A stretch of DNA of 43,338 nucleotides from a virus. A program made the position numbers and the translations under genes. Below, one piece after another: positions 1-43,338 of this stretch. How positions within the stretch are numbered: the first letter of the stretch is position 1; each line of letters begins with the position of its first letter. The DNA is taken from IMG/VR virus record IMGVR_UViG_3300044489_000054, positions 1 to 43,338 of that record; one strand, written 5' to 3'. Below the pieces are notes generated by a model. It saw only the letters and a program-made list of their open reading frames with translations. It was not told the DNA's origin and did not search any database.

Positions 1-633
1 ATCATCTGTATTTCCTGTGATTGCCGTGCTTGTTCCTGAACCCGTGCCTTCGTAGATATATATGTTTCCACCAACAAAGATGTTAGTAGTCCATCCATGA
101 TCTATAGTTGCAGTACATGATGTTGCGTTTGCTGTTGTTACTTGTCCAATATCACACACCTTCATGGTGCCACTAGTAGCAATGAAGAAATAAGTGCCAT
201 TGCTTAGCAAGTCTCTAACGTCAATGCTAGAAAGCAATGCTGTTAGCGATGATGTACCAGCACGATATAGAGCATTGTTGGTTCCAAAAAGACGATGGCC
301 TCTGTGATTGCATGATGACTGGTATACGTAGGTGTTTACGTTTGCAATGTTTACTGGCAACGTGTACAGGCTAGCAAAGCCCTGACTTGTGTCAACAAGA
401 TGTCCTGTGTTTGCATACATAGCAGATTCGACGAATCGCTCGTTGCCATAGCCGTGTCCGTAATCTTCTTGACCGAGATCAAGATACAGACCTAATTCAC
501 TACGATGTGGAGTACCAGTAACTGCACGTGGTGCCCAATCCACGATATCTACTTCACTGTAGGTATCGGGATCAACAATGTAGCGATAAAGAACACTACT
601 GACTGTCATTCCTACATGATAACCAACAGACAT
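1..633 (-). CDS. Putative virion/tail-associated protein (C-terminus outside window)
   Basis: The first 211 codons of a minus-strand gene are open to the window edge, so the protein continues to the left. The start (MSVGYHVGM) is preceded by TAGGAGG, which overlaps the stop codon of the upstream gene at 643, so it is co-translated with the head operon. The visible part is rich in Gly, Thr, Ser and Asn with short hydrophobic strands, as in beta-rich phage tail or fibre-like proteins. I see no catalytic motif. The position after the capsid and connector-type genes supports a structural role, but the family is not recognised and the function is inference. Confidence 0.75.
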   Translation of the reverse strand, partial: MSVGYHVGMTVSSVLYRYIVDPDTYSEVDIVDWAPRAVTGTPHRSELGLYLDLGQEDYGHGYGNERFVESAMYANTGHLVDTSQGFASLYTLPVNIANVNTYVYQSSCNHRGHRLFGTNNALYRAGTSSLTALLSSIDVRDLLSNGTYFFIATSGTMKVCDIGQVTTANATSCTATIDHGWTTNIFVGGNIYIYEGTGSGTSTAITGNTDD

Positions 634-642
634 GTTATCCTC

Positions 643-1737
643 CTAGAATGGCCAGTCAAGTGGACGTATGGATGCGCCAACAAAACCGTTGTGCAACGAT
701 CCAGAGAAATGACGGAATGCACCCTTCTGTGCATATGCCTGTGCAGCCTCACCAGTTGCACGCTGCATAGCAGCCCAGTTATCCAACTCAGAACTAGGTG
801 CGTGTGTAAGTTTAGACATGAAGAGTCTGCTCAATGCTGACAGTTCCAGGAACTCTCGTGGGCAAACCACTTCGGCGGTTTCACTGCTGTAAGGTGTGAA
901 CTCACTCTCGTACAGGATCTTCAACTTGTAGCCTTCAACACCAGAACGAGAACTAGAAAGGTACAGGATTGTTGGTTCGTTGATGTTGTCTAGTTCCCAG
1001 TCAGTGATAAGACTAAAATGTGAAGTAGCATCTGCCGTATCTGTAAGTCGATATTTAGAAGTAGTATCCAGAGCAGAAGAAAAAGCAACACTGACGCTGA
1101 GAGTGCTAGCGCTAGCAACACTTGCCACAGTTCGTATATCCCCAACGCTCGTCCCTTCATAGATGCGAACCTCCTTTCCTACATCGTCACTTGAGAAAGC
1201 AGCGCTGCTGTTTATGACCTGTACGTTTGTTCCCGCAGATGTGACCTGTCCAATTACGCTATTGACTCCCTGCTCCATCAGAACCTGAGCAATCCACTTT
1301 GGAGTTGGACTCAGTGAAGTTAGCGGATACGAAACCCCAACACCAGAACGCAGCACAAGATGTCCTGCTGTCTGCACGAAGAAGTATGGCCATGCATCCC
1401 GAAGAGCCTGATTGATTGCATCGTTCACTTCGTGTGCAGTAAAGGATGACCAGATCTCATACGCGGCTCCTGATGCTGTTGCAGTGAATGGCTCAACCAC
1501 AGTTAGTGTATCTGACGATGCTGTGAAGTCTGAAATGATACGGTTCTCGTCTGCCGTAGGTAGATACAGAAACTGACCATTCCAGAAATCATCTGCCTGT
1601 GTCAGTTTAGCAGTGTCGATCAACGTCGTTGTTGATCCACCTGTAGCCGTACCTGCAACTGCACCATACCTCATAAACCAGGGCTGTCTTGTTCTGACGC
1701 CAATAGCACGTCTTATCGTAGGACGTGTTACGCCCAT
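643..1737 (-). CDS. Putative structural protein (head-tail connector/neck-type)
   Basis: This gene encodes 364 residues. The start follows GGAGGAAACT. The N-terminus is basic (TRPTIRRAIGVRTRQ), followed by beta-rich Thr/Ser/Ala sequence and a helical stretch near residues 100-120 (HEVNDAINQALRDAWPYFF) of the type seen in phage neck and tail-adaptor proteins. The C-terminal third contains helical Ala/Glu/Gln sequence. It sits two genes downstream of the decoration-like gene, where connector and tail-completion proteins usually lie. I do not recognise a named family; the connector role rests on position and general composition. Confidence 0.7.
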   Translation of the reverse strand: MGVTRPTIRRAIGVRTRQPWFMRYGAVAGTATGGSTTTLIDTAKLTQADDFWNGQFLYLPTADENRIISDFTASSDTLTVVEPFTATASGAAYEIWSSFTAHEVNDAINQALRDAWPYFFVQTAGHLVLRSGVGVSYPLTSLSPTPKWIAQVLMEQGVNSVIGQVTSAGTNVQVINSSAAFSSDDVGKEVRIYEGTSVGDIRTVASVASASTLSVSVAFSSALDTTSKYRLTDTADATSHFSLITDWELDNINEPTILYLSSSRSGVEGYKLKILYESEFTPYSSETAEVVCPREFLELSALSRLFMSKLTHAPSSELDNWAAMQRATGEAAQAYAQKGAFRHFSGSLHNGFVGASIRPLDWPF

Positions 1738-1747
1738 AGTTTCCTCC

Positions 1748-2434
1748 TTACATCACACCGACGTCCTCGCCCCAATTCAAGGAAGTTCGAGGTTTTGCTT
1801 TAGAACCAGGCACTAGTGCAATATCAGTCTCTGGTTGCTGCTTGAATCTCCAAGCCTCAAGATCTCCATAAGAAACAGAGCCTTTGATTTGCTGGTCATA
1901 CATAGCAGCGCGCTGTACAGACTGGATATGCTCTTCCCAAGCAGGAATAAACAACTCAGATACTTCGCTTCTTCCTGTTGGTACAACGCACCTAACTCCA
2001 TTCATTTGAAGTAGCACGGGATCACCTGAATTGAAAACGTCAACTTTCTTACTATGTCTAATCGCTTCTTGAAATCTAGTAGCCTTCATACGCATCTGCT
2101 CGATTGCTTCTTGCTGTAGTTTTTGAATGATTGCTTGTCGCTCTTCTGGGGAAACAGGTTGCTGCTCCCGTATTTTTTGCAGGGCTTCTTGTGCAGCCTG
2201 AAGTCCCTGCTCAGCCTCTCGCTTTTCCCTAATTGCCTGAGTAAGCAGCGCGTGCATATCGCCAATTGCTTGACTCAACTGATTGTACTGCATGGCTTCA
2301 ATACGCTGCACTGCTTCTAGTTGCTCTAGTCTGTTCACCAAAGCATTAAGTGAGGGATCGGCGGTTCCCTCAGAATCAGAAGTTACCGCCGATCCTCTTA
2401 CGCTTTGCTCTGGCGCATAAGGTTTAAGCGCCAT
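1748..2434 (-). CDS. Coiled-coil structural-module protein
   Basis: 228 residues. The start is preceded by AAGGAGATTGCT. Residues about 30-130 are a long Glu/Gln/Ala-rich heptad-like helix (for example QEALQKIREQQ and QAIIQKLQQEA) that should form a coiled coil. The C-terminal 100 residues look globular, with a short hydrophobic strand (GVRCVVPTG) and a helical stretch (AWEEHIQSVQRAAMYDQQ). It lies 10 bp downstream of its upstream neighbour in the head operon. The role is unknown; it could be an accessory capsid, connector or assembly protein. There is no sign of truncation. Confidence 0.75.
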   Translation of the reverse strand: MALKPYAPEQSVRGSAVTSDSEGTADPSLNALVNRLEQLEAVQRIEAMQYNQLSQAIGDMHALLTQAIREKREAEQGLQAAQEALQKIREQQPVSPEERQAIIQKLQQEAIEQMRMKATRFQEAIRHSKKVDVFNSGDPVLLQMNGVRCVVPTGRSEVSELFIPAWEEHIQSVQRAAMYDQQIKGSVSYGDLEAWRFKQQPETDIALVPGSKAKPRTSLNWGEDVGVM

Positions 2435-2444
2435 AGCAATCTCC

Positions 2445-2858
2445 TTACGACAGGTCGGTGGGTACTGCCCACACAGTTACGGTAAGATTAGAACTGTCAG
2501 AGCCGCCAGGAATAGCATCAATGTTGAGAGCAAGTGTTCCACCGGCTTCCAGTTTGGTTTTGGCAAGTGATGCAGCAGCGATTGATTGATACAGAACAGA
2601 ACTGTCATGCGCGATACGGCCAACTCCGGACGCGACTGTCCACAAGTCACCACTGGTAGTCGTTCCACCAGTAGGAGCAACATACGCAAGGACGAAGTCA
2701 GTTTGCCCAGATGTAGTACCATTCACGCCGATGTTGGCATGTACACGATCAATTGTGCAGTTAAATGGAAGAGTCTGAAGATCGAAACCGTCAGCAACAG
2801 TCAGAGTGTTAGGATTCCGAAGAGTGATCGGAATCGCTACGTTAGGATAGAGCGGCAT
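2445..2858 (-). CDS. Putative head decoration/cement-type protein
   Basis: 137 residues, start behind GGAGGCTAAAA. The sequence is rich in Thr, Gly, Ala and Val with almost no Lys or Arg and reads as a run of beta strands (DRVHANIGVNGTT, TDFVLAYVAP, GTLALNIDAIP, LTVTVWAVP). Size, composition and its place directly after the major capsid gene fit a capsid decoration or spike protein. It is separated from the capsid gene by a palindrome that resembles an intrinsic terminator, so its expression may be set apart from that of the capsid. The family is not recognised. Confidence 0.7.
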   Translation of the reverse strand: MPLYPNVAIPITLRNPNTLTVADGFDLQTLPFNCTIDRVHANIGVNGTTSGQTDFVLAYVAPTGGTTTSGDLWTVASGVGRIAHDSSVLYQSIAAASLAKTKLEAGGTLALNIDAIPGGSDSSNLTVTVWAVPTDLS

Positions 2859-2887
2859 TTTTAGCCTCCGTTAACTAAAGCGCGGGT

Positions 2888-2943
2888 CCGAAAAAAATTC
2901 GCCCTGTGCCCCCGCGCCGAAGCACAGGGCGATTTTTTTTCCC
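2888..2943. repeat. Dispersed palindromic repeat, copy R1 (both arms); terminator-like
   Basis: Arm 2890-2909 (GAAAAAAATTCGCCCTGTGC) and its inverted partner at 2922-2940 flank a 12-base GC-rich loop. The stem is about 19 bp and ends in A/T runs on both sides, so it would look like a bidirectional intrinsic terminator. It lies between the capsid gene and the decoration-type gene, the usual place for partial termination that favours capsid over downstream genes. It is also a member of the repeat family found at about twelve places in the window. Confidence 0.9.
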
Positions 2944-2962
2944 ACGAAAGGAGTGTGAGAAA

Positions 2963-3994
2963 TTATGAACCGCCGAGAGCAGTAGCGTGTCGGATTACAA
3001 CCATGAAGTTCTGCTGCAGAATCTTCGTAACGAAAGTTGTATACCACGCGATACTGGCTCTCTGGTCCAACGGGTCTGCAGAACCAGCAGAACCAAAGTC
3101 CTTCTGGATCAAGCGCAGAGGTCGGGTCTTGAGCATTGTAGTATTGCTGTTAGTCATGCTATTAGTACTTGGAGCCTGCATACCTGATGGCATGTACTGA
3201 GCCAAACCGCCAATACCAAACGCACCCTTACCGATTACAACCGAGTAGAAAACGTCGACGGTGCCGCCGCTACCAACATCGGGAAGCTCATAAGCATTCG
3301 GCGAGACAAACAACTCACAACCGACTGCCTCACCCATGTAACCAGTAAAGTACGAATTGGATTTGCCACGCTCCTGGCTGTACTTCAAGATGGTCTGGAA
3401 AGTACTGTCATTATACAAATCGTATTCGGTATACGGGTGTATAATGACAGAGAACTTTCCACCATCCAGCGGACGAGCCTTATTAACCTTGAGCGTAGCA
3501 ACGGCCTCAAGCAGTTCAAGAGCAGTAAGTTTCATGGCGCTAGTGATGTCGCTGTTTGCAGCAGCAGTAGAAGCGTATTGAATTGTGGTGCCGGCAATGA
3601 TGACGTTACGAACGAGTTGGTCAAGACTATCACCAGCCTGCTCACCAAGAGCATCCGCAGCCTCAACCGCTACACGATCAATGCCCATCATTGCAAGTTT
3701 CTTGGTATAGCGAATGTAAGCGCCATACTCATCTACGGTAGCAGTCAGGTTAGACATGCTCATGTCCATTGATGCAGGAGTGCTGCCCTCAGTCAATGCC
3801 GTAGTAACAGCAGTGAAAGAGTTAAGAATACGCCAGTCAATGGTAGCACCAGCATGCTCGGGCAGAGCAGTAATAGGACTTACACCGCGCTGACCAAAAG
3901 CCAGGTGCAGAAAGTTAGGAGTTGCGCGATCCAGCAATTGCATTTCATAGAACGTTCGCTGCTGTGTAGTAAGAACACCAAAGGTGGAAGTCAT
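2963..3994 (-). CDS. Major capsid protein, N4-gp56 family
   Basis: 343 residues, the usual size for N4-gp56-type capsid subunits. The start follows GGAGGCTAAAG. The hallmark order of the family is visible: a short N-terminus, then a QLLDRATPNFLHLAFGQ stretch (about 18-35), a strand with IDWRILNSF, a LTEGSTPAS loop (about 66-75), then TATVDEYGAYIRYTKKLAMMGIDRVAVEA, in which the YGxYhxhTKxL segment is typical of this fold. It has an HK97-like fold by family knowledge. It is the shell-forming protein, made after scaffold and before decoration in the operon. Confidence is high for capsid and good for the N4-gp56 family. Confidence 0.9.
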   Translation of the reverse strand: MTSTFGVLTTQQRTFYEMQLLDRATPNFLHLAFGQRGVSPITALPEHAGATIDWRILNSFTAVTTALTEGSTPASMDMSMSNLTATVDEYGAYIRYTKKLAMMGIDRVAVEAADALGEQAGDSLDQLVRNVIIAGTTIQYASTAAANSDITSAMKLTALELLEAVATLKVNKARPLDGGKFSVIIHPYTEYDLYNDSTFQTILKYSQERGKSNSYFTGYMGEAVGCELFVSPNAYELPDVGSGGTVDVFYSVVIGKGAFGIGGLAQYMPSGMQAPSTNSMTNSNTTMLKTRPLRLIQKDFGSAGSADPLDQRASIAWYTTFVTKILQQNFMVVIRHATALGGS

Positions 3995-4017
3995 CTTTAG
4001 CCTCCATGACTAGAACT

Positions 4018-4665
4018 TTACCCGACAGATGGGAAGTCCTCCAATCTGACGTCGCCAAGTCTGATTCGATCCATTAATTCTGCACGTTCTTGCGCTGTCA
4101 TATTCCAGATACTCTTCTGTGCTCCCTGCGTTCCCTGCCCCCCGCCAGTTCCAACCTTTGGCGCATTGGTTCCAGGTTTAGCAGTTCCCTTCAGTGCAGC
4201 AACTTGCTTCCTTAGCGTACTGATTTCTGACTGCATGGTAGTCAGTACGCTGTGCTGCCAGTCAGCAGGATCATTACCAACTATCTTATCTGCAGGAACA
4301 AACTGGCTGTAGTATGAATACAGTTCATTAGCGTATCTTGTCTGTGCCAACTGTTGCTCTCGCACCTGAAGATCTCTAGCACGCTTATCCAACTCGTAAC
4401 GTGCTTTCTCTTCGTCATTCATGCTGGATGTTTCGTACTTCTCCAGCATCTGACGCATTTCTTCGTTGGCACGCGCTTGATCACTGTACGCATTCTGCAA
4501 CCAATTCATTCGCTGCTGATACTGGTCCTGCTGCTGTTGCTGCTGCGTTTGAGCCTGAGCCTGAGTATCTGGAGTGCTATCTACATTCTGTGCAGAATCC
4601 TGTGCAGGATCCGTAACTTGGGTGGAGGGTTCACCCTCTACACCACCGTTAACTAGATCAGGCAT
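4018..4665 (-). CDS. Putative capsid scaffold protein
   Basis: 215 residues, start behind GGGAGGTAACA. The sequence is acidic and Gln-rich at the N-terminus (residues about 15-60, with a poly-Gln run), then strongly helical with heptad-like Glu/Leu/Arg/Gln spacing (about 60-165), and has a short charged C-terminus (RAELMDRIRLGDVRLEDFP). This composition, and the position immediately upstream of the capsid gene in transcription order, match phage scaffold proteins that guide procapsid assembly. No protease domain is fused to it. The role is inferred from composition and synteny. Confidence 0.8.
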   Translation of the reverse strand: MPDLVNGGVEGEPSTQVTDPAQDSAQNVDSTPDTQAQAQTQQQQQQDQYQQRMNWLQNAYSDQARANEEMRQMLEKYETSSMNDEEKARYELDKRARDLQVREQQLAQTRYANELYSYYSQFVPADKIVGNDPADWQHSVLTTMQSEISTLRKQVAALKGTAKPGTNAPKVGTGGGQGTQGAQKSIWNMTAQERAELMDRIRLGDVRLEDFPSVG

Positions 4666-4676
4666 TGTTACCTCCC

Positions 4677-7600
4677 TTACTTTTCTAGTGCTGACATTTG
4701 TGCCAGCGTTGGATTAGTCAGCGGGTTCACAGAGACTTTAGAAGATGAACCCGCGGCCTCACGATGTTTGGCAAGTGCTTTCTTTGCCGTTTCAGTAGCC
4801 TTATCTTTCCATCCCCAATAGGCTATCAAGTACGCACCTACAGTCGTTGTCGTATTAGGAATTTGCTGTTTCATTAATGCACGTTGGGCATTCTTATCTT
4901 TATTTAGATCCCACCATTTATCGTTATACGCATGAACACCAGGCCATCTAACTTCCGCAGCCTGGTGAACGATAGTAGTAGCTGCTCGATCAACATCTTC
5001 TGCATCAGCGTAGTACTGTAGCAAGTCTGGATCGGAAATCATTTCTCTATTTAACCAATCCCAATATCCAAACAAGCCGGAGTTGGGTTGGTTAGGATTC
5101 TGTGTGCTGATAGCATATGCAATTGCAGCATCGTGTCCCTTTGTTTGTTCTGTCTCAAAGAATTTATCTTGCCACTTCTGTGCGCTTGGCCATTCCGTTT
5201 CGGAACGTTTATACAGAGCGGCTCTTTTTTCTTTTGCTCGCTTGATACCTTGAGCGATTTCTCCGGTAGGAGATGCTATCAATTCGGCAGCGTCCATCAC
5301 AGCGTATGTCAACGCTTGATAATCAGCAGGCTGCCATCCTGAAAGATCTCCAGCAGACTGATAGAACTTCTCTCGCATTACTGACGTGAATCCTAGTTTA
5401 TCAAGCAAGGCTGCACCTGATTTACCAGGTGGTACACGATTAAGTACATTCCACGCCAGCGATGATATACGTTGCTGCTCGGTATCATAGGCAAGCCATG
5501 CAGTAGATAGCCACGGATACTTTCCAAGAATCTGTGTTGCTGCTTCTTTAGGCAACATCGTCTTCTTTAAGTCTTGATATTCACGTCCTTGTTTTGCAAG
5601 TTCACTCTCCCAGCCTGCTCGTGGTGTTATTCGCAAGCCTAGAAACATCGAAGCCAGTGCGGGCAATCGTTGAGCCGACAAGGCCGACACTATTGCGTCT
5701 GCAAATGTTGGGCCACGTTGTGTAGCCGCAGCATATATTGCGTCGTCTGGGCTCAGAGAACCAAGCATCTGTGATGCTGCTAGTCTGCGTGTTGCACTTG
5801 CTACATTCCATTTAGTCCCTCCAACAAAAGGTTGCACGTTTCCTGTTCGTGGATCACGTGTCCACATCCAGGGCTCTACAACTTTCCCAGTTAGTGCAGC
5901 AAAGGAACGTGTTACTGGTGACAGGTATCCAGGTGTTCTTGCTCCTTCTCTGTCTCCTTGAAGAGCGCGTTCAGCCGCGTAAGCAAACATAAGCAGCGGA
6001 TGTACTGCTGGTCCATATCTGCCTATTGCTTGAATGGCTTTTCCAAACGCGCTTCTTTCTCGATCAGGATCCTCGAAGGATTCAAAGATATTTTGTACTG
6101 GAATAAAAGTAGATTCAAAATCCCAAAGAAGTTTTCCGTCAAAACCAGGTACTCCAGAAATCGCAATGTGGTTCTTTGCCCAGTCTGGAATATCAGGATC
6201 GTCTTTGTTCATTTGCTCTATTCCACGCCGCATACGCAGGTAGGCGTTAACAGCCCCAGGCGAACGCGCTAAACTCTGTGCCCAATTAGGAACCGCGCGT
6301 GTGTACCAGTACACCCACGGGAACGCTAACTGCAAGAGAATATCTGGCGTCCGGCGCATCTGGTAATCCAATAGCGCATGGTCACGAACCCGCTTTGCGT
6401 ATTTAGCCGCTGCAGCGTGGACATCGACGTGTCGTGATTGTAGTCTCTTAGTAAAGGTATTCAGCACATTATCCAGTGGTTCTCCAGCCTTACCTGCTTG
6501 TTCAAGAGATCTTGTTAGTGTAGTGGCTGGCATATCTTCTACTTCTTTAATCACACGCTCGAGAAGGTTAGTTGCTCTTACAGCCATATCAGTGTTTACG
6601 CTTACAGCACTAGGTGATGGTCCAGATGCCAGACCAGATTGCACAGCGCTAACAGCATTCTGCGCAACAACTGCTTCTGGCTTGCCTGATGCCATGACCT
6701 TTTGTGCGTGGGCTCTTACATATTCACGATACTCATTGGCTGCAACTACCTTACCTTCCCATTCCGGTTTGTTTACACAAGCAAATGGAACAAGGTCTAT
6801 GCTGCCATTTTTCTTTCGGACTGGATACATGGCATAAGGAATATCGCCTATCTTAAATTCCTTCATAGCCTGTACTGGCTTCGCGTAAACACGTGGTACA
6901 ACTTCGTCAGGTTTAACGGCATCAGGTTCAAGAATGTCGCCGGCTCGTGTCTCCAGCTTTCCTGGCGATTCGATGCTGGCTTTTACACCACCAGCGTCTC
7001 GGAGTTCCATTAGAACCTTGTCACGAGCGGCGCGATTCTTTTTCCATGTATCCGTCACGTCACCGATATCGTAAGTTAGCAGATTATCGAATACGCTTCG
7101 CACATCGTCAGGGAACTTTTCCATAGGGCCACGTCGATTGAATAGCGCACGATAAGCATCCGAGATCCAACGCTTCATCTTCTCGAATACGCCCAACAAT
7201 CCCTTGGTTGGAGCAAATCCTTCAAAGATATACATCTCAAATGCTTTCGCGAACTTCTCTTGATCGTTTACGTCCCATAGATTTCGTCTTCGTCCTACCC
7301 ACTTTTCGATAATTATCAGATCATCATTGCGTAGCATGGGTACTAGCATGTGTCCGGCTTCGTGCATAAGCGTAGAAGCATTGGCGTTCTCGAAACCTTT
7401 TAGTACACCAAGACCAGTCAGCGGATTAAGCGACCAAGAGCCAAAAACTTCCTTGCCTACTCTTTGAAAGGATGCTCTTTCCGCCATCTTTGCTATGCTT
7501 TCCAGGCCGCTGAGGTGCACAGGGGGTTTCTTTTCAAACCGAACATCTGAGATAAAACGCTCGTACCAAAGACGCCAATCCTCGCCATATGTAGAAGCCC

Positions 7601-10600
7601 ACGATTTAGCAATAGCATCGAAGATAGTCATTACGCCATCGCGCTGCTCAGGTGTAAGATTGAACACGTTCATTGCTCGATGAGCGAAATCCTCGCGCTT
7701 CAATCCACCAATGTACTTAGCTACTCGAATACTCTCTGTTTCGTTCTTGTTGATAATGTGGGTAACTTCCGACCAGTTCTTAACCTTCTGTAGTGGTACG
7801 CGCTTGTTATCTTTCAGTACAGCATATGAATCAATGGTAGCCATACGATTAATTTCACCCATGTGTGCAGGGTAATCTGAAATAAGATCCTTACTCTTGA
7901 AGGTTGCAATAGTTACATCATCTGTCATTCCCCATCTGTTGATAGCCTGAACAACATCAAAGGAAGGAAGTTTACTCTCTACATGGAACTGACCATTCGA
8001 TGTTTTAGTAATGAGAATAGCATCCTTGGGCTTAGTGTTTAGTTGTTTTGCTAGATCATTAGCATCTAAGTCTCCACCGATGTGAGCGATTGCATCCGCA
8101 GATTCATCGGCTGTTATCATCACGGACGCAGCATCATCTGGATGTGAAGCACCAATGAAGTGCCAGATCCTATCTTTGTCATTGCTTGAAACGATGAGAG
8201 TTGCCGCACCACCAACATTAGTTTCGAATCCTGTTGGTTGAGTGTGCTGCATATCGTAGAGCATGACAGAAGCATCTGGATCCACTCCAGCCTCGCGCAT
8301 ACGTGCAAATGTTTGCTTGATGCGCCCATCTGGAACATGCACTTCAATAGTGCCGTCTTCCAACTTTCGTATGATAGCGCTACGTCCGTTTGTAGAAGCA
8401 ATGATTTCTGAGACTTCCTTAAGTTCAGACTTCTGCAATATTCCAGTATCCAAGTTGAGTGTTGTCACCCAAGGCTCTGGCTTTTGAATATCATCACCGA
8501 GTTCAGTGACGGTAATCTTTGGCCGATCCATTCTGGGCGTTGTCGATTTGGGTTTGGATTTTGTTGGTGTTGGTGTTGGTGTTGGTGTTGGTGTTGGTGT
8601 TGGTGTTGGTGTAGGTGCCGCCTTCTTAGGACGTGGTCCAATCTGTGCCATAACATTTTCTTTGAGATCTTCCCTTGCAGCAGCTTCAAGTGCTTCATCA
8701 GAAACTGGTGGAGTAATTACTGTAGGAGCCACTTCTGGTGCAGGAGGTACTTCTGGTGCTTTTGGTCTAGTCTTAATAGCCTGAACTTCCATGCGTACCT
8801 TCTCGTCGACAAAGTCTTCGAGGTTTGTTACTCTATCACCCTGCATTCTAACAGGCGTTTTCTCTGGAACACCAGCACGTAGAAGTTTGGCTGCTTCTTC
8901 TAGTCTACCTTCTGCTCTAGATGCTTCATCAATGAATTGGTCAGGAGCAAATTCAAGAATTACCTTCTTGGTTCCATCCTGATTCCAGTAGATATGACCA
9001 ACTATGGTATTTTCTGCGGCTCTGATATTGGCAGAGCGAGAGAAAACGGTGCCAATGCTAGAAGTGTAGTGCGTAATGTATGCTAAGTGATCAGGAACCT
9101 CAGCATCAAGAGCACCACTCCAGTCAGAAATGGCAGCTGAACCATCAGGATTTAACCAATTTTGCACCATATTGAGTTCGTCAGGAACCAGACCTTGGCC
9201 ACCACCGCTAGGTAGGTTAATGTCTCCAAATAGTTCTTCTTGCCTGTAGTAGGAACCCTGGAATACTCCATTCCCCAGATCACCTAAAGTAGACGTGCGC
9301 TCAATCATAGGAATGTTTGCACTTTGTGTATATGTTCTCCAGATAACTGGTGTATTGCGATCAATCTTTCTACCAGCCAACTCAGTAAATAACTCCATTG
9401 TCTCTGTTCTATCCATTACGCCTGTTACCATGATTGGTTTATCCCCACGTTTTGATACTGTAACTACTCCAGACTTGCCTTTAGGATATGGATTATCCAA
9501 TGGAACTCTTCGTAGCCGCATAGAACCAGTGCCAGCTGATGATTGTAGATCCCAAGCCTCAGAACCAAAATCCTTAACCGTTGTATTACTACCAAGCATA
9601 CTCCATCGACGATGTCGCAGAGAGTTGCTTCCAGCAACTTCCTCTCCAGCCAAGAATCCTGGAGTCAGTCTAGTTGTGCGCCCTCTCTTAAACAGACCAT
9701 CATCAATAAGGATTACTTGGTCTGGGGCCATTTTTAGTTCTGCTGCTACTTTCCTTATTCCAACGAATGAGGAAAGTTCATGTGTAGCCACTATGTATGT
9801 ATCTCCAGATTTCACTAGAACCAGCGATGCTTTATTTGGAATTACAGTACCAGGAGCAACCTTGATCACTTCTCCTGTATCTTTAGTTACTATGTAGCGC
9901 TCCTGTTCACCAATTGGTTTGGACATGTAAGCCTTGACATCAGGATTGGACTCCAGATCCAGTACGTTGCTGTATCTAATATCCGAAGCAACTTGTTCTG
10001 CCTTACCAGAAACCTCACCAGTTGGTGTTTGCACAATGACTGGTGTATCAGGAGGAAGTTGCTCCAAAGCCTTGACTGTTGTTTCTGTAACCTGACCATC
10101 TGGAACAATAGTTCCATCAGGAAGTTTCAACCCTTCCATAACCTCAGCATCTTTAGGAAGTACTTCAACTGCTTTTCTTCCTGCTTCTGGTTTAGTAGTG
10201 GCTGCCTTTCTGCTTTTGACATCAATAGCAACACGCTGAACTTCTGTAGATACAGGAAGCGTAGTAGCCTCTGCAATATCTACAGGCGCATCACCTGCTC
10301 CAGCAAGATCGGCCAGAATAAATGGTGTTGTTTCTTTGGTGTCCAAGTTGGTTACAAGAACTGGAGTCTGCTTATTAAAACCGTAGTCCAGTAACTTGTC
10401 TGCTATAGGCTTATTGGAAAGGGGATTAGCGTTGTTAGTACGTATAACAAAATTTCCTTTCTGTCGGAACAATCCAAGAGACTTCTTCATGTCGGCAGTA
10501 AGAAGGACTGCCTTGGTAAGATCCAGTTCGTCATACGGAAGATAGAAATCAACCTCTCTGTTTGCAAGATTAAGAACAGGTTGTGCCGGAGTTACATCTA

Positions 10601-13600
10601 CAGCAACTACTGGCTGCTCAACTGGTAGATCTTTTACCTCTACAAGAGTATACGAAGTATCTTGACTTGGGGTTCTGGCATTTCTAAAATCCGCTTTAGC
10701 CTTAACTCCGTTATTCTTAAGCGCATTCTTTACTACCTCGTCGTCTGCTATAGATATATCAACGTTGTAAGTTATATTTTTTCCTTCCATGGAAAGACTT
10801 CCAGATGCTACAATCCTGTCTCCCTTTTCCGCAAAACTTGTATGTGCAATGCCTTCAGCAATCTTGTAATCCTTATAAGGAATAGCAACAATGTCTCCAC
10901 CTCTAGAAACAAAAAGCGCAGTTGGAATTCCTTGTGCTTGAAGGCCACTAAGAGTAGTCACGTTAACGTCATTGTGTGTCATAGCAATAAAGGAAATTGC
11001 GTGATCCTTCGGGGCACTAGTCTTTATTAGATCTCGTATATTGTGCGTAGTAACTACTCCATTGTGGAAGATCTGTATGCTTTTGTCTGTATTTAGTCCT
11101 CTAGCAACTGCAAGTTTAGCAGCGTCTTGCGGAGCAGTATTACCACGCGTGATTACAAAAGCACTGTCCTCATATAGATACATGTCCATAGGATCTTTAG
11201 AAGCAATGAATGTTTGTTCCTTTGAAAGTTCCACATCGAAATCGCCAACAGTAATCTGCTTGCCTTTTACTCTTGCTATATCACCCGCGTCCTTGGTTAA
11301 GAAACGCTCCAGTGGGCTGCTGCTTGCTGTTTCGGCTAAAAGATTGTCATACTTGAAAGTCAGACTGCCAAAGACAGGAGACTGGAATGTAACATATTCA
11401 GTGCCTTCAGGAATAGCATCTTTTAAGAAATTAGAAAACCCATGTGGCGTATTGAGATAGTCAGCATTACTACTAACTAGATAGGCGTTAGGATCCGTAC
11501 TTCTAATAATTACTAGATGTTGTTGTGGTTGGAAGGACATGAAGGTTGTAGCACCAGATATGGATGAAGGATCGAATGAGCCTTCGAATGTGGAAGATAC
11601 TAGTTGTCTAGTTGTTGGATTGTAGACTGCTACGGCCTGCTCGCCTTTGTTAAGAGTAACCCAGCCATCCTTGAATCCAGTCATACCTTTAGCAAGCATT
11701 TCACTAGGATCTTCACCAAGCAGCGTGTTCAATCTTCCGATAACAACATCACTTACCGGTGCACCTTTTTTACTTCTCCAGACAGTAATAACGTCATCAC
11801 TATATCCCATTTCACGAAGTGCTTGAAGAGCGTCCATGCGCAAGTCTGTAGGCGCTTCAATAAATACACCATGCATTGTTTGCCATCCAAGATAACTGTT
11901 CTTAGTACCCGCAGATGCTGCATGAGCAAGAGACTCAGTTGACTCTACAAAGGAGCGAGTGTAGTAATCGAACGAGAAGTAGCATTGTGCTTTTCCTGCC
12001 TCACCAGCCCTAAGAATATCCGTAATTGCTTCTGCACGCTCAACGGGATTATGCAGAAAACTTTTTTCTCCAGGCATAATTACCTGTGTCTTTACTGGTG
12101 GATACTTATGTGTTCCGGCTTCTGCTGCACGAGTTCTCATAGACAGAGGATCTAGTTCAGGAGCACGCACTTCTGAAGCCAGATCTGGATCCCGTTTTAT
12201 GCGTCTAGCAAGTTCTTTTGCTGCCTCATCATCCCTACTTCCGAACGCTCCAATGAACTGCCTCAACTTAATAAGGGGCATTTCGGGGTTGTCTGATGCT
12301 GTACGCTTTGCGAACTCACCTAGTGATATGCCTAGCCCTAGCATTTCCGAATCAGGATCTGCTCCCATCTTGATAAGTTTCTTTGCAACACGTATCCTTG
12401 CTTCGTCCTGTTGTCTGGCGTTAAGTTTTATTGGCTCAAAGTCCAAACTGATCATTACCTTCTTTTTAGAGTACCTAACAGAAACCACAGGCTGAGATTC
12501 TGATGCTGCTAACTGTTTGTAGTTACGTTGAAAAGCCATCTGATACAGCGACTCTGCGTCAGACTCGTGGGATCCAATAATGAAATAGTCATGCGCAGTT
12601 TTAGGATATTCCGGATTGTAATCCAGGTAGATTAGTTGATGAAAACCGATAGGATCATCCAAGACAGTAGCAGGAAGTTTATCTACTGCTGCGTGCAAAG
12701 CAAATGATTGATTGACAGGAGCCTCAATTCCCTTAGGTAGTTCACCTGCATTACCAAGTTCGTGTGCCCATTCAATCTTAACTCCTCGCTCACCAGGAGA
12801 AGCCATCTGTGCAATGGTTCCCTTTTCCATAATGAAAGCATATTCGTCCGTTGTAGATGCGGAGTACCAAATCATAGTCATATTTGGAATTGGTTGGTTT
12901 TTCTGTACGTAACCTTGCGCTATTTGAAGTGCAACATTTCTACTATAGGTTCCATGCTTATCGTATGGACCAACGAAGAAGTATCCAGCATCTGTAGCAA
13001 AGCATGCTATTCTAGCGCCTGGTGCTTTAGCGTTACGATTTAGTTCAGCAACGTCCTTTGCAATATCAACAGCAAGACGTGCAAAGTTAACTTCCTTACC
13101 TGGAGGAAGAAACTCTTTCTTTGTATCACCGAGTCTCTGAATGTAACTAAGATCACCAATCCACTGACCGGTATTAACCGCGTGTATGATTGGCTCATCC
13201 AGGTATTCCTCTCCCCACGCTATTTTCCGTATTTCCTCAGGACCAGTCTGGTACAGTTCCTTACCAGCACGCCAGTCATCAATGCTCATCACATTACTAG
13301 AGGGGAAAGGATTTATCGTCACATCGAAATTAGAGAAGTCAGCACCCTCATGATAGCCTCTAGCCATGTGGTTCTCGTAGAGGCTACGAAGTTGTGCTGC
13401 ATCCTTAATTTCAGGAAGATCATTTAGACCATGTCTATAGTGGTTAAGTAGTTGCACTCTTTCCTCAATGGTCAGGTCCTTGAAATATTTTTTAAACATC
13501 TTAGCCGCGTCTGCTTCTACCTGTCTTTGCAGCGGAACTAGGTACGGAGTTTGCCAGTCAATCCCTTCCCCGTAGTATTTCTCCATGTCGTATGGCCATC

Positions 13601-16600
13601 GTGCAAGATCATACTGCTGCTGACCCTTAGAGATACCAGCAGCCCGCGCTTCTTTCATAATGTGTCTGTTGACTAAAACAGCGTCAGGAAGATCATCAAG
13701 TTCTTTCTTTGCAAACCAGGCATAGCCTCCTGACTCGCCAATAATGCGTCCATATTCCATATCCATCTTCGCGTATTGCTTTTGGTACTCAGTCAGAAGC
13801 CTGTCTGAGTATTCTTTAGCAGTGATTAATCCAGCCTGGTGATCAGCAAAGAGTTGTGTCTGTGATACACGAACCCGCTTGATAGCGTTTACGTACTCCT
13901 CTTCCACCTGCTGCACTGCCTGTCGCATCTTAGATTGATCCTTCAATCCAGTAGCCAGAGCAGCATGCGCGTTAGCGCGAGAGAGTTGAAGATCATGCTC
14001 TATCTTACTAAGCGCCTTCACCAGATTCTCAGCAACCGTAACTTTTTCCTTCTTAGGTACTGTAGCATCTTTACGAACAACTTCACGAAGTTGCTTGCTT
14101 GCTTCTCCAACTACAGTTCCAGGAACTGGAGCCGGAGGAGACGTAACCTGCTTTGCAACTTCCAGCGGCCTCGTCATGTATACCTGTTCGAGATCTCGTA
14201 GACGCTTGACGAACTCTTCCCTGTTCTTTGATTTAGACGCAGCAGTCTTAATAAGTTGATGTAGTTCAGCAAGCCCGCTATCAGTAATGTCCTTAGCCAA
14301 TTCCTCAGATAGAATATCCCAAGGCTTGACTCTAATCGCGTCATCACCAAGCAATCGAACATTGCCACCGTGGCTTGATACAAACTCAGCAATCAACTCA
14401 CGTATCTGTGCAATGTTATCGGCACCCAAGAAGCCAGCCTGCTCGATCTTTCCCTTGATGATTCCTATTTCCTTGGGAGTAAGCAGTCTTGCTATTTCGT
14501 CTGGAAGAGTTACGTCTATCTGTGATCTACGCCACAGCGTTCTTGTAGCACCATCAAATGCTTGCTGCACGATAGTTCGTGATGCTTGCTGCTCAAATTT
14601 CTGTGCAGCATACATCGAGAATGTAGTAAGCCCAGGCTTGGTCATAAACGTTTCTCCAGCACCAATACCCTGCGTTGCTGCACGAACGTCATAACCAAGC
14701 ACCAACTTGTTCAAAGCAGCGCGACGACTGCTGATGAATGGAGAGTACCCATCAACCATGATATGCGCAACGTTGTCTGTAAAGTTTCTAATCGCGTAGC
14801 CCAGATTCATGCCCATGTATAGACGAGCGAATACGTTATCAAGAGGACGTCTTTTTTCAACAATGGCTTTAGCCCCACGCAGGATAATCCCTTTCTCGTA
14901 CTCGGCTACTGGTATCATTTCACTAATAGCAAACCTTGCTTTGTTGTACCAAGCATGTGCTACCTCAGTGGCTGTATGGGCTTCATCCGACATCTTAAGT
15001 GCTCTAGTTAGTGCAACAAGTTTTCCATCCTTGTCAGTTGCAATCTTCTTCATAAGTACTGCAGCACGTCGACCGTTTCGTGAAGATGGTGTCATTCCGT
15101 AACCACGATTGAAGAGTTCCCGACCAGCAGCCCTGACCTTTGCAGGATCATCGTCTGCTAGTTTAATCCACAACGAAGTTACTTCACCAATCTCGTCGTC
15201 AAGCCTTCGTGCGAATTCAGTCTCGAATTCCGGAGTACCTACTAGATTTTTCCAGTTAGGATCTGTTTTCATGCTGCCAAGAATAGCACGATTTGCTGTA
15301 CCGTTTACGATCTCTACAGCCTGAGCCGCTTCTTCCGCAACCATGTGTCTCATAGAATCGGTTGTATACGGAGCAACAATAGCAGCGCCCTTACCAAAGA
15401 TATTCTCGGCTTCCTTAACCTGACCAGCACGAGAACTCAGCATTGCTATATCGTTAGCAACCGTTTCTGTAGGAAGAAGATGATCGAACAATGCTTGCTC
15501 ATCTATCTTCTTCCCAACACGTAGCGCCTCACCAGCGTCTGTAAGTTGTGGAAGATTAACCATTCTATTTGCTTTTGCAAGATCCATGACCTTTATGACT
15601 TTGTCGAATGCCACGTCTACTATGTTCAAAGGATCAAACACTGTTTGGCCAATCATTTCTTTCCACCAAACAGAATGCTTCATCAAGACTTCTTGTGCCT
15701 CTTCGTCAGTGAAATCACCCATAGTGTTCAGTTCTCTGTAGGCATTACCAGCAGCCTCAGGTCCAGAAAACTGAATACCACGAGAATACACCCAGGCACG
15801 CTCTTGCTGCGGTGTATTTACTCCATAGAGTTCTCGCTCGTGTCCATAGAACGCATCACCAAGCAAGGTCTCTACAACCTCTGCAGGAGTATTTATAAGT
15901 TCCAATGAAGCCGAAGCCGTTCTACCAAAGTCAGAGGTAGTAATGTTAGTTATGATATTGTCGAAGGAGTTCCACGGAAGATCCGTACCAGTTTGGCCCC
16001 AACTGCTCCAAGCATTTCTTGCTTTACTCCATCGCGCGTTTACGTGTTCATCCACATAGTTAATAAAGGACTCGCCCTTTTTCCAACCCATAGGAGCATC
16101 AGTCTCAGGGTTATAAGGATCAGGCTTTACCTCTGGAGATACCGTTTCCAGATCCTGAGCGGCTGATTGCATATCCTTATCCGCTTGCTTCTTCTGCTCT
16201 TCCGCAACTGGTCCAGTAATTGCTGGAGGAGCCAGACCAAAGAAGTCAGCGATTGAAGATGTGAGATTGGAAAAAAAGTCGCCCTGTGCCACCTCCGCCT
16301 CGCTGGTTTGCACAGGGGGTTTCTTTTCCACGGTGGTGCTTTCGATGCTTGTCTCTGGCGATTCGAGTTCGTAATTAACACCGGAGGAGTAATCTTCACT
16401 AGGTGGCGTAGACTCTCTTCCGGATACTTGATCAAGAACTTCCTTCTCTGTCATTTCCATACTGGAATCGCCACGTTGGCCAGATGGTTTATGGAATGGT
16501 TGGTTAATATCTTCCCATCCCGCAGGACGCTCCCACGGTTGCCACATTTTGAAGCCTAACCTATCCGGATGTGTGGGAGGCAAGGCTTGTGGCGTTGGTT

Positions 16601-16718
16601 TATAATTTCCAGTGTATTCATTTCTTGGTGTAGGTGCAGGTGGCTGTGGTACACCACCTGCACCATAGACCGGCTTCTGTATTCTAGGAGCCGGAGGGGC
16701 GGGTGGATTCTTGCTCAT
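4677..16718 (-). CDS. Giant 4013-residue polyvalent virion-type protein with zincin-like HEAGH motif
   Basis: This single uninterrupted frame fills 12 kb. The start follows GAGGG. Visible parts: proline-rich N-terminus (1-180) holding a complete dispersed repeat (EKKPPV at 131-136, AQGDFF at 144-149); an all-helical region with a hydrophobic segment near 635-655 (MNLGYAIRNFTDNVAHIM); a coiled-coil region (about 880-1000); many degenerate alpha/beta modules (about 1230-2955); a Pro-Thr linker near 2700-2718; a second EKKPPV at 3062-3067; HEAGH at 3119-3123, a zinc metalloprotease signature; and an aromatic hydrophobic helix near 3466 (FPWVYWYTRAVPNW) in the C-terminal part. The layout resembles large polyvalent phage proteins that are packaged and injected. 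I see no single-subunit RNA polymerase motifs. Injection and protease roles are inference. Confidence 0.85.
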   Translation of the reverse strand: MSKNPPAPPAPRIQKPVYGAGGVPQPPAPTPRNEYTGNYKPTPQALPPTHPDRLGFKMWQPWERPAGWEDINQPFHKPSGQRGDSSMEMTEKEVLDQVSGRESTPPSEDYSSGVNYELESPETSIESTTVEKKPPVQTSEAEVAQGDFFSNLTSSIADFFGLAPPAITGPVAEEQKKQADKDMQSAAQDLETVSPEVKPDPYNPETDAPMGWKKGESFINYVDEHVNARWSKARNAWSSWGQTGTDLPWNSFDNIITNITTSDFGRTASASLELINTPAEVVETLLGDAFYGHERELYGVNTPQQERAWVYSRGIQFSGPEAAGNAYRELNTMGDFTDEEAQEVLMKHSVWWKEMIGQTVFDPLNIVDVAFDKVIKVMDLAKANRMVNLPQLTDAGEALRVGKKIDEQALFDHLLPTETVANDIAMLSSRAGQVKEAENIFGKGAAIVAPYTTDSMRHMVAEEAAQAVEIVNGTANRAILGSMKTDPNWKNLVGTPEFETEFARRLDDEIGEVTSLWIKLADDDPAKVRAAGRELFNRGYGMTPSSRNGRRAAVLMKKIATDKDGKLVALTRALKMSDEAHTATEVAHAWYNKARFAISEMIPVAEYEKGIILRGAKAIVEKRRPLDNVFARLYMGMNLGYAIRNFTDNVAHIMVDGYSPFISSRRAALNKLVLGYDVRAATQGIGAGETFMTKPGLTTFSMYAAQKFEQQASRTIVQQAFDGATRTLWRRSQIDVTLPDEIARLLTPKEIGIIKGKIEQAGFLGADNIAQIRELIAEFVSSHGGNVRLLGDDAIRVKPWDILSEELAKDITDSGLAELHQLIKTAASKSKNREEFVKRLRDLEQVYMTRPLEVAKQVTSPPAPVPGTVVGEASKQLREVVRKDATVPKKEKVTVAENLVKALSKIEHDLQLSRANAHAALATGLKDQSKMRQAVQQVEEEYVNAIKRVRVSQTQLFADHQAGLITAKEYSDRLLTEYQKQYAKMDMEYGRIIGESGGYAWFAKKELDDLPDAVLVNRHIMKEARAAGISKGQQQYDLARWPYDMEKYYGEGIDWQTPYLVPLQRQVEADAAKMFKKYFKDLTIEERVQLLNHYRHGLNDLPEIKDAAQLRSLYENHMARGYHEGADFSNFDVTINPFPSSNVMSIDDWRAGKELYQTGPEEIRKIAWGEEYLDEPIIHAVNTGQWIGDLSYIQRLGDTKKEFLPPGKEVNFARLAVDIAKDVAELNRNAKAPGARIACFATDAGYFFVGPYDKHGTYSRNVALQIAQGYVQKNQPIPNMTMIWYSASTTDEYAFIMEKGTIAQMASPGERGVKIEWAHELGNAGELPKGIEAPVNQSFALHAAVDKLPATVLDDPIGFHQLIYLDYNPEYPKTAHDYFIIGSHESDAESLYQMAFQRNYKQLAASESQPVVSVRYSKKKVMISLDFEPIKLNARQQDEARIRVAKKLIKMGADPDSEMLGLGISLGEFAKRTASDNPEMPLIKLRQFIGAFGSRDDEAAKELARRIKRDPDLASEVRAPELDPLSMRTRAAEAGTHKYPPVKTQVIMPGEKSFLHNPVERAEAITDILRAGEAGKAQCYFSFDYYTRSFVESTESLAHAASAGTKNSYLGWQTMHGVFIEAPTDLRMDALQALREMGYSDDVITVWRSKKGAPVSDVVIGRLNTLLGEDPSEMLAKGMTGFKDGWVTLNKGEQAVAVYNPTTRQLVSSTFEGSFDPSSISGATTFMSFQPQQHLVIIRSTDPNAYLVSSNADYLNTPHGFSNFLKDAIPEGTEYVTFQSPVFGSLTFKYDNLLAETASSSPLERFLTKDAGDIARVKGKQITVGDFDVELSKEQTFIASKDPMDMYLYEDSAFVITRGNTAPQDAAKLAVARGLNTDKSIQIFHNGVVTTHNIRDLIKTSAPKDHAISFIAMTHNDVNVTTLSGLQAQGIPTALFVSRGGDIVAIPYKDYKIAEGIAHTSFAEKGDRIVASGSLSMEGKNITYNVDISIADDEVVKNALKNNGVKAKADFRNARTPSQDTSYTLVEVKDLPVEQPVVAVDVTPAQPVLNLANREVDFYLPYDELDLTKAVLLTADMKKSLGLFRQKGNFVIRTNNANPLSNKPIADKLLDYGFNKQTPVLVTNLDTKETTPFILADLAGAGDAPVDIAEATTLPVSTEVQRVAIDVKSRKAATTKPEAGRKAVEVLPKDAEVMEGLKLPDGTIVPDGQVTETTVKALEQLPPDTPVIVQTPTGEVSGKAEQVASDIRYSNVLDLESNPDVKAYMSKPIGEQERYIVTKDTGEVIKVAPGTVIPNKASLVLVKSGDTYIVATHELSSFVGIRKVAAELKMAPDQVILIDDGLFKRGRTTRLTPGFLAGEEVAGSNSLRHRRWSMLGSNTTVKDFGSEAWDLQSSAGTGSMRLRRVPLDNPYPKGKSGVVTVSKRGDKPIMVTGVMDRTETMELFTELAGRKIDRNTPVIWRTYTQSANIPMIERTSTLGDLGNGVFQGSYYRQEELFGDINLPSGGGQGLVPDELNMVQNWLNPDGSAAISDWSGALDAEVPDHLAYITHYTSSIGTVFSRSANIRAAENTIVGHIYWNQDGTKKVILEFAPDQFIDEASRAEGRLEEAAKLLRAGVPEKTPVRMQGDRVTNLEDFVDEKVRMEVQAIKTRPKAPEVPPAPEVAPTVITPPVSDEALEAAAREDLKENVMAQIGPRPKKAAPTPTPTPTPTPTPTPTPTKSKPKSTTPRMDRPKITVTELGDDIQKPEPWVTTLNLDTGILQKSELKEVSEIIASTNGRSAIIRKLEDGTIEVHVPDGRIKQTFARMREAGVDPDASVMLYDMQHTQPTGFETNVGGAATLIVSSNDKDRIWHFIGASHPDDAASVMITADESADAIAHIGGDLDANDLAKQLNTKPKDAILITKTSNGQFHVESKLPSFDVVQAINRWGMTDDVTIATFKSKDLISDYPAHMGEINRMATIDSYAVLKDNKRVPLQKVKNWSEVTHIINKNETESIRVAKYIGGLKREDFAHRAMNVFNLTPEQRDGVMTIFDAIAKSWASTYGEDWRLWYERFISDVRFEKKPPVHLSGLESIAKMAERASFQRVGKEVFGSWSLNPLTGLGVLKGFENANASTLMHEAGHMLVPMLRNDDLIIIEKWVGRRRNLWDVNDQEKFAKAFEMYIFEGFAPTKGLLGVFEKMKRWISDAYRALFNRRGPMEKFPDDVRSVFDNLLTYDIGDVTDTWKKNRAARDKVLMELRDAGGVKASIESPGKLETRAGDILEPDAVKPDEVVPRVYAKPVQAMKEFKIGDIPYAMYPVRKKNGSIDLVPFACVNKPEWEGKVVAANEYREYVRAHAQKVMASGKPEAVVAQNAVSAVQSGLASGPSPSAVSVNTDMAVRATNLLERVIKEVEDMPATTLTRSLEQAGKAGEPLDNVLNTFTKRLQSRHVDVHAAAAKYAKRVRDHALLDYQMRRTPDILLQLAFPWVYWYTRAVPNWAQSLARSPGAVNAYLRMRRGIEQMNKDDPDIPDWAKNHIAISGVPGFDGKLLWDFESTFIPVQNIFESFEDPDRERSAFGKAIQAIGRYGPAVHPLLMFAYAAERALQGDREGARTPGYLSPVTRSFAALTGKVVEPWMWTRDPRTGNVQPFVGGTKWNVASATRRLAASQMLGSLSPDDAIYAAATQRGPTFADAIVSALSAQRLPALASMFLGLRITPRAGWESELAKQGREYQDLKKTMLPKEAATQILGKYPWLSTAWLAYDTEQQRISSLAWNVLNRVPPGKSGAALLDKLGFTSVMREKFYQSAGDLSGWQPADYQALTYAVMDAAELIASPTGEIAQGIKRAKEKRAALYKRSETEWPSAQKWQDKFFETEQTKGHDAAIAYAISTQNPNQPNSGLFGYWDWLNREMISDPDLLQYYADAEDVDRAATTIVHQAAEVRWPGVHAYNDKWWDLNKDKNAQRALMKQQIPNTTTTVGAYLIAYWGWKDKATETAKKALAKHREAAGSSSKVSVNPLTNPTLAQMSALEK
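7515..7535. repeat. Dispersed repeat, copy R2 (single arm) inside the giant gene
   Basis: Plus-strand GTGCACAGGGGGTTTCTTTT is the one-arm form of the family. It is read in frame by the minus-strand giant gene as EKKPPVH at residues 3062-3068, in a linker about 50 residues before the HEAGH motif. The same peptide is produced by copies R3 and R11. Confidence 0.85.
8564..8617. repeat. Tandem TTGGTG hexamer tract encoding a Pro-Thr linker
   Basis: Eight perfect TTGGTG units (8564-8611) and one variant unit TAGGTG encode alternating Pro-Thr on the minus strand in the giant protein, a stiff extended linker before the last alpha/beta modules. Tracts like this change length by slippage in whole hexamers, which keeps the frame. 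Confidence 0.9.
16269..16329. repeat. Dispersed palindromic repeat, copy R3 (both arms) in the giant gene N-terminus
   Basis: Arms at 16269-16289 (GGAAAAAAAGTCGCCCTGTGC) and 16310-16329 are inverted to each other around a 20-base spacer. The element is read in frame on the minus strand: the first arm gives EKKPPVQ and the second gives AQGDFFS (residues 131-150). This is the clearest example of the whole palindrome sitting inside a coding sequence. Confidence 0.9.
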
Positions 16719-16881
16719 AATACCCTCGTAAAATGAAGGATGGAAGTGATACCCGCTCTGTTTCTACCTGTTGAACTTCTGCACCACGCTCGTGCTCACG
16801 CTGTGCAGCCAATATATTCGATAGCGTACGCTTCTGACTTTGCAGTGCAGAAGCGTACGCATTACGAATTACGTTAGCCAC
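16684..16881 (-). CDS. Small helical protein of the head operon
   Basis: 65 residues with a GTG start. It overlaps the upstream gene by 13 bp and the giant gene by 35 bp, so translational coupling is likely; its own ribosome site is weak. Residues 1-45 are a Gln/Arg/Ala-rich amphipathic helix (ALQSQKRTLSNILAAQREHE), and the tail is polar. The family is not recognised. The dense overlaps on both sides are the main reason to call it real. It may be a small virion or assembly component. Confidence 0.6.
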   Translation of the reverse strand: MANVIRNAYASALQSQKRTLSNILAAQREHERGAEVQQVETERVSLPSFILRGYYEQESTRPSGS

Positions 16882-17825
16882 AGGTTTCTACCGACACCAC
16901 CACGAGTAGTCGAGGAACCAAATGGTTTGGTTATTGCACGACGATAACCAACCGTTCCTATTTCACTCGGACTGGTACTGCGTAGTTGCGGATTCACTAG
17001 ATTCTGCGCTAGCGCTAGAACAGGCGCCAGCGAATTATTGTTCAGAACTTGGTTCTCCAACGTCTCCAGATGTGCAGCAGATGCAGCCTTAGCAGCACGT
17101 GTTTTACGTTGGAAACCCAAATCCTCATCCAATGTTGGCATTGCTTGATTTGCTGTATTCAAGTATTCTCTAAGCCATGTAAGAGGAGCCATCTGTTTAT
17201 TTACCGCTTCAGTTTGTACTGCTGTAGGAGCACCAGTTCCATAAACCATTTCTGCTAGTTTCCTGGGAGTAAGTTGATCCATTGCATACCACAACCTGTT
17301 TCCCTGAAGCAAGTACTGGTTAGGATTTAGTTCTTGCGGTGAAGCACTAGCCGAAGAATATCCAGCCTGCGGTTGTGAAATGCGTTGACTACCAGGAACA
17401 CCAGGTGGCTTTTGTACGTTAGCATATGAACCAAACGCTGTGGGATTTTGCTGTGCAAGCCATTGTCCCATTTGCCACTGGGTGCCAGGATCCATATAAC
17501 GCAGCAGTGTATTTACTGCTGTTTGTAGAACATTAGCAGATGAAGCATCTTTAGGATTGTATTGCTTATGCCAGGAAGGTAGAGACGCAACAAAACCTTG
17601 TGTGTTTGGCTGTATTCTGTTTGCATTCTGCCCACCGCTATATATCTTCAAGCCTCTCCGACGAGGAACGTATCCAGTATTTACCATATTTACTGGAGCA
17701 GGCGGTGGGTTTGGAAGCGGTGGTGAAGGGGGCATAGGTGGTGGTAATGGAGTTGGTGGTGTTGAAGGTGTTGAAGGTGCTGGAAGCCACGGATTAGGAT
17801 ATATTCTAGGATCTTCTAGAGCCAT
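16869..17825 (-). CDS. Proline-rich structural-module protein
   Basis: 318 residues, start behind AGGGGAGGG. Residues about 8-45 are an extreme Pro/Ser/Thr stretch, followed by a more normal region (about 50-318) with helices such as LLRYMDPGTQWQMGQWLAQ, and a small-residue C-terminal tail. It lies between the giant gene and another Pro/Gly-rich gene, with a 1-bp gap to the latter. No known domain is recognised. Pro-rich low-complexity leaders recur in three adjacent genes here, including the giant protein, which suggests that the three products act together, perhaps as internal virion proteins. Confidence 0.75.
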   Translation of the reverse strand: MALEDPRIYPNPWLPAPSTPSTPPTPLPPPMPPSPPLPNPPPAPVNMVNTGYVPRRRGLKIYSGGQNANRIQPNTQGFVASLPSWHKQYNPKDASSANVLQTAVNTLLRYMDPGTQWQMGQWLAQQNPTAFGSYANVQKPPGVPGSQRISQPQAGYSSASASPQELNPNQYLLQGNRLWYAMDQLTPRKLAEMVYGTGAPTAVQTEAVNKQMAPLTWLREYLNTANQAMPTLDEDLGFQRKTRAAKAASAAHLETLENQVLNNNSLAPVLALAQNLVNPQLRSTSPSEIGTVGYRRAITKPFGSSTTRGGVGRNLWLT

Positions 17826-17826
17826 A

Positions 17827-19806
17827 CTAGTATCCCTCCCCTATCGGTGGAATGTATCCACCACTATTGCTCCAGTTGTCTGAAGAAGTTAGACCCGCTG
17901 CATTAGATGCTTCTTGTTCTTGTTGTCGTTTACGGCGATAACTACCACCACCACGCCACGGATTGTACCAAGGCTCACCCCAACCTTGAGGACCCCATCT
18001 ATCTGCAAAACCACGTCCCCAACCTGCTCCGAGTGGTGCTCCGTAGAAATAAGGATTATCCCACGGATAAGAACCAAGGCCAAATCTATCTTCGTACCAT
18101 TGGCCCTTGTAATCAGCAGCAGTTGGAGCACGACCATTTTGCATCATAAATTGTTGGCCCCACTGTAGCGCCTTGATGTTTTCACGTAGCACTTCTGTAG
18201 GATGGAAACTTCCAACCCACGGTGGTACACCGCCATGATCTCGTGCGTAATCAAGAACCCATTGATCGAATTCTGCTTGTGATCCCTGCCACATTCCGCC
18301 AACTTGATTCCAGTCTACTTCTTCTCCAAGTGCATCAAACTCAGGAGCCCACGGACTTTCTCCGGTGTAGCCTGTTCCGGTGGTTGTTCCGGTGGTTGTT
18401 CCGGTGGTTGTTCCGGTAGTTCCTGCTCCGGTACCTGCTCCGGTTTCGGTTGTTCCTGTTGTTTCGGTGCCTGTTGGTGTTGGTGTTGCTGACGTTGTTA
18501 GCGGAGACCACGATGTTACTCCATATGGATAACCAGGTGGTAGTCCTGTTGTTGATGCTGGCGGCGCGGGCGGCATGAGCACAGGGGGATTTTTTTCCAA
18601 AGTAGGATATGTAGGAAGTGCTGAGTAAGGTGGAGGAAGGGAGCCTGGTACAGCAGAGGTTAGAGGATTATATTCTACTGGAGCAGGCCTGTTTTCACTT
18701 AGAGGATTATATGCTGTTGGAGGAAGCGAGCCTGGTACAGCAGAAGTTAGAGGATTATACGGAATGGGTTGCCCAGGTAGCATTACTCCAGGCGGTGTGT
18801 TGGAATAGTCAACTCCCTCTTCATAACCTGGTAGTGCTTTTACTCCTTGTGGTTCTGGCCACCAATTCATTCCCATAGGGTACTGTTCTTGCAATTCCGA
18901 AGTGGAAACGCCACCAGGATATTGTGCTTGTACTCCTGCTGGGATGCTTCCTCGTCTGCTAGTTGTGCGTTCTGTTCTGCTTGTTGGAGGCACTGGTTGG
19001 TCATATCGTCCTTCATACATTCTTGATAGAACATCCTCGGGAGGTAGTTCTACTTTCTTCTCACCTGGGCCTTGTCCTAGCGCTTCGAAGTAGTTTTGTG
19101 TGGCTGGAAACACTGCTGGAACTTCTGGAACAAAGAAACGATACATTGCTTCGGACATTCCTAGCGGATAGCCTGTTCCAGCAGGAATTGAAGCAGCAGG
19201 TGATGGAACCATTTCCGGAATGAAGCGGCCACCAGGCCCAGTATCAGGTGCTGGAGTTCCATATCCAGGTGGAGTTGCTTGTGTTGGTTGTGCTAGGTAT
19301 TCTTGATAGGTCGGGTAGTCATGAATCATATCTTCCCACGGCATCCTAGGTGGTACTCGTCCACCGGAAATGGGAAGATAATAGCGATAGGTTTTACGCT
19401 CTTCCTCAGGAATAGGAGGACCTTGAAGATCGTAAAGAGCACGTGCAGTATATTTAGCAAAAGCATCCTGCTGTGCTTTACGATCTTTCTTCTCTGCCTC
19501 AGTTTCAGTAGCAGACTTTCTGTTCTTGTCCTTCGCGCCTCTCTCAGCAGCAGAGGGTTCCGCTCTCTTGTATCTTTCTGGTCGTGTGGGTTGTGGTGCT
19601 GGTTGCTTCGGCGCTCGCTGTGAAGTCAGTCCTTCGTCTCTACCTCTACCACCACCACGATCTGGTCGTGTTGGAATAACTGGTGGTTTAGGTGCTACTA
19701 CAATAACTGTCGTAGGTGGCTGTTGTGGAACACCGTAGTCTGCAGGGTTATATGTGATTGGTCTTGGTGGCTGTGGAATTGAACCACCATCGGAAATCAC
19801 AGCCAT
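17827..19806 (-). CDS. Large Pro/Gly/Thr-rich low-complexity virion-type protein
   Basis: 659 residues. I place the start at 19806 (MAVISDGG) because ATAGGAGGTATCAC stands directly before it; a start 30 bp upstream lacks this. The N-terminal 500 residues are Pro/Gly-rich and carry repeated peptides (YNPLTSAVPGSLPP occurs more than once) and a Thr/Gly minisatellite (18372-18420). Copy R4 of the dispersed repeat gives EKNPPV at 404-409. The C-terminal 170 residues are rich in Trp and Tyr and globular (for example VDWNQVGGMWQGSQAEFDQW). It is probably a virion protein by context; the function is unknown. Confidence 0.75.
   Translation of the reverse strand: MAVISDGGSIPQPPRPITYNPADYGVPQQPPTTVIVVAPKPPVIPTRPDRGGGRGRDEGLTSQRAPKQPAPQPTRPERYKRAEPSAAERGAKDKNRKSATETEAEKKDRKAQQDAFAKYTARALYDLQGPPIPEEERKTYRYYLPISGGRVPPRMPWEDMIHDYPTYQEYLAQPTQATPPGYGTPAPDTGPGGRFIPEMVPSPAASIPAGTGYPLGMSEAMYRFFVPEVPAVFPATQNYFEALGQGPGEKKVELPPEDVLSRMYEGRYDQPVPPTSRTERTTSRRGSIPAGVQAQYPGGVSTSELQEQYPMGMNWWPEPQGVKALPGYEEGVDYSNTPPGVMLPGQPIPYNPLTSAVPGSLPPTAYNPLSENRPAPVEYNPLTSAVPGSLPPPYSALPTYPTLEKNPPVLMPPAPPASTTGLPPGYPYGVTSWSPLTTSATPTPTGTETTGTTETGAGTGAGTTGTTTGTTTGTTTGTGYTGESPWAPEFDALGEEVDWNQVGGMWQGSQAEFDQWVLDYARDHGGVPPWVGSFHPTEVLRENIKALQWGQQFMMQNGRAPTAADYKGQWYEDRFGLGSYPWDNPYFYGAPLGAGWGRGFADRWGPQGWGEPWYNPWRGGGSYRRKRQQEQEASNAAGLTSSDNWSNSGGYIPPIGEGY
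18372..18420. repeat. 12-bp minisatellite in the Pro/Gly-rich gene
   Basis: About four copies of GTTCCGGTGGTT in tandem on the plus strand encode a Thr/Gly repeat on the minus strand. The last copy is degenerate. It is a candidate length-variable region by slippage. Confidence 0.8.
18579..18599. repeat. Dispersed repeat, copy R4 (single arm)
   Basis: GCACAGGGGGATTTTTTTCC is read on the minus strand in frame as EKNPPV (residues 404-409 of the Pro/Gly-rich protein). It is flanked by proline-rich sequence. Confidence 0.85.
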
Positions 19807-19816
19807 GTGATACCTC

Positions 19817-21691
19817 CTATTCGGGTGGCGGACCACCCATTCTTACGTTCTCTGGAGAGAACATTCCAGTTTCATTCGTTACAGATCCGTCATTTTGTGG
19901 CATTGGCTCGTTCCCTGCCATTGCTTGTTCAAGTCCCATTCCTATATTTGGCATGCTAGGTGCCCCACTACCAGCACCACCTGCCTGTTGCATCAGGACT
20001 TTTCCAAGTTGCGCCTCTACTATAGGCAAGTATGGACTCTTCTGTTCCTTAAGAACATCAATAAGAGCCATAAGTTGCACCATAGGATCGCGCATAGCAG
20101 TTTCTTCCATGACAGTTTGGATTTCCTCTTCAGGCTGAGCAATGCCAAAGTAATGCTCCAAGATGTAACGCATGCTAACTGGAGGCTTCGGAAGAGAAGC
20201 AAGTTGTGCACCAACAACAGCAAGACGCTGCTCGTCACTAGCCTGCTTAGGTTTGACAAACGTGTCAACAACGAGTGCCTCCGTTTCTCTTCCAGCCAAC
20301 ATAGCAGAGAATGATTTGCCTTTTACTTGCGTGGTTACTGCTATGTGAGTGCTGTAAGAAAACTCCTGCAGCATCTGAAACACCATATCGCCAACTTTGC
20401 TGTAGAAGAGTTCCAAGTTCCCACGTGGCGTATCCATTCTCAAAGTGTCAGCACCGATAAGTTGCGACAGGCCATATCCTGACATACGTGCAGATGTTTG
20501 TCCGAACATAGCCTCTGAGAATGAACTCTCTGACATTTCCTTCTCTAGATTCTCTCGTACCTTCCAGACATCTGGAGGATTTCCTGGCCACTGTGGAAAC
20601 TCAACACGCTCATTAGGATCATTCATCTGCAATATCTTGCCCCAGGCACCTTCAATGTTCATTGGCGTAGCGCCACGATGCACAGGAACAAGATTACTTA
20701 GCATATCAACAATCCGCATGATGCGGGAATTAAGATACTCAGTACGTTCCAGCGAGTAGATCATGGGAAATAGCATTGGAATTTTTTGCATATCAACTTC
20801 GTCAAACATCCCTTGCTTGTAGACAGAGAATACGTAAGGAATGAATGGATAGATAAGAGTCTTCCGTGGAATGACTACGTGTTCGTCGTAGGTTACCATG
20901 TAGTTTACGGAGCCGTCGTAATCATATCCCCACCACTCAATGTATGGAGCAACTCTATCTTCTACAGGAGGAAGAGGCTCATTTACTTTCTGGTTTATTG
21001 GAGGCGGAGGAATTACAGCGCCTTCAATATCTCTCCATTCTCTGACTACACTAGAGTAAGTTCTATTTTCTACCTGAACCAACTCGGAGAATGGCGAGTC
21101 GAATGTACTTGGGCCTATTGGATAGAGGTTACGTATTGGAATAATTGATAGTGTGATGGGAACCAAGTTACGTGGGTATGTTGCAACTGCCCAGTATTGT
21201 CCGTCTTCTTGTTCTTTTGTCTCCATGACAGGATCAGGTGCTCTATGATCCCACAGTATCTTCACCGCAGCAGAACCATGCAGCACCGTGTTGTGTGCAA
21301 CGAGGTTATACAGATTCTGTTCCTGTCGTCTAGAGTTTGCACGCCACAGTCCTGCAAGAAAAATCTCTGCACGGGATGCTACCTTGCTCGTTTCTGTACT
21401 GCCACCTGGACACGTTACCGAGTATTGCGGTGGATACCCACCCAAAACTGCTGTTGCAATATCTACAGTATTGTGGCCTCTTGGTGATGCGCTCCAGTAC
21501 TCTCCATGGACTTTGTTACGCCACGAACTATCATCAGAAAGATAGCCTGTCTTTCTTGCTCTAGACATGGCATAGATTTCGTCCATGAGACCAACAAGTG
21601 CATCGCGACGACGAAATACATTACGTGCATAGTTCAGTCTTGCAGTAACATCTCCTACCGTATCCGGCATTCCGGACATGTTACTTGCCAT
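19817..21691 (-). CDS. Portal protein
   Basis: 624 residues, a typical portal length. The start follows GAGGGAGC. The N-terminal part has the usual charged helices ([20 protein letters not shown]) and a DDSSWRNK segment. The middle part is a beta-rich clip/wing region, then a long helical segment ([27 protein letters not shown]) like that of phage portals, followed by acidic Gln-rich helices and a low-complexity C-terminal tail. It forms the DNA entry/exit ring at the capsid vertex and is the docking point for TerL. Its position next to the terminase genes agrees. Its start overlaps the 59-residue gene by 11 bp. Confidence 0.85.
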
Positions 21692-21860
21692 TCCTATGCT
21701 CCCTCTTCGGAACTGGTGGGTTCGGAGGACGCTTCTTTTTAGCGCGTCCCGCTTTTCTATATGCTATCGCAGTAGCCTGTTCTCTTGGATAGCCTTCTTC
21801 AATCAACTTAGCAATGTTTTTGCTGATTACTTCATCGCTACTTCCTTCCTGTAGAGGCAT
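21681..21860 (-). CDS. Small conserved phage protein near portal
   Basis: 59 residues. The start at 21860 follows AAGGAAGG. Visible features are an N-terminal [20 protein letters not shown], then [18 protein letters not shown], then a basic Pro/Lys/Arg tail ([11 protein letters not shown]). The pattern ISKNI..LI.EGYP..QA.AIAY..AG recurs in small phage proteins encoded beside portal and terminase genes; this is recalled from family knowledge, with function not established. It overlaps the portal gene by 11 bp and the upstream coiled-coil gene by 23 bp, so it is translationally coupled in the head operon. Confidence 0.8.
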
Positions 21861-22155
21861 TTTTGCCTTCCTTACGCATCTTAGGCGGTGGTGGCATTAC
21901 TTTCTTGAACGGTGTCTTTGGAGCATTGTTGTCTCCAAAGGTCAGACCGGCCCCACCCAGGGGCTGCACAGGGCGATTTTTTTCCAAACCAGTGGATTCC
22001 AGATCCAAATCAAGACCTAAATCGTCACTGGGTGATGCACCAACACCAATAGTAGATTCCAGAACAGCCAACTTCTGCTCAATAGCAGCAAGTCTCTGTT
22101 CAATGTCCATTACTGGTGCGGGCGTAGACATTGGTCCCATCATTGACGGATCCAT
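21838..22155 (-). CDS. Small coiled-coil protein carrying a dispersed repeat
   Basis: 105 residues, start behind AAAGGGG. Residues about 17-35 form a short coiled coil ([17 protein letters not shown]), followed by an acidic segment ([14 protein letters not shown]), then EKNRPVQ at 58-64 made by copy R5 of the dispersed repeat, and a Pro/Lys-rich C-terminus. It lies between TerL and the 59-residue gene. The function is unknown. The repeat falls in a probable linker between the coiled coil and the basic tail. Confidence 0.75.
21966..21985. repeat. Dispersed repeat, copy R5 (single arm)
   Basis: GCACAGGGCGATTTTTTTCC is read on the minus strand in frame as EKNRPV (residues 58-63 of the small coiled-coil protein). 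Confidence 0.85.
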
Positions 22156-22176
22156 TTTGTAAAACCCCTTTCCAGA

Positions 22177-23925
22177 TTAGTTTGCCCAAGCAAATCCATC
22201 ACGTGCTGGGCCTACTTGACGAGTATCCGATAACTCGAACGGAAGATTTCTCTGTGGCTTCGGATTCAGAATTGCGTCGGACGCAGAAGCAAGTTCCAAT
22301 ATGTACGAGTCAATGATTGGTTGCCAGAACTTACAGGCTTGAGTCAATGCGTCAACACGATCATCATGAATAGCATTAGGAAACGTGCTGATTTCGTCAA
22401 GAAGCGCGCTTTCCCATGTCGGAGACGTTGACGCATTGGGATATAGAATCCTCATGACACCTGTTCCACTTAAGCCTATAGCATACTTAGATCTTGCAAT
22501 CTTGTCTGATCCTACTGTTACTGGAACAATATTGAAGCCGGCCATTCGTGGGTTTTGGCGTAAAGACTTGAATGCTGTATTCTGGGATGCTACTGCTTCC
22601 ACATATATGTCCACGTCTCTACCATCTTTGATTGCTGTTTCAATAAGCATATTCTTGCCAGTGTCCCACTCTTCACGCCATCGTGCTTCGTCCTCTAAGA
22701 CAACTAGAAATGGCGCTACGTTTCTGTCTATGTGGTCTTGTGTCCACCTATGTGTTGGGATAGCGTACAACGCTGCACGCAAGCCTACTGTAGCGTCAGC
22801 CTCTTCGTTCTTACTAAATGCCAAGTCCCAACTTCTACACCTGTGGACAAGTTTATACCCTTCGGCTTCAAGTAACAGTGCCGTTACTGAACGGAAATCC
22901 GCTCGCTTGAACTTCTCCCCTTCTTCACCTGAAGGTGAGCATTGATATAGTCCACTGTACTGAGAACGAAGGAGTCTCTTTGTACCACTTAGAAACGCTT
23001 TGTCAAAGCCCATTTCTGGCCAGAGTGGGGTGCCTTTAGGCCTTCCTAGAATATCAGGAAAAACATATGTGCGTTGATAATCTGTAAGTGTTGCTTGCTC
23101 TTCCGGAGATACATCTGCACGTGTACCGAGACTTTCTGCAGGAAGAGCAACAACTTTGAATTCGTTTGCTTCCTCTGAGTTAAGAATACGGCCAATCAGA
23201 TCATTCTCGTGCCAGTGTGTCATTACAATGAAAACGACACAACCTTTCTGCGCACGAGTTCTAGCCGTAGTCTTGTACCAGTTATAGACACGGGTCTGAT
23301 GTGCTTCAGAAACTGCTTCTTCGTAGTTCTTGTGAGCATCATCTATGATTAAGTAATGCGCACCGTATCCTGTAATAGTACCACCAACACCAGCCGCGAT
23401 TAGTGTTTCCCGTTCTTTATTTACAGCCCAACGATCAGCAGCGCGGACTGTAGATGATAGAACAACACCAGGAAAGACTAGGGGGTAGTAAGGATTCGTA
23501 TCTATCACATCACGATTTTGGATACTGAAACTCTCAGCAAGCGCGGCAGTATGCGTAGTGAGAATGAAGCGACGTTTTGGATTTCTCCCAACTAACCAAC
23601 CTGGTGCAGTACCAGAAACAGTTTGGGATTTTCCGTGTCGTGGAGCCATCATCAAGATTACCTTACGAAGCTCGCCACGGTCTGTCGCTTCAATCACATC
23701 CGCAATAACTGTAATGTGTGGAGGAGCGAGAAAGCCTGGATCTACAAGTTGTGCATATGCCAGAAAGTTTTGTCTGGCTAGCATGATCTGTACAGCTTTC
23801 TCAATATCTGCCACTTCTTCCTCTGAGGCCGATGCAAGCATCGCATTGATTATGGATTCCTCATCGGGAAGAAGCGGCGGTGTGGGTTGGAGCGCGGGTG
23901 TATCTGGAGAATATTGTATTAACAT
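22177..23925 (-). CDS. terL: Terminase large subunit
   Basis: 582 residues, normal for TerL. The N-terminal ATPase has a Walker A-like motif MAPRHGKS (93-100), a hydrophobic strand RRFILTTHTA (about 118-127) and Walker B YLIIDDAH (191-198). The C-terminal nuclease has an RNase H-like first acidic strand in CRSWDLAFS (about residue 365) and a late acidic DDRVDA (521-526). It cuts concatemeric DNA and pumps it into the procapsid through the portal. The start overlaps the TerS-like gene by 7 bp. The call is firm from the motifs. Confidence 0.95.
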   Translation of the reverse strand: MLIQYSPDTPALQPTPPLLPDEESIINAMLASASEEEVADIEKAVQIMLARQNFLAYAQLVDPGFLAPPHITVIADVIEATDRGELRKVILMMAPRHGKSQTVSGTAPGWLVGRNPKRRFILTTHTAALAESFSIQNRDVIDTNPYYPLVFPGVVLSSTVRAADRWAVNKERETLIAAGVGGTITGYGAHYLIIDDAHKNYEEAVSEAHQTRVYNWYKTTARTRAQKGCVVFIVMTHWHENDLIGRILNSEEANEFKVVALPAESLGTRADVSPEEQATLTDYQRTYVFPDILGRPKGTPLWPEMGFDKAFLSGTKRLLRSQYSGLYQCSPSGEEGEKFKRADFRSVTALLLEAEGYKLVHRCRSWDLAFSKNEEADATVGLRAALYAIPTHRWTQDHIDRNVAPFLVVLEDEARWREEWDTGKNMLIETAIKDGRDVDIYVEAVASQNTAFKSLRQNPRMAGFNIVPVTVGSDKIARSKYAIGLSGTGVMRILYPNASTSPTWESALLDEISTFPNAIHDDRVDALTQACKFWQPIIDSYILELASASDAILNPKPQRNLPFELSDTRQVGPARDGFAWAN

Positions 23926-24563
23926 ATTTCACCATCAACAATCTCGTGTGCATAGTTGCTCGTCGGACCGGGGGGTGCACAGGGGGAATTTTTTTCAGTT
24001 GCGATTCTTGCGCGAGATGTAGCAGAAACAATCGACTTTAGTGCTTCTTGTGAAAGCGAAGCGCCAGAGAGAGTATTGACCATATTCTGTAGCGTGAAGG
24101 ATTGCTGTCTGTTATCGAATAGCAGTTGCGTAGGAGACAACGGCCTAGCAATTGCACGTTGTGCAGCCTCAAACTCCAGTAGGGTCTTGAGCAATCGAAT
24201 CTGTAATGCCGCAGGCATGACTCCGAGATCTTGTAACTCTTGTAAGTTAGCAAGAGTCTTGTCTCTGAGAGACGCCACAGCATTAGCGTTATGTGCTACT
24301 ACCCATTCTGGATCGCGCATTTCCTCAGGAACTTCTGCTGTTGCTTTTACTGGAGCAAGTTGTACGTGTACGTCTGTGGATTTCAGATTAAAGTCTTTAG
24401 CAATTACACGTACGCGCTCTTCAGAAAGAGATAATTGATTTGCTGTTGCTTTGATATTACCGTGGTTTTCGACTAGTTTCTGAAGCACTATATCCTTCAT
24501 GCTTGTTGGGGCGGGAAGTTGTTGGGGTTGTGGAGTTTGTGTGTTTGTGTATTGTCTCAACAT
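23919..24563 (-). CDS. Putative terminase small subunit
   Basis: 214 residues. An N-terminal helix-turn-helix is visible at about residues 22-58 (MKDIVLQKLVENHGNIKATANQL..SEERVRVIAKDF), the arrangement of DNA-binding small terminases that recognise the packaging site. The middle region is helical (ANLQELQDLGVMPAALQIRL). Copy R6 of the dispersed repeat gives EKNSPC at 190-195 near the C-terminus. It overlaps TerL by 7 bp and is the first gene behind the leftward promoter. The start follows AAGGGGATGGGAA; a start at Met22 is possible but would still include the HTH. Confidence 0.75.
   Translation of the reverse strand: MLRQYTNTQTPQPQQLPAPTSMKDIVLQKLVENHGNIKATANQLSLSEERVRVIAKDFNLKSTDVHVQLAPVKATAEVPEEMRDPEWVVAHNANAVASLRDKTLANLQELQDLGVMPAALQIRLLKTLLEFEAAQRAIARPLSPTQLLFDNRQQSFTLQNMVNTLSGASLSQEALKSIVSATSRARIATEKNSPCAPPGPTSNYAHEIVDGEIC
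23975..23997. repeat. Dispersed repeat, copy R6 (single arm)
   Basis: GTGCACAGGGGGAATTTTTT lies near the 3' end of the TerS-like gene. One extra base compared with R4 shifts the reading so that the peptide is EKNSPC rather than EKNPPV. Confidence 0.8.
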
Positions 24564-24654
24564 TTCCCATCCCCTTTCTTGTTGTTTCTAAGGTATTCTG
24601 ATGGGGGGCTATGGCCGATACCCCCCACCGGAGGGCGCGGGGCAGCCTGGGCAG

Positions 24655-24667
24655 GGCTACCCTAGCC
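24655..24667. promoter_or_regulatory. Dyad at the leftward promoter start site (possible operator)
   Basis: GGCTA-CCC-TAGCC is a perfect inverted repeat of 5-bp arms. It lies just downstream of the leftward -10, over the predicted transcription start. It may be a repressor site or simply the foot of an RNA hairpin. Confidence 0.4.
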
Positions 24668-24669
24668 TT

Positions 24670-24698
24670 ATTATACCACAGGTCGGGGCGTTTGTCAA
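24670..24698 (-). promoter_or_regulatory. Leftward promoter for the head operon
   Basis: On the minus strand TTGACA (24698-24693) and TATAAT (24675-24670) are separated by 17 bp, a perfect sigma-70 consensus. It reads into the TerS-like gene about 100 bp downstream. The leader contains a G6/C6 inverted repeat (24603-24626). Confidence 0.85.
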
Positions 24699-24706
24699 GG
24701 GGTTTT

Positions 24707-24728
24707 GAGGCGACTTTGAGGCGACTTT
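24707..24728. repeat. Tandem 11-bp direct repeat upstream of leftward -35
   Basis: Two adjacent copies of GAGGCGACTTT end 8 bp from the -35 box of the leftward promoter. The place fits an activator-binding site, and the one-turn spacing would put both copies on the same DNA face. A simple tandem duplication is also possible. Confidence 0.5.
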
Positions 24729-24941
24729 GGGCAGGTCTGGCAGGTCGGTCCGGACTGTTTTGGAAATATTTTGCGAAAGATTTTGCTGTTGGGAAAAAGT
24801 TAAAAAATGTTGGAAAAATTTTTAGAGCGTCAACTAACGTTCGCTTCCATTCAACATCCAGTCCCTATCCTTACCATTCCTTACCCTTACCATCCGTCCC
24901 CGCGTTTTTTCCTCTGGCTCTTTCCGGTCGGCTGTTGGCTG
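24729..24941. other. Intergenic region without a supported gene
   Basis: This is the middle of the divergent control region. It holds an A/T-rich stretch (about 24766-24830) with GGAAATATTTTG and several AAAA/TTTT runs that could give intrinsic bending, then a pyrimidine-rich segment. I see no ribosome site followed by a plausible frame here. Confidence 0.6.
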
Positions 24942-24970
24942 TTGCATACCTGCGGGTAATGTGGTATAAT
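24942..24970 (+). promoter_or_regulatory. Rightward early-type promoter
   Basis: TTGCAT (24942-24947) and TATAAT (24965-24970) are 17 bp apart, a good sigma-70 promoter. It is divergent from the leftward promoter 244 bp away and reads into the first gene of the small-gene block at 25036. Confidence 0.8.
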
Positions 24971-25013
24971 GGTGTTGCGCCACCTTGCGCGCAAGCAAAC
25001 CCTATGCAACACC
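24971..25013 (+). promoter_or_regulatory. Nested dyad at the rightward promoter start (possible operator)
   Basis: A 12-bp perfect palindrome CTTGCGCGCAAG (24984-24995) lies inside an outer inverted pair GGTGTTGC (24971-24978) and GCAACACC (25006-25013). The structure begins immediately after the -10 box and covers the expected start site and early leader. It fits a dimeric repressor site, an RNA hairpin in the leader, or both. Confidence 0.55.
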
Positions 25014-25035
25014 ATATGAAAGGAAAGGTGCTTTA

Positions 25036-25509
25036 ATGGCTACAAAGAATTACAATGCAGACGTGGTGAAAGCCTTGCCGAAAGACAAGGCAATCACCGG
25101 AATTGGCGAAATTGCACGCATAGCACAGTTGCTTTGTGCCAATGATGCTATCACGCCACAAGTTGTATCCGAGACGCTGAAAGCAAAGTCCAACGTGGTT
25201 CTAACACCGTCTGGACGGATCAAAGGTGCTAAACTTGTCACCGTCACCGTCGGCACCATTGAGACGCTTTTCAGTTCATACCGCAAGCCTGTGACTAGCA
25301 CGCGGACTAGTCGCGGTATCGTTGGCCGCGTGCCTATCAACACCACAGACGCTGAATTGCTGGAACTGTGCAAGGCCGTGCAGACTGCATTCCCACAGAT
25401 TACTTTCCTTGGAACCGCCGAACAGATGCACGAAATGGACCTTGCGGTATCGCTTGCGGCACAGATTGGCGCCAACGTGTTGGCCGATATCGCGGACTTG
25501 TTGGCGTAG
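25036..25509 (+). CDS. First early-block protein, unknown function
   Basis: 157 residues. I chose the start at 25036 (MATKNYNAD) because GAAAGGAAAGGTGCTTTA precedes it; an upstream in-frame TTG has no ribosome site. The protein has a mixed alpha/beta pattern, with strands such as KLVTVTVGTIETLF and GIVGRVPINTTDAEL, and a helical C-terminus (MDLAVSLAAQIGANVLADIADLLA). I see no known motif. As the first gene behind the rightward promoter it is likely among the earliest expressed, a common place for host-takeover or regulatory proteins. It is followed by twin hairpins rather than a gene. Confidence 0.75.
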   Translation: MATKNYNADVVKALPKDKAITGIGEIARIAQLLCANDAITPQVVSETLKAKSNVVLTPSGRIKGAKLVTVTVGTIETLFSSYRKPVTSTRTSRGIVGRVPINTTDAELLELCKAVQTAFPQITFLGTAEQMHEMDLAVSLAAQIGANVLADIADLLA

Positions 25510-25535
25510 CACATAGCAGCATAGCACGCCAACGC

Positions 25536-25568
25536 AAGGCCACCAGACTAGCACAGTCTGGTGGCCTT
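25536..25568. terminator. Hairpin A after the first early gene
   Basis: Perfect 14-bp stem (25536-25549 with 25555-25568) around the loop AGCAC, followed by TCGCTTT. It is a strong hairpin but has only a weak T-run, so it may be a pause, processing or mRNA-stability element rather than a strict terminator. Hairpin B repeats its core. Confidence 0.55.
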
Positions 25569-25581
25569 TCGCTTTACTGGT

Positions 25582-25626
25582 AATGGCAAGGCCACCAGAC
25601 TAGCACAGTCTGGTGGCCTTGCCATT
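25582..25626. repeat. Hairpin B, extended copy of hairpin A
   Basis: Perfect 20-bp stem (25582-25601 with 25607-25626) with the same AGCAC loop and the same 14-bp inner stem as hairpin A. No T-run follows. The two hairpins are direct repeats separated by 13 bp. Confidence 0.85.
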
Positions 25627-25639
25627 GGCAATAAGGTAT

Positions 25640-25687
25640 CTGGTGCTGGTGCTGGTGCTGGTGCTGGTGCTGGTGCTGGTGCTGGTG
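25640..25687. repeat. Tandem CTGGTG hexamer tract in a 5' leader
   Basis: Eight perfect CTGGTG units lie directly before the ribosome site of the next gene. CTGGTG is also part of the 3' stems of hairpins A and B, so each unit could pair with the CACCAG in their 5' stems. Length variation here would change the spacing or structure of the leader. Confidence 0.9.
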
Positions 25688-25703
25688 AAAGGAAAGGTGG
25701 CAT

Positions 25704-26567
25704 ATGGAAAGGAAAGAAACAACCAATAGGGTTTGGCTAGTATCCAATGGACAACACTTGCCCATAAGTCTGGCGCAAGTGTTGTCTTTGTATCCAGACA
25801 ACACGGCGCATAGTGCGGTATTCTGTTATATGCTGGACAATGGTTTGAATGATATAACCGCTTGGACAATGGGTGCTACAAGAATACCAATGCGGTTGTT
25901 TGCAATTGCCAAACTTGATGAAAAAGAAGGTTTGGTGATCGTTGGAAATGAAGCGCGCGCAAGTAGTTTATGCACGCGCAACGAATACAAACAAGCCGCG
26001 GTGCAAGAAATACGCACGACGGTATCTGCAAAAACAAAAGACGGATTTGAAGATGACAAATCACAGCAATTATTCTTGATGCTGTGCGAACAGATGAGTT
26101 GGGAAGAAGCACAATCGGTCGTAAGTTACTGTGAAATGCGCGGCCGTCAGGCACAGGGGCGGCGTTTTTTACAGGCAAGAAGCAGAAAAAACAACATCAA
26201 GAATAGTAATCACGTCCTACTTAAAGACTTGCGTGATAGCATACGCAATCAGGATGAACTATATCCTGACGAGGAAAATCTGGCAATCCTGACGGATGAC
26301 TTGCCAGAAGAGAATAAGCGTGGGAATAAATCCCGTCAACGATATGTGCCTGATATGAAAGCAGGCGCACGTAAATACTCTCCGATCTCGTCCGATATTC
26401 CGGATGAGATATCCAAACACAAAGCCGATATGCAGCGAGAGAGAACACAGAAAGATCGTTACTCTCTCATATCCGATAGAGGCACCACACTTTTCCGTGA
26501 TCTAACATTCACGGAATGTCGTATCTTGAATGCGTGCTTTCCGGTTCTCTTACGGAAAGCACAGTAA
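25704..26567 (+). CDS. Unknown 287-residue early protein
   Basis: The start follows GAAAGGAAAGGTGGCAT. The first 120 residues are mixed alpha/beta (VWLVSNGQHLPISLAQVLSL). After about residue 140 the protein is highly charged and basic (RGRQAQGRRFLQARSRKNN), which suggests nucleic-acid contact. Copy R12, a degenerate dispersed repeat, encodes AQGRRFLQ near residues 150-157. Its last codons form a 10-bp hairpin (26534-26562) that belongs to the possible origin region. The family is not recognised. A replication-associated role is a guess from its place beside the iterons. Confidence 0.7.
   Translation: MERKETTNRVWLVSNGQHLPISLAQVLSLYPDNTAHSAVFCYMLDNGLNDITAWTMGATRIPMRLFAIAKLDEKEGLVIVGNEARASSLCTRNEYKQAAVQEIRTTVSAKTKDGFEDDKSQQLFLMLCEQMSWEEAQSVVSYCEMRGRQAQGRRFLQARSRKNNIKNSNHVLLKDLRDSIRNQDELYPDEENLAILTDDLPEENKRGNKSRQRYVPDMKAGARKYSPISSDIPDEISKHKADMQRERTQKDRYSLISDRGTTLFRDLTFTECRILNACFPVLLRKAQ
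26151..26175. repeat. Degenerate dispersed repeat, copy R12
   Basis: GCACAGGGGCGGCGTTTTTT followed by ACAG keeps the family core and T-run with a 4-5 base insertion between them. It is read in frame on the plus strand as AQGRRFL. It is the least certain member of the family. Confidence 0.45.
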
Positions 26568-26880
26568 CCAACACCACAATGGAAAGCACCGGAAATCGGG
26601 GGGGGGGGTACCCCCTGGGTACTACCGCTACCATATCCCGCCGTGTCCGGGGGTATAGACAAAGAGGAAGGGTCTTTTTAAGAGAGGAAAATAGGTAATT
26701 AAAGGATTAGCTTAATCCCGATTATTACCTTTTACCCCCTATCTCTACCCCCTATAAGGGGGGGATATGGTAGTACTACCATCGGGGGGGGGGGGGGGGT
26801 TTTCCGATGCTTTCCGCATCACAACAGCAAAAAGCAACACTAACCAAAGCAACACTAACGAAAGCAACACTAACCAAACA
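26534..26880. other. Non-coding region of nested inverted repeats, G-runs and iterons; candidate replication origin
   Basis: From left to right: hairpin GTGCTTTCCG/CGGAAAGCAC (26534-26562); GGAAAGCACCGGAAA (26581-26595); a run of 11 G (26598-26608); palindrome GTACCC-CCT-GGGTAC (26608-26622); CTACCATATCCC (26628-26639), paired with GGGATATGGTAG (26762-26773); a run of 16 G; TTTTCCGATGCTTTCC (26800-26815), inverted to the first block; and three 15-bp iterons (26831-26875). Apart from the end of the preceding gene there is no coding frame. This fits an origin or a complex regulatory site. The long G-runs could also be uncertain in length. Confidence 0.55.
26831..26875. repeat. Three 15-bp iterons
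   Basis: Tandem AAAGCAACACTAACC units at 26831-26845, 26846-26860 (last base G) and 26861-26875, followed by a partial AAACA. The only mismatch is the last base of the middle copy. Iteron-like arrays bind initiator proteins in many replicons. Confidence 0.9.
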
Positions 26881-26903
26881 CCGAAAGGAAAAGGAATAAC
26901 AAA

Positions 26904-27164
26904 ATGGAATCGCCAGATGTCTACCTCATTCTCATCCTAATGTTGAACAATCTGCACTGGCTCGGCATCCAGATACAGAATCTTGGTAGCACCGTCGAAG
27001 ATTTTGTGTGGTGCATCAAGATGGACAAGGAACACGAGACTTGTCACGTGACTGTTGTTCCTCACAAGGATAGCAGTTACGCATTCAACATCGAGTTCCG
27101 TCTTGACTTGGATTTCGATGGTGAGCGTTGGTATATCCGGAACCTTTCCATTCACTATCGCTAA
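26904..27164 (+). CDS. Small unknown protein with hydrophobic N-terminus
   Basis: 86 residues, start behind GAAAGGAAAAGG. Residues 6-22 are hydrophobic (VYLILILMLNNLHWLGI), either a membrane anchor or a buried helix. The rest is a short beta-rich domain with acidic strands (FNIEFRLDLDFDGERWYI). It is the first gene after the iteron region and is followed by composite element 1. No family is recognised. Confidence 0.65.
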   Translation: MESPDVYLILILMLNNLHWLGIQIQNLGSTVEDFVWCIKMDKEHETCHVTVVPHKDSSYAFNIEFRLDLDFDGERWYIRNLSIHYR

Positions 27165-27351
27165 CAACAGCAACACCTGCACGCTATCCCAAACAGCAGC
27201 AGCAAGCAACACGCTTCACGCTCTACCGCTGGGTGGGATGGCGTCCAGATTCTAGAAAGAATCAGTACTTACCAATTCTTTCTAGAATCTGGAGGCCATC
27301 CGATCAGGCCTGAAAAAAATCCCCCTGTGCGAATCAGGGGCGGGCAGGAAA
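27165..27351 (+). repeat. Composite structured element, copy 1
   Basis: The 187 bases between genes hold three parts. P1 is ATCCCAAACAGC (27186-27197) against GCTGGGTGGGAT (27228-27239) with two mismatches. P2 is a perfect 18-bp stem (27245-27262 with 27275-27292) around loop CAGTACTTACCA, with an outer GATGGC/GCCATC pair. Then comes one arm of the dispersed repeat (27310-27330) and a G-rich tail leading to the next ribosome site. Copy 2 at 28814 has the same order and spacing. It could be a mobile element or a structured leader RNA. Confidence 0.8.
27310..27330. repeat. Dispersed repeat, copy R7 (single arm, non-coding)
   Basis: CTGAAAAAAATCCCCCTGTG plus C, then CGGGG-type sequence, lies at the end of composite element 1 and 21 bp before the next start codon. 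Confidence 0.85.
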
Positions 27352-27768
27352 ATGGCAACCGAAAAGCGTACGTTCAAAACACTAAGACTACAAGATGGAG
27401 TCGCCGTAGCAAAAAGATTTAGAGACGGCGAGTCTATCTTTATCCAGTTAGTGGATAAGTCTTGGTTGCTGGTTACGCACGCTTTCAAGAGTGGACAATT
27501 CAGCGACGCTCGAATGTTCGTTGACTATATGAAAGCGAATGGGATTGCAATTACTGATGTGAAAGCGATTGCCTGCTGCTATCCTGTTTCTGTTCGGAAC
27601 AATCCCAAGTACAGGAAAGAGTACACATCCAGAGTGATCGGCACTCTGAATGGTGTAACCAACATTATCTTTGAGCGTGACTGTGTGAAGTGCGTGTCCA
27701 CAGATTACGACAAAGAAGATTGGAACATCTACAAGGACAGAAGAGTGAAAGGAAAAAGGGAAAGGTAA
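27352..27768 (+). CDS. Unknown 138-residue basic protein
   Basis: The start is preceded by GGGCAGGAAA. The protein is basic with a mixed alpha/beta pattern (ESIFIQLVDKSWLLVTHAF, then FSDARMFVDYMKANG), a CxxC pair (CVKC) near residue 111 and a Lys/Arg-rich tail (RRVKGKRER) that could bind RNA or DNA. The stop overlaps the next start by one base (TAATG), so the pair is translationally coupled. No family is recognised. Its leader is composite element 1. Confidence 0.7.
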   Translation: MATEKRTFKTLRLQDGVAVAKRFRDGESIFIQLVDKSWLLVTHAFKSGQFSDARMFVDYMKANGIAITDVKAIACCYPVSVRNNPKYRKEYTSRVIGTLNGVTNIIFERDCVKCVSTDYDKEDWNIYKDRRVKGKRER

Positions 27769-28013
27769 TGTTTACCAGCGAAATCGTCAGTGTCAAGCAG
27801 TTTACCTATCGCACTGCTATGGTGGTCGGCGGTATGGAAATTCCACGCACTGTGATGGCGAGCGTTGAAAGTATGCTCGCTCATAAGGCGGGAGTTTCCA
27901 AGGATAACCACACCGTTTATCAGGTACAGTACGGGTGTGGCTCCACCCAGTTTTTCGGGTTCAGTGATCTTTCCTGTTACGTCGGCAACGGCATCCGCAT
28001 CGAGCGGTACTAA
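27768..28013 (+). CDS. Unknown 81-residue protein
   Basis: I chose the start at 27768 (MFTSEIV) since GGGAAAGG stands just before it and it overlaps the previous stop by one base. It has a compact beta-rich pattern with short strands (FTYRTAMVVGGMEIPR, TVYQVQYGCGSTQFFGF) and ends in IRIERY. There is no signal peptide and no known motif. It is likely a small globular phage protein of unknown role. Confidence 0.65.
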   Translation: MFTSEIVSVKQFTYRTAMVVGGMEIPRTVMASVESMLAHKAGVSKDNHTVYQVQYGCGSTQFFGFSDLSCYVGNGIRIERY

Positions 28014-28049
28014 CCAGCAAGAAAGGAAGAAAGGAAGAAAGGAACGAAC

Positions 28050-28394
28050 ATGGGTACCAACTACTATCTCCTGCGTTTCACTAAAGCGCAGGAAAGCCCA
28101 GAGTATCTTCATCTGGGAAAGCAATCAGCAGGATGGAAGTTTCTCCTGCACCCGTTACCAGAAACATGCGTAACCTGGCGGGGAATGAAAGCGTGCATCC
28201 GTCAGGAAACTGCGGATGGTGCCGTAATCAAAGATGAATACGGAAACACCGTGACATACGCAGAATTCGTTGAGCTTGTTGAAACAAGTACACATCATCC
28301 CGAAGCCCTCTCGCATTCTCTGCGTTACTGGAGAGAAGATGATTCCTTCCAGGATTCGGAGGGTTTTGATTTCTCTCCGGGCAGGTGGTCGTAA
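28050..28394 (+). CDS. GTNYYL-type conserved phage protein
   Basis: 114 residues, start behind GAAAGGAAC. The N-terminus MGTNYYLLRF followed by LHLGKQSAGWKFLLHP (about residues 20-35) is a pattern I recognise from a family of short phage proteins. Those usually also carry a CxxC knuckle between the two motifs, which is missing here. The biochemical role is unknown. The second half holds DEYGNTVTYAEFVELVE, also typical of the group. Confidence in the family pattern is moderate, and I make no claim about function. Confidence 0.7.
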   Translation: MGTNYYLLRFTKAQESPEYLHLGKQSAGWKFLLHPLPETCVTWRGMKACIRQETADGAVIKDEYGNTVTYAEFVELVETSTHHPEALSHSLRYWREDDSFQDSEGFDFSPGRWS

Positions 28395-28395
28395 C

Positions 28396-28647
28396 ATGAA
28401 CGTTCACTTGCTTCTTGCGTGGGCAATTGAATACTTCATACGTTACGTTGCAAAGACGCAGCGTGACATTGACTTAGCAACGTCTTTCCGTGAGCAGGAA
28501 TTCCTGTTCGAGCAGTTCACGGAAGATCGCAAGATCACAAATCGTTTCATCTTTGATGCTCACATACTATGGACCACAATCGTAGAGCCCGATGATTGCT
28601 GGGCAACACCTGCTATCATGGCAGGAATTACTGAAAGGAGCAAGTAA
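28396..28647 (+). CDS. Unknown 83-residue helical protein
   Basis: The start at 28396 (MNVHLLLAWAIEYFIRYV) is one base after the preceding stop, so it is likely coupled. The protein is mostly helical, with an N-terminal hydrophobic segment (residues 3-18) and acidic/basic helices (RDIDLATSFREQEFLFEQF). A short amphipathic helix or membrane-peripheral anchor is possible. No family is recognised. Confidence 0.6.
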   Translation: MNVHLLLAWAIEYFIRYVAKTQRDIDLATSFREQEFLFEQFTEDRKITNRFIFDAHILWTTIVEPDDCWATPAIMAGITERSK

Positions 28648-28648
28648 C

Positions 28649-28813
28649 ATGAAGTGCGTTCACTGCAACGTCAAACTTAATTCAGTCAACGAATGCCCGA
28701 AGTGCGGGATGAAGTATCCCACACGTTTCGTTGACTACATCACGCTGGTTACAAACCATCCAGGTTCGCTGAGTGAGCGGTGGAATTGGACACCACCGCC
28801 TCCGCGCCGTTAG
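28649..28813 (+). CDS. Mini zinc-ribbon protein
   Basis: 54 residues, start behind GAAAGGAGCAAGTAAC. Two CxxC knuckles (CVHC at 3-6 and CPKC at 15-18) fit a zinc ribbon. The tail is rich in Pro and Trp (RWNWTPPPPRR). It is one of several small zinc-binding proteins in this block. It probably acts through protein or nucleic-acid contact, but the target is unknown. It is followed by composite element 2. Confidence 0.7.
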   Translation: MKCVHCNVKLNSVNECPKCGMKYPTRFVDYITLVTNHPGSLSERWNWTPPPPRR

Positions 28814-28998
28814 TAACAACATCCCACACAGCACGCTGTATTAGCCTGCGTCAACCGCTGTGTGGGATGGCGTTTGGTTTCCAGCAAGAATTGGTAATTA
28901 CTGATTCTTTCTGGAAGCCAGACGCCATCTCACAAGAGTGAAGATGGAAAAAAACTTCTGGGCGCCCTGTGCATAACGGGGGCAGAAAGGTACCAACA
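28814..28998 (+). repeat. Composite structured element, copy 2
   Basis: 185 bases between genes. P1 is a perfect 12-bp stem, ATCCCACACAGC (28821-28832) with GCTGTGTGGGAT (28857-28868). P2 has outer GATGGCGT/ACGCCATC (28866-28873 with 28922-28929) and an inner stem (28876-28891 with 28904-28919) around loop TGGTAATTACTG. The dispersed repeat arm follows at 28948-28972, with a G-rich tail and then the ribosome site. The P2 loop is the reverse complement of the copy 1 loop with one mismatch. Confidence 0.8.
28948..28972. repeat. Dispersed repeat, copy R8 (single arm, with a few extra bases)
   Basis: AAAAAAACTTCTGGGCGCCC then TGTGC keeps the A-run and the CCCTGTGC core with several extra bases between them. 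It is followed by a CGGGGG segment, as in R7 and R9. Confidence 0.7.
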
Positions 28999-29475
28999 AT
29001 GTTTGGCAAGAAATGCAGCAGCGAGAAGGAAGCGTGGTCGGCAGCATTGGATGCACAGCAGGATTATCTCAACATGCTGTGCGAATTTGAACCGGACTTC
29101 CTAGTTCCTGATATTGTGGCTTCCTTCTGGTGGGAAGCAAATGATGGCACGGTGCTGACGTACCGTGTTGTTGTAACCGCGCATGATGTGGCTGAGCCGG
29201 AAGCAGCGCAGATTCCCACGCACCACGGGTATGCAATACTCGTGGAGATGTGGGAAATCAGCGAGGATGAGAACACTGAGGATTGTCACCTCGTCACGAT
29301 GTTGGGAATCTATGGTGATTTCCAGCAGCCCGACGAAGTGTATTCCTCCAGCCAGACGTTGGAGAAACTTCGGCGCCGGAACATTCGCGTCGCACTCCCA
29401 CTCTTCCTCAAGGGCGAAATGAAGTTCGATGAATTCTTCGGCGTGGCTCGCAGTTACTTGCGGGTCGGTCGCTAA
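28999..29475 (+). CDS. Unknown 158-residue protein
   Basis: I chose the start at 28999 (MFGKKCSSEKEAW), with GAAAGG 8 bp upstream. The protein is acidic and alpha/beta, with strands (TVLTYRVVVTAHDVAE, YAILVEMWEISEDE) and helices near the end (FDEFFGVARSYLRVG). There is no recognised domain. A long antisense frame covers it and its neighbours but lacks a ribosome site. Confidence 0.7.
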   Translation: MFGKKCSSEKEAWSAALDAQQDYLNMLCEFEPDFLVPDIVASFWWEANDGTVLTYRVVVTAHDVAEPEAAQIPTHHGYAILVEMWEISEDENTEDCHLVTMLGIYGDFQQPDEVYSSSQTLEKLRRRNIRVALPLFLKGEMKFDEFFGVARSYLRVGR

Positions 29476-29496
29476 CCAGAAAGAAAGAAAAGGGAA

Positions 29497-30027
29497 ATGA
29501 ACGCCAGAACAAACGGAACGTTTCCGAAAGCAGTTCTCACTGCGTTGGAATATGGCTTTGAACAGGCGGCTACTCCAGGATTCAGTTATAGAATCACCTC
29601 TTGGAAGGACATCGAGAAGAACATGGTTCTGGTAGAATATACTAGAACCAACAACAACGGGAAACGCACGGAGTACCGAGAAGTATTCGGTCCCGTGTAT
29701 GACAATCACGGGAACGTGTACATAGACGCTGGAGGTTTTTACCGGCCGGTCTACGCATACGGAACTGCTGGTATTCTCCGGTGGAAAAGAGAAGGGAACA
29801 CGGTCTGTACGGGACCACATTACGTACTGGAAATTCCTCCTGCAAATGTTGTTAGGATTTCCCCAATCACGTGGATTGCCCATGTGTCTCCGGACATCTT
29901 TGCCAGTAAGGGTTCCTTCTACGTCAAGCCACGGGACAAGGAAAACCTGTGGAAAGACACAAACTCCCGCCACGCAGGTAACACGTGGCTTTACTATAGA
30001 ATGGACATGACACAGAAAGGAGAGTAA
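29497..30027 (+). CDS. Unknown 176-residue protein
   Basis: The start follows AAAGAAAAGGGAA. It reads as a beta-rich domain with aromatic residues and Gly turns (VLVEYTRTNNNGKRTEY, GNVYIDAGGFYRPVY) and a basic C-terminal third. The next gene starts one base after its stop, so they are a coupled pair. No family is recognised. Confidence 0.65.
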   Translation: MNARTNGTFPKAVLTALEYGFEQAATPGFSYRITSWKDIEKNMVLVEYTRTNNNGKRTEYREVFGPVYDNHGNVYIDAGGFYRPVYAYGTAGILRWKREGNTVCTGPHYVLEIPPANVVRISPITWIAHVSPDIFASKGSFYVKPRDKENLWKDTNSRHAGNTWLYYRMDMTQKGE

Positions 30028-30028
30028 C

Positions 30029-30331
30029 ATGCTTATCGGTGCGTCGCTATCCGCATGCGTGCGGGATATAATGCAGAGAGTCGTGCTGGAAGATGAAGTT
30101 CTCTGCATTATAACCAACACGAAAGTAAACACGCCAGAAGAATGGGAGCGTGTGATGCGTGAGTACGCTCGCAGATACTGGCATCGTGATCCGGCAAGAG
30201 CAATCGAGATCGCCAACATGTTGAAGAAGCAGGGAAAGATTATCCAGCCCCGTGTTGCGGGGTTGCCCTTCCCTTCGGAGTTTTGGCCAGGTGTTGTTTG
30301 GCTATCAAGTGATGGTGCTAAAGCATGCTAA
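30029..30331 (+). CDS. Unknown 100-residue protein with an internal RNA hairpin
   Basis: The start is one base after the preceding stop, with GAAAGGAGAGTAAC upstream. The protein is helical and basic (VMREYARRYWHRDPARAIEIANMLKK shape, residues about 42-68). Its coding sequence holds a 12-bp perfect inverted repeat, TATAATGCAGAG (30067-30078) with CTCTGCATTATA (30101-30112). Its end overlaps the next gene by 7 bp. No family is recognised. Confidence 0.6.
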   Translation: MLIGASLSACVRDIMQRVVLEDEVLCIITNTKVNTPEEWERVMREYARRYWHRDPARAIEIANMLKKQGKIIQPRVAGLPFPSEFWPGVVWLSSDGAKAC

Positions 30332-30699
30332 TTCTAGGAAAGAGGAAGGAGCAACCTAAATACGCGGTCATTCCAGATGACCGACGTGAAGAACCAAAAG
30401 ATAATATTGCTGTAATGTTTATTCCACCATGGTTGTTGGAAGAAACAACAGCAGCAACTCCACATGGTAGGATTGCGGTTGTCCAAGAACCAGCCGGAGA
30501 TTGCTGGAAGGAACTACAAAGAAACTTCACCGGTTGGATTAAGGTGCGCATCAATCGCACAAAGAAAACCGCTGAAGTATGGATTCCCCAGGACAGCACG
30601 TACAAGTGGCCGGCGAAAGCACAGGCCATGAGCGTTGCTGTCTTGGAACGTAGGTATAGAGTTATCTCTCTCGTGGTGTCTGACACGCCACCATTCTGA
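30325..30699 (+). CDS. Unknown 124-residue basic protein
   Basis: The start at 30325 overlaps the preceding gene by 7 bp, with a weak ribosome site of its own, so coupling is likely. The protein is rich in Lys, Arg and Pro, with a repeated beta pattern (DNIAVMFIPPWLLEE, WIKVRINRTKKTAEVWIP, RYRVISLVVSDTPPF). It may be an OB- or SH3-like small domain, but I cannot assign it. No catalytic motif is seen. Confidence 0.6.
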   Translation: MLILGKRKEQPKYAVIPDDRREEPKDNIAVMFIPPWLLEETTAATPHGRIAVVQEPAGDCWKELQRNFTGWIKVRINRTKKTAEVWIPQDSTYKWPAKAQAMSVAVLERRYRVISLVVSDTPPF

Positions 30700-30722
30700 A
30701 AGGAAAAGGAAAGGAACGAACA

Positions 30723-30896
30723 ATGAGTAACACATGGAAGGATAGTAAGTACACAAAGTCGTCGTGTCCGTCGTGTTCACACAATGGCGGTGGCAAGCAA
30801 CGTCGCTGCCCACTCTGCCCAGAGTGTCAGGTGAGAATGCAGTTGGACAACGATGGAAAGACTTGCTACTGTCCACGGTGTGGAATAACAGCATGA
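30723..30896 (+). CDS. Zinc-ribbon protein, 57 residues
   Basis: The start follows AAAGGAAAAGGAAAGGAACGAACA. There are four close-spaced Cys pairs: CPSC (15-18), CPLC (29-32, with CPEC at 32-35 sharing a Cys) and CYC..C (48-53). This fits one or two zinc ribbons. The rest is Lys/Arg-rich. It overlaps the next gene by 4 bp (ATGA). A regulatory or inhibitory role by binding nucleic acid or a host protein is an inference. Confidence 0.7.
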   Translation: MSNTWKDSKYTKSSCPSCSHNGGGKQRRCPLCPECQVRMQLDNDGKTCYCPRCGITA

Positions 30897-31075
30897 CAAC
30901 AGAAGAAGTACACGTCACAGTCAACGTAATTCTTGCTACTCTGGGATCGGTGTGTTTCCTGATAGCATTCGTCTACGCAGTGCTCGGCGTGTTCGATTCT
31001 AGAGAACACTTTGGGCATGCGTTTGTTATGTTTGTGTTCGGGGTTTTTCTCAGGCTTCTCTCTACGCTGTTCTAA
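30893..31075 (+). CDS. Two-span membrane protein, 60 residues
   Basis: The start overlaps the zinc-ribbon gene by 4 bp. Residues about 8-32 (VNVILATLGSVCFLIAFVYA plus VLGVF) and about 40-58 (HAFVMFVFGVFLRLLSTLF) are hydrophobic and predict two membrane spans. A short acidic turn with FDSREHF lies between them. Small two-span phage proteins can be holins, superinfection-exclusion proteins or envelope-targeted inhibitors. The early-block position argues against a holin, but this is not settled. Confidence 0.65.
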   Translation: MTTEEVHVTVNVILATLGSVCFLIAFVYAVLGVFDSREHFGHAFVMFVFGVFLRLLSTLF

Positions 31076-31094
31076 CAGCAGAAAGGAAACTCTC

Positions 31095-31346
31095 GTGGCG
31101 TTTCTAGTTAACAATGCACGCAAGTCTGAAGATATTCGGGTGGTAATCGAAGGATGGATCCGTTCACACTTCGGAACGGAGGAGCCACTTGTGCACGTGC
31201 AGTATGTGCGAGAACTGCACGAAGATCAGTGGCAAGCGGCGTTTACCTACAAAAGCATCCGTGGTATCTGCATCTACACGTTCTTCACGGATGATGTAGG
31301 TAAGCAGGATCTCGTGCGTGTAATGAGCATCACGTTCGCATCCTAA
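31095..31346 (+). CDS. Unknown 83-residue protein, GTG start
   Basis: I chose the GTG at 31095 because AGAAAGGAAACTCTC precedes it; an upstream in-frame ATG overlaps the previous gene. The protein is alpha/beta (MAFLVNNARKSEDIRVVIEG, then YVRELHEDQWQAAFTYKS). No motif is recognised. Confidence 0.6.
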   Translation: MAFLVNNARKSEDIRVVIEGWIRSHFGTEEPLVHVQYVRELHEDQWQAAFTYKSIRGICIYTFFTDDVGKQDLVRVMSITFAS

Positions 31347-31373
31347 CTAGCAACTAGCAGGCAGGAGACCACA

Positions 31374-31709
31374 ATGGACGCAGCACAGGCACTTCGTATG
31401 TTCAACGCAAATAGAAAGTGGATGATGCTCCAGTTGTTGGAAGAGGACATCATCACGGTGGTGCAACGTGAAGCACTGGCATGTATCAACGTGAAAGAAG
31501 TGAAGATTGTGGATGATGACAACGTCGTTATCATTCTCATGGCGCCTGCAATTCAGTGCAGACTGGATTGCTCAGTGTCCAGAGGCACGCTTGTGCTGCG
31601 TGCAGCAACAGTGCGTAACGTGCTACGGTTTCGGTCTGGCGAAACCAGACCACAGAAACATAAGTCCAACCGTAGCAACTATGACCCTGTTCGTGGGTAT
31701 CAGGGTTAG
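31374..31709 (+). CDS. Unknown 111-residue protein
   Basis: The start follows GCAGGAGACCACA. Residues 1-40 are helical (DAAQALRMFNANRKWMMLQLL); the middle is beta-rich (VKIVDDDNVVIILMAPAIQ), followed by a basic tail (RSGETRPQKHKSNRSNYD). It is followed by the R9 palindrome, which may end this transcript. No family is recognised. Confidence 0.65.
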   Translation: MDAAQALRMFNANRKWMMLQLLEEDIITVVQREALACINVKEVKIVDDDNVVIILMAPAIQCRLDCSVSRGTLVLRAATVRNVLRFRSGETRPQKHKSNRSNYDPVRGYQG

Positions 31710-31736
31710 AGTTTCGTCAATTCCAGTTACCCAACT

Positions 31737-31789
31737 TAGAAAAAAATCGCCCTGTGCAGCGACGGGGGTGCACAGGGCATTTCTTTTTC
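31737..31789. repeat. Dispersed palindromic repeat, copy R9 (both arms); terminator-like
   Basis: Arms at 31737-31757 (TAGAAAAAAATCGCCCTGTG then C) and 31770-31789 are inverted, around a CGGGGG-type spacer. The T-run follows the stem in the direction of the operon, so it may act as a partial terminator between two genes. It ends 11 bp before the next ribosome site. Confidence 0.85.
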
Positions 31790-31808
31790 AGGAAAGGAGA
31801 GAACGGAA

Positions 31809-32354
31809 ATGGCAGGACTTACATTCAGTGCAGCGGAGAGTGTGGTGAAGTATGCGGAAATGTTGAAGCAGAAAAAGGTGCGTTCAGTTCCTGCGTTGTC
31901 TGAGCCGAAGGCTATCGCTGATCTTCTCTACACGGAAATAAACAAGCCTCCGGAGAATGAAGAAGATCCAGCCCCAGTCAAGGTGATTGCCATAGGTCAG
32001 TATGTGTTGTTGGGAATTCATACAGACATCCTTACCGGTATGTATGAGCGTGCATATGAGGACATCCTGCTCATGTCCGAGAACTTGTATCAAGGATGGG
32101 GTTACGATGCGCTCCTTGTTACAAGTTTCAACGGTGAACTGAAAGTGTGGACGTGGTATAGCAAGGACTGCAGAGACAAGGAAACAGAACATCTTGTTTC
32201 ATGTGGAGACTACCGATTCAGGTACGCCATCTTGTACGGTGCGATGGTGGATCCTGAGAAGTACATGAAGGATGTGCTGAACGACGTTGCTTCTGCGTTT
32301 GCAAAGATTGCAAGCAACACGCTGATCAGAAACGTTACCCTAACTACCTTCTAG
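31809..32354 (+). CDS. Paralogous family protein 1 (181 residues)
   Basis: The start follows GAAAGGAGAGAACGGAA. It shares its whole length with the next gene: AP(V/I)KV....YVLLGIH.D.L (about residues 53-75), WGYDA (about 97-101), EH(L/V)V......YRF, and a helical C-terminus VL..VA.A. The pattern is alpha/beta with conserved Gly, Trp and Tyr. The function is unknown. Four related genes in 3 kb suggest duplication and diversification on the phage. Confidence 0.75.
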   Translation: MAGLTFSAAESVVKYAEMLKQKKVRSVPALSEPKAIADLLYTEINKPPENEEDPAPVKVIAIGQYVLLGIHTDILTGMYERAYEDILLMSENLYQGWGYDALLVTSFNGELKVWTWYSKDCRDKETEHLVSCGDYRFRYAILYGAMVDPEKYMKDVLNDVASAFAKIASNTLIRNVTLTTF

Positions 32355-32375
32355 GAAAGGGAAAGGAGCAGGAAG

Positions 32376-32918
32376 ATGGACAAGGACAAGATCAGGAAAG
32401 CAGTGGCGTGGGTGAAGGAAGCTGGTGAATGCATGCCTGCTCAGAGAGAAGGCATTGAGAATCTGGATAAGCTGGCTTCGTATTTGGATTTGGAAATACG
32501 CAGGCCGACACCAGAAGGTTCAGCGCCTACTCCGATTAAGGTGTTCGTTCTTGATGAGTATGTTCTTCTTGGAATTCACAAGGACGTGCTCAATGCTTTG
32601 GAAGGAGAATTCCTTATGACCTCGGTAATGGCAGAGTACCTATGTAAGACATGGGGGTACGATGCTATCTTCCTTTCCGTCTCTGAGAAGAATAGACGCT
32701 TGTCTGTATACACTACGTTTAAGGATGATTCAGTTCCGGACAAGCATGAACACGTTGTAGATGGTAGAAACTACAGGTTCCAACACATGCACGTTCTGGA
32801 TGCTGTAAATAATCCGGAACTGTACATTGGAAAAGTCCTTGAGGAGGTAGCGAGAGCGCTCGAGAATGTTCTCGCTAATGTGTTCATTTCTCCAATCAGC
32901 ATGACGTATATCTCGTAG
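32376..32918 (+). CDS. Paralogous family protein 2 (180 residues)
   Basis: The start follows GGGAAAGGAGCAGGAAG. It is a clear tandem paralogue of the preceding gene, with YVLLGIHKDVLNALEGEF (about 64-81), WGYDA (about 94-98), a TTFKDD strand and a DGRNYRF segment. Only the N-terminal 45 residues differ strongly. Tandem copies with divergence suggest each copy meets a different partner or host target. No catalytic residues are evident. Confidence 0.75.
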   Translation: MDKDKIRKAVAWVKEAGECMPAQREGIENLDKLASYLDLEIRRPTPEGSAPTPIKVFVLDEYVLLGIHKDVLNALEGEFLMTSVMAEYLCKTWGYDAIFLSVSEKNRRLSVYTTFKDDSVPDKHEHVVDGRNYRFQHMHVLDAVNNPELYIGKVLEEVARALENVLANVFISPISMTYIS

Positions 32919-32932
32919 GAGAAGAGACACTC

Positions 32933-33280
32933 GTGGCGAATCCAGTTCAGAATTTGCAGCAACTAGTCGAAAGGATGAAGGCTGTAGACATCGAAGTCTA
33001 CGAGCCTGAGTTAAAGATGGGAGTTGCTCCAACGTATACACAGAAGTTGATGGATGACATGGAGCGATTGCCATATCCCTGGTCATTTGTACTGCATGAC
33101 TTCTTGGCAAGACTTGCGGATAAGCGCCCAGAGGATGGTGAAGTGTATGCGTTCATGCTAGACGGAAAACGTTGGGCCATACTTTTCCGTTATGGCACGG
33201 GGTGGATAGGCAATGTTGTAATGCCACGGCCTAACACCGATACACAAAAACTGTGGCAACTAATGCAGGGAGGAGAGTGA
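32933..33280 (+). CDS. Unknown 115-residue protein, GTG start
   Basis: The GTG start is preceded by TAGGAGAAGAGACACTC. The protein begins with a helical stretch (NPVQNLQQLVERMKAVD), then a strand/turn region with Pro and Tyr, and ends with a beta hairpin (KRWAILFRYGTGWIGNVVM). The next gene starts one base after its stop. No family is recognised. Confidence 0.6.
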   Translation: MANPVQNLQQLVERMKAVDIEVYEPELKMGVAPTYTQKLMDDMERLPYPWSFVLHDFLARLADKRPEDGEVYAFMLDGKRWAILFRYGTGWIGNVVMPRPNTDTQKLWQLMQGGE

Positions 33281-33281
33281 A

Positions 33282-33377
33282 ATGCTTAAGGAAGTGGCGG
33301 CCGGCGCGTTTCTCGTCCTGGTAATCTGGGGGCTACTTGCATTCCTAGATATTGTGGTAAGAGGAGTGTTGCCATGA
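33282..33377 (+). CDS. Tiny single-span membrane protein 1 (31 residues)
   Basis: ATG behind GGGAGGAGAGTGAA. One hydrophobic span (AAGAFLVLVIWGLLAFLDIVV) with a Lys/Glu N-terminus and a short basic end. It overlaps the next tiny gene by 4 bp. With its three neighbours it forms a chain of four membrane mini-proteins. It is below usual gene-finder length. Confidence 0.6.
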   Translation: MLKEVAAGAFLVLVIWGLLAFLDIVVRGVLP

Positions 33378-33553
33378 GACAGTTCTCTTGTCTTGGTTTA
33401 TTGGGCAGCGTGCTGCTGTTGCTTGCCCTTTTGTGGATGTTGAAGATGGTAGCCACAAGCAAGGGCGCACTCGACGATCCTGACTACCGATGTGGTTTCC
33501 GTATTGACACACTGGATATTGAGTGTGGATACAACGTGGAGTTGGTACGATGA
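33374..33553 (+). CDS. Tiny membrane-anchored protein 2 (59 residues)
   Basis: ATG behind AAGAGGAGTGTTGCC. The N-terminal span GLLGSVLLLLALLWMLKMV (residues 8-26) could be a membrane anchor or signal peptide, followed by an exported-looking acidic domain with two Cys (C40 and C51) that might form a disulfide. It overlaps the next gene by 4 bp. This is the only member of the chain with a soluble domain. Confidence 0.6.
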   Translation: MRQFSCLGLLGSVLLLLALLWMLKMVATSKGALDDPDYRCGFRIDTLDIECGYNVELVR

Positions 33554-33684
33554 ACGTGATCGCGATCGGTGTGGTAGCATCAACGACAACCATTACAGAA
33601 TACCCAGGAATGATGGTGTTCTTTGGTATCATCGTCGGGATTATTCTTTCTGTGTTGCTTAGGATAGGACACGGAAATGATTAA
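33550..33684 (+). CDS. Tiny single-span membrane protein 3 (44 residues)
   Basis: ATG behind GTGGAGTTGGTACG, overlapping the previous stop by 4 bp. A Thr/Ser-rich start is followed by one span (MMVFFGIIVGIILSVLL, about residues 21-37) and a basic end (RIGHGND). It overlaps the next tiny gene by 8 bp. Confidence 0.55.
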   Translation: MNVIAIGVVASTTTITEYPGMMVFFGIIVGIILSVLLRIGHGND

Positions 33685-33760
33685 TCAAAGAGAGGAGTTG
33701 ATCCTTGCTCTCGGTATCATTATCGGGGGCGCCTGTGTTTTCCTGTACCTTATTAGCTAG
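33677..33760 (+). CDS. Tiny single-span membrane protein 4 (27 residues)
   Basis: ATG behind ATAGGACACGGAA, overlapping the previous gene. A charged N-terminus (INQREE) leads into one span (LILALGIIIGGACVFLYLI), and the protein stops two residues later. It is the shortest of the four. It could be real or a chance frame, but overlap, ribosome site and composition agree with its neighbours. Confidence 0.45.
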   Translation: MINQREELILALGIIIGGACVFLYLIS

Positions 33761-33778
33761 CAAGAAAGGAGAAGCACG

Positions 33779-34270
33779 ATGTCCGAAACGAAAGTGTTGA
33801 ATCCTCAGGAAGTGTTGAATGCAGTGCAAGCAGTTCTTGAAGAGGAAAAGAAACTCGGTAATCTGTCTCTTGTCTATCGGGTGTGGATGGACGATAGTTA
33901 CACACACGGGAATACTTTCCGTAGCGTAATGCTCGTTCGTGAAGAGGCGATCAGGGCAGTGGTGAAGTCGGGGCGCATTATCAAGTTGGATGGAGAGACC
34001 ATAGGCAGAATGTTTGGCTATCCCGTATTGATTTCCAGAAGGGATAGTAAGGGCAACATTCTGATCTGTGGATCTTTTCGTGAGCCGGGCACATCGTTGA
34101 GTGATCCAAGTGAAGCGAAGTTGGACGTGTCCAAGTACGGATACATGTGCAAAGCATACGATGTATGGAAGGACGGTGAGGATCCGATAGGTGTGGCTCG
34201 TGCTATCGAGCAGGCGTACAAAGAGTATCACGAAGTGGTGCACTCTTTGTTTGTAGAAACCATTGCTTAG
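33779..34270 (+). CDS. Paralogous family protein 3 (163 residues)
   Basis: The start follows GAAAGGAGAAGCACG. It is more distant from the first two paralogues but keeps the order: hydrophobic strand VMLVREEAIRAVV, a FGYPVLISR strand at the WGYDA place, an ILICGSF strand, then YGYMCKAYDVWKDG and a C-terminal helix IEQAYKEYHEV. I group it with them by this pattern. The function is unknown. Confidence 0.65.
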   Translation: MSETKVLNPQEVLNAVQAVLEEEKKLGNLSLVYRVWMDDSYTHGNTFRSVMLVREEAIRAVVKSGRIIKLDGETIGRMFGYPVLISRRDSKGNILICGSFREPGTSLSDPSEAKLDVSKYGYMCKAYDVWKDGEDPIGVARAIEQAYKEYHEVVHSLFVETIA

Positions 34271-34291
34271 GAATAGAAAGGAGAGACGAAG

Positions 34292-34792
34292 ATGGAAATG
34301 AAACTGGATTTTCGTAACACGGAAGAACTGTTTCGTGCAATCAGCACGGTGCTGGAGAAGTCGGCTAGAATGAGTATACCACCCAAGGGTATTCTTCTTC
34401 GGACACAAAATCCGGAAGCCGTTCCTCACGTTCATTCTTCAATCTATACAGGAGCAGTGTTGATCCACGAGCGTATCCTGGAAGCATTTGAAGGACGTGC
34501 GGATATTTGTGGTGATACACTGAGACCGAAGTGGGGTTGGGAAACTTTGATTGTGTACGATCGGAAGGCTGTACCTACTGATAAGAAGTATAATTTCTTT
34601 GGACTGTCTGGAACTATCGGAGCCACCACAGCCAAACCTGACAAGTATGGCCAGTGTCTGCTGCGAGTTGCTGACTATGGATACCGATGTGCTGGTATTT
34701 CACACAAGAACTTGACGGCAGATCTTCTTCACATTTCAAACGTCATCCGTGCGTTGCGAGTCCAGAAAGTATTCGTTCTGGGAATCGATTAG
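34292..34792 (+). CDS. Paralogous family protein 4 (166 residues)
   Basis: The start follows GAAAGGAGAGACGAAG. It keeps the family order: VLIHERILEAFEG, WGWETLIVYD at the WGYDA place, KYNFFGL, then YGYRCAGISH and a helix near the end (IRALRVQKVFVLG). It is the most diverged member. It is separated from the previous member by 21 bp, as expected from tandem duplication. Confidence 0.6.
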   Translation: MEMKLDFRNTEELFRAISTVLEKSARMSIPPKGILLRTQNPEAVPHVHSSIYTGAVLIHERILEAFEGRADICGDTLRPKWGWETLIVYDRKAVPTDKKYNFFGLSGTIGATTAKPDKYGQCLLRVADYGYRCAGISHKNLTADLLHISNVIRALRVQKVFVLGID

Positions 34793-34827
34793 GAACAACT
34801 AGGAACAGGAAAGAAAGGATAAAGAAC

Positions 34828-35334
34828 ATGGCATTGGTGCAAGCAGTACCGAGTGAAGTAAAGAAGCCGCCTGTTGTACCGCCGGAGTTGATGGAGCAGA
34901 TGATGGCAACTCCAGAACAGGAACAAGATATGACTGAACTGGAGAGTCTGTTCCTGCGTCTGGGCTTTCCCAAGAAGGTGATCAATCACGTAATGGTGTA
35001 TCTGCAGAGCGTGTTGGAAGATGCACCATTCACTATCAATGATGCTGCACACGACGCATACGCAGCGGCTGCTGTGCTTAGTGTGTACACAACCATGTCC
35101 AAGATGGAAGACATTCCTATCTTCGTCTTGGAGCAACTACCAACAGACAGAAGCATCTGGGCAGTTATGGCTACGATTGACAATGTGTCTACCGCAGTTG
35201 TACTGGTTGCGGATGAGCCACACACAATCTGGTATCCTAATATCGGACAGGGATTTCCATTGGATCTCTGCATGAATGCATTTCTACAATGGGAGGAAGC
35301 AATGGAGGAGGAACTGTATGGACCCGAAGAATGA
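34828..35334 (+). CDS. Unknown 168-residue acidic protein
   Basis: I chose the start at 34828 (MALVQAVPSE) because GAAAGGATAAAGAAC precedes it. The N-terminus has EVKKPPVVPPE, then an acidic Met/Gln-rich region, a helical region with DAAHDAYAAAAVL and a strand (TAVVLVADEPHTIWYP). The KKPPV peptide is like that of the dispersed repeat but the DNA match is weak. It overlaps the next gene by 17 bp. The function is unknown. Confidence 0.65.
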   Translation: MALVQAVPSEVKKPPVVPPELMEQMMATPEQEQDMTELESLFLRLGFPKKVINHVMVYLQSVLEDAPFTINDAAHDAYAAAAVLSVYTTMSKMEDIPIFVLEQLPTDRSIWAVMATIDNVSTAVVLVADEPHTIWYPNIGQGFPLDLCMNAFLQWEEAMEEELYGPEE

Positions 35335-35839
35335 CACGGATGCCCAGTACGGCTTCAAGGCGAAGAATGAATTGGAGCGGGTACTTGCAAAGAACGAGGG
35401 AGTATTGGTTAATCAAGTAGCAGGGGTGCTACTTAAGAACGAAGTATTCTTCGAGCAAAGGTTGTTTCCTTGTTTCATACGTGCGTACGCTATGATGACG
35501 AGTATGGCAGTGGCGTACGCAGGGTCTACTTATCATGCCAGTTATGACTATGTACCCAATTCCTACGATCCGTGGGTAGTGAAGGAAGATGAACTCACTG
35601 CAGTAGGATTGGATGTGGATGGGATTACAGTTGGAATCTTCTGCGATGTTGCAGAAGGTGCCTTCTTTGTTCACATTCCACTCAATGAAGGCAACAGTCA
35701 CGATAGTGCCATGCTTGCTGTGGCTGGAACGATCTCGGAGATCCAAGACAAACTCAAGGAATCCTACCAGCAGGAAAACAAGGAGACTGTTAAAGAATCA
35801 CTCCAGAAAGCAGGGTGGAGTGGACCAACTATTCACTAA
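35318..35839 (+). CDS. Unknown 173-residue protein
   Basis: I chose the start at 35318 (MDPKNDTDAQYG) because GGAGGAGGAACTGT stands before it. The protein has two hydrophobic stretches (FIRAYAMMTSMAVAYAG; VGIFCDVAEGAFFVHIP) and a charged, helical C-terminus (EIQDKLKESYQQENKETVKESL). It overlaps its neighbours at both ends. It shows no known motif. Confidence 0.6.
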   Translation: MDPKNDTDAQYGFKAKNELERVLAKNEGVLVNQVAGVLLKNEVFFEQRLFPCFIRAYAMMTSMAVAYAGSTYHASYDYVPNSYDPWVVKEDELTAVGLDVDGITVGIFCDVAEGAFFVHIPLNEGNSHDSAMLAVAGTISEIQDKLKESYQQENKETVKESLQKAGWSGPTIH

Positions 35840-36275
35840 GTACAGCCTGGAGTTTGAGTACGAACCTTGCAACGAGCATGCGACTAAGGTTCGTGTGCTT
35901 GCAAAGTGTGATATTTGCGAGCGTGTACTGTACCGATCCATGCCGAAAGCACCACGCCCATGCCCGCACTGCGGGTGTGAATATGCAGTAAAGGTACGCA
36001 AGTACAGCCTGCGATGCACACAATGCAATGCACAGTATCCAATAACGCCAGTAGAACCGTGTCCGTTTTGTGGCAGCGACGCCACATACCGGACGAAAAA
36101 CAACCGCAAGTATTGTGGAACTTGCAAACGCAGATGGGGTGTGTCTGTGGTGGTGCAACATCATTGTCCATTCTGTCAGACATTGATGGTAGCACACGGA
36201 GACAGCCTAATGTGTAAATCGTGTGGTGGAACATTCACCCAGAAAGGGAAAGGAGAAAACAATGAGCCAGCATAG
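35820..36275 (+). CDS. Multi-zinc-ribbon protein, seven CxxC knuckles
   Basis: 151 residues from a GTG start that overlaps the preceding gene by 20 bp; the ribosome site is weak, so coupling is likely. CxxC pairs are CDIC 30-33, CPHC 48-51, CTQC 66-69, CPFC 81-84, CGTC 99-102, CPFC 116-119 and CKSC 132-135. This is about three and a half zinc ribbons. Such ribbons commonly contact nucleic acid or RNA polymerase; the target here is unknown. The start choice is the main uncertainty, as the frame is open further upstream. Confidence 0.75.
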   Translation: MDQLFTKYSLEFEYEPCNEHATKVRVLAKCDICERVLYRSMPKAPRPCPHCGCEYAVKVRKYSLRCTQCNAQYPITPVEPCPFCGSDATYRTKNNRKYCGTCKRRWGVSVVVQHHCPFCQTLMVAHGDSLMCKSCGGTFTQKGKGENNEPA

Positions 36276-37203
36276 CAAGCAAAACATGTCGGATGCAATG
36301 AGGTTTCTTGAGACCATAGTAGTTGAAGCCATGAAGAATCCTGCAAAGTTGGTGGCTCTAAGAAAGGCCGTTGACGGGATGGCTAAAACAGAAGGTGCAT
36401 CCAAACTGGTTGCTGATTTGCTTCGTGAAGTGAGAGCAAAGAATCCTAGCATGCATCCACAGGATCTGGTGCTGTACGCTTTCAAGGAATGTCCACATCT
36501 GGGCATCCTCAATGGAAGTGTTGCATGTGTTAAGATCATCGACACGATGCTTGAGGTTAACACTTCAGAGGGTAAGTCACCATTCAGCAGCATTCCATTG
36601 GTTGCAGTACTGCGACCGCACATCGTAGAAGTGATCAAAAGTGTGGATCATACTCAGATTATCAACTTCACTGAAGAGCGTCTTGATGTCTTCACGTATA
36701 TGTTCGCTCAGATCTACGGAGTGCTGCCCAGTGAGAACGGAACGGTGTTCAACAACTACTACGATCTTGCAACTACGCTAAAGAAGGAAGGAGGAAAGGT
36801 TCAGATCTTCAGTACCAGCAAGGATCACGTTCGCATCTACGTTCTCAGCATCATGGACAGATTCCTGCTTGGCTCCACACTTTCGGTATTCGCTTATGAT
36901 GGCAAGGAAATTGATCATCCGTGGAAGATAGCAAAGGATGGTCCGTACTCTGGAGTTTCACTCATGAGTCATACAACTCTCGCACATCCGGATGATGTCC
37001 GAACCGTAAGCGACTACGTTAAGGAATCGCAATCGTTTGTCGAGAGTGATGAATTCCCGAAAGTTCCTGAAGGAACACGACCAATCGTCGAGAAGGAATG
37101 GAACTTTGTATTCGAATGCCCAGCATGTGGGACAGAAAGTCCAATATCCACTTATTGCGAAGTGTGCGGGAATGTGCATCGCTTTCCGGTGATCGGGGAG
37201 TAA
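36262..37203 (+). CDS. Unknown 313-residue protein with C-terminal zinc ribbon
   Basis: The start at 36262 follows AAAGGAGAAAAC and overlaps the zinc-ribbon gene by 14 bp. The N-terminal 200 residues are helical and charged; the middle is alpha/beta (HVRIYVLSIMDRFLLGSTLSV shape). The C-terminal CPAC...YCEVCG (about 292-307) is a short zinc ribbon. It is the largest gene of the block before the recombination module. The function is unknown; it could be a regulator. Confidence 0.7.
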   Translation: MSQHSKQNMSDAMRFLETIVVEAMKNPAKLVALRKAVDGMAKTEGASKLVADLLREVRAKNPSMHPQDLVLYAFKECPHLGILNGSVACVKIIDTMLEVNTSEGKSPFSSIPLVAVLRPHIVEVIKSVDHTQIINFTEERLDVFTYMFAQIYGVLPSENGTVFNNYYDLATTLKKEGGKVQIFSTSKDHVRIYVLSIMDRFLLGSTLSVFAYDGKEIDHPWKIAKDGPYSGVSLMSHTTLAHPDDVRTVSDYVKESQSFVESDEFPKVPEGTRPIVEKEWNFVFECPACGTESPISTYCEVCGNVHRFPVIGE

Positions 37204-37214
37204 GGTAGGTATGT

Positions 37215-38015
37215 ATGATGCTGGAGTACGAGACTAGCATTGGGTGGGAAGAAACTGGATCTACTATCTTCATAGCACACAAACAAGATATAAGGTTTGC
37301 TATCACTACTCCAGCAGAAACTTTCCATCGTTGGTATGAAGGCACAGAGTCGTGCCACATACCTATTCCCAAACACAGAAAGGGCACTGGTGTAACTACA
37401 TGGTTAGAGTCTGCTGGATATTACTATCAGTGGACGCCTAAGAATCTACCAGAGGAGTTCCAGTTCATGCTGAAAGCGTTTCCTAGATTACGTCCAGCCT
37501 GGCTAGATACAGACTTCATATCAGTAAAGCCTTTGTATCTAGGAAACACTATTCATGTGAGACACGAGGACATTAGCATAGCGTGTGCAAAGACAACATG
37601 CACTGCTGTTTTTCCTGCGTCTCTTGGTCAAGGAGCATACAAAGAATGGGACGGAGACACACTGGTTGGATGGACAGCAACAGAAAACATCCGTAAGGCT
37701 GTAGCATTAGACCAAGGTTACGTACCAAAGAGGTGCAAGATACCTGGCTGTGTTGATTTCGCATGGGCAAAGTCAGGATACTGTGACATGCACGATCTTA
37801 ATGTACGTAATCATCCTAGGAAAGACGTGGCTGTATTCATATACAAACCACAGTTCCAACCTAGCGAGTTGTGGGATACAGTATTTACGGATGTACCAGT
37901 AGCCACCGTACACGGGAGTCTGGTTCCTGTGTATGCTCCTGGTCTTTCAGAGTTAATGTACGTGCGACTTGGGGATCTGTATCCACCAGTTACGCACAGA
38001 CAAGAAAGGGGGTAA
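37215..38015 (+). CDS. Unknown 266-residue protein with a small Cys/His finger
   Basis: ATG at 37215 or 37218 behind TAAGGTAGGT. It is rich in Trp, Tyr and Pro, with strands such as NTIHVRHEDISIACAKT. A compact finger near residues 173-192 reads CKIPGC...GYCDMHD, a C-x4-C...C-x2-H pattern seen in small nuclease-associated or DNA-contact fingers. No catalytic HNH residues follow, so no nuclease is claimed. Confidence 0.65.
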   Translation: MMLEYETSIGWEETGSTIFIAHKQDIRFAITTPAETFHRWYEGTESCHIPIPKHRKGTGVTTWLESAGYYYQWTPKNLPEEFQFMLKAFPRLRPAWLDTDFISVKPLYLGNTIHVRHEDISIACAKTTCTAVFPASLGQGAYKEWDGDTLVGWTATENIRKAVALDQGYVPKRCKIPGCVDFAWAKSGYCDMHDLNVRNHPRKDVAVFIYKPQFQPSELWDTVFTDVPVATVHGSLVPVYAPGLSELMYVRLGDLYPPVTHRQERG

Positions 38016-38021
38016 GTAGTA

Positions 38022-38564
38022 TTGGCCGAGTTTAAGCAACTGAATGTGAAGTTGAACGCTGCTATCTATGAAGCATTCATAGCCGCATGCACACGCAACA
38101 AGGTGAGCATGTCTGGCCAAGTGAAGCAGATGATAATGGATTACATCGCTGGTTCTTGGCCTGAAGAGTTCATGCTTGAGGAATGTAAAGCATGTGGCAA
38201 ACAACTAATGCATATGAACAAGACGATGGCGTACTGTAGCCATGAATGTGCTGGCATTACAAGGCTACCGAGATCAATCTTAGTAGGTCACACAGCAGTG
38301 ATCTCAAACACTGGAGTATACGGACATGTCTCTGTTGGTCGGGATGCCGTATCTTGTATCATATGCAACAAGCGGGTGGACCCTGGCCATTTTTTCGGCG
38401 AGGGTGCACAGGGGGTTTTTTGTCTGAAACACGCAGTGTTGTTGCATCATCGCTACCAGCAGCAGCAACAACCGCACTCGAATCCACAGATGGACGACGC
38501 TCAAAAGCTTCTCGACATGATCAAACAAGGAATAGACTTAACTAAAATGGAAGGAGAAATATAA
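38022..38564 (+). CDS. Ribbon-helix-helix and zinc-finger protein carrying a dispersed repeat
   Basis: 180 residues from a TTG start behind AAAGGGGGTAAG. Residues about 5-42 read as a ribbon-helix-helix DNA-binding domain (KQLNVKLNAAIYEAFIAAC, then VSMSGQVKQMIMDYI). A first knuckle follows: CKAC 55-58 with CSHEC 72-76. A second is C112IIC115 with C134LKH137, where copy R10 of the dispersed repeat encodes GAQGVFC and so supplies or borders C134. A Gln-rich tail follows. It overlaps the next gene by 1 bp. Likely a phage transcription regulator; this is inference. Confidence 0.7.
   Translation: MAEFKQLNVKLNAAIYEAFIAACTRNKVSMSGQVKQMIMDYIAGSWPEEFMLEECKACGKQLMHMNKTMAYCSHECAGITRLPRSILVGHTAVISNTGVYGHVSVGRDAVSCIICNKRVDPGHFFGEGAQGVFCLKHAVLLHHRYQQQQQPHSNPQMDDAQKLLDMIKQGIDLTKMEGEI
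38404..38427. repeat. Dispersed repeat, copy R10 (single arm) in a zinc knuckle
   Basis: GTGCACAGGGGGTTTTTTGT ends in TGT rather than the usual TCC. It is read on the plus strand as GAQGVFC. The TGT is Cys134, the third ligand of a predicted C-x2-C...C-x2-H finger. Confidence 0.8.
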
Positions 38565-38812
38565 TGGAAATAGTTCCTGGGTACACATGGAATGGCGAGA
38601 GGCTTGTGAGGAATCTGGAAGCCAGTATCCAGAGAGTGTCGTTCAATGGGCAGAGTGTAACGATACACACTAGCAGTGATGCTAGAACGTGCCAGATGTG
38701 TGGCAATCAAATTAAGAAAGGTGATAAGTATGGTGCAGGACGCAAGGTTGCATACTGTATCCACTGTCTTACACCTTCATTAAAGAACATGGAGGAAGAA
38801 GAAAGTGTGTAG
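38564..38812 (+). CDS. Small zinc-finger protein (82 residues)
   Basis: The start follows AAAGGAGAAATATA and overlaps the preceding stop by 1 bp. One finger is visible: CQMC (about 43-46) with CIHC (about 65-68) and KKGDKYGAGRKVAYC between them, which aligns in shape with the second knuckle of the preceding protein. The N-terminus is beta-rich. The stop overlaps the start of the next mini-gene. Confidence 0.65.
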   Translation: MEIVPGYTWNGERLVRNLEASIQRVSFNGQSVTIHTSSDARTCQMCGNQIKKGDKYGAGRKVAYCIHCLTPSLKNMEEEESV

Positions 38813-38903
38813 AAACTGTGGAAGTAAAAGCATGAAATGGAATCCTCGTTTGGCAAGATGGGAATGTGTTTCTTGCGGTCACGCACAGCGTTCCCAAAGT
38901 TAG
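38805..38903 (+). CDS. Mini zinc-ribbon protein (32 residues)
   Basis: GTG start behind GGAGGAAGAAGAAA, overlapping the preceding gene by 8 bp. Two knuckles, CRNC (2-5) and CVSC (21-24), with a basic spacer. It is a complete minimal zinc ribbon. It is too short for normal gene finding, but the ribosome site, overlap and paired Cys support it. Confidence 0.55.
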   Translation: MCRNCGSKSMKWNPRLARWECVSCGHAQRSQS

Positions 38904-38978
38904 CCGGTGGGGGCCGGATGGGCAGCCAGACCGATGGCAGACCGGCGGGTGACTTTTGAAAATTGGTCCCCAAAGGTA

Positions 38979-39007
38979 TTGACAAAGGTGCCTATCTGTG
39001 CTATAAT
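38979..39007 (+). promoter_or_regulatory. Perfect-consensus promoter of the recombination module
   Basis: TTGACA (38979-38984) and TATAAT (39002-39007) are 17 bp apart. It starts a second rightward transcription unit after the small-gene block. It is a match as good as the leftward promoter, so these genes may be transcribed strongly by the host polymerase from early on. Confidence 0.9.
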
Positions 39008-39013
39008 GTAGGT

Positions 39014-39135
39014 GTGCCTGGGGGATACCCGCGCCCGACCCATCCCCCTGCCATTGGACGCCCCGTGGGGGTGTCTATCAGAATCTGTAGCAATAAAATG
39101 TTGCTACTGTTTTTTCTCGCGAAAGGAGAAATGAA
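39014..39135 (+). promoter_or_regulatory. Structured 5' leader with terminator-like attenuator
   Basis: The leader holds three hairpins in a row: GGGGGAT/ATCCCCC (39020-39026 with 39042-39048), GACGCCCC/GGGGGTGTC (39057-39064 with 39067-39075), and GTAGCAA/TTGCTAC (39087-39093 with 39101-39107). The last is followed by TGTTTTTTC, an intrinsic terminator pattern, just before the ribosome site. This fits attenuation or a ligand- or protein-controlled leader. No known riboswitch class is recognised. Confidence 0.55.
39087..39116 (+). terminator. Intrinsic terminator-like hairpin in the leader
   Basis: A 7-bp perfect stem (GTAGCAA/TTGCTAC) with loop TAAAATG is followed by TGTTTTTT. It lies within 20 bp of the start of the gene at 39136, so it would act as an attenuator rather than a gene-end terminator. 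Confidence 0.55.
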
Positions 39136-39504
39136 ATGCAAGTCGCTAATGCAGGTAATGTGGATCGCAATAAGAAGTTGAGCCCCGTAGCCGCTGGAAT
39201 GTTGATGGGCAAGTCCGGTTCACACATCAGTAAATTGCAGGCTGATGAGATTCTTCCTCGCAATCTTACTGTTGGTGCTGTTCTGGATTATATTGCGACT
39301 GCTGATACTGGTCGCCGCCGAAGCAGCAAGAATGATGGTGAGCGCATGTGGTACTTGACATGCGACGAGGCTACTGCTCAGCAGATCATCAATACGTTCC
39401 GTGTACGTATTGATGATCCGCGCGAACTTGCGAAGCAGCGTGCAGAAGAGGCGAAGGAGAAGGCTCGCAAGGATCTGGAGGAACTCGGCCTCGTTCCTGC
39501 GTAA
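39136..39504 (+). CDS. Small basic protein, possible DNA-binding regulator
   Basis: 122 residues. I chose ATG 39136 (MQVANAGN), 7 bp after AGGAG; an alternative ATG 5 bp upstream is in another frame and too close to it. Residues about 16-55 (SPVAAGMLMGKSGSHISKLQ) have a helix-turn-helix-like spacing. The middle is basic (RRRSSKND), and the C-terminal 45 residues are a charged helix (ELAKQRAEEAKEKARKDLEE). It is the first gene of the recombination unit and may control it or assist replication. No firm family. Confidence 0.65.
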   Translation: MQVANAGNVDRNKKLSPVAAGMLMGKSGSHISKLQADEILPRNLTVGAVLDYIATADTGRRRSSKNDGERMWYLTCDEATAQQIINTFRVRIDDPRELAKQRAEEAKEKARKDLEELGLVPA

Positions 39505-39519
39505 AACATAAGCAGTAGA

Positions 39520-39547
39520 GAAACTACTACAATGGCGTAGTAGTTTC
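39520..39547. repeat. 11-bp hairpin between genes, no T-run
   Basis: GAAACTACTAC (39520-39530) with GTAGTAGTTTC (39537-39547), loop AATGGC. A CA-rich stretch without a T-run follows, so it is not an intrinsic terminator; it may protect or process the mRNA. Confidence 0.7.
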
Positions 39548-39619
39548 CCGCATACACACCACACACACGCCCCACGCCCCACGTGGCGATTTCATTCTAC
39601 AGAAAGGAGTATTCCAAAT

Positions 39620-40564
39620 ATGCCAGATGTTTCTACTACGTCCGAAAAGAAACCCCCTGTGCACTCCGGCGGGCCAGACCTGTGTATGTTGCGTCAGTGG
39701 TTTGGATCGTTTACTAAAGAGGAATTAGTAAACATGCTTGCCACTATAATGTATACTGGAATACCTCCGGTGATTCCAGACGCAGCCTTGATAAAAGAAG
39801 TAAAGGTTTCTCGTGGACGTGGTCGCCCAAAGGGTAGCACAGTAGTTGGACTGACTAGTAATCTGCTGAAAGTGCTAGGTAAATACTACCCCATGCCAGC
39901 AGAAGAACTCAATCTTTCCATAATTGCAAAGGAAATGAATGTAGCAGTAAGCACACTTGTACGCTACCGAGAACACGTGGAGTATCTACCACCATACTTG
40001 CAATCATACTTCTTGGACATTCCTAACGTGCACATAGCGCCACGCTTTCCTCTCATCTGGAGAGCGGTGCTGGACATACACAATCACATGTTGATTGCAG
40101 CAGAACCTGGACGCATCATTCCTATCTATGCACTACATGCTAGATTGTGGGGAGCAAAGGCATTGAGCATTTCAGTTCGTACTTTGGGGGATCACAAACT
40201 AGCGAGAGCAGAACAGCAGGAATTGAATCGTGTGTTTGATCCTAATCTACTTAGCGTATTCGAACACGCAGGTTGGCCAAAGATACAAGTTCCTTCTGTA
40301 CCTGGTGGTGCTGGTTGTGCAGATGGATGTCACATAGTTGAAGCATATATTCACGGGCATGTACCAAAGACAGTGGGTGGATGGCGAGAACTACTGTGTA
40401 TGTCCAGTAAACTTCCGAAAGGTGTGGTCTTGGACACGCAAGATAAGAAGGACTTTATTGCTCCAAGAACACTAAAGGATGTATACCAGCAGATCCTGTC
40501 ACCAGTCTGGAATGAAGGAGAGGACATAATTGGCTCGCCAAGTCAACCATTACCTACAGGTTAA
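39620..40564 (+). CDS. AT-hook/HTH DNA-binding-type protein
   Basis: 314 residues, start behind GAAAGGAGTATTCCAAAT. Copy R11 of the dispersed repeat encodes EKKPPVH at residues 9-15. An AT-hook-like SRGRGRPKGS at 64-73 is followed by an HTH-like segment at about 97-120 (NLSIIAKEMNVAVSTLVRY). The rest is globular alpha/beta with many His and Tyr residues. No helicase or primase motif is seen. A replication initiator or regulator role is possible from the position before RuvC- and SNF2-type genes. The next gene overlaps its end by 35 bp. Confidence 0.7.
   Translation: MPDVSTTSEKKPPVHSGGPDLCMLRQWFGSFTKEELVNMLATIMYTGIPPVIPDAALIKEVKVSRGRGRPKGSTVVGLTSNLLKVLGKYYPMPAEELNLSIIAKEMNVAVSTLVRYREHVEYLPPYLQSYFLDIPNVHIAPRFPLIWRAVLDIHNHMLIAAEPGRIIPIYALHARLWGAKALSISVRTLGDHKLARAEQQELNRVFDPNLLSVFEHAGWPKIQVPSVPGGAGCADGCHIVEAYIHGHVPKTVGGWRELLCMSSKLPKGVVLDTQDKKDFIAPRTLKDVYQQILSPVWNEGEDIIGSPSQPLPTG
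39643..39664. repeat. Dispersed repeat, copy R11 (single arm)
   Basis: GAAAAGAAACCCCCTGTGCA is read on the plus strand in frame as EKKPPVH. It is near-identical to the arm of R3 and R2 and is followed by a CGGCGGG segment. Confidence 0.85.
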
Positions 40565-41057
40565 GATAAAATTTCCCGGAAACTTTTTGGATAAGTTTCC
40601 TATCCTGGGAATAGATCCGGGAAAAACAATTGGCATGTGCTATGCCACTGCAGAGATAGATGAGGAGACACACGCGGGCATCGTGTATCTATCTCTGTTT
40701 GATATTTCTTGGCCATCTGACGTGGATGTTCTGCAAGGAATGTTCAAACGTCAGGACAAACGACCAAGCACTGTGGTGATCGAGTGCTTTCGTTTGTTTC
40801 CTCACAAAGCAACAGCCTTAATCGGTGACGATTTCATTCCGTCACAGGTCATAGGCTTCTTGCGTATTCAGTGTATGGATTACAGCACGTTGTTTGTGGA
40901 ACAGATGTCTTCCATTAAGGCTGCATGGAAGGCACCAGCACTTGCGGCTTTTGGAATTGATCTCAAAGGCGTACCACATCATTCAAGAGACGCATTAATC
41001 CACGTAGTTCACTACTTAGTAGAGGAGGCAAAGCGTGCGCGAAAAGAAAAAACTTAA
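40530..41057 (+). CDS. RuvC-like Holliday junction resolvase
   Basis: 175 residues from a TTG start behind AAGGAG (40515-40520). RNase H-fold catalytic pattern: ILGIDPGKTIGM with Asp29, VVIECFRLF with Glu85, and VPHHSRDALIHVVHYL with Asp154 (and His150/151). These three acids and the order match RuvC-type nucleases. Length is normal for phage RuvC-like resolvases. It likely resolves replication and recombination branches ahead of packaging. It overlaps the gene before it by 35 bp and the helicase gene by 23 bp. Confidence 0.8.
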   Translation: MARQVNHYLQVKIKFPGNFLDKFPILGIDPGKTIGMCYATAEIDEETHAGIVYLSLFDISWPSDVDVLQGMFKRQDKRPSTVVIECFRLFPHKATALIGDDFIPSQVIGFLRIQCMDYSTLFVEQMSSIKAAWKAPALAAFGIDLKGVPHHSRDALIHVVHYLVEEAKRARKEKT

Positions 41058-42444
41058 AGAAATGCGAGCAGTTCGTGATAAGGGACATGCAAAGTCGCCT
41101 TGGCCCTACCAGATGAATGGTGCACGTTTTCTGCAAACGAGAGGCGGTGCTCTGCTAGGAGATCAAGTAGGTCTAGGTAAGACTCTCCAAGCAATCATTG
41201 CTGTGCAGAAATGTGGACTTCCCAATGTGCTCTTGGTAGTTCCGAATAGCCACAAGAAGTGGTGGATTCAGGAGATCATAGCGCAAGAGCGCATTGCGTT
41301 TGATGTCCAGGATGTGAAGATTGAGTTACTAGGCAATCTTCCAGTCGTGCAGATTATCTTTTCTGGTGGGAAGAAACGTGTGTGGATAGTTGCCCATCAT
41401 GAAGCGCTACGCATAAACAGTCCATACTTCAAAGTACTGGACGATGTTCAGTGGGGAACAGTTATTGTAGATGAAGTCCACAAGATTTCCAACCACGAAA
41501 CGCAAAGGGCAAAAGGACTTAACGCATTAAAGAGTTGGCATAGGTGGGGACTGACAGGTTCACCGATTGCCGACAAGCCTGACAGTTTGTGGGGACTGCT
41601 ACATTGGATTGCACCTGACAAGTTCACCAACAAGTGGGCATTCATCAAGGAACACTTCTATGTGTACGAAACTTGGGGAGGAAATCTCAAACTAGGTGCA
41701 TGTATAAATCCAGCAAAGTTGCAGTTAGTAACTGCCCCATATCTACTGGTCAGGAAACTGGAAGACGTGGGCATAGAACTTCCGGAGATTACACCAGTAG
41801 AAGATCGACCTGTGCCTTTGGAGTTGATGCCACTCCAACAGAAATATTATGACAAGGTAGAGAATGAAGCACGCATTGACTTGATGACGCAACTAGGGAT
41901 CGTGGATGTGGATCCCGAAGATTACGAACTCTATCTTGATCTGGATGACGATGGTGCGAAGTGGATTACTAATGCACTATCTCGATTCACTGCATGTCAT
42001 CGTGCAGCATCATTGCCACCTACCGACGACAACGCAAAGATGGAGTGGCTAAGAGAATACGTAGAGAATGGCGGTGAGCCTGCCGTAATCTTTACAAGAT
42101 ACGTAGCCACCAAGGATGCAATCATTGAGAAACTTATGGACTGGCTGCCTAAAGAAGAAGCATCAAAGTACATCGTGGGTACTTATGCCTACATGTCTCA
42201 TGGCCATAACCTTCAGCATTTACATGTGCTTATTCAATGGGACTTGTCGTGGTCTAGAATTGAATATGAACAGAGCATAGGTCGTGTCCATAGACAAGGA
42301 CAACTCCACCCTGTTCAAGCGTATGAACTACAATGTGAGAATACTGTGGATATGTACATCGCTGAGTTAGTACACAACAAACAAGCAACCGCTGAAATGT
42401 TGTTGAAGTGGTTGAGAAAGGAGGAAGAATATGTGGACCAGTAA
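41035..42444 (+). CDS. SNF2-family helicase/ATPase
   Basis: 469 residues from a GTG start behind GAGGAGG. Motifs in order: Q-like/PYQMNGARFLQ (24-34), Walker A GDQVGLGKT (42-50), DEVH box (146-149), LTGSP motif III (173-177), FTRY-type motif IV, and SIGRVHRQGQ motif VI (414-423). This is the SF2/SNF2 pattern of phage DNA translocases and fork-remodelling enzymes. It follows RuvC and precedes a nuclease, so it is likely part of a replication/recombination module. The motif order is complete, with no sign of inactivation. Confidence 0.9.
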   Translation: MREKKKLKEMRAVRDKGHAKSPWPYQMNGARFLQTRGGALLGDQVGLGKTLQAIIAVQKCGLPNVLLVVPNSHKKWWIQEIIAQERIAFDVQDVKIELLGNLPVVQIIFSGGKKRVWIVAHHEALRINSPYFKVLDDVQWGTVIVDEVHKISNHETQRAKGLNALKSWHRWGLTGSPIADKPDSLWGLLHWIAPDKFTNKWAFIKEHFYVYETWGGNLKLGACINPAKLQLVTAPYLLVRKLEDVGIELPEITPVEDRPVPLELMPLQQKYYDKVENEARIDLMTQLGIVDVDPEDYELYLDLDDDGAKWITNALSRFTACHRAASLPPTDDNAKMEWLREYVENGGEPAVIFTRYVATKDAIIEKLMDWLPKEEASKYIVGTYAYMSHGHNLQHLHVLIQWDLSWSRIEYEQSIGRVHRQGQLHPVQAYELQCENTVDMYIAELVHNKQATAEMLLKWLRKEEEYVDQ

Positions 42445-42595
42445 GCCTAAGCAAAAGTACACACGTCCTTCTGTCTCTTACGAAACGCGCAAGTGCAGTT
42501 TGTGTAAGGAGCCTATTGCTTCCGGAGTTCCACATTATGTGGTTGAAGGAGAAGACGAAGAAACCAGATACTATCACAAGGAGTGCCTGCTATGA
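42431..42595 (+). CDS. Small treble-clef-like zinc finger protein (54 residues)
   Basis: The start follows AAAGGAGGAAGAAT and overlaps the helicase gene by 14 bp. Residues: CSLC (22-25), His49 and Cys52 in YYHKECL, a C-x2-C...H-x2-C finger. The N-terminus is basic. It is wedged between helicase and nuclease genes, with an ATGA overlap to the latter, which points to a role in the same complex. Confidence 0.65.
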   Translation: MWTSKPKQKYTRPSVSYETRKCSLCKEPIASGVPHYVVEGEDEETRYYHKECLL

Positions 42596-43338
42596 ATGAG
42601 ATCCACACCAGTAGCATTTCAGGATTCAATCATTGTCCACGTGCGTGGTATCTTGTAGATAGAGATATGGGTCTAGGATATAGGCCCAAACTACAGGATG
42701 TAAAACTTCAGTTCGGCACAATGATGCACCGAGCATTGGAGTTACACTATCTTGGTGGTATGCCACTTAAGGCATCGTGGGCAAGTGCTGTTCAAGATGA
42801 GATCCTGGCAGCAACCAACAATGGACAGAAGCCTTTGATGTTGGAACAACGGGCTCAATTAAATCTTCAAGCTGCATCAGGACTTGGTGTAATCAAAGGC
42901 TATGAATCTTGGATTGCATCTTCAGGCAACGATCCATACTCTGACTACAATCTAAGGTTCCTGGACATGGAGCGTGCATTCGTATTCCAACCAGATGGCT
43001 GTAGTTTCAAAGTCGGAGGAAAGTGGGACGGAGTTGTCGAATCCAGATCGGATGGTGAAACGTACATCTTTGAAACAAAGACATGTGCCAGTGTAGATTC
43101 TACACTACGTGGGATTATGTGGGATCCTCAGCCCCAGTTGTACGCATGGGCTGCAAGCAACATTCTAGGTAAGCAAATACAAGGCGTTGTCTACAACCTG
43201 GTAACTAGCATCAATCCATTCGACATACCGTTGCTGAAGAATGGATTGCCCAGCAAGGGAGTGAAGTCTACCGTTAAGTCAACCTATGAAGTTTACTTGA
43301 TGACGTTGCTCCAGTGTGCAGAAGCCACGGGGAATAGA
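42592..43338 (+). CDS. PD-(D/E)XK nuclease, Cas4/RecB-like (3' end outside window)
   Basis: 249 codons to the window edge. The start overlaps the zinc-finger gene by 4 bp, with AAGGAG 8 bp upstream. Motifs: SSISGFNHCPRAWYL (7-21) with Cys15, the CPR start typical of Cas4/AddB-type nucleases; FGTMMHRALE with His46; GGKWDGVV with Asp146; YIFETKT with Glu161 and Lys163; and QPQLYAWA (about 180-187), a QhxxY-like motif. This gives the G-D..ExK core. A C-terminal Fe-S cysteine cluster, expected of Cas4, would lie outside the window. With RuvC and SNF2 it is likely part of recombination. Confidence 0.85.
   Translation, partial: MNEIHTSSISGFNHCPRAWYLVDRDMGLGYRPKLQDVKLQFGTMMHRALELHYLGGMPLKASWASAVQDEILAATNNGQKPLMLEQRAQLNLQAASGLGVIKGYESWIASSGNDPYSDYNLRFLDMERAFVFQPDGCSFKVGGKWDGVVESRSDGETYIFETKTCASVDSTLRGIMWDPQPQLYAWAASNILGKQIQGVVYNLVTSINPFDIPLLKNGLPSKGVKSTVKSTYEVYLMTLLQCAEATGNR

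Follow-up and report, generated by a model that had tools for sequence, protein, structure and literature searches.

The window analysed here, i.e. the whole stretch of viral DNA that was examined, is IMG/VR virus record IMGVR_UViG_3300044489_000054, positions 1 to 43,338. In minus-strand order, the virion genes start with those for a candidate small terminase, the large terminase (TerL), a 105-aa protein, the portal, a 669-aa protein (p669) and a 318-aa protein (p318), which are followed by one giant gene. After the giant gene come the genes for the scaffold, the N4-gp56-type capsid, proteins of 137, 228 and 364 aa and a 671-aa protein, and the order ends with a 1,116-aa tail-tip/fibre protein and then a SpoIID-domain protein. 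The opposite strand carries helicase, primase-like and UDG-PolA genes. The giant gene is located between the portal-side genes and the scaffold and capsid genes, as a sequence-only reading of the window had stated, and the N4-gp56-type capsid named in that reading was recovered with a strong family match (Table 1). The adjoining p669 and p318 genes (window 16869-19836) encode proteins without family matches, which are likely partners of the giant protein. A defence-family scan gave no match.

Table 1. Features of the giant gene and its neighbours, in window coordinates
Feature	Position	Strand	Remarks
Large terminase	22177..23925	minus	PHROG 38
Portal protein	19817..21691	minus	PHROG 156; 1 Cys
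p669, Pro-rich Cys-free neighbour, candidate co-ejected partner	17827..19836	minus	
p318, Pro-rich Cys-free neighbour, candidate co-ejected partner	16869..17825	minus	Relatives have a similar small ORF here
Giant gene	4677..16718	minus	ATG start, 4,013 aa (4,013 codons), 3 Cys
Pro-rich N-terminal tail, residues 1-215	16074..16718	minus	15% Pro
N-core, matched residues 353-761	14436..15662	minus	Common to relatives
Variable middle, residues 1235-2958, candidate cargo	7845..13016	minus	About 12 degenerate bb-a-bb stretches
(Pro-Thr)9 linker, residues 2702-2719	8562..8615	minus	
Zincin-type protease domain, residues 3102-3215	7074..7415	minus	PHROG 9880 E 1.6e-12
C-core first part, residues 3378-3554	6057..6587	minus	RDxALLxY motif
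C-core last part, residues 3832-3993	4740..5225	minus	
Scaffolding protein	4018..4665	minus	PHROG 172, weak; position
Major capsid protein, N4-gp56 family	2963..3994	minus	TIGR04387 E 8e-57

The giant gene is a single frame that is open throughout, as previously described, while 50 shuffled versions of this 12-kb stretch gave no open frame longer than 195 codons. Moreover, codon-position GC was uneven along the entire ORF. The proline-rich start (16 Pro in 60 residues), the Pro-Thr linker and the HEAGH motif (residues 3119-3123; 7350-7364) noted in the sequence-only reading were all found again. The hydrophobic segments that it listed are present but do not reach transmembrane level (Kyte-Doolittle, 1.35 for the best 19-mer).

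Relatives of the giant protein were collected from two seeds. BLAST of pieces of the protein led to the HEAGH region in giant podovirus proteins, e.g. those of CP2 and AF (PHROG 9880); the second seed was the C-terminal region, which was matched in a protein of 2,156 aa from a Manatee Spring podovirus with the same gene order (UOF79210; Podoviridae sp. ctptF532, MW202608). The seed alignments drew 257 (the best 80 of 257 were used) and 21-30 related viral contigs. In all-against-all comparisons, a conserved N-core of ~800 aa and a conserved C-core of ~680 aa flanked a variable middle, which may include a zincin. The C-core HMM matched the window protein at E 7.6e-26 (best shuffle 0.034), and in the C-core the window protein matched its closest relative, L114, at E 8e-29. 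The N-core was detected by hmmsearch at E 2.8e-7 compared to 0.36 for the best of 100 shuffles, by profile-profile comparison (hhalign) at 98.6% compared to 0.4% for the reversed control, and by two collinear BLAST matches to L114; by these sequence measures, the N-core match is weaker than the C-core match but sound. Moreover, the relatives with identifiable flanks repeat the order TerL-portal-small Pro-rich ORF-giant-scaffold-capsid. The window gene has the C-core, the collinear N-core and the slot between portal and scaffold/capsid by which the family is recognised. Judged by its sequence, the giant protein is a member of an unnamed family of giant phage proteins of 1.8-4.0 kaa from metagenomic contigs. 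UOF79210, annotated as 'hypothetical protein', shares the slot, the N-core and the C-core and is Cys-free; however, it is half the length of the window protein and lacks a matching zincin or module array.

Among 50,697 phage records searched, there was no cultured relative with the cores, and neither core was matched in Pfam, PHROGs or NCBIfam (window protein) or in Pfam (relatives). LPD38, which we took to be the name for the C-terminal domain, was dropped, as no such match was obtained when the window protein and nine relatives were scanned with Pfam. Sequence searches of solved structures with the zincin and the C-core gave no credible match. Finally, Foldseek comparisons to viral models gave matches to other 'large polyvalent protein' and ART-PolyVal proteins that are consistent but weak, with low TM.

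In an alignment of 37 sequences of the zincin domain, the two H and the E of the motif as well as a downstream E were invariant. The region was predicted as helices at a pLDDT of about 90, and in multi-domain models its fold matched no solved fold. The zincin is the only effector-type domain recognised in the window protein by Pfam, PHROGs and NCBIfam. By contrast, relatives with the same cores carry ART-PolyVal (E 5e-26) and ddrB-ParB (E 2e-16 and 5e-27) domains between the cores, a GGDEF domain is found in L126, and in L114 an SLT transglycosylase follows the C-core. With such relatives, the window protein is probably a phage-type polyvalent protein. Domains of this kind were listed for polyvalent proteins by Iyer et al. 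2017 (PMC5512222), who predicted that phage polyvalent proteins are packaged and injected and that the zincin is a processing protease. The window protein resembles those proteins in being a single giant polypeptide in the portal-terminase neighbourhood with a zincin as hub domain; it differs in that the zincin alone was recognised, whereas the class is marked by two or more unrelated effector domains in one chain. Proteins of phrog_9880, i.e. Xanthomonas phage CP2 gp25 and Pseudomonas phage AF gp16, have the same zincin domain, are giant and Cys-free, and adjoin annotated internal virion proteins; however, they have no N-core or C-core match, and their gene follows the tail genes. Separately, the zincin-bearing ORF of L072, with 4,443 aa and 2 Cys, exceeds the window protein in length.

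For the middle of the window protein (about residues 1150-3050), no relative was found. About twelve strand-strand-helix-strand-strand stretches were picked out in it by eye. In a leave-one-out HMM analysis, only 2-3 of 10 hand-picked segments had low shuffle counts (<=14/500), and these statistics flatter the modules because the segments were chosen by eye. The predicted fold of residues 2757-3000, made without an alignment for this part, had similar bb-a-bb runs in two modules at low to middling pLDDT, and the modules were absent from all relatives in which they were sought. Thus, of the 'many repeated modules' in the sequence-only reading, a similar predicted fold in two modules and marginal sequence support remain, and we consider repetition plausible but weak. 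Likenesses of the module at ~2759-2827 to PrgH ring-building, ribosomal and BON-type (OsmY, DolP) domains reached a Z of 6 at most, below a meaningful level, and were discarded.

Of the 4,013 residues of the window protein, three are Cys (at 1239, 1579 and 3314), none of which lies in the matched core segments; measured against the Cys rate of the other proteins in its virion cluster, this is a depletion at P 5e-5. Among the relatives, 26 of 28 have no Cys, and the 72,178 residues of all 28 include 11 Cys, ten of which belong to L098; because the relatives are not mutually independent, these numbers are given as counts without a pooled P value. TerL and portal of the relatives' loci contain 0.52% Cys. 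The small ORF between portal and giant gene is Cys-free in most loci, and in the window p669 and p318 have 0 Cys in 987 residues. Relatives L136, L137 and L138, all Cys-free, are from MAGs, two of Anaerolineae and one of Planctomycetota; this binning is a hint at the host that is too indirect to name one.

The same depletion is seen in proteins known to be ejected. Eight of the nine ejection proteins of N4 (gp50, gp51 and gp52), T7 (gp15 and gp16) and P22 (gp7, gp16 and gp20) have zero Cys, the ninth, T7 gp14, has one, and the portals, terminases and tail proteins of T7, P22 and N4 contain 0.26-1.3% Cys. JC1 gp69, a 4,515-aa protein with zero Cys, was detected in purified podovirus virions by mass spectrometry (PMC9144972). 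The three Dar-type proteins of P1 (DarA, DarB and DdrB), which has a long contractile tail and packages them in the virion according to the literature, are Cys-poor but not Cys-free. The absence of Cys is an empirical property of the T7, P22 and N4 sets rather than a textbook criterion, and zero Cys by itself is no proof of ejection because the major capsid protein of N4 is also Cys-free. We found no paper that states this pattern for ejection proteins in a literature search that covered few subscription journals. The Cys depletion is new evidence for ejection, as it matches that of proteins known to be ejected.

Profiles of the N-core and C-core gave nothing significant against the ejection proteins of T7, P22 and N4; however, these three sets are mutually unlike in sequence, and a sequence match is therefore a weak criterion. 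T7 gp16 resembles the family as a Cys-free ejection protein with an endolysin domain, comparable to the SLT transglycosylase of L114, but has 1,318 aa and no significant sequence match. Of the DarB-like pair JC1 gp69 and Bcep22 gp75 (Lessievirus), JC1 gp69 is likewise a giant Cys-free podovirus virion protein, but there is no significant core match and the annotation is DarB-like antirestriction protein. With about 3,500 aa in N4 gp50 and 4,515 aa in JC1 gp69, the size of the window protein is not unprecedented.

In total, we consider it probable that the giant protein is an ejection (internal virion) protein of a short-tailed phage that is built as a phage-type polyvalent protein. The polyvalent domains of the relatives, the conserved slot from portal through giant gene to scaffold and the Cys depletion support the sequence-only reading that such a protein is packaged and injected, and presence in the virion and delivery would follow from them. 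The virion cluster gave no match to a tape measure or tail tube, an absent match being no proof, and it is solely from these absent matches that we infer a short tail. In the mechanism that we propose, the giant protein would be made together with portal and scaffold and enter the procapsid around the portal, where its Pro-rich tail and the neighbouring Pro-rich proteins without Cys are candidates for docking or as partners. At infection, it would thread unfolded through portal and tail and refold in the envelope or the cytoplasm; the virion RNA polymerase of N4 must similarly pass a tail narrower than its own fold (PMC12633501). Delivery would be the task of the helical N- and C-cores, and the middle would be a cargo slot exchanged between phages, filled here with a long array of small alpha/beta stretches and the zincin. 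This conduit role of the cores is an analogy, because fold searches, made for the C-core, matched no solved structure. The zincin probably cuts the giant protein into working pieces, either in the head or after delivery.

The portal-scaffold interval is also the usual place of MuF-type and core proteins, and a scaffold-side operon would suit a morphogenesis protein of the head interior or the portal vertex that remains in the capsid and is not ejected. We regard such a protein as unlikely because there was no MuF match, the Cys content resembles that of ejected proteins and not that of most portals and terminases, and the SLT, ART, ParB and GGDEF domains of the relatives require a target in the host. 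Host-directed domains would equally suit a polyvalent effector or toxin that is made in the infected cell and never packaged, as a late gene need not be structural; however, the slot inside the head operon is conserved in divergent loci and Cys is depleted over the whole length, which makes an unpackaged effector quite improbable. Even less probable is a tail tape-measure protein of a long-tailed phage. The protein is long, partly helical and encoded by a single gene, no other tape measure was recognised, and the relative L014 marginally matches a tape-measure family (E 0.008), but the gene is upstream of scaffold and capsid instead of between tail tube and tip, no tail-tube genes were recognised, the middle is Pro-rich and beta-containing, and the syntenic relative was deposited as Podoviridae.

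The N4-gp56 capsid had raised the question of an RNA polymerase. N4 gp50, the virion RNA polymerase, has about 3,500 aa, is Cys-free and ejected and has an HExxH domain, and in size, HExxH domain and few or no Cys the window protein is similar. However, there is no significant sequence match between the two proteins, and the N4 mini-polymerase was matched best, at E 0.03 over a local stretch, in the N-core, which is without support. In agreement with the sequence-only reading, no RNA polymerase was detectable in the window protein in Pfam, PHROGs and NCBIfam, and we give an N4-type polymerase very little credence. Finally, the modular make-up of the giant protein could suggest several genes fused in assembly, a possibility that we consider negligible because contigs from dataset 3300044490, a second IMG/VR assembly, jointly span the gene (IMGVR_UViG_3300044490_000021, referred to as G001, 100% identical to the window over 15490-3122; IMGVR_UViG_3300044490_000426, 99.99% identical over 26717-15364) and thus repeat its junctions, unless both assemblies share one error, and because the relatives hold both cores within one ORF.

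Giant ejected proteins of N4-like and Bcep22-like phages and polyvalent proteins as a class are already known; new here is a family, so far only from metagenomes, that has no name yet and combines conserved ends of its own with a fixed slot among the genes and an interior that can be exchanged. The conserved cores, the fixed slot and the Cys depletion are points for specialists to follow. We tentatively suggest, as a generalisation that could well prove wrong, that proteins threaded through the portal by short-tailed phages are selected to lack Cys over their full length whatever their origin, so that freedom from Cys would mark unknown ejected cargo; the family would then be a Cys-excluding delivery chassis with a swappable slot, which here holds an array of small alpha/beta modules, 1,700 residues long and unlike any known effector. 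As a sequence test of little cost, Cys depletion could single out ejected proteins among unannotated phage proteins, and it raises a physical question: does passage through the portal or an oxidising periplasm forbid thiols?

G001 runs 21.9 kb beyond the left end of the window (G001 1-21886) and rejoins it at window 37846, which implies a circle of about 59.7 kb. The 5.49-kb overlap of the records is identical for 5.33 kb, after which the final 163 bases of the window hold 17 differences; these are an assembly-end artefact or strain variation. A terminase-based search for close relatives gave the same phage only. Outside the window, a uracil-DNA glycosylase (PF03167, E 8e-18) is fused ahead of a family A DNA polymerase that includes an exonuclease domain (L010:9779-12000, plus strand). 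The 1,116-aa tail-tip/fibre protein (PF09327; L011:5141-8491, minus strand), also outside the window, has an N-terminal part weakly like DUF559 nuclease-like proteins (E 0.04), and the 149-aa SpoIID-domain protein beside it (PF08486, E 2.7e-12; L011:4416-4865, minus strand) is a candidate for an unusual phage cell-wall enzyme or cofactor. Finally, between the divergent gene blocks of the window, two identical 35-bp copies of a near-perfect hairpin lie 52 bp apart (25534-25568 and 25586-25620) and are followed by (CTGGTG)8 at 25640-25687.

Follow-up and report, generated by a model that had tools for sequence, protein, structure and literature searches.

Genomic context of the two cassettes

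The stretch of DNA analysed here (the window) is a virus record of 43,338 bases from a tailed phage known only from metagenome data; its genes include those for a large terminase, a helicase and a capsid-like protein. Leftward genes span positions 643-24563, and rightward genes start around 25000 and continue onward. Two contigs from metagenome 3300044490, L006 and L007/G002, overlap the window at 99.7-100% identity, and the three belong to a single phage population, giving about 60 kb together. Positions 37846-43337 differ from G002 1-5492 by 16 mismatches, and the other overlap (1-15490) is identical; the mismatches, which fall in the rightward, replication region, are strain variation. Other products encoded on these 60 kb or so are a PD-(D/E)XK nuclease, a protein with a SpoIID domain and a family-A DNA polymerase that carries a uracil-glycosylase domain. 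Among the matches listed for the terminase, the best in the phage collection are about 26-32% identical, and the best for the capsid are about 32% identical.

Two perfect sigma-70 promoters (TTGACA, 17 nt, TATAAT, with TG preceding the second hexamer) were predicted in the window, one at 24698-24670 on the - strand, positioned to drive the leftward structural genes, and the other at 38979-39007 on the + strand, within the rightward cluster. Near the start of the rightward genes, the region 25534-25634 holds two identical 35-nt palindromes in tandem (AAGGCCACCAGACT/AGTCTGGTGGCCTT), the first of which is followed by a T-rich stretch and is terminator-like. A little further on, a gap of 336 bp (26568-26903) lying directly 5' of the gene at 26904 contains two G runs, 11 and 16 nt long, along with the 15-nt tandem repeat AAAGCAACACTAACC.

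Within the rightward cluster, two intergenic gaps spaced 1.6 kb apart carry the structured cassettes described here, designated copies A and B:

27165-27351, + strand: copy A, entire intergenic cassette of 187 bp, from the stop codon at 27162-27164 to the ATG at 27352
27352-27768, + strand: gene 3' of copy A, 138 aa, without a family match in Pfam
28814-28998, + strand: copy B, entire intergenic cassette of 185 bp, from the stop codon at 28811-28813 to the ATG at 28999
28999-29475, + strand: gene 3' of copy B, 158 aa, without a family match in Pfam

Both copies are flanked by genes of the same strand, share their orientation and end just 5' of a ribosome site; the genes downstream of A and B are unrelated to each other. 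A previous sequence-only reading of this DNA had delimited the same two gaps and proposed that they share one order of parts, and both points were confirmed: in each gap P1 is followed by P2, an A-run, the repeat CCCTGTGC, a G-rich stretch and a Shine-Dalgarno-like sequence.

Anatomy of the cassettes

The elements recognized inside the cassettes are as follows:

27186-27239, + strand: P1 hairpin of copy A, arms 27186-27197 and 27228-27239, with a possible outward extension to 27181/27244
28821-28868, + strand: P1 hairpin of copy B, arms 28821-28832 and 28857-28868, 12 perfect pairs
27236-27301, + strand: P2 long hairpin of copy A, arms 27236-27267 and 27270-27301, sharing 27236-27239 with P1
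28865-28930, + strand: P2 long hairpin of copy B, arms 28865-28896 and 28899-28930, sharing 28865-28868 with P1
27293-27311, + strand: P3 small hairpin of copy A in the MFE structure, AGGCC/GGCCT, overlapping the P2 3' arm
28925-28947, + strand: P3 small hairpin of copy B in the MFE structure, CCATCTCAC/GTGA-A-GATGG, overlapping the P2 3' arm
27312-27340, + strand: dispersed repeat GAAAAAAATCCCCCTGTGC and hairpin CCCCTG/CAGGGG of copy A
28948-28972, + strand: A-run of copy B and, separated from it by extra bases, the CGCCCTGTGC arm of its dispersed repeat

The P1-P2 unit is 110-116 nt long. The P1 stem of copy A contains two A.G mismatches in its middle, and P2, 66 bp in length, is almost perfectly palindromic and has 26-32 predicted pairs in both copies, the 32-nt arms of copy A being 91% complementary and separated by 2 nt. 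The stretches that lead from CCCTGTGC to the two ATGs differ (GAATCAGGGGCGGGCAGGAAA vs ATAACGGGGGCAGAAAGGTACCAACA), and the segment 27312-27340 looks like an intrinsic terminator when read on the - strand. No sigma-70-like promoter at 9/12 or better was predicted inside either gap by a scan for this promoter type, and an Rfam scan of the window gave 0 matches above the gathering threshold of any family.

Fold strength and strand preference

A fold scan of the phage (about 60 kb, both strands, 1,484 windows of 160 nt) ranked the window of copy B first and that of copy A second among the most structured (z about -12 and about -9, respectively). When folded as whole gaps, the + strand RNAs had z values of -9.4 for A and -8.7 for B, matched by none of 200 shuffles, and the - strand RNAs gave z = -7.4 (A) and -4.5 (B). 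Copy B reaches -88.7 kcal/mol as + RNA vs -70.9 as - RNA, because, apart from one C.U, its P2 departs from Watson-Crick pairing only by G.U pairs on the + strand, of which there are five, and never by A.C. For copy A the - strand is slightly favoured (-92.5 vs -88.0 on +) because the centre of its P2 is flipped, and therefore the strand argument depends on copy B. The balance modestly favours an RNA of the + strand, the same strand as the genes.

Divergence between copies A and B

The two copies can be aligned as a direct repeat of 79 nt in their P2 part, with 77% identity; P1 is nearly identical between them, and the block ACCGCTG(G/T)GTGGGATGGCGT is nearly unchanged. This degree of identity, together with that of P1, makes the duplication recognisable, and it is nearly certain that A and B are homologous copies of one duplicated structure. 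The sequence-only reading had described stems of differing sequence with a preserved structure, and P2 arms that share little. The latter statement is wrong, as the sequences are clearly related; the former stands to the extent that the differences within P2 coincide on paired positions. In the 26-pair core of P2, 6 pairs are changed on both sides, 4 of which keep a standard pair, and one additional pair is C-G in one copy and U.G in the other. There are 8 changes in the left arm and 7 in the right, and they coincide on one pair 6 times when about 2 coincidences are expected (hypergeometric p = 0.0008). Paired positions have changed together, and a real, homologous and extremely stable structure occupies both gaps.

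The remaining two of the six double-changed pairs correspond to a central CA..CA vs TG..TG difference that is part of an inversion of the P2 centre: the central 18 nt of copy A (AATCAGTACTTACCAATT) are the reverse complement of those of copy B (AATTGGTAATTACTGATT) with one difference. A single inversion at the hairpin centre accounts for the central changes more simply than four separate mutations would. Neither this inversion nor the overlap of the helices described below figures in the sequence-only reading. The most constant part of P2 is the central AAGAAT..ATTCTT block. Plastid DNA offers well-documented examples of hairpins flipped in this way (PMC6824564), and template switching able to flip the centre of P2 may also make its arms match. 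Double changes on pairs can accordingly arise in a quasi-palindrome without selection, and the inverted centre suggests that such an event took place here; the compensatory changes between A and B therefore suggest, and do not prove, selection on pairing. The covariation score of the two-copy alignment was reached by 184 of 500 shuffles, a control that has no power for two sequences, and covariation is not proven because just two copies exist, which are paralogous. The pair also shows how readily a quasi-palindrome can mimic covariation, a pitfall for the calling of structured RNAs when few copies are at hand.

Search for relatives

Pattern searches of viral contigs with P1, the P2 core and the P1-P2 junction yielded no independent homologue, and protein searches of these contigs with two of the region's small genes, the helicase and the terminase found nothing independent either. 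The P2 core had no match in genome contigs, and blastn returned no match among phages and one trivial match of 33 nt among plasmids. The contigs that carry the dispersed repeat, L006 and L007/G002, belong to the window's own phage population. Seven viral sequences matched the P1-P2 junction pattern; none of them takes on the fold of the element, and a covariance search allowing E up to 10 recovered none, so they were discarded as chance matches.

A candidate RNA processing element between phage genes

The explanation that we tentatively prefer, at somewhat less than even probability, is that the gaps hold an intercistronic cassette of structured RNA, part of the rightward transcript and duplicated a single time in this phage, in which P2 serves as a processing or stability element of the RNase III type. 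That the cassette acts as RNA rather than as DNA is, by itself, likely. According to this proposal, the cassette was duplicated once inside the rightward cluster of small uncharacterized genes, and transcription would run across both gaps and influence the downstream genes. As the polycistronic + strand transcript emerges, P1 would fold first, P2 next with its approximately 26-32 pairs, and then the small hairpins up to the ribosome site. The P2 duplex is long enough to serve as a substrate of the host RNase III, and P2, either once cut or when left uncut and blocking exonucleases, would make the downstream gene independent of the upstream genes in mRNA stability and in translation, as the RNase III hairpins among the early genes of T7 do.

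P2, which lies between same-strand genes and has 26-32 predicted pairs in both copies, offers the intercistronic duplex of about 20 bp or more that an RNase III processing site between phage genes calls for. The lack of predicted sigma-70-like promoters inside the cassettes is as expected if the element sits inside a transcript. RNase III has several cut sites in lambda, T7 and T3, and its cleavage can expose a ribosome site that was occluded, lambda cIII being an example (PMC5371410); by analogy with such sites, RNase III may be the reader of P2. The closest parallels are the early RNase III hairpins of T7, R1.1 among them, which are likewise long imperfect hairpins among small early genes of one strand and stand before the next gene. 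R1.1, located between genes 1.0 and 1.1, is however only 60 nt long and has an asymmetric internal loop (PMC6121014), whereas P2 is longer, nearly perfect, joined to P1 and a putative substrate. Overall, this exceptionally stable cassette is probably an RNA processing or stability element between phage genes.

The sequence-only reading had left a choice between a leader RNA controlling two genes and a mobile element that uses the dispersed repeat as an end. The first fits the intergenic location, the orientation of the genes, the extreme fold, the compensatory changes and the G.U pairs of copy B; the second found no support, as detailed below.

Overlapping helices and a possible switch

GGAT(GG) belongs both to P1, in its 3' arm, and to P2, at its 5' base, and the 3' base of P2 is in turn shared with P3, so the three helices overlap and cannot all form in full. 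These overlaps, present in both copies despite the differing P3 sequences, are compatible with a regulatory switch or attenuator in which occupation of the P1 5' arm, for instance by a ribosome that may be finishing the upstream gene, would extend P2 at the expense of P1 and P3 and alter how accessible the downstream ribosome site is. In silico, P2 did extend in both copies once the P1 5' arm was blocked, and in copy B the upstream stop codon ends only 7 nt before P1. The predicted access to the ribosome site was nevertheless mostly low in both fold states, without a clean change between them, and adjacent hairpins may overlap by chance. In addition, the + strand has no U-run after P2 or P3, so the cassette is not an intrinsic-terminator attenuator. 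Because of the low access in both states, we rank the switch among the alternatives to our principal claim and regard it as unlikely.

A bolder version, which we rate quite unlikely, would place the cassettes in a class of phage leader RNAs of their own. P1, the extended P2 and P3 would then be the overlapping helices of a duplicated switch that couples translation of the upstream gene, or the host RNase III, to expression of the next gene, and the P2 centre would be able to flip by inversion.

A possible DNA-level site

As a nearly perfect 66-bp palindrome, P2 could also act as DNA, bound by a protein for replication, recombination or repression or serving as a hairpin telomere, with the RNA fold as a by-product. 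The constancy of the AAGAAT..ATTCTT block at its centre points in this direction, and an inverted centre would be tolerable for a symmetric site. Nevertheless, a binding protein needs the letters of its half-sites to be kept and not complementary changes in the outer arms, a DNA site leaves P1 without a role, and no Pfam match to a protelomerase, integrase or recombinase was found in the scanned proteins. In addition, comparable 17-bp repeats of Cluster K phages were judged to be protein sites because their pairing is not kept (PMC3203893), the opposite of what is observed here. On balance, a DNA-level role likewise appears unlikely.

Those repeats belong to the Extended Start-Associated Sequences (ESAS) of Cluster K mycobacteriophages, which have counterparts in Cluster EF Microbacterium phages. 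ESAS are similar to the cassettes in being repeated, in occupying unusually long gaps and in preceding the starts of non-structural genes, and those of Cluster K are also inverted repeats. They differ in that the Cluster K elements have 17-bp arms, many copies and no conservation of RNA pairing (PMC3203893), whereas only two copies, longer arms and conserved pairing are found here. Furthermore, the ESAS of both clusters are tied to a start motif, of 13 bp in Cluster K (PMC3203893; PMC7302621), and no shared 13-bp start motif lies beside the inverted repeats of A and B.

A possible neutral remnant

The cassettes could instead be functionless, an intergenic palindrome duplicated along with its gap, the similarity of whose arms has been maintained by template-switch correction during replication. 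Plastid hairpin centres flip by such events (PMC6824564), and between A and B the centre of P2 has been inverted. This account has to contend with the retention of two long gaps in a tightly packed gene cluster and of both P1 and P2 as the most extreme folds in the phage, and we consider it decidedly unlikely.

A possible antiterminator of the put type

In phage HK022, two put sites of similar sequence, with two stem-loops apiece, lie in the early transcripts (PMC9378689). As an antiterminator of this type, the cassette would bind RNA polymerase through its two adjacent stem-loops in the nascent RNA and carry it past the terminators of the long operon. Although the gross anatomy of two sites with two stem-loops each is the same here, a put-type function is very unlikely: put RNAs total about 70 nt, have stems with non-canonical pairs and unpaired bases and occur one per early operon, downstream of the early promoters of two different operons, whereas the P1-P2 units measure 110-116 nt, have longer and nearly perfect stems and share one gene cluster, 1.6 kb apart. 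HK022 put thus differs in size, stem perfection and location (PMC9378689), and neither an Rfam match nor any other sequence-family match links the cassettes to it.

The cassettes are also reminiscent of the PeSLs (promoter early stem-loops) of T4-type phages, which are intergenic stem-loop cassettes repeated among small genes in plastic regions. A PeSL consists of an early promoter plus a stem-loop (PMC4503421), whereas in A and B no promoter of 9/12 or better was predicted by the scan for the sigma-70-like type, and only two copies exist.

The dispersed repeat

The repeat CCCTGTGC occurs 15 times in the window when about 1.25 occurrences are expected (approximately 12 times chance), on both strands and both within and between genes:

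CCCTGTGC copies in the window: 2902, 2922, 7517, 16282, 16310, 18579, 21966, 23977, 26151, 27323, 28965, 31750, 31770, 38406 and 39655

Further copies are present in L028/L029. The dispersed motif has the form of an A-rich stretch followed by (C/G)CCCTGTGC, and inside genes it often translates as EK(K/N)(P/R)PV, in linker-like segments. Three of its copies, in both orientations, lie in a single open reading frame of 4,013 aa (4677-16718, - strand) amid the structural genes. The inverted pairs 2902/2929, 31750/31777 and, in G002, 13785/13819 resemble bidirectional terminators. The overall pattern resembles that of DNA uptake sequences. In sequenced genomes the dispersed repeat gave 14 single matches scattered among unrelated phyla, and none of the genome contigs found has its exact 19-mer more than once. 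Judged by this distribution, CCCTGTGC is a phage-wide motif that is present in both cassettes and not a cassette-specific end.

The proposal of a mobile DNA element, MITE-like or REP-like, ended by this repeat drew on the two separate copies and on CCCTGTGC lying 3' of P2 in the same orientation in both. It is hardly probable: a covariance search of the phage found no third P1-P2 copy, the 15 occurrences of CCCTGTGC in the window are mostly without P1-P2, no scanned non-structural protein matched the transposase, integrase or protelomerase families of Pfam, no target duplication was seen, the cassette is absent from the genome, plasmid and phage collections searched, and the combination of multiple dispersed copies, defined ends and a transposase that marks MITE or REP elements was not found. 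The frequency of CCCTGTGC outside P1-P2 and the lack of matches to these enzyme families leave the mobile-element reading unsupported.

Implications

If the cassette works as proposed, as an RNA processing or stability element, it would be a compact RNA control element, present in duplicate, of a phage without a close relative in the searched collections. Copies A and B, with the same fold, partly different sequence and an inverted centre, would then constitute a clean natural pair with which to test whether an intercistronic hairpin of a phage needs sequence, duplex or symmetry.
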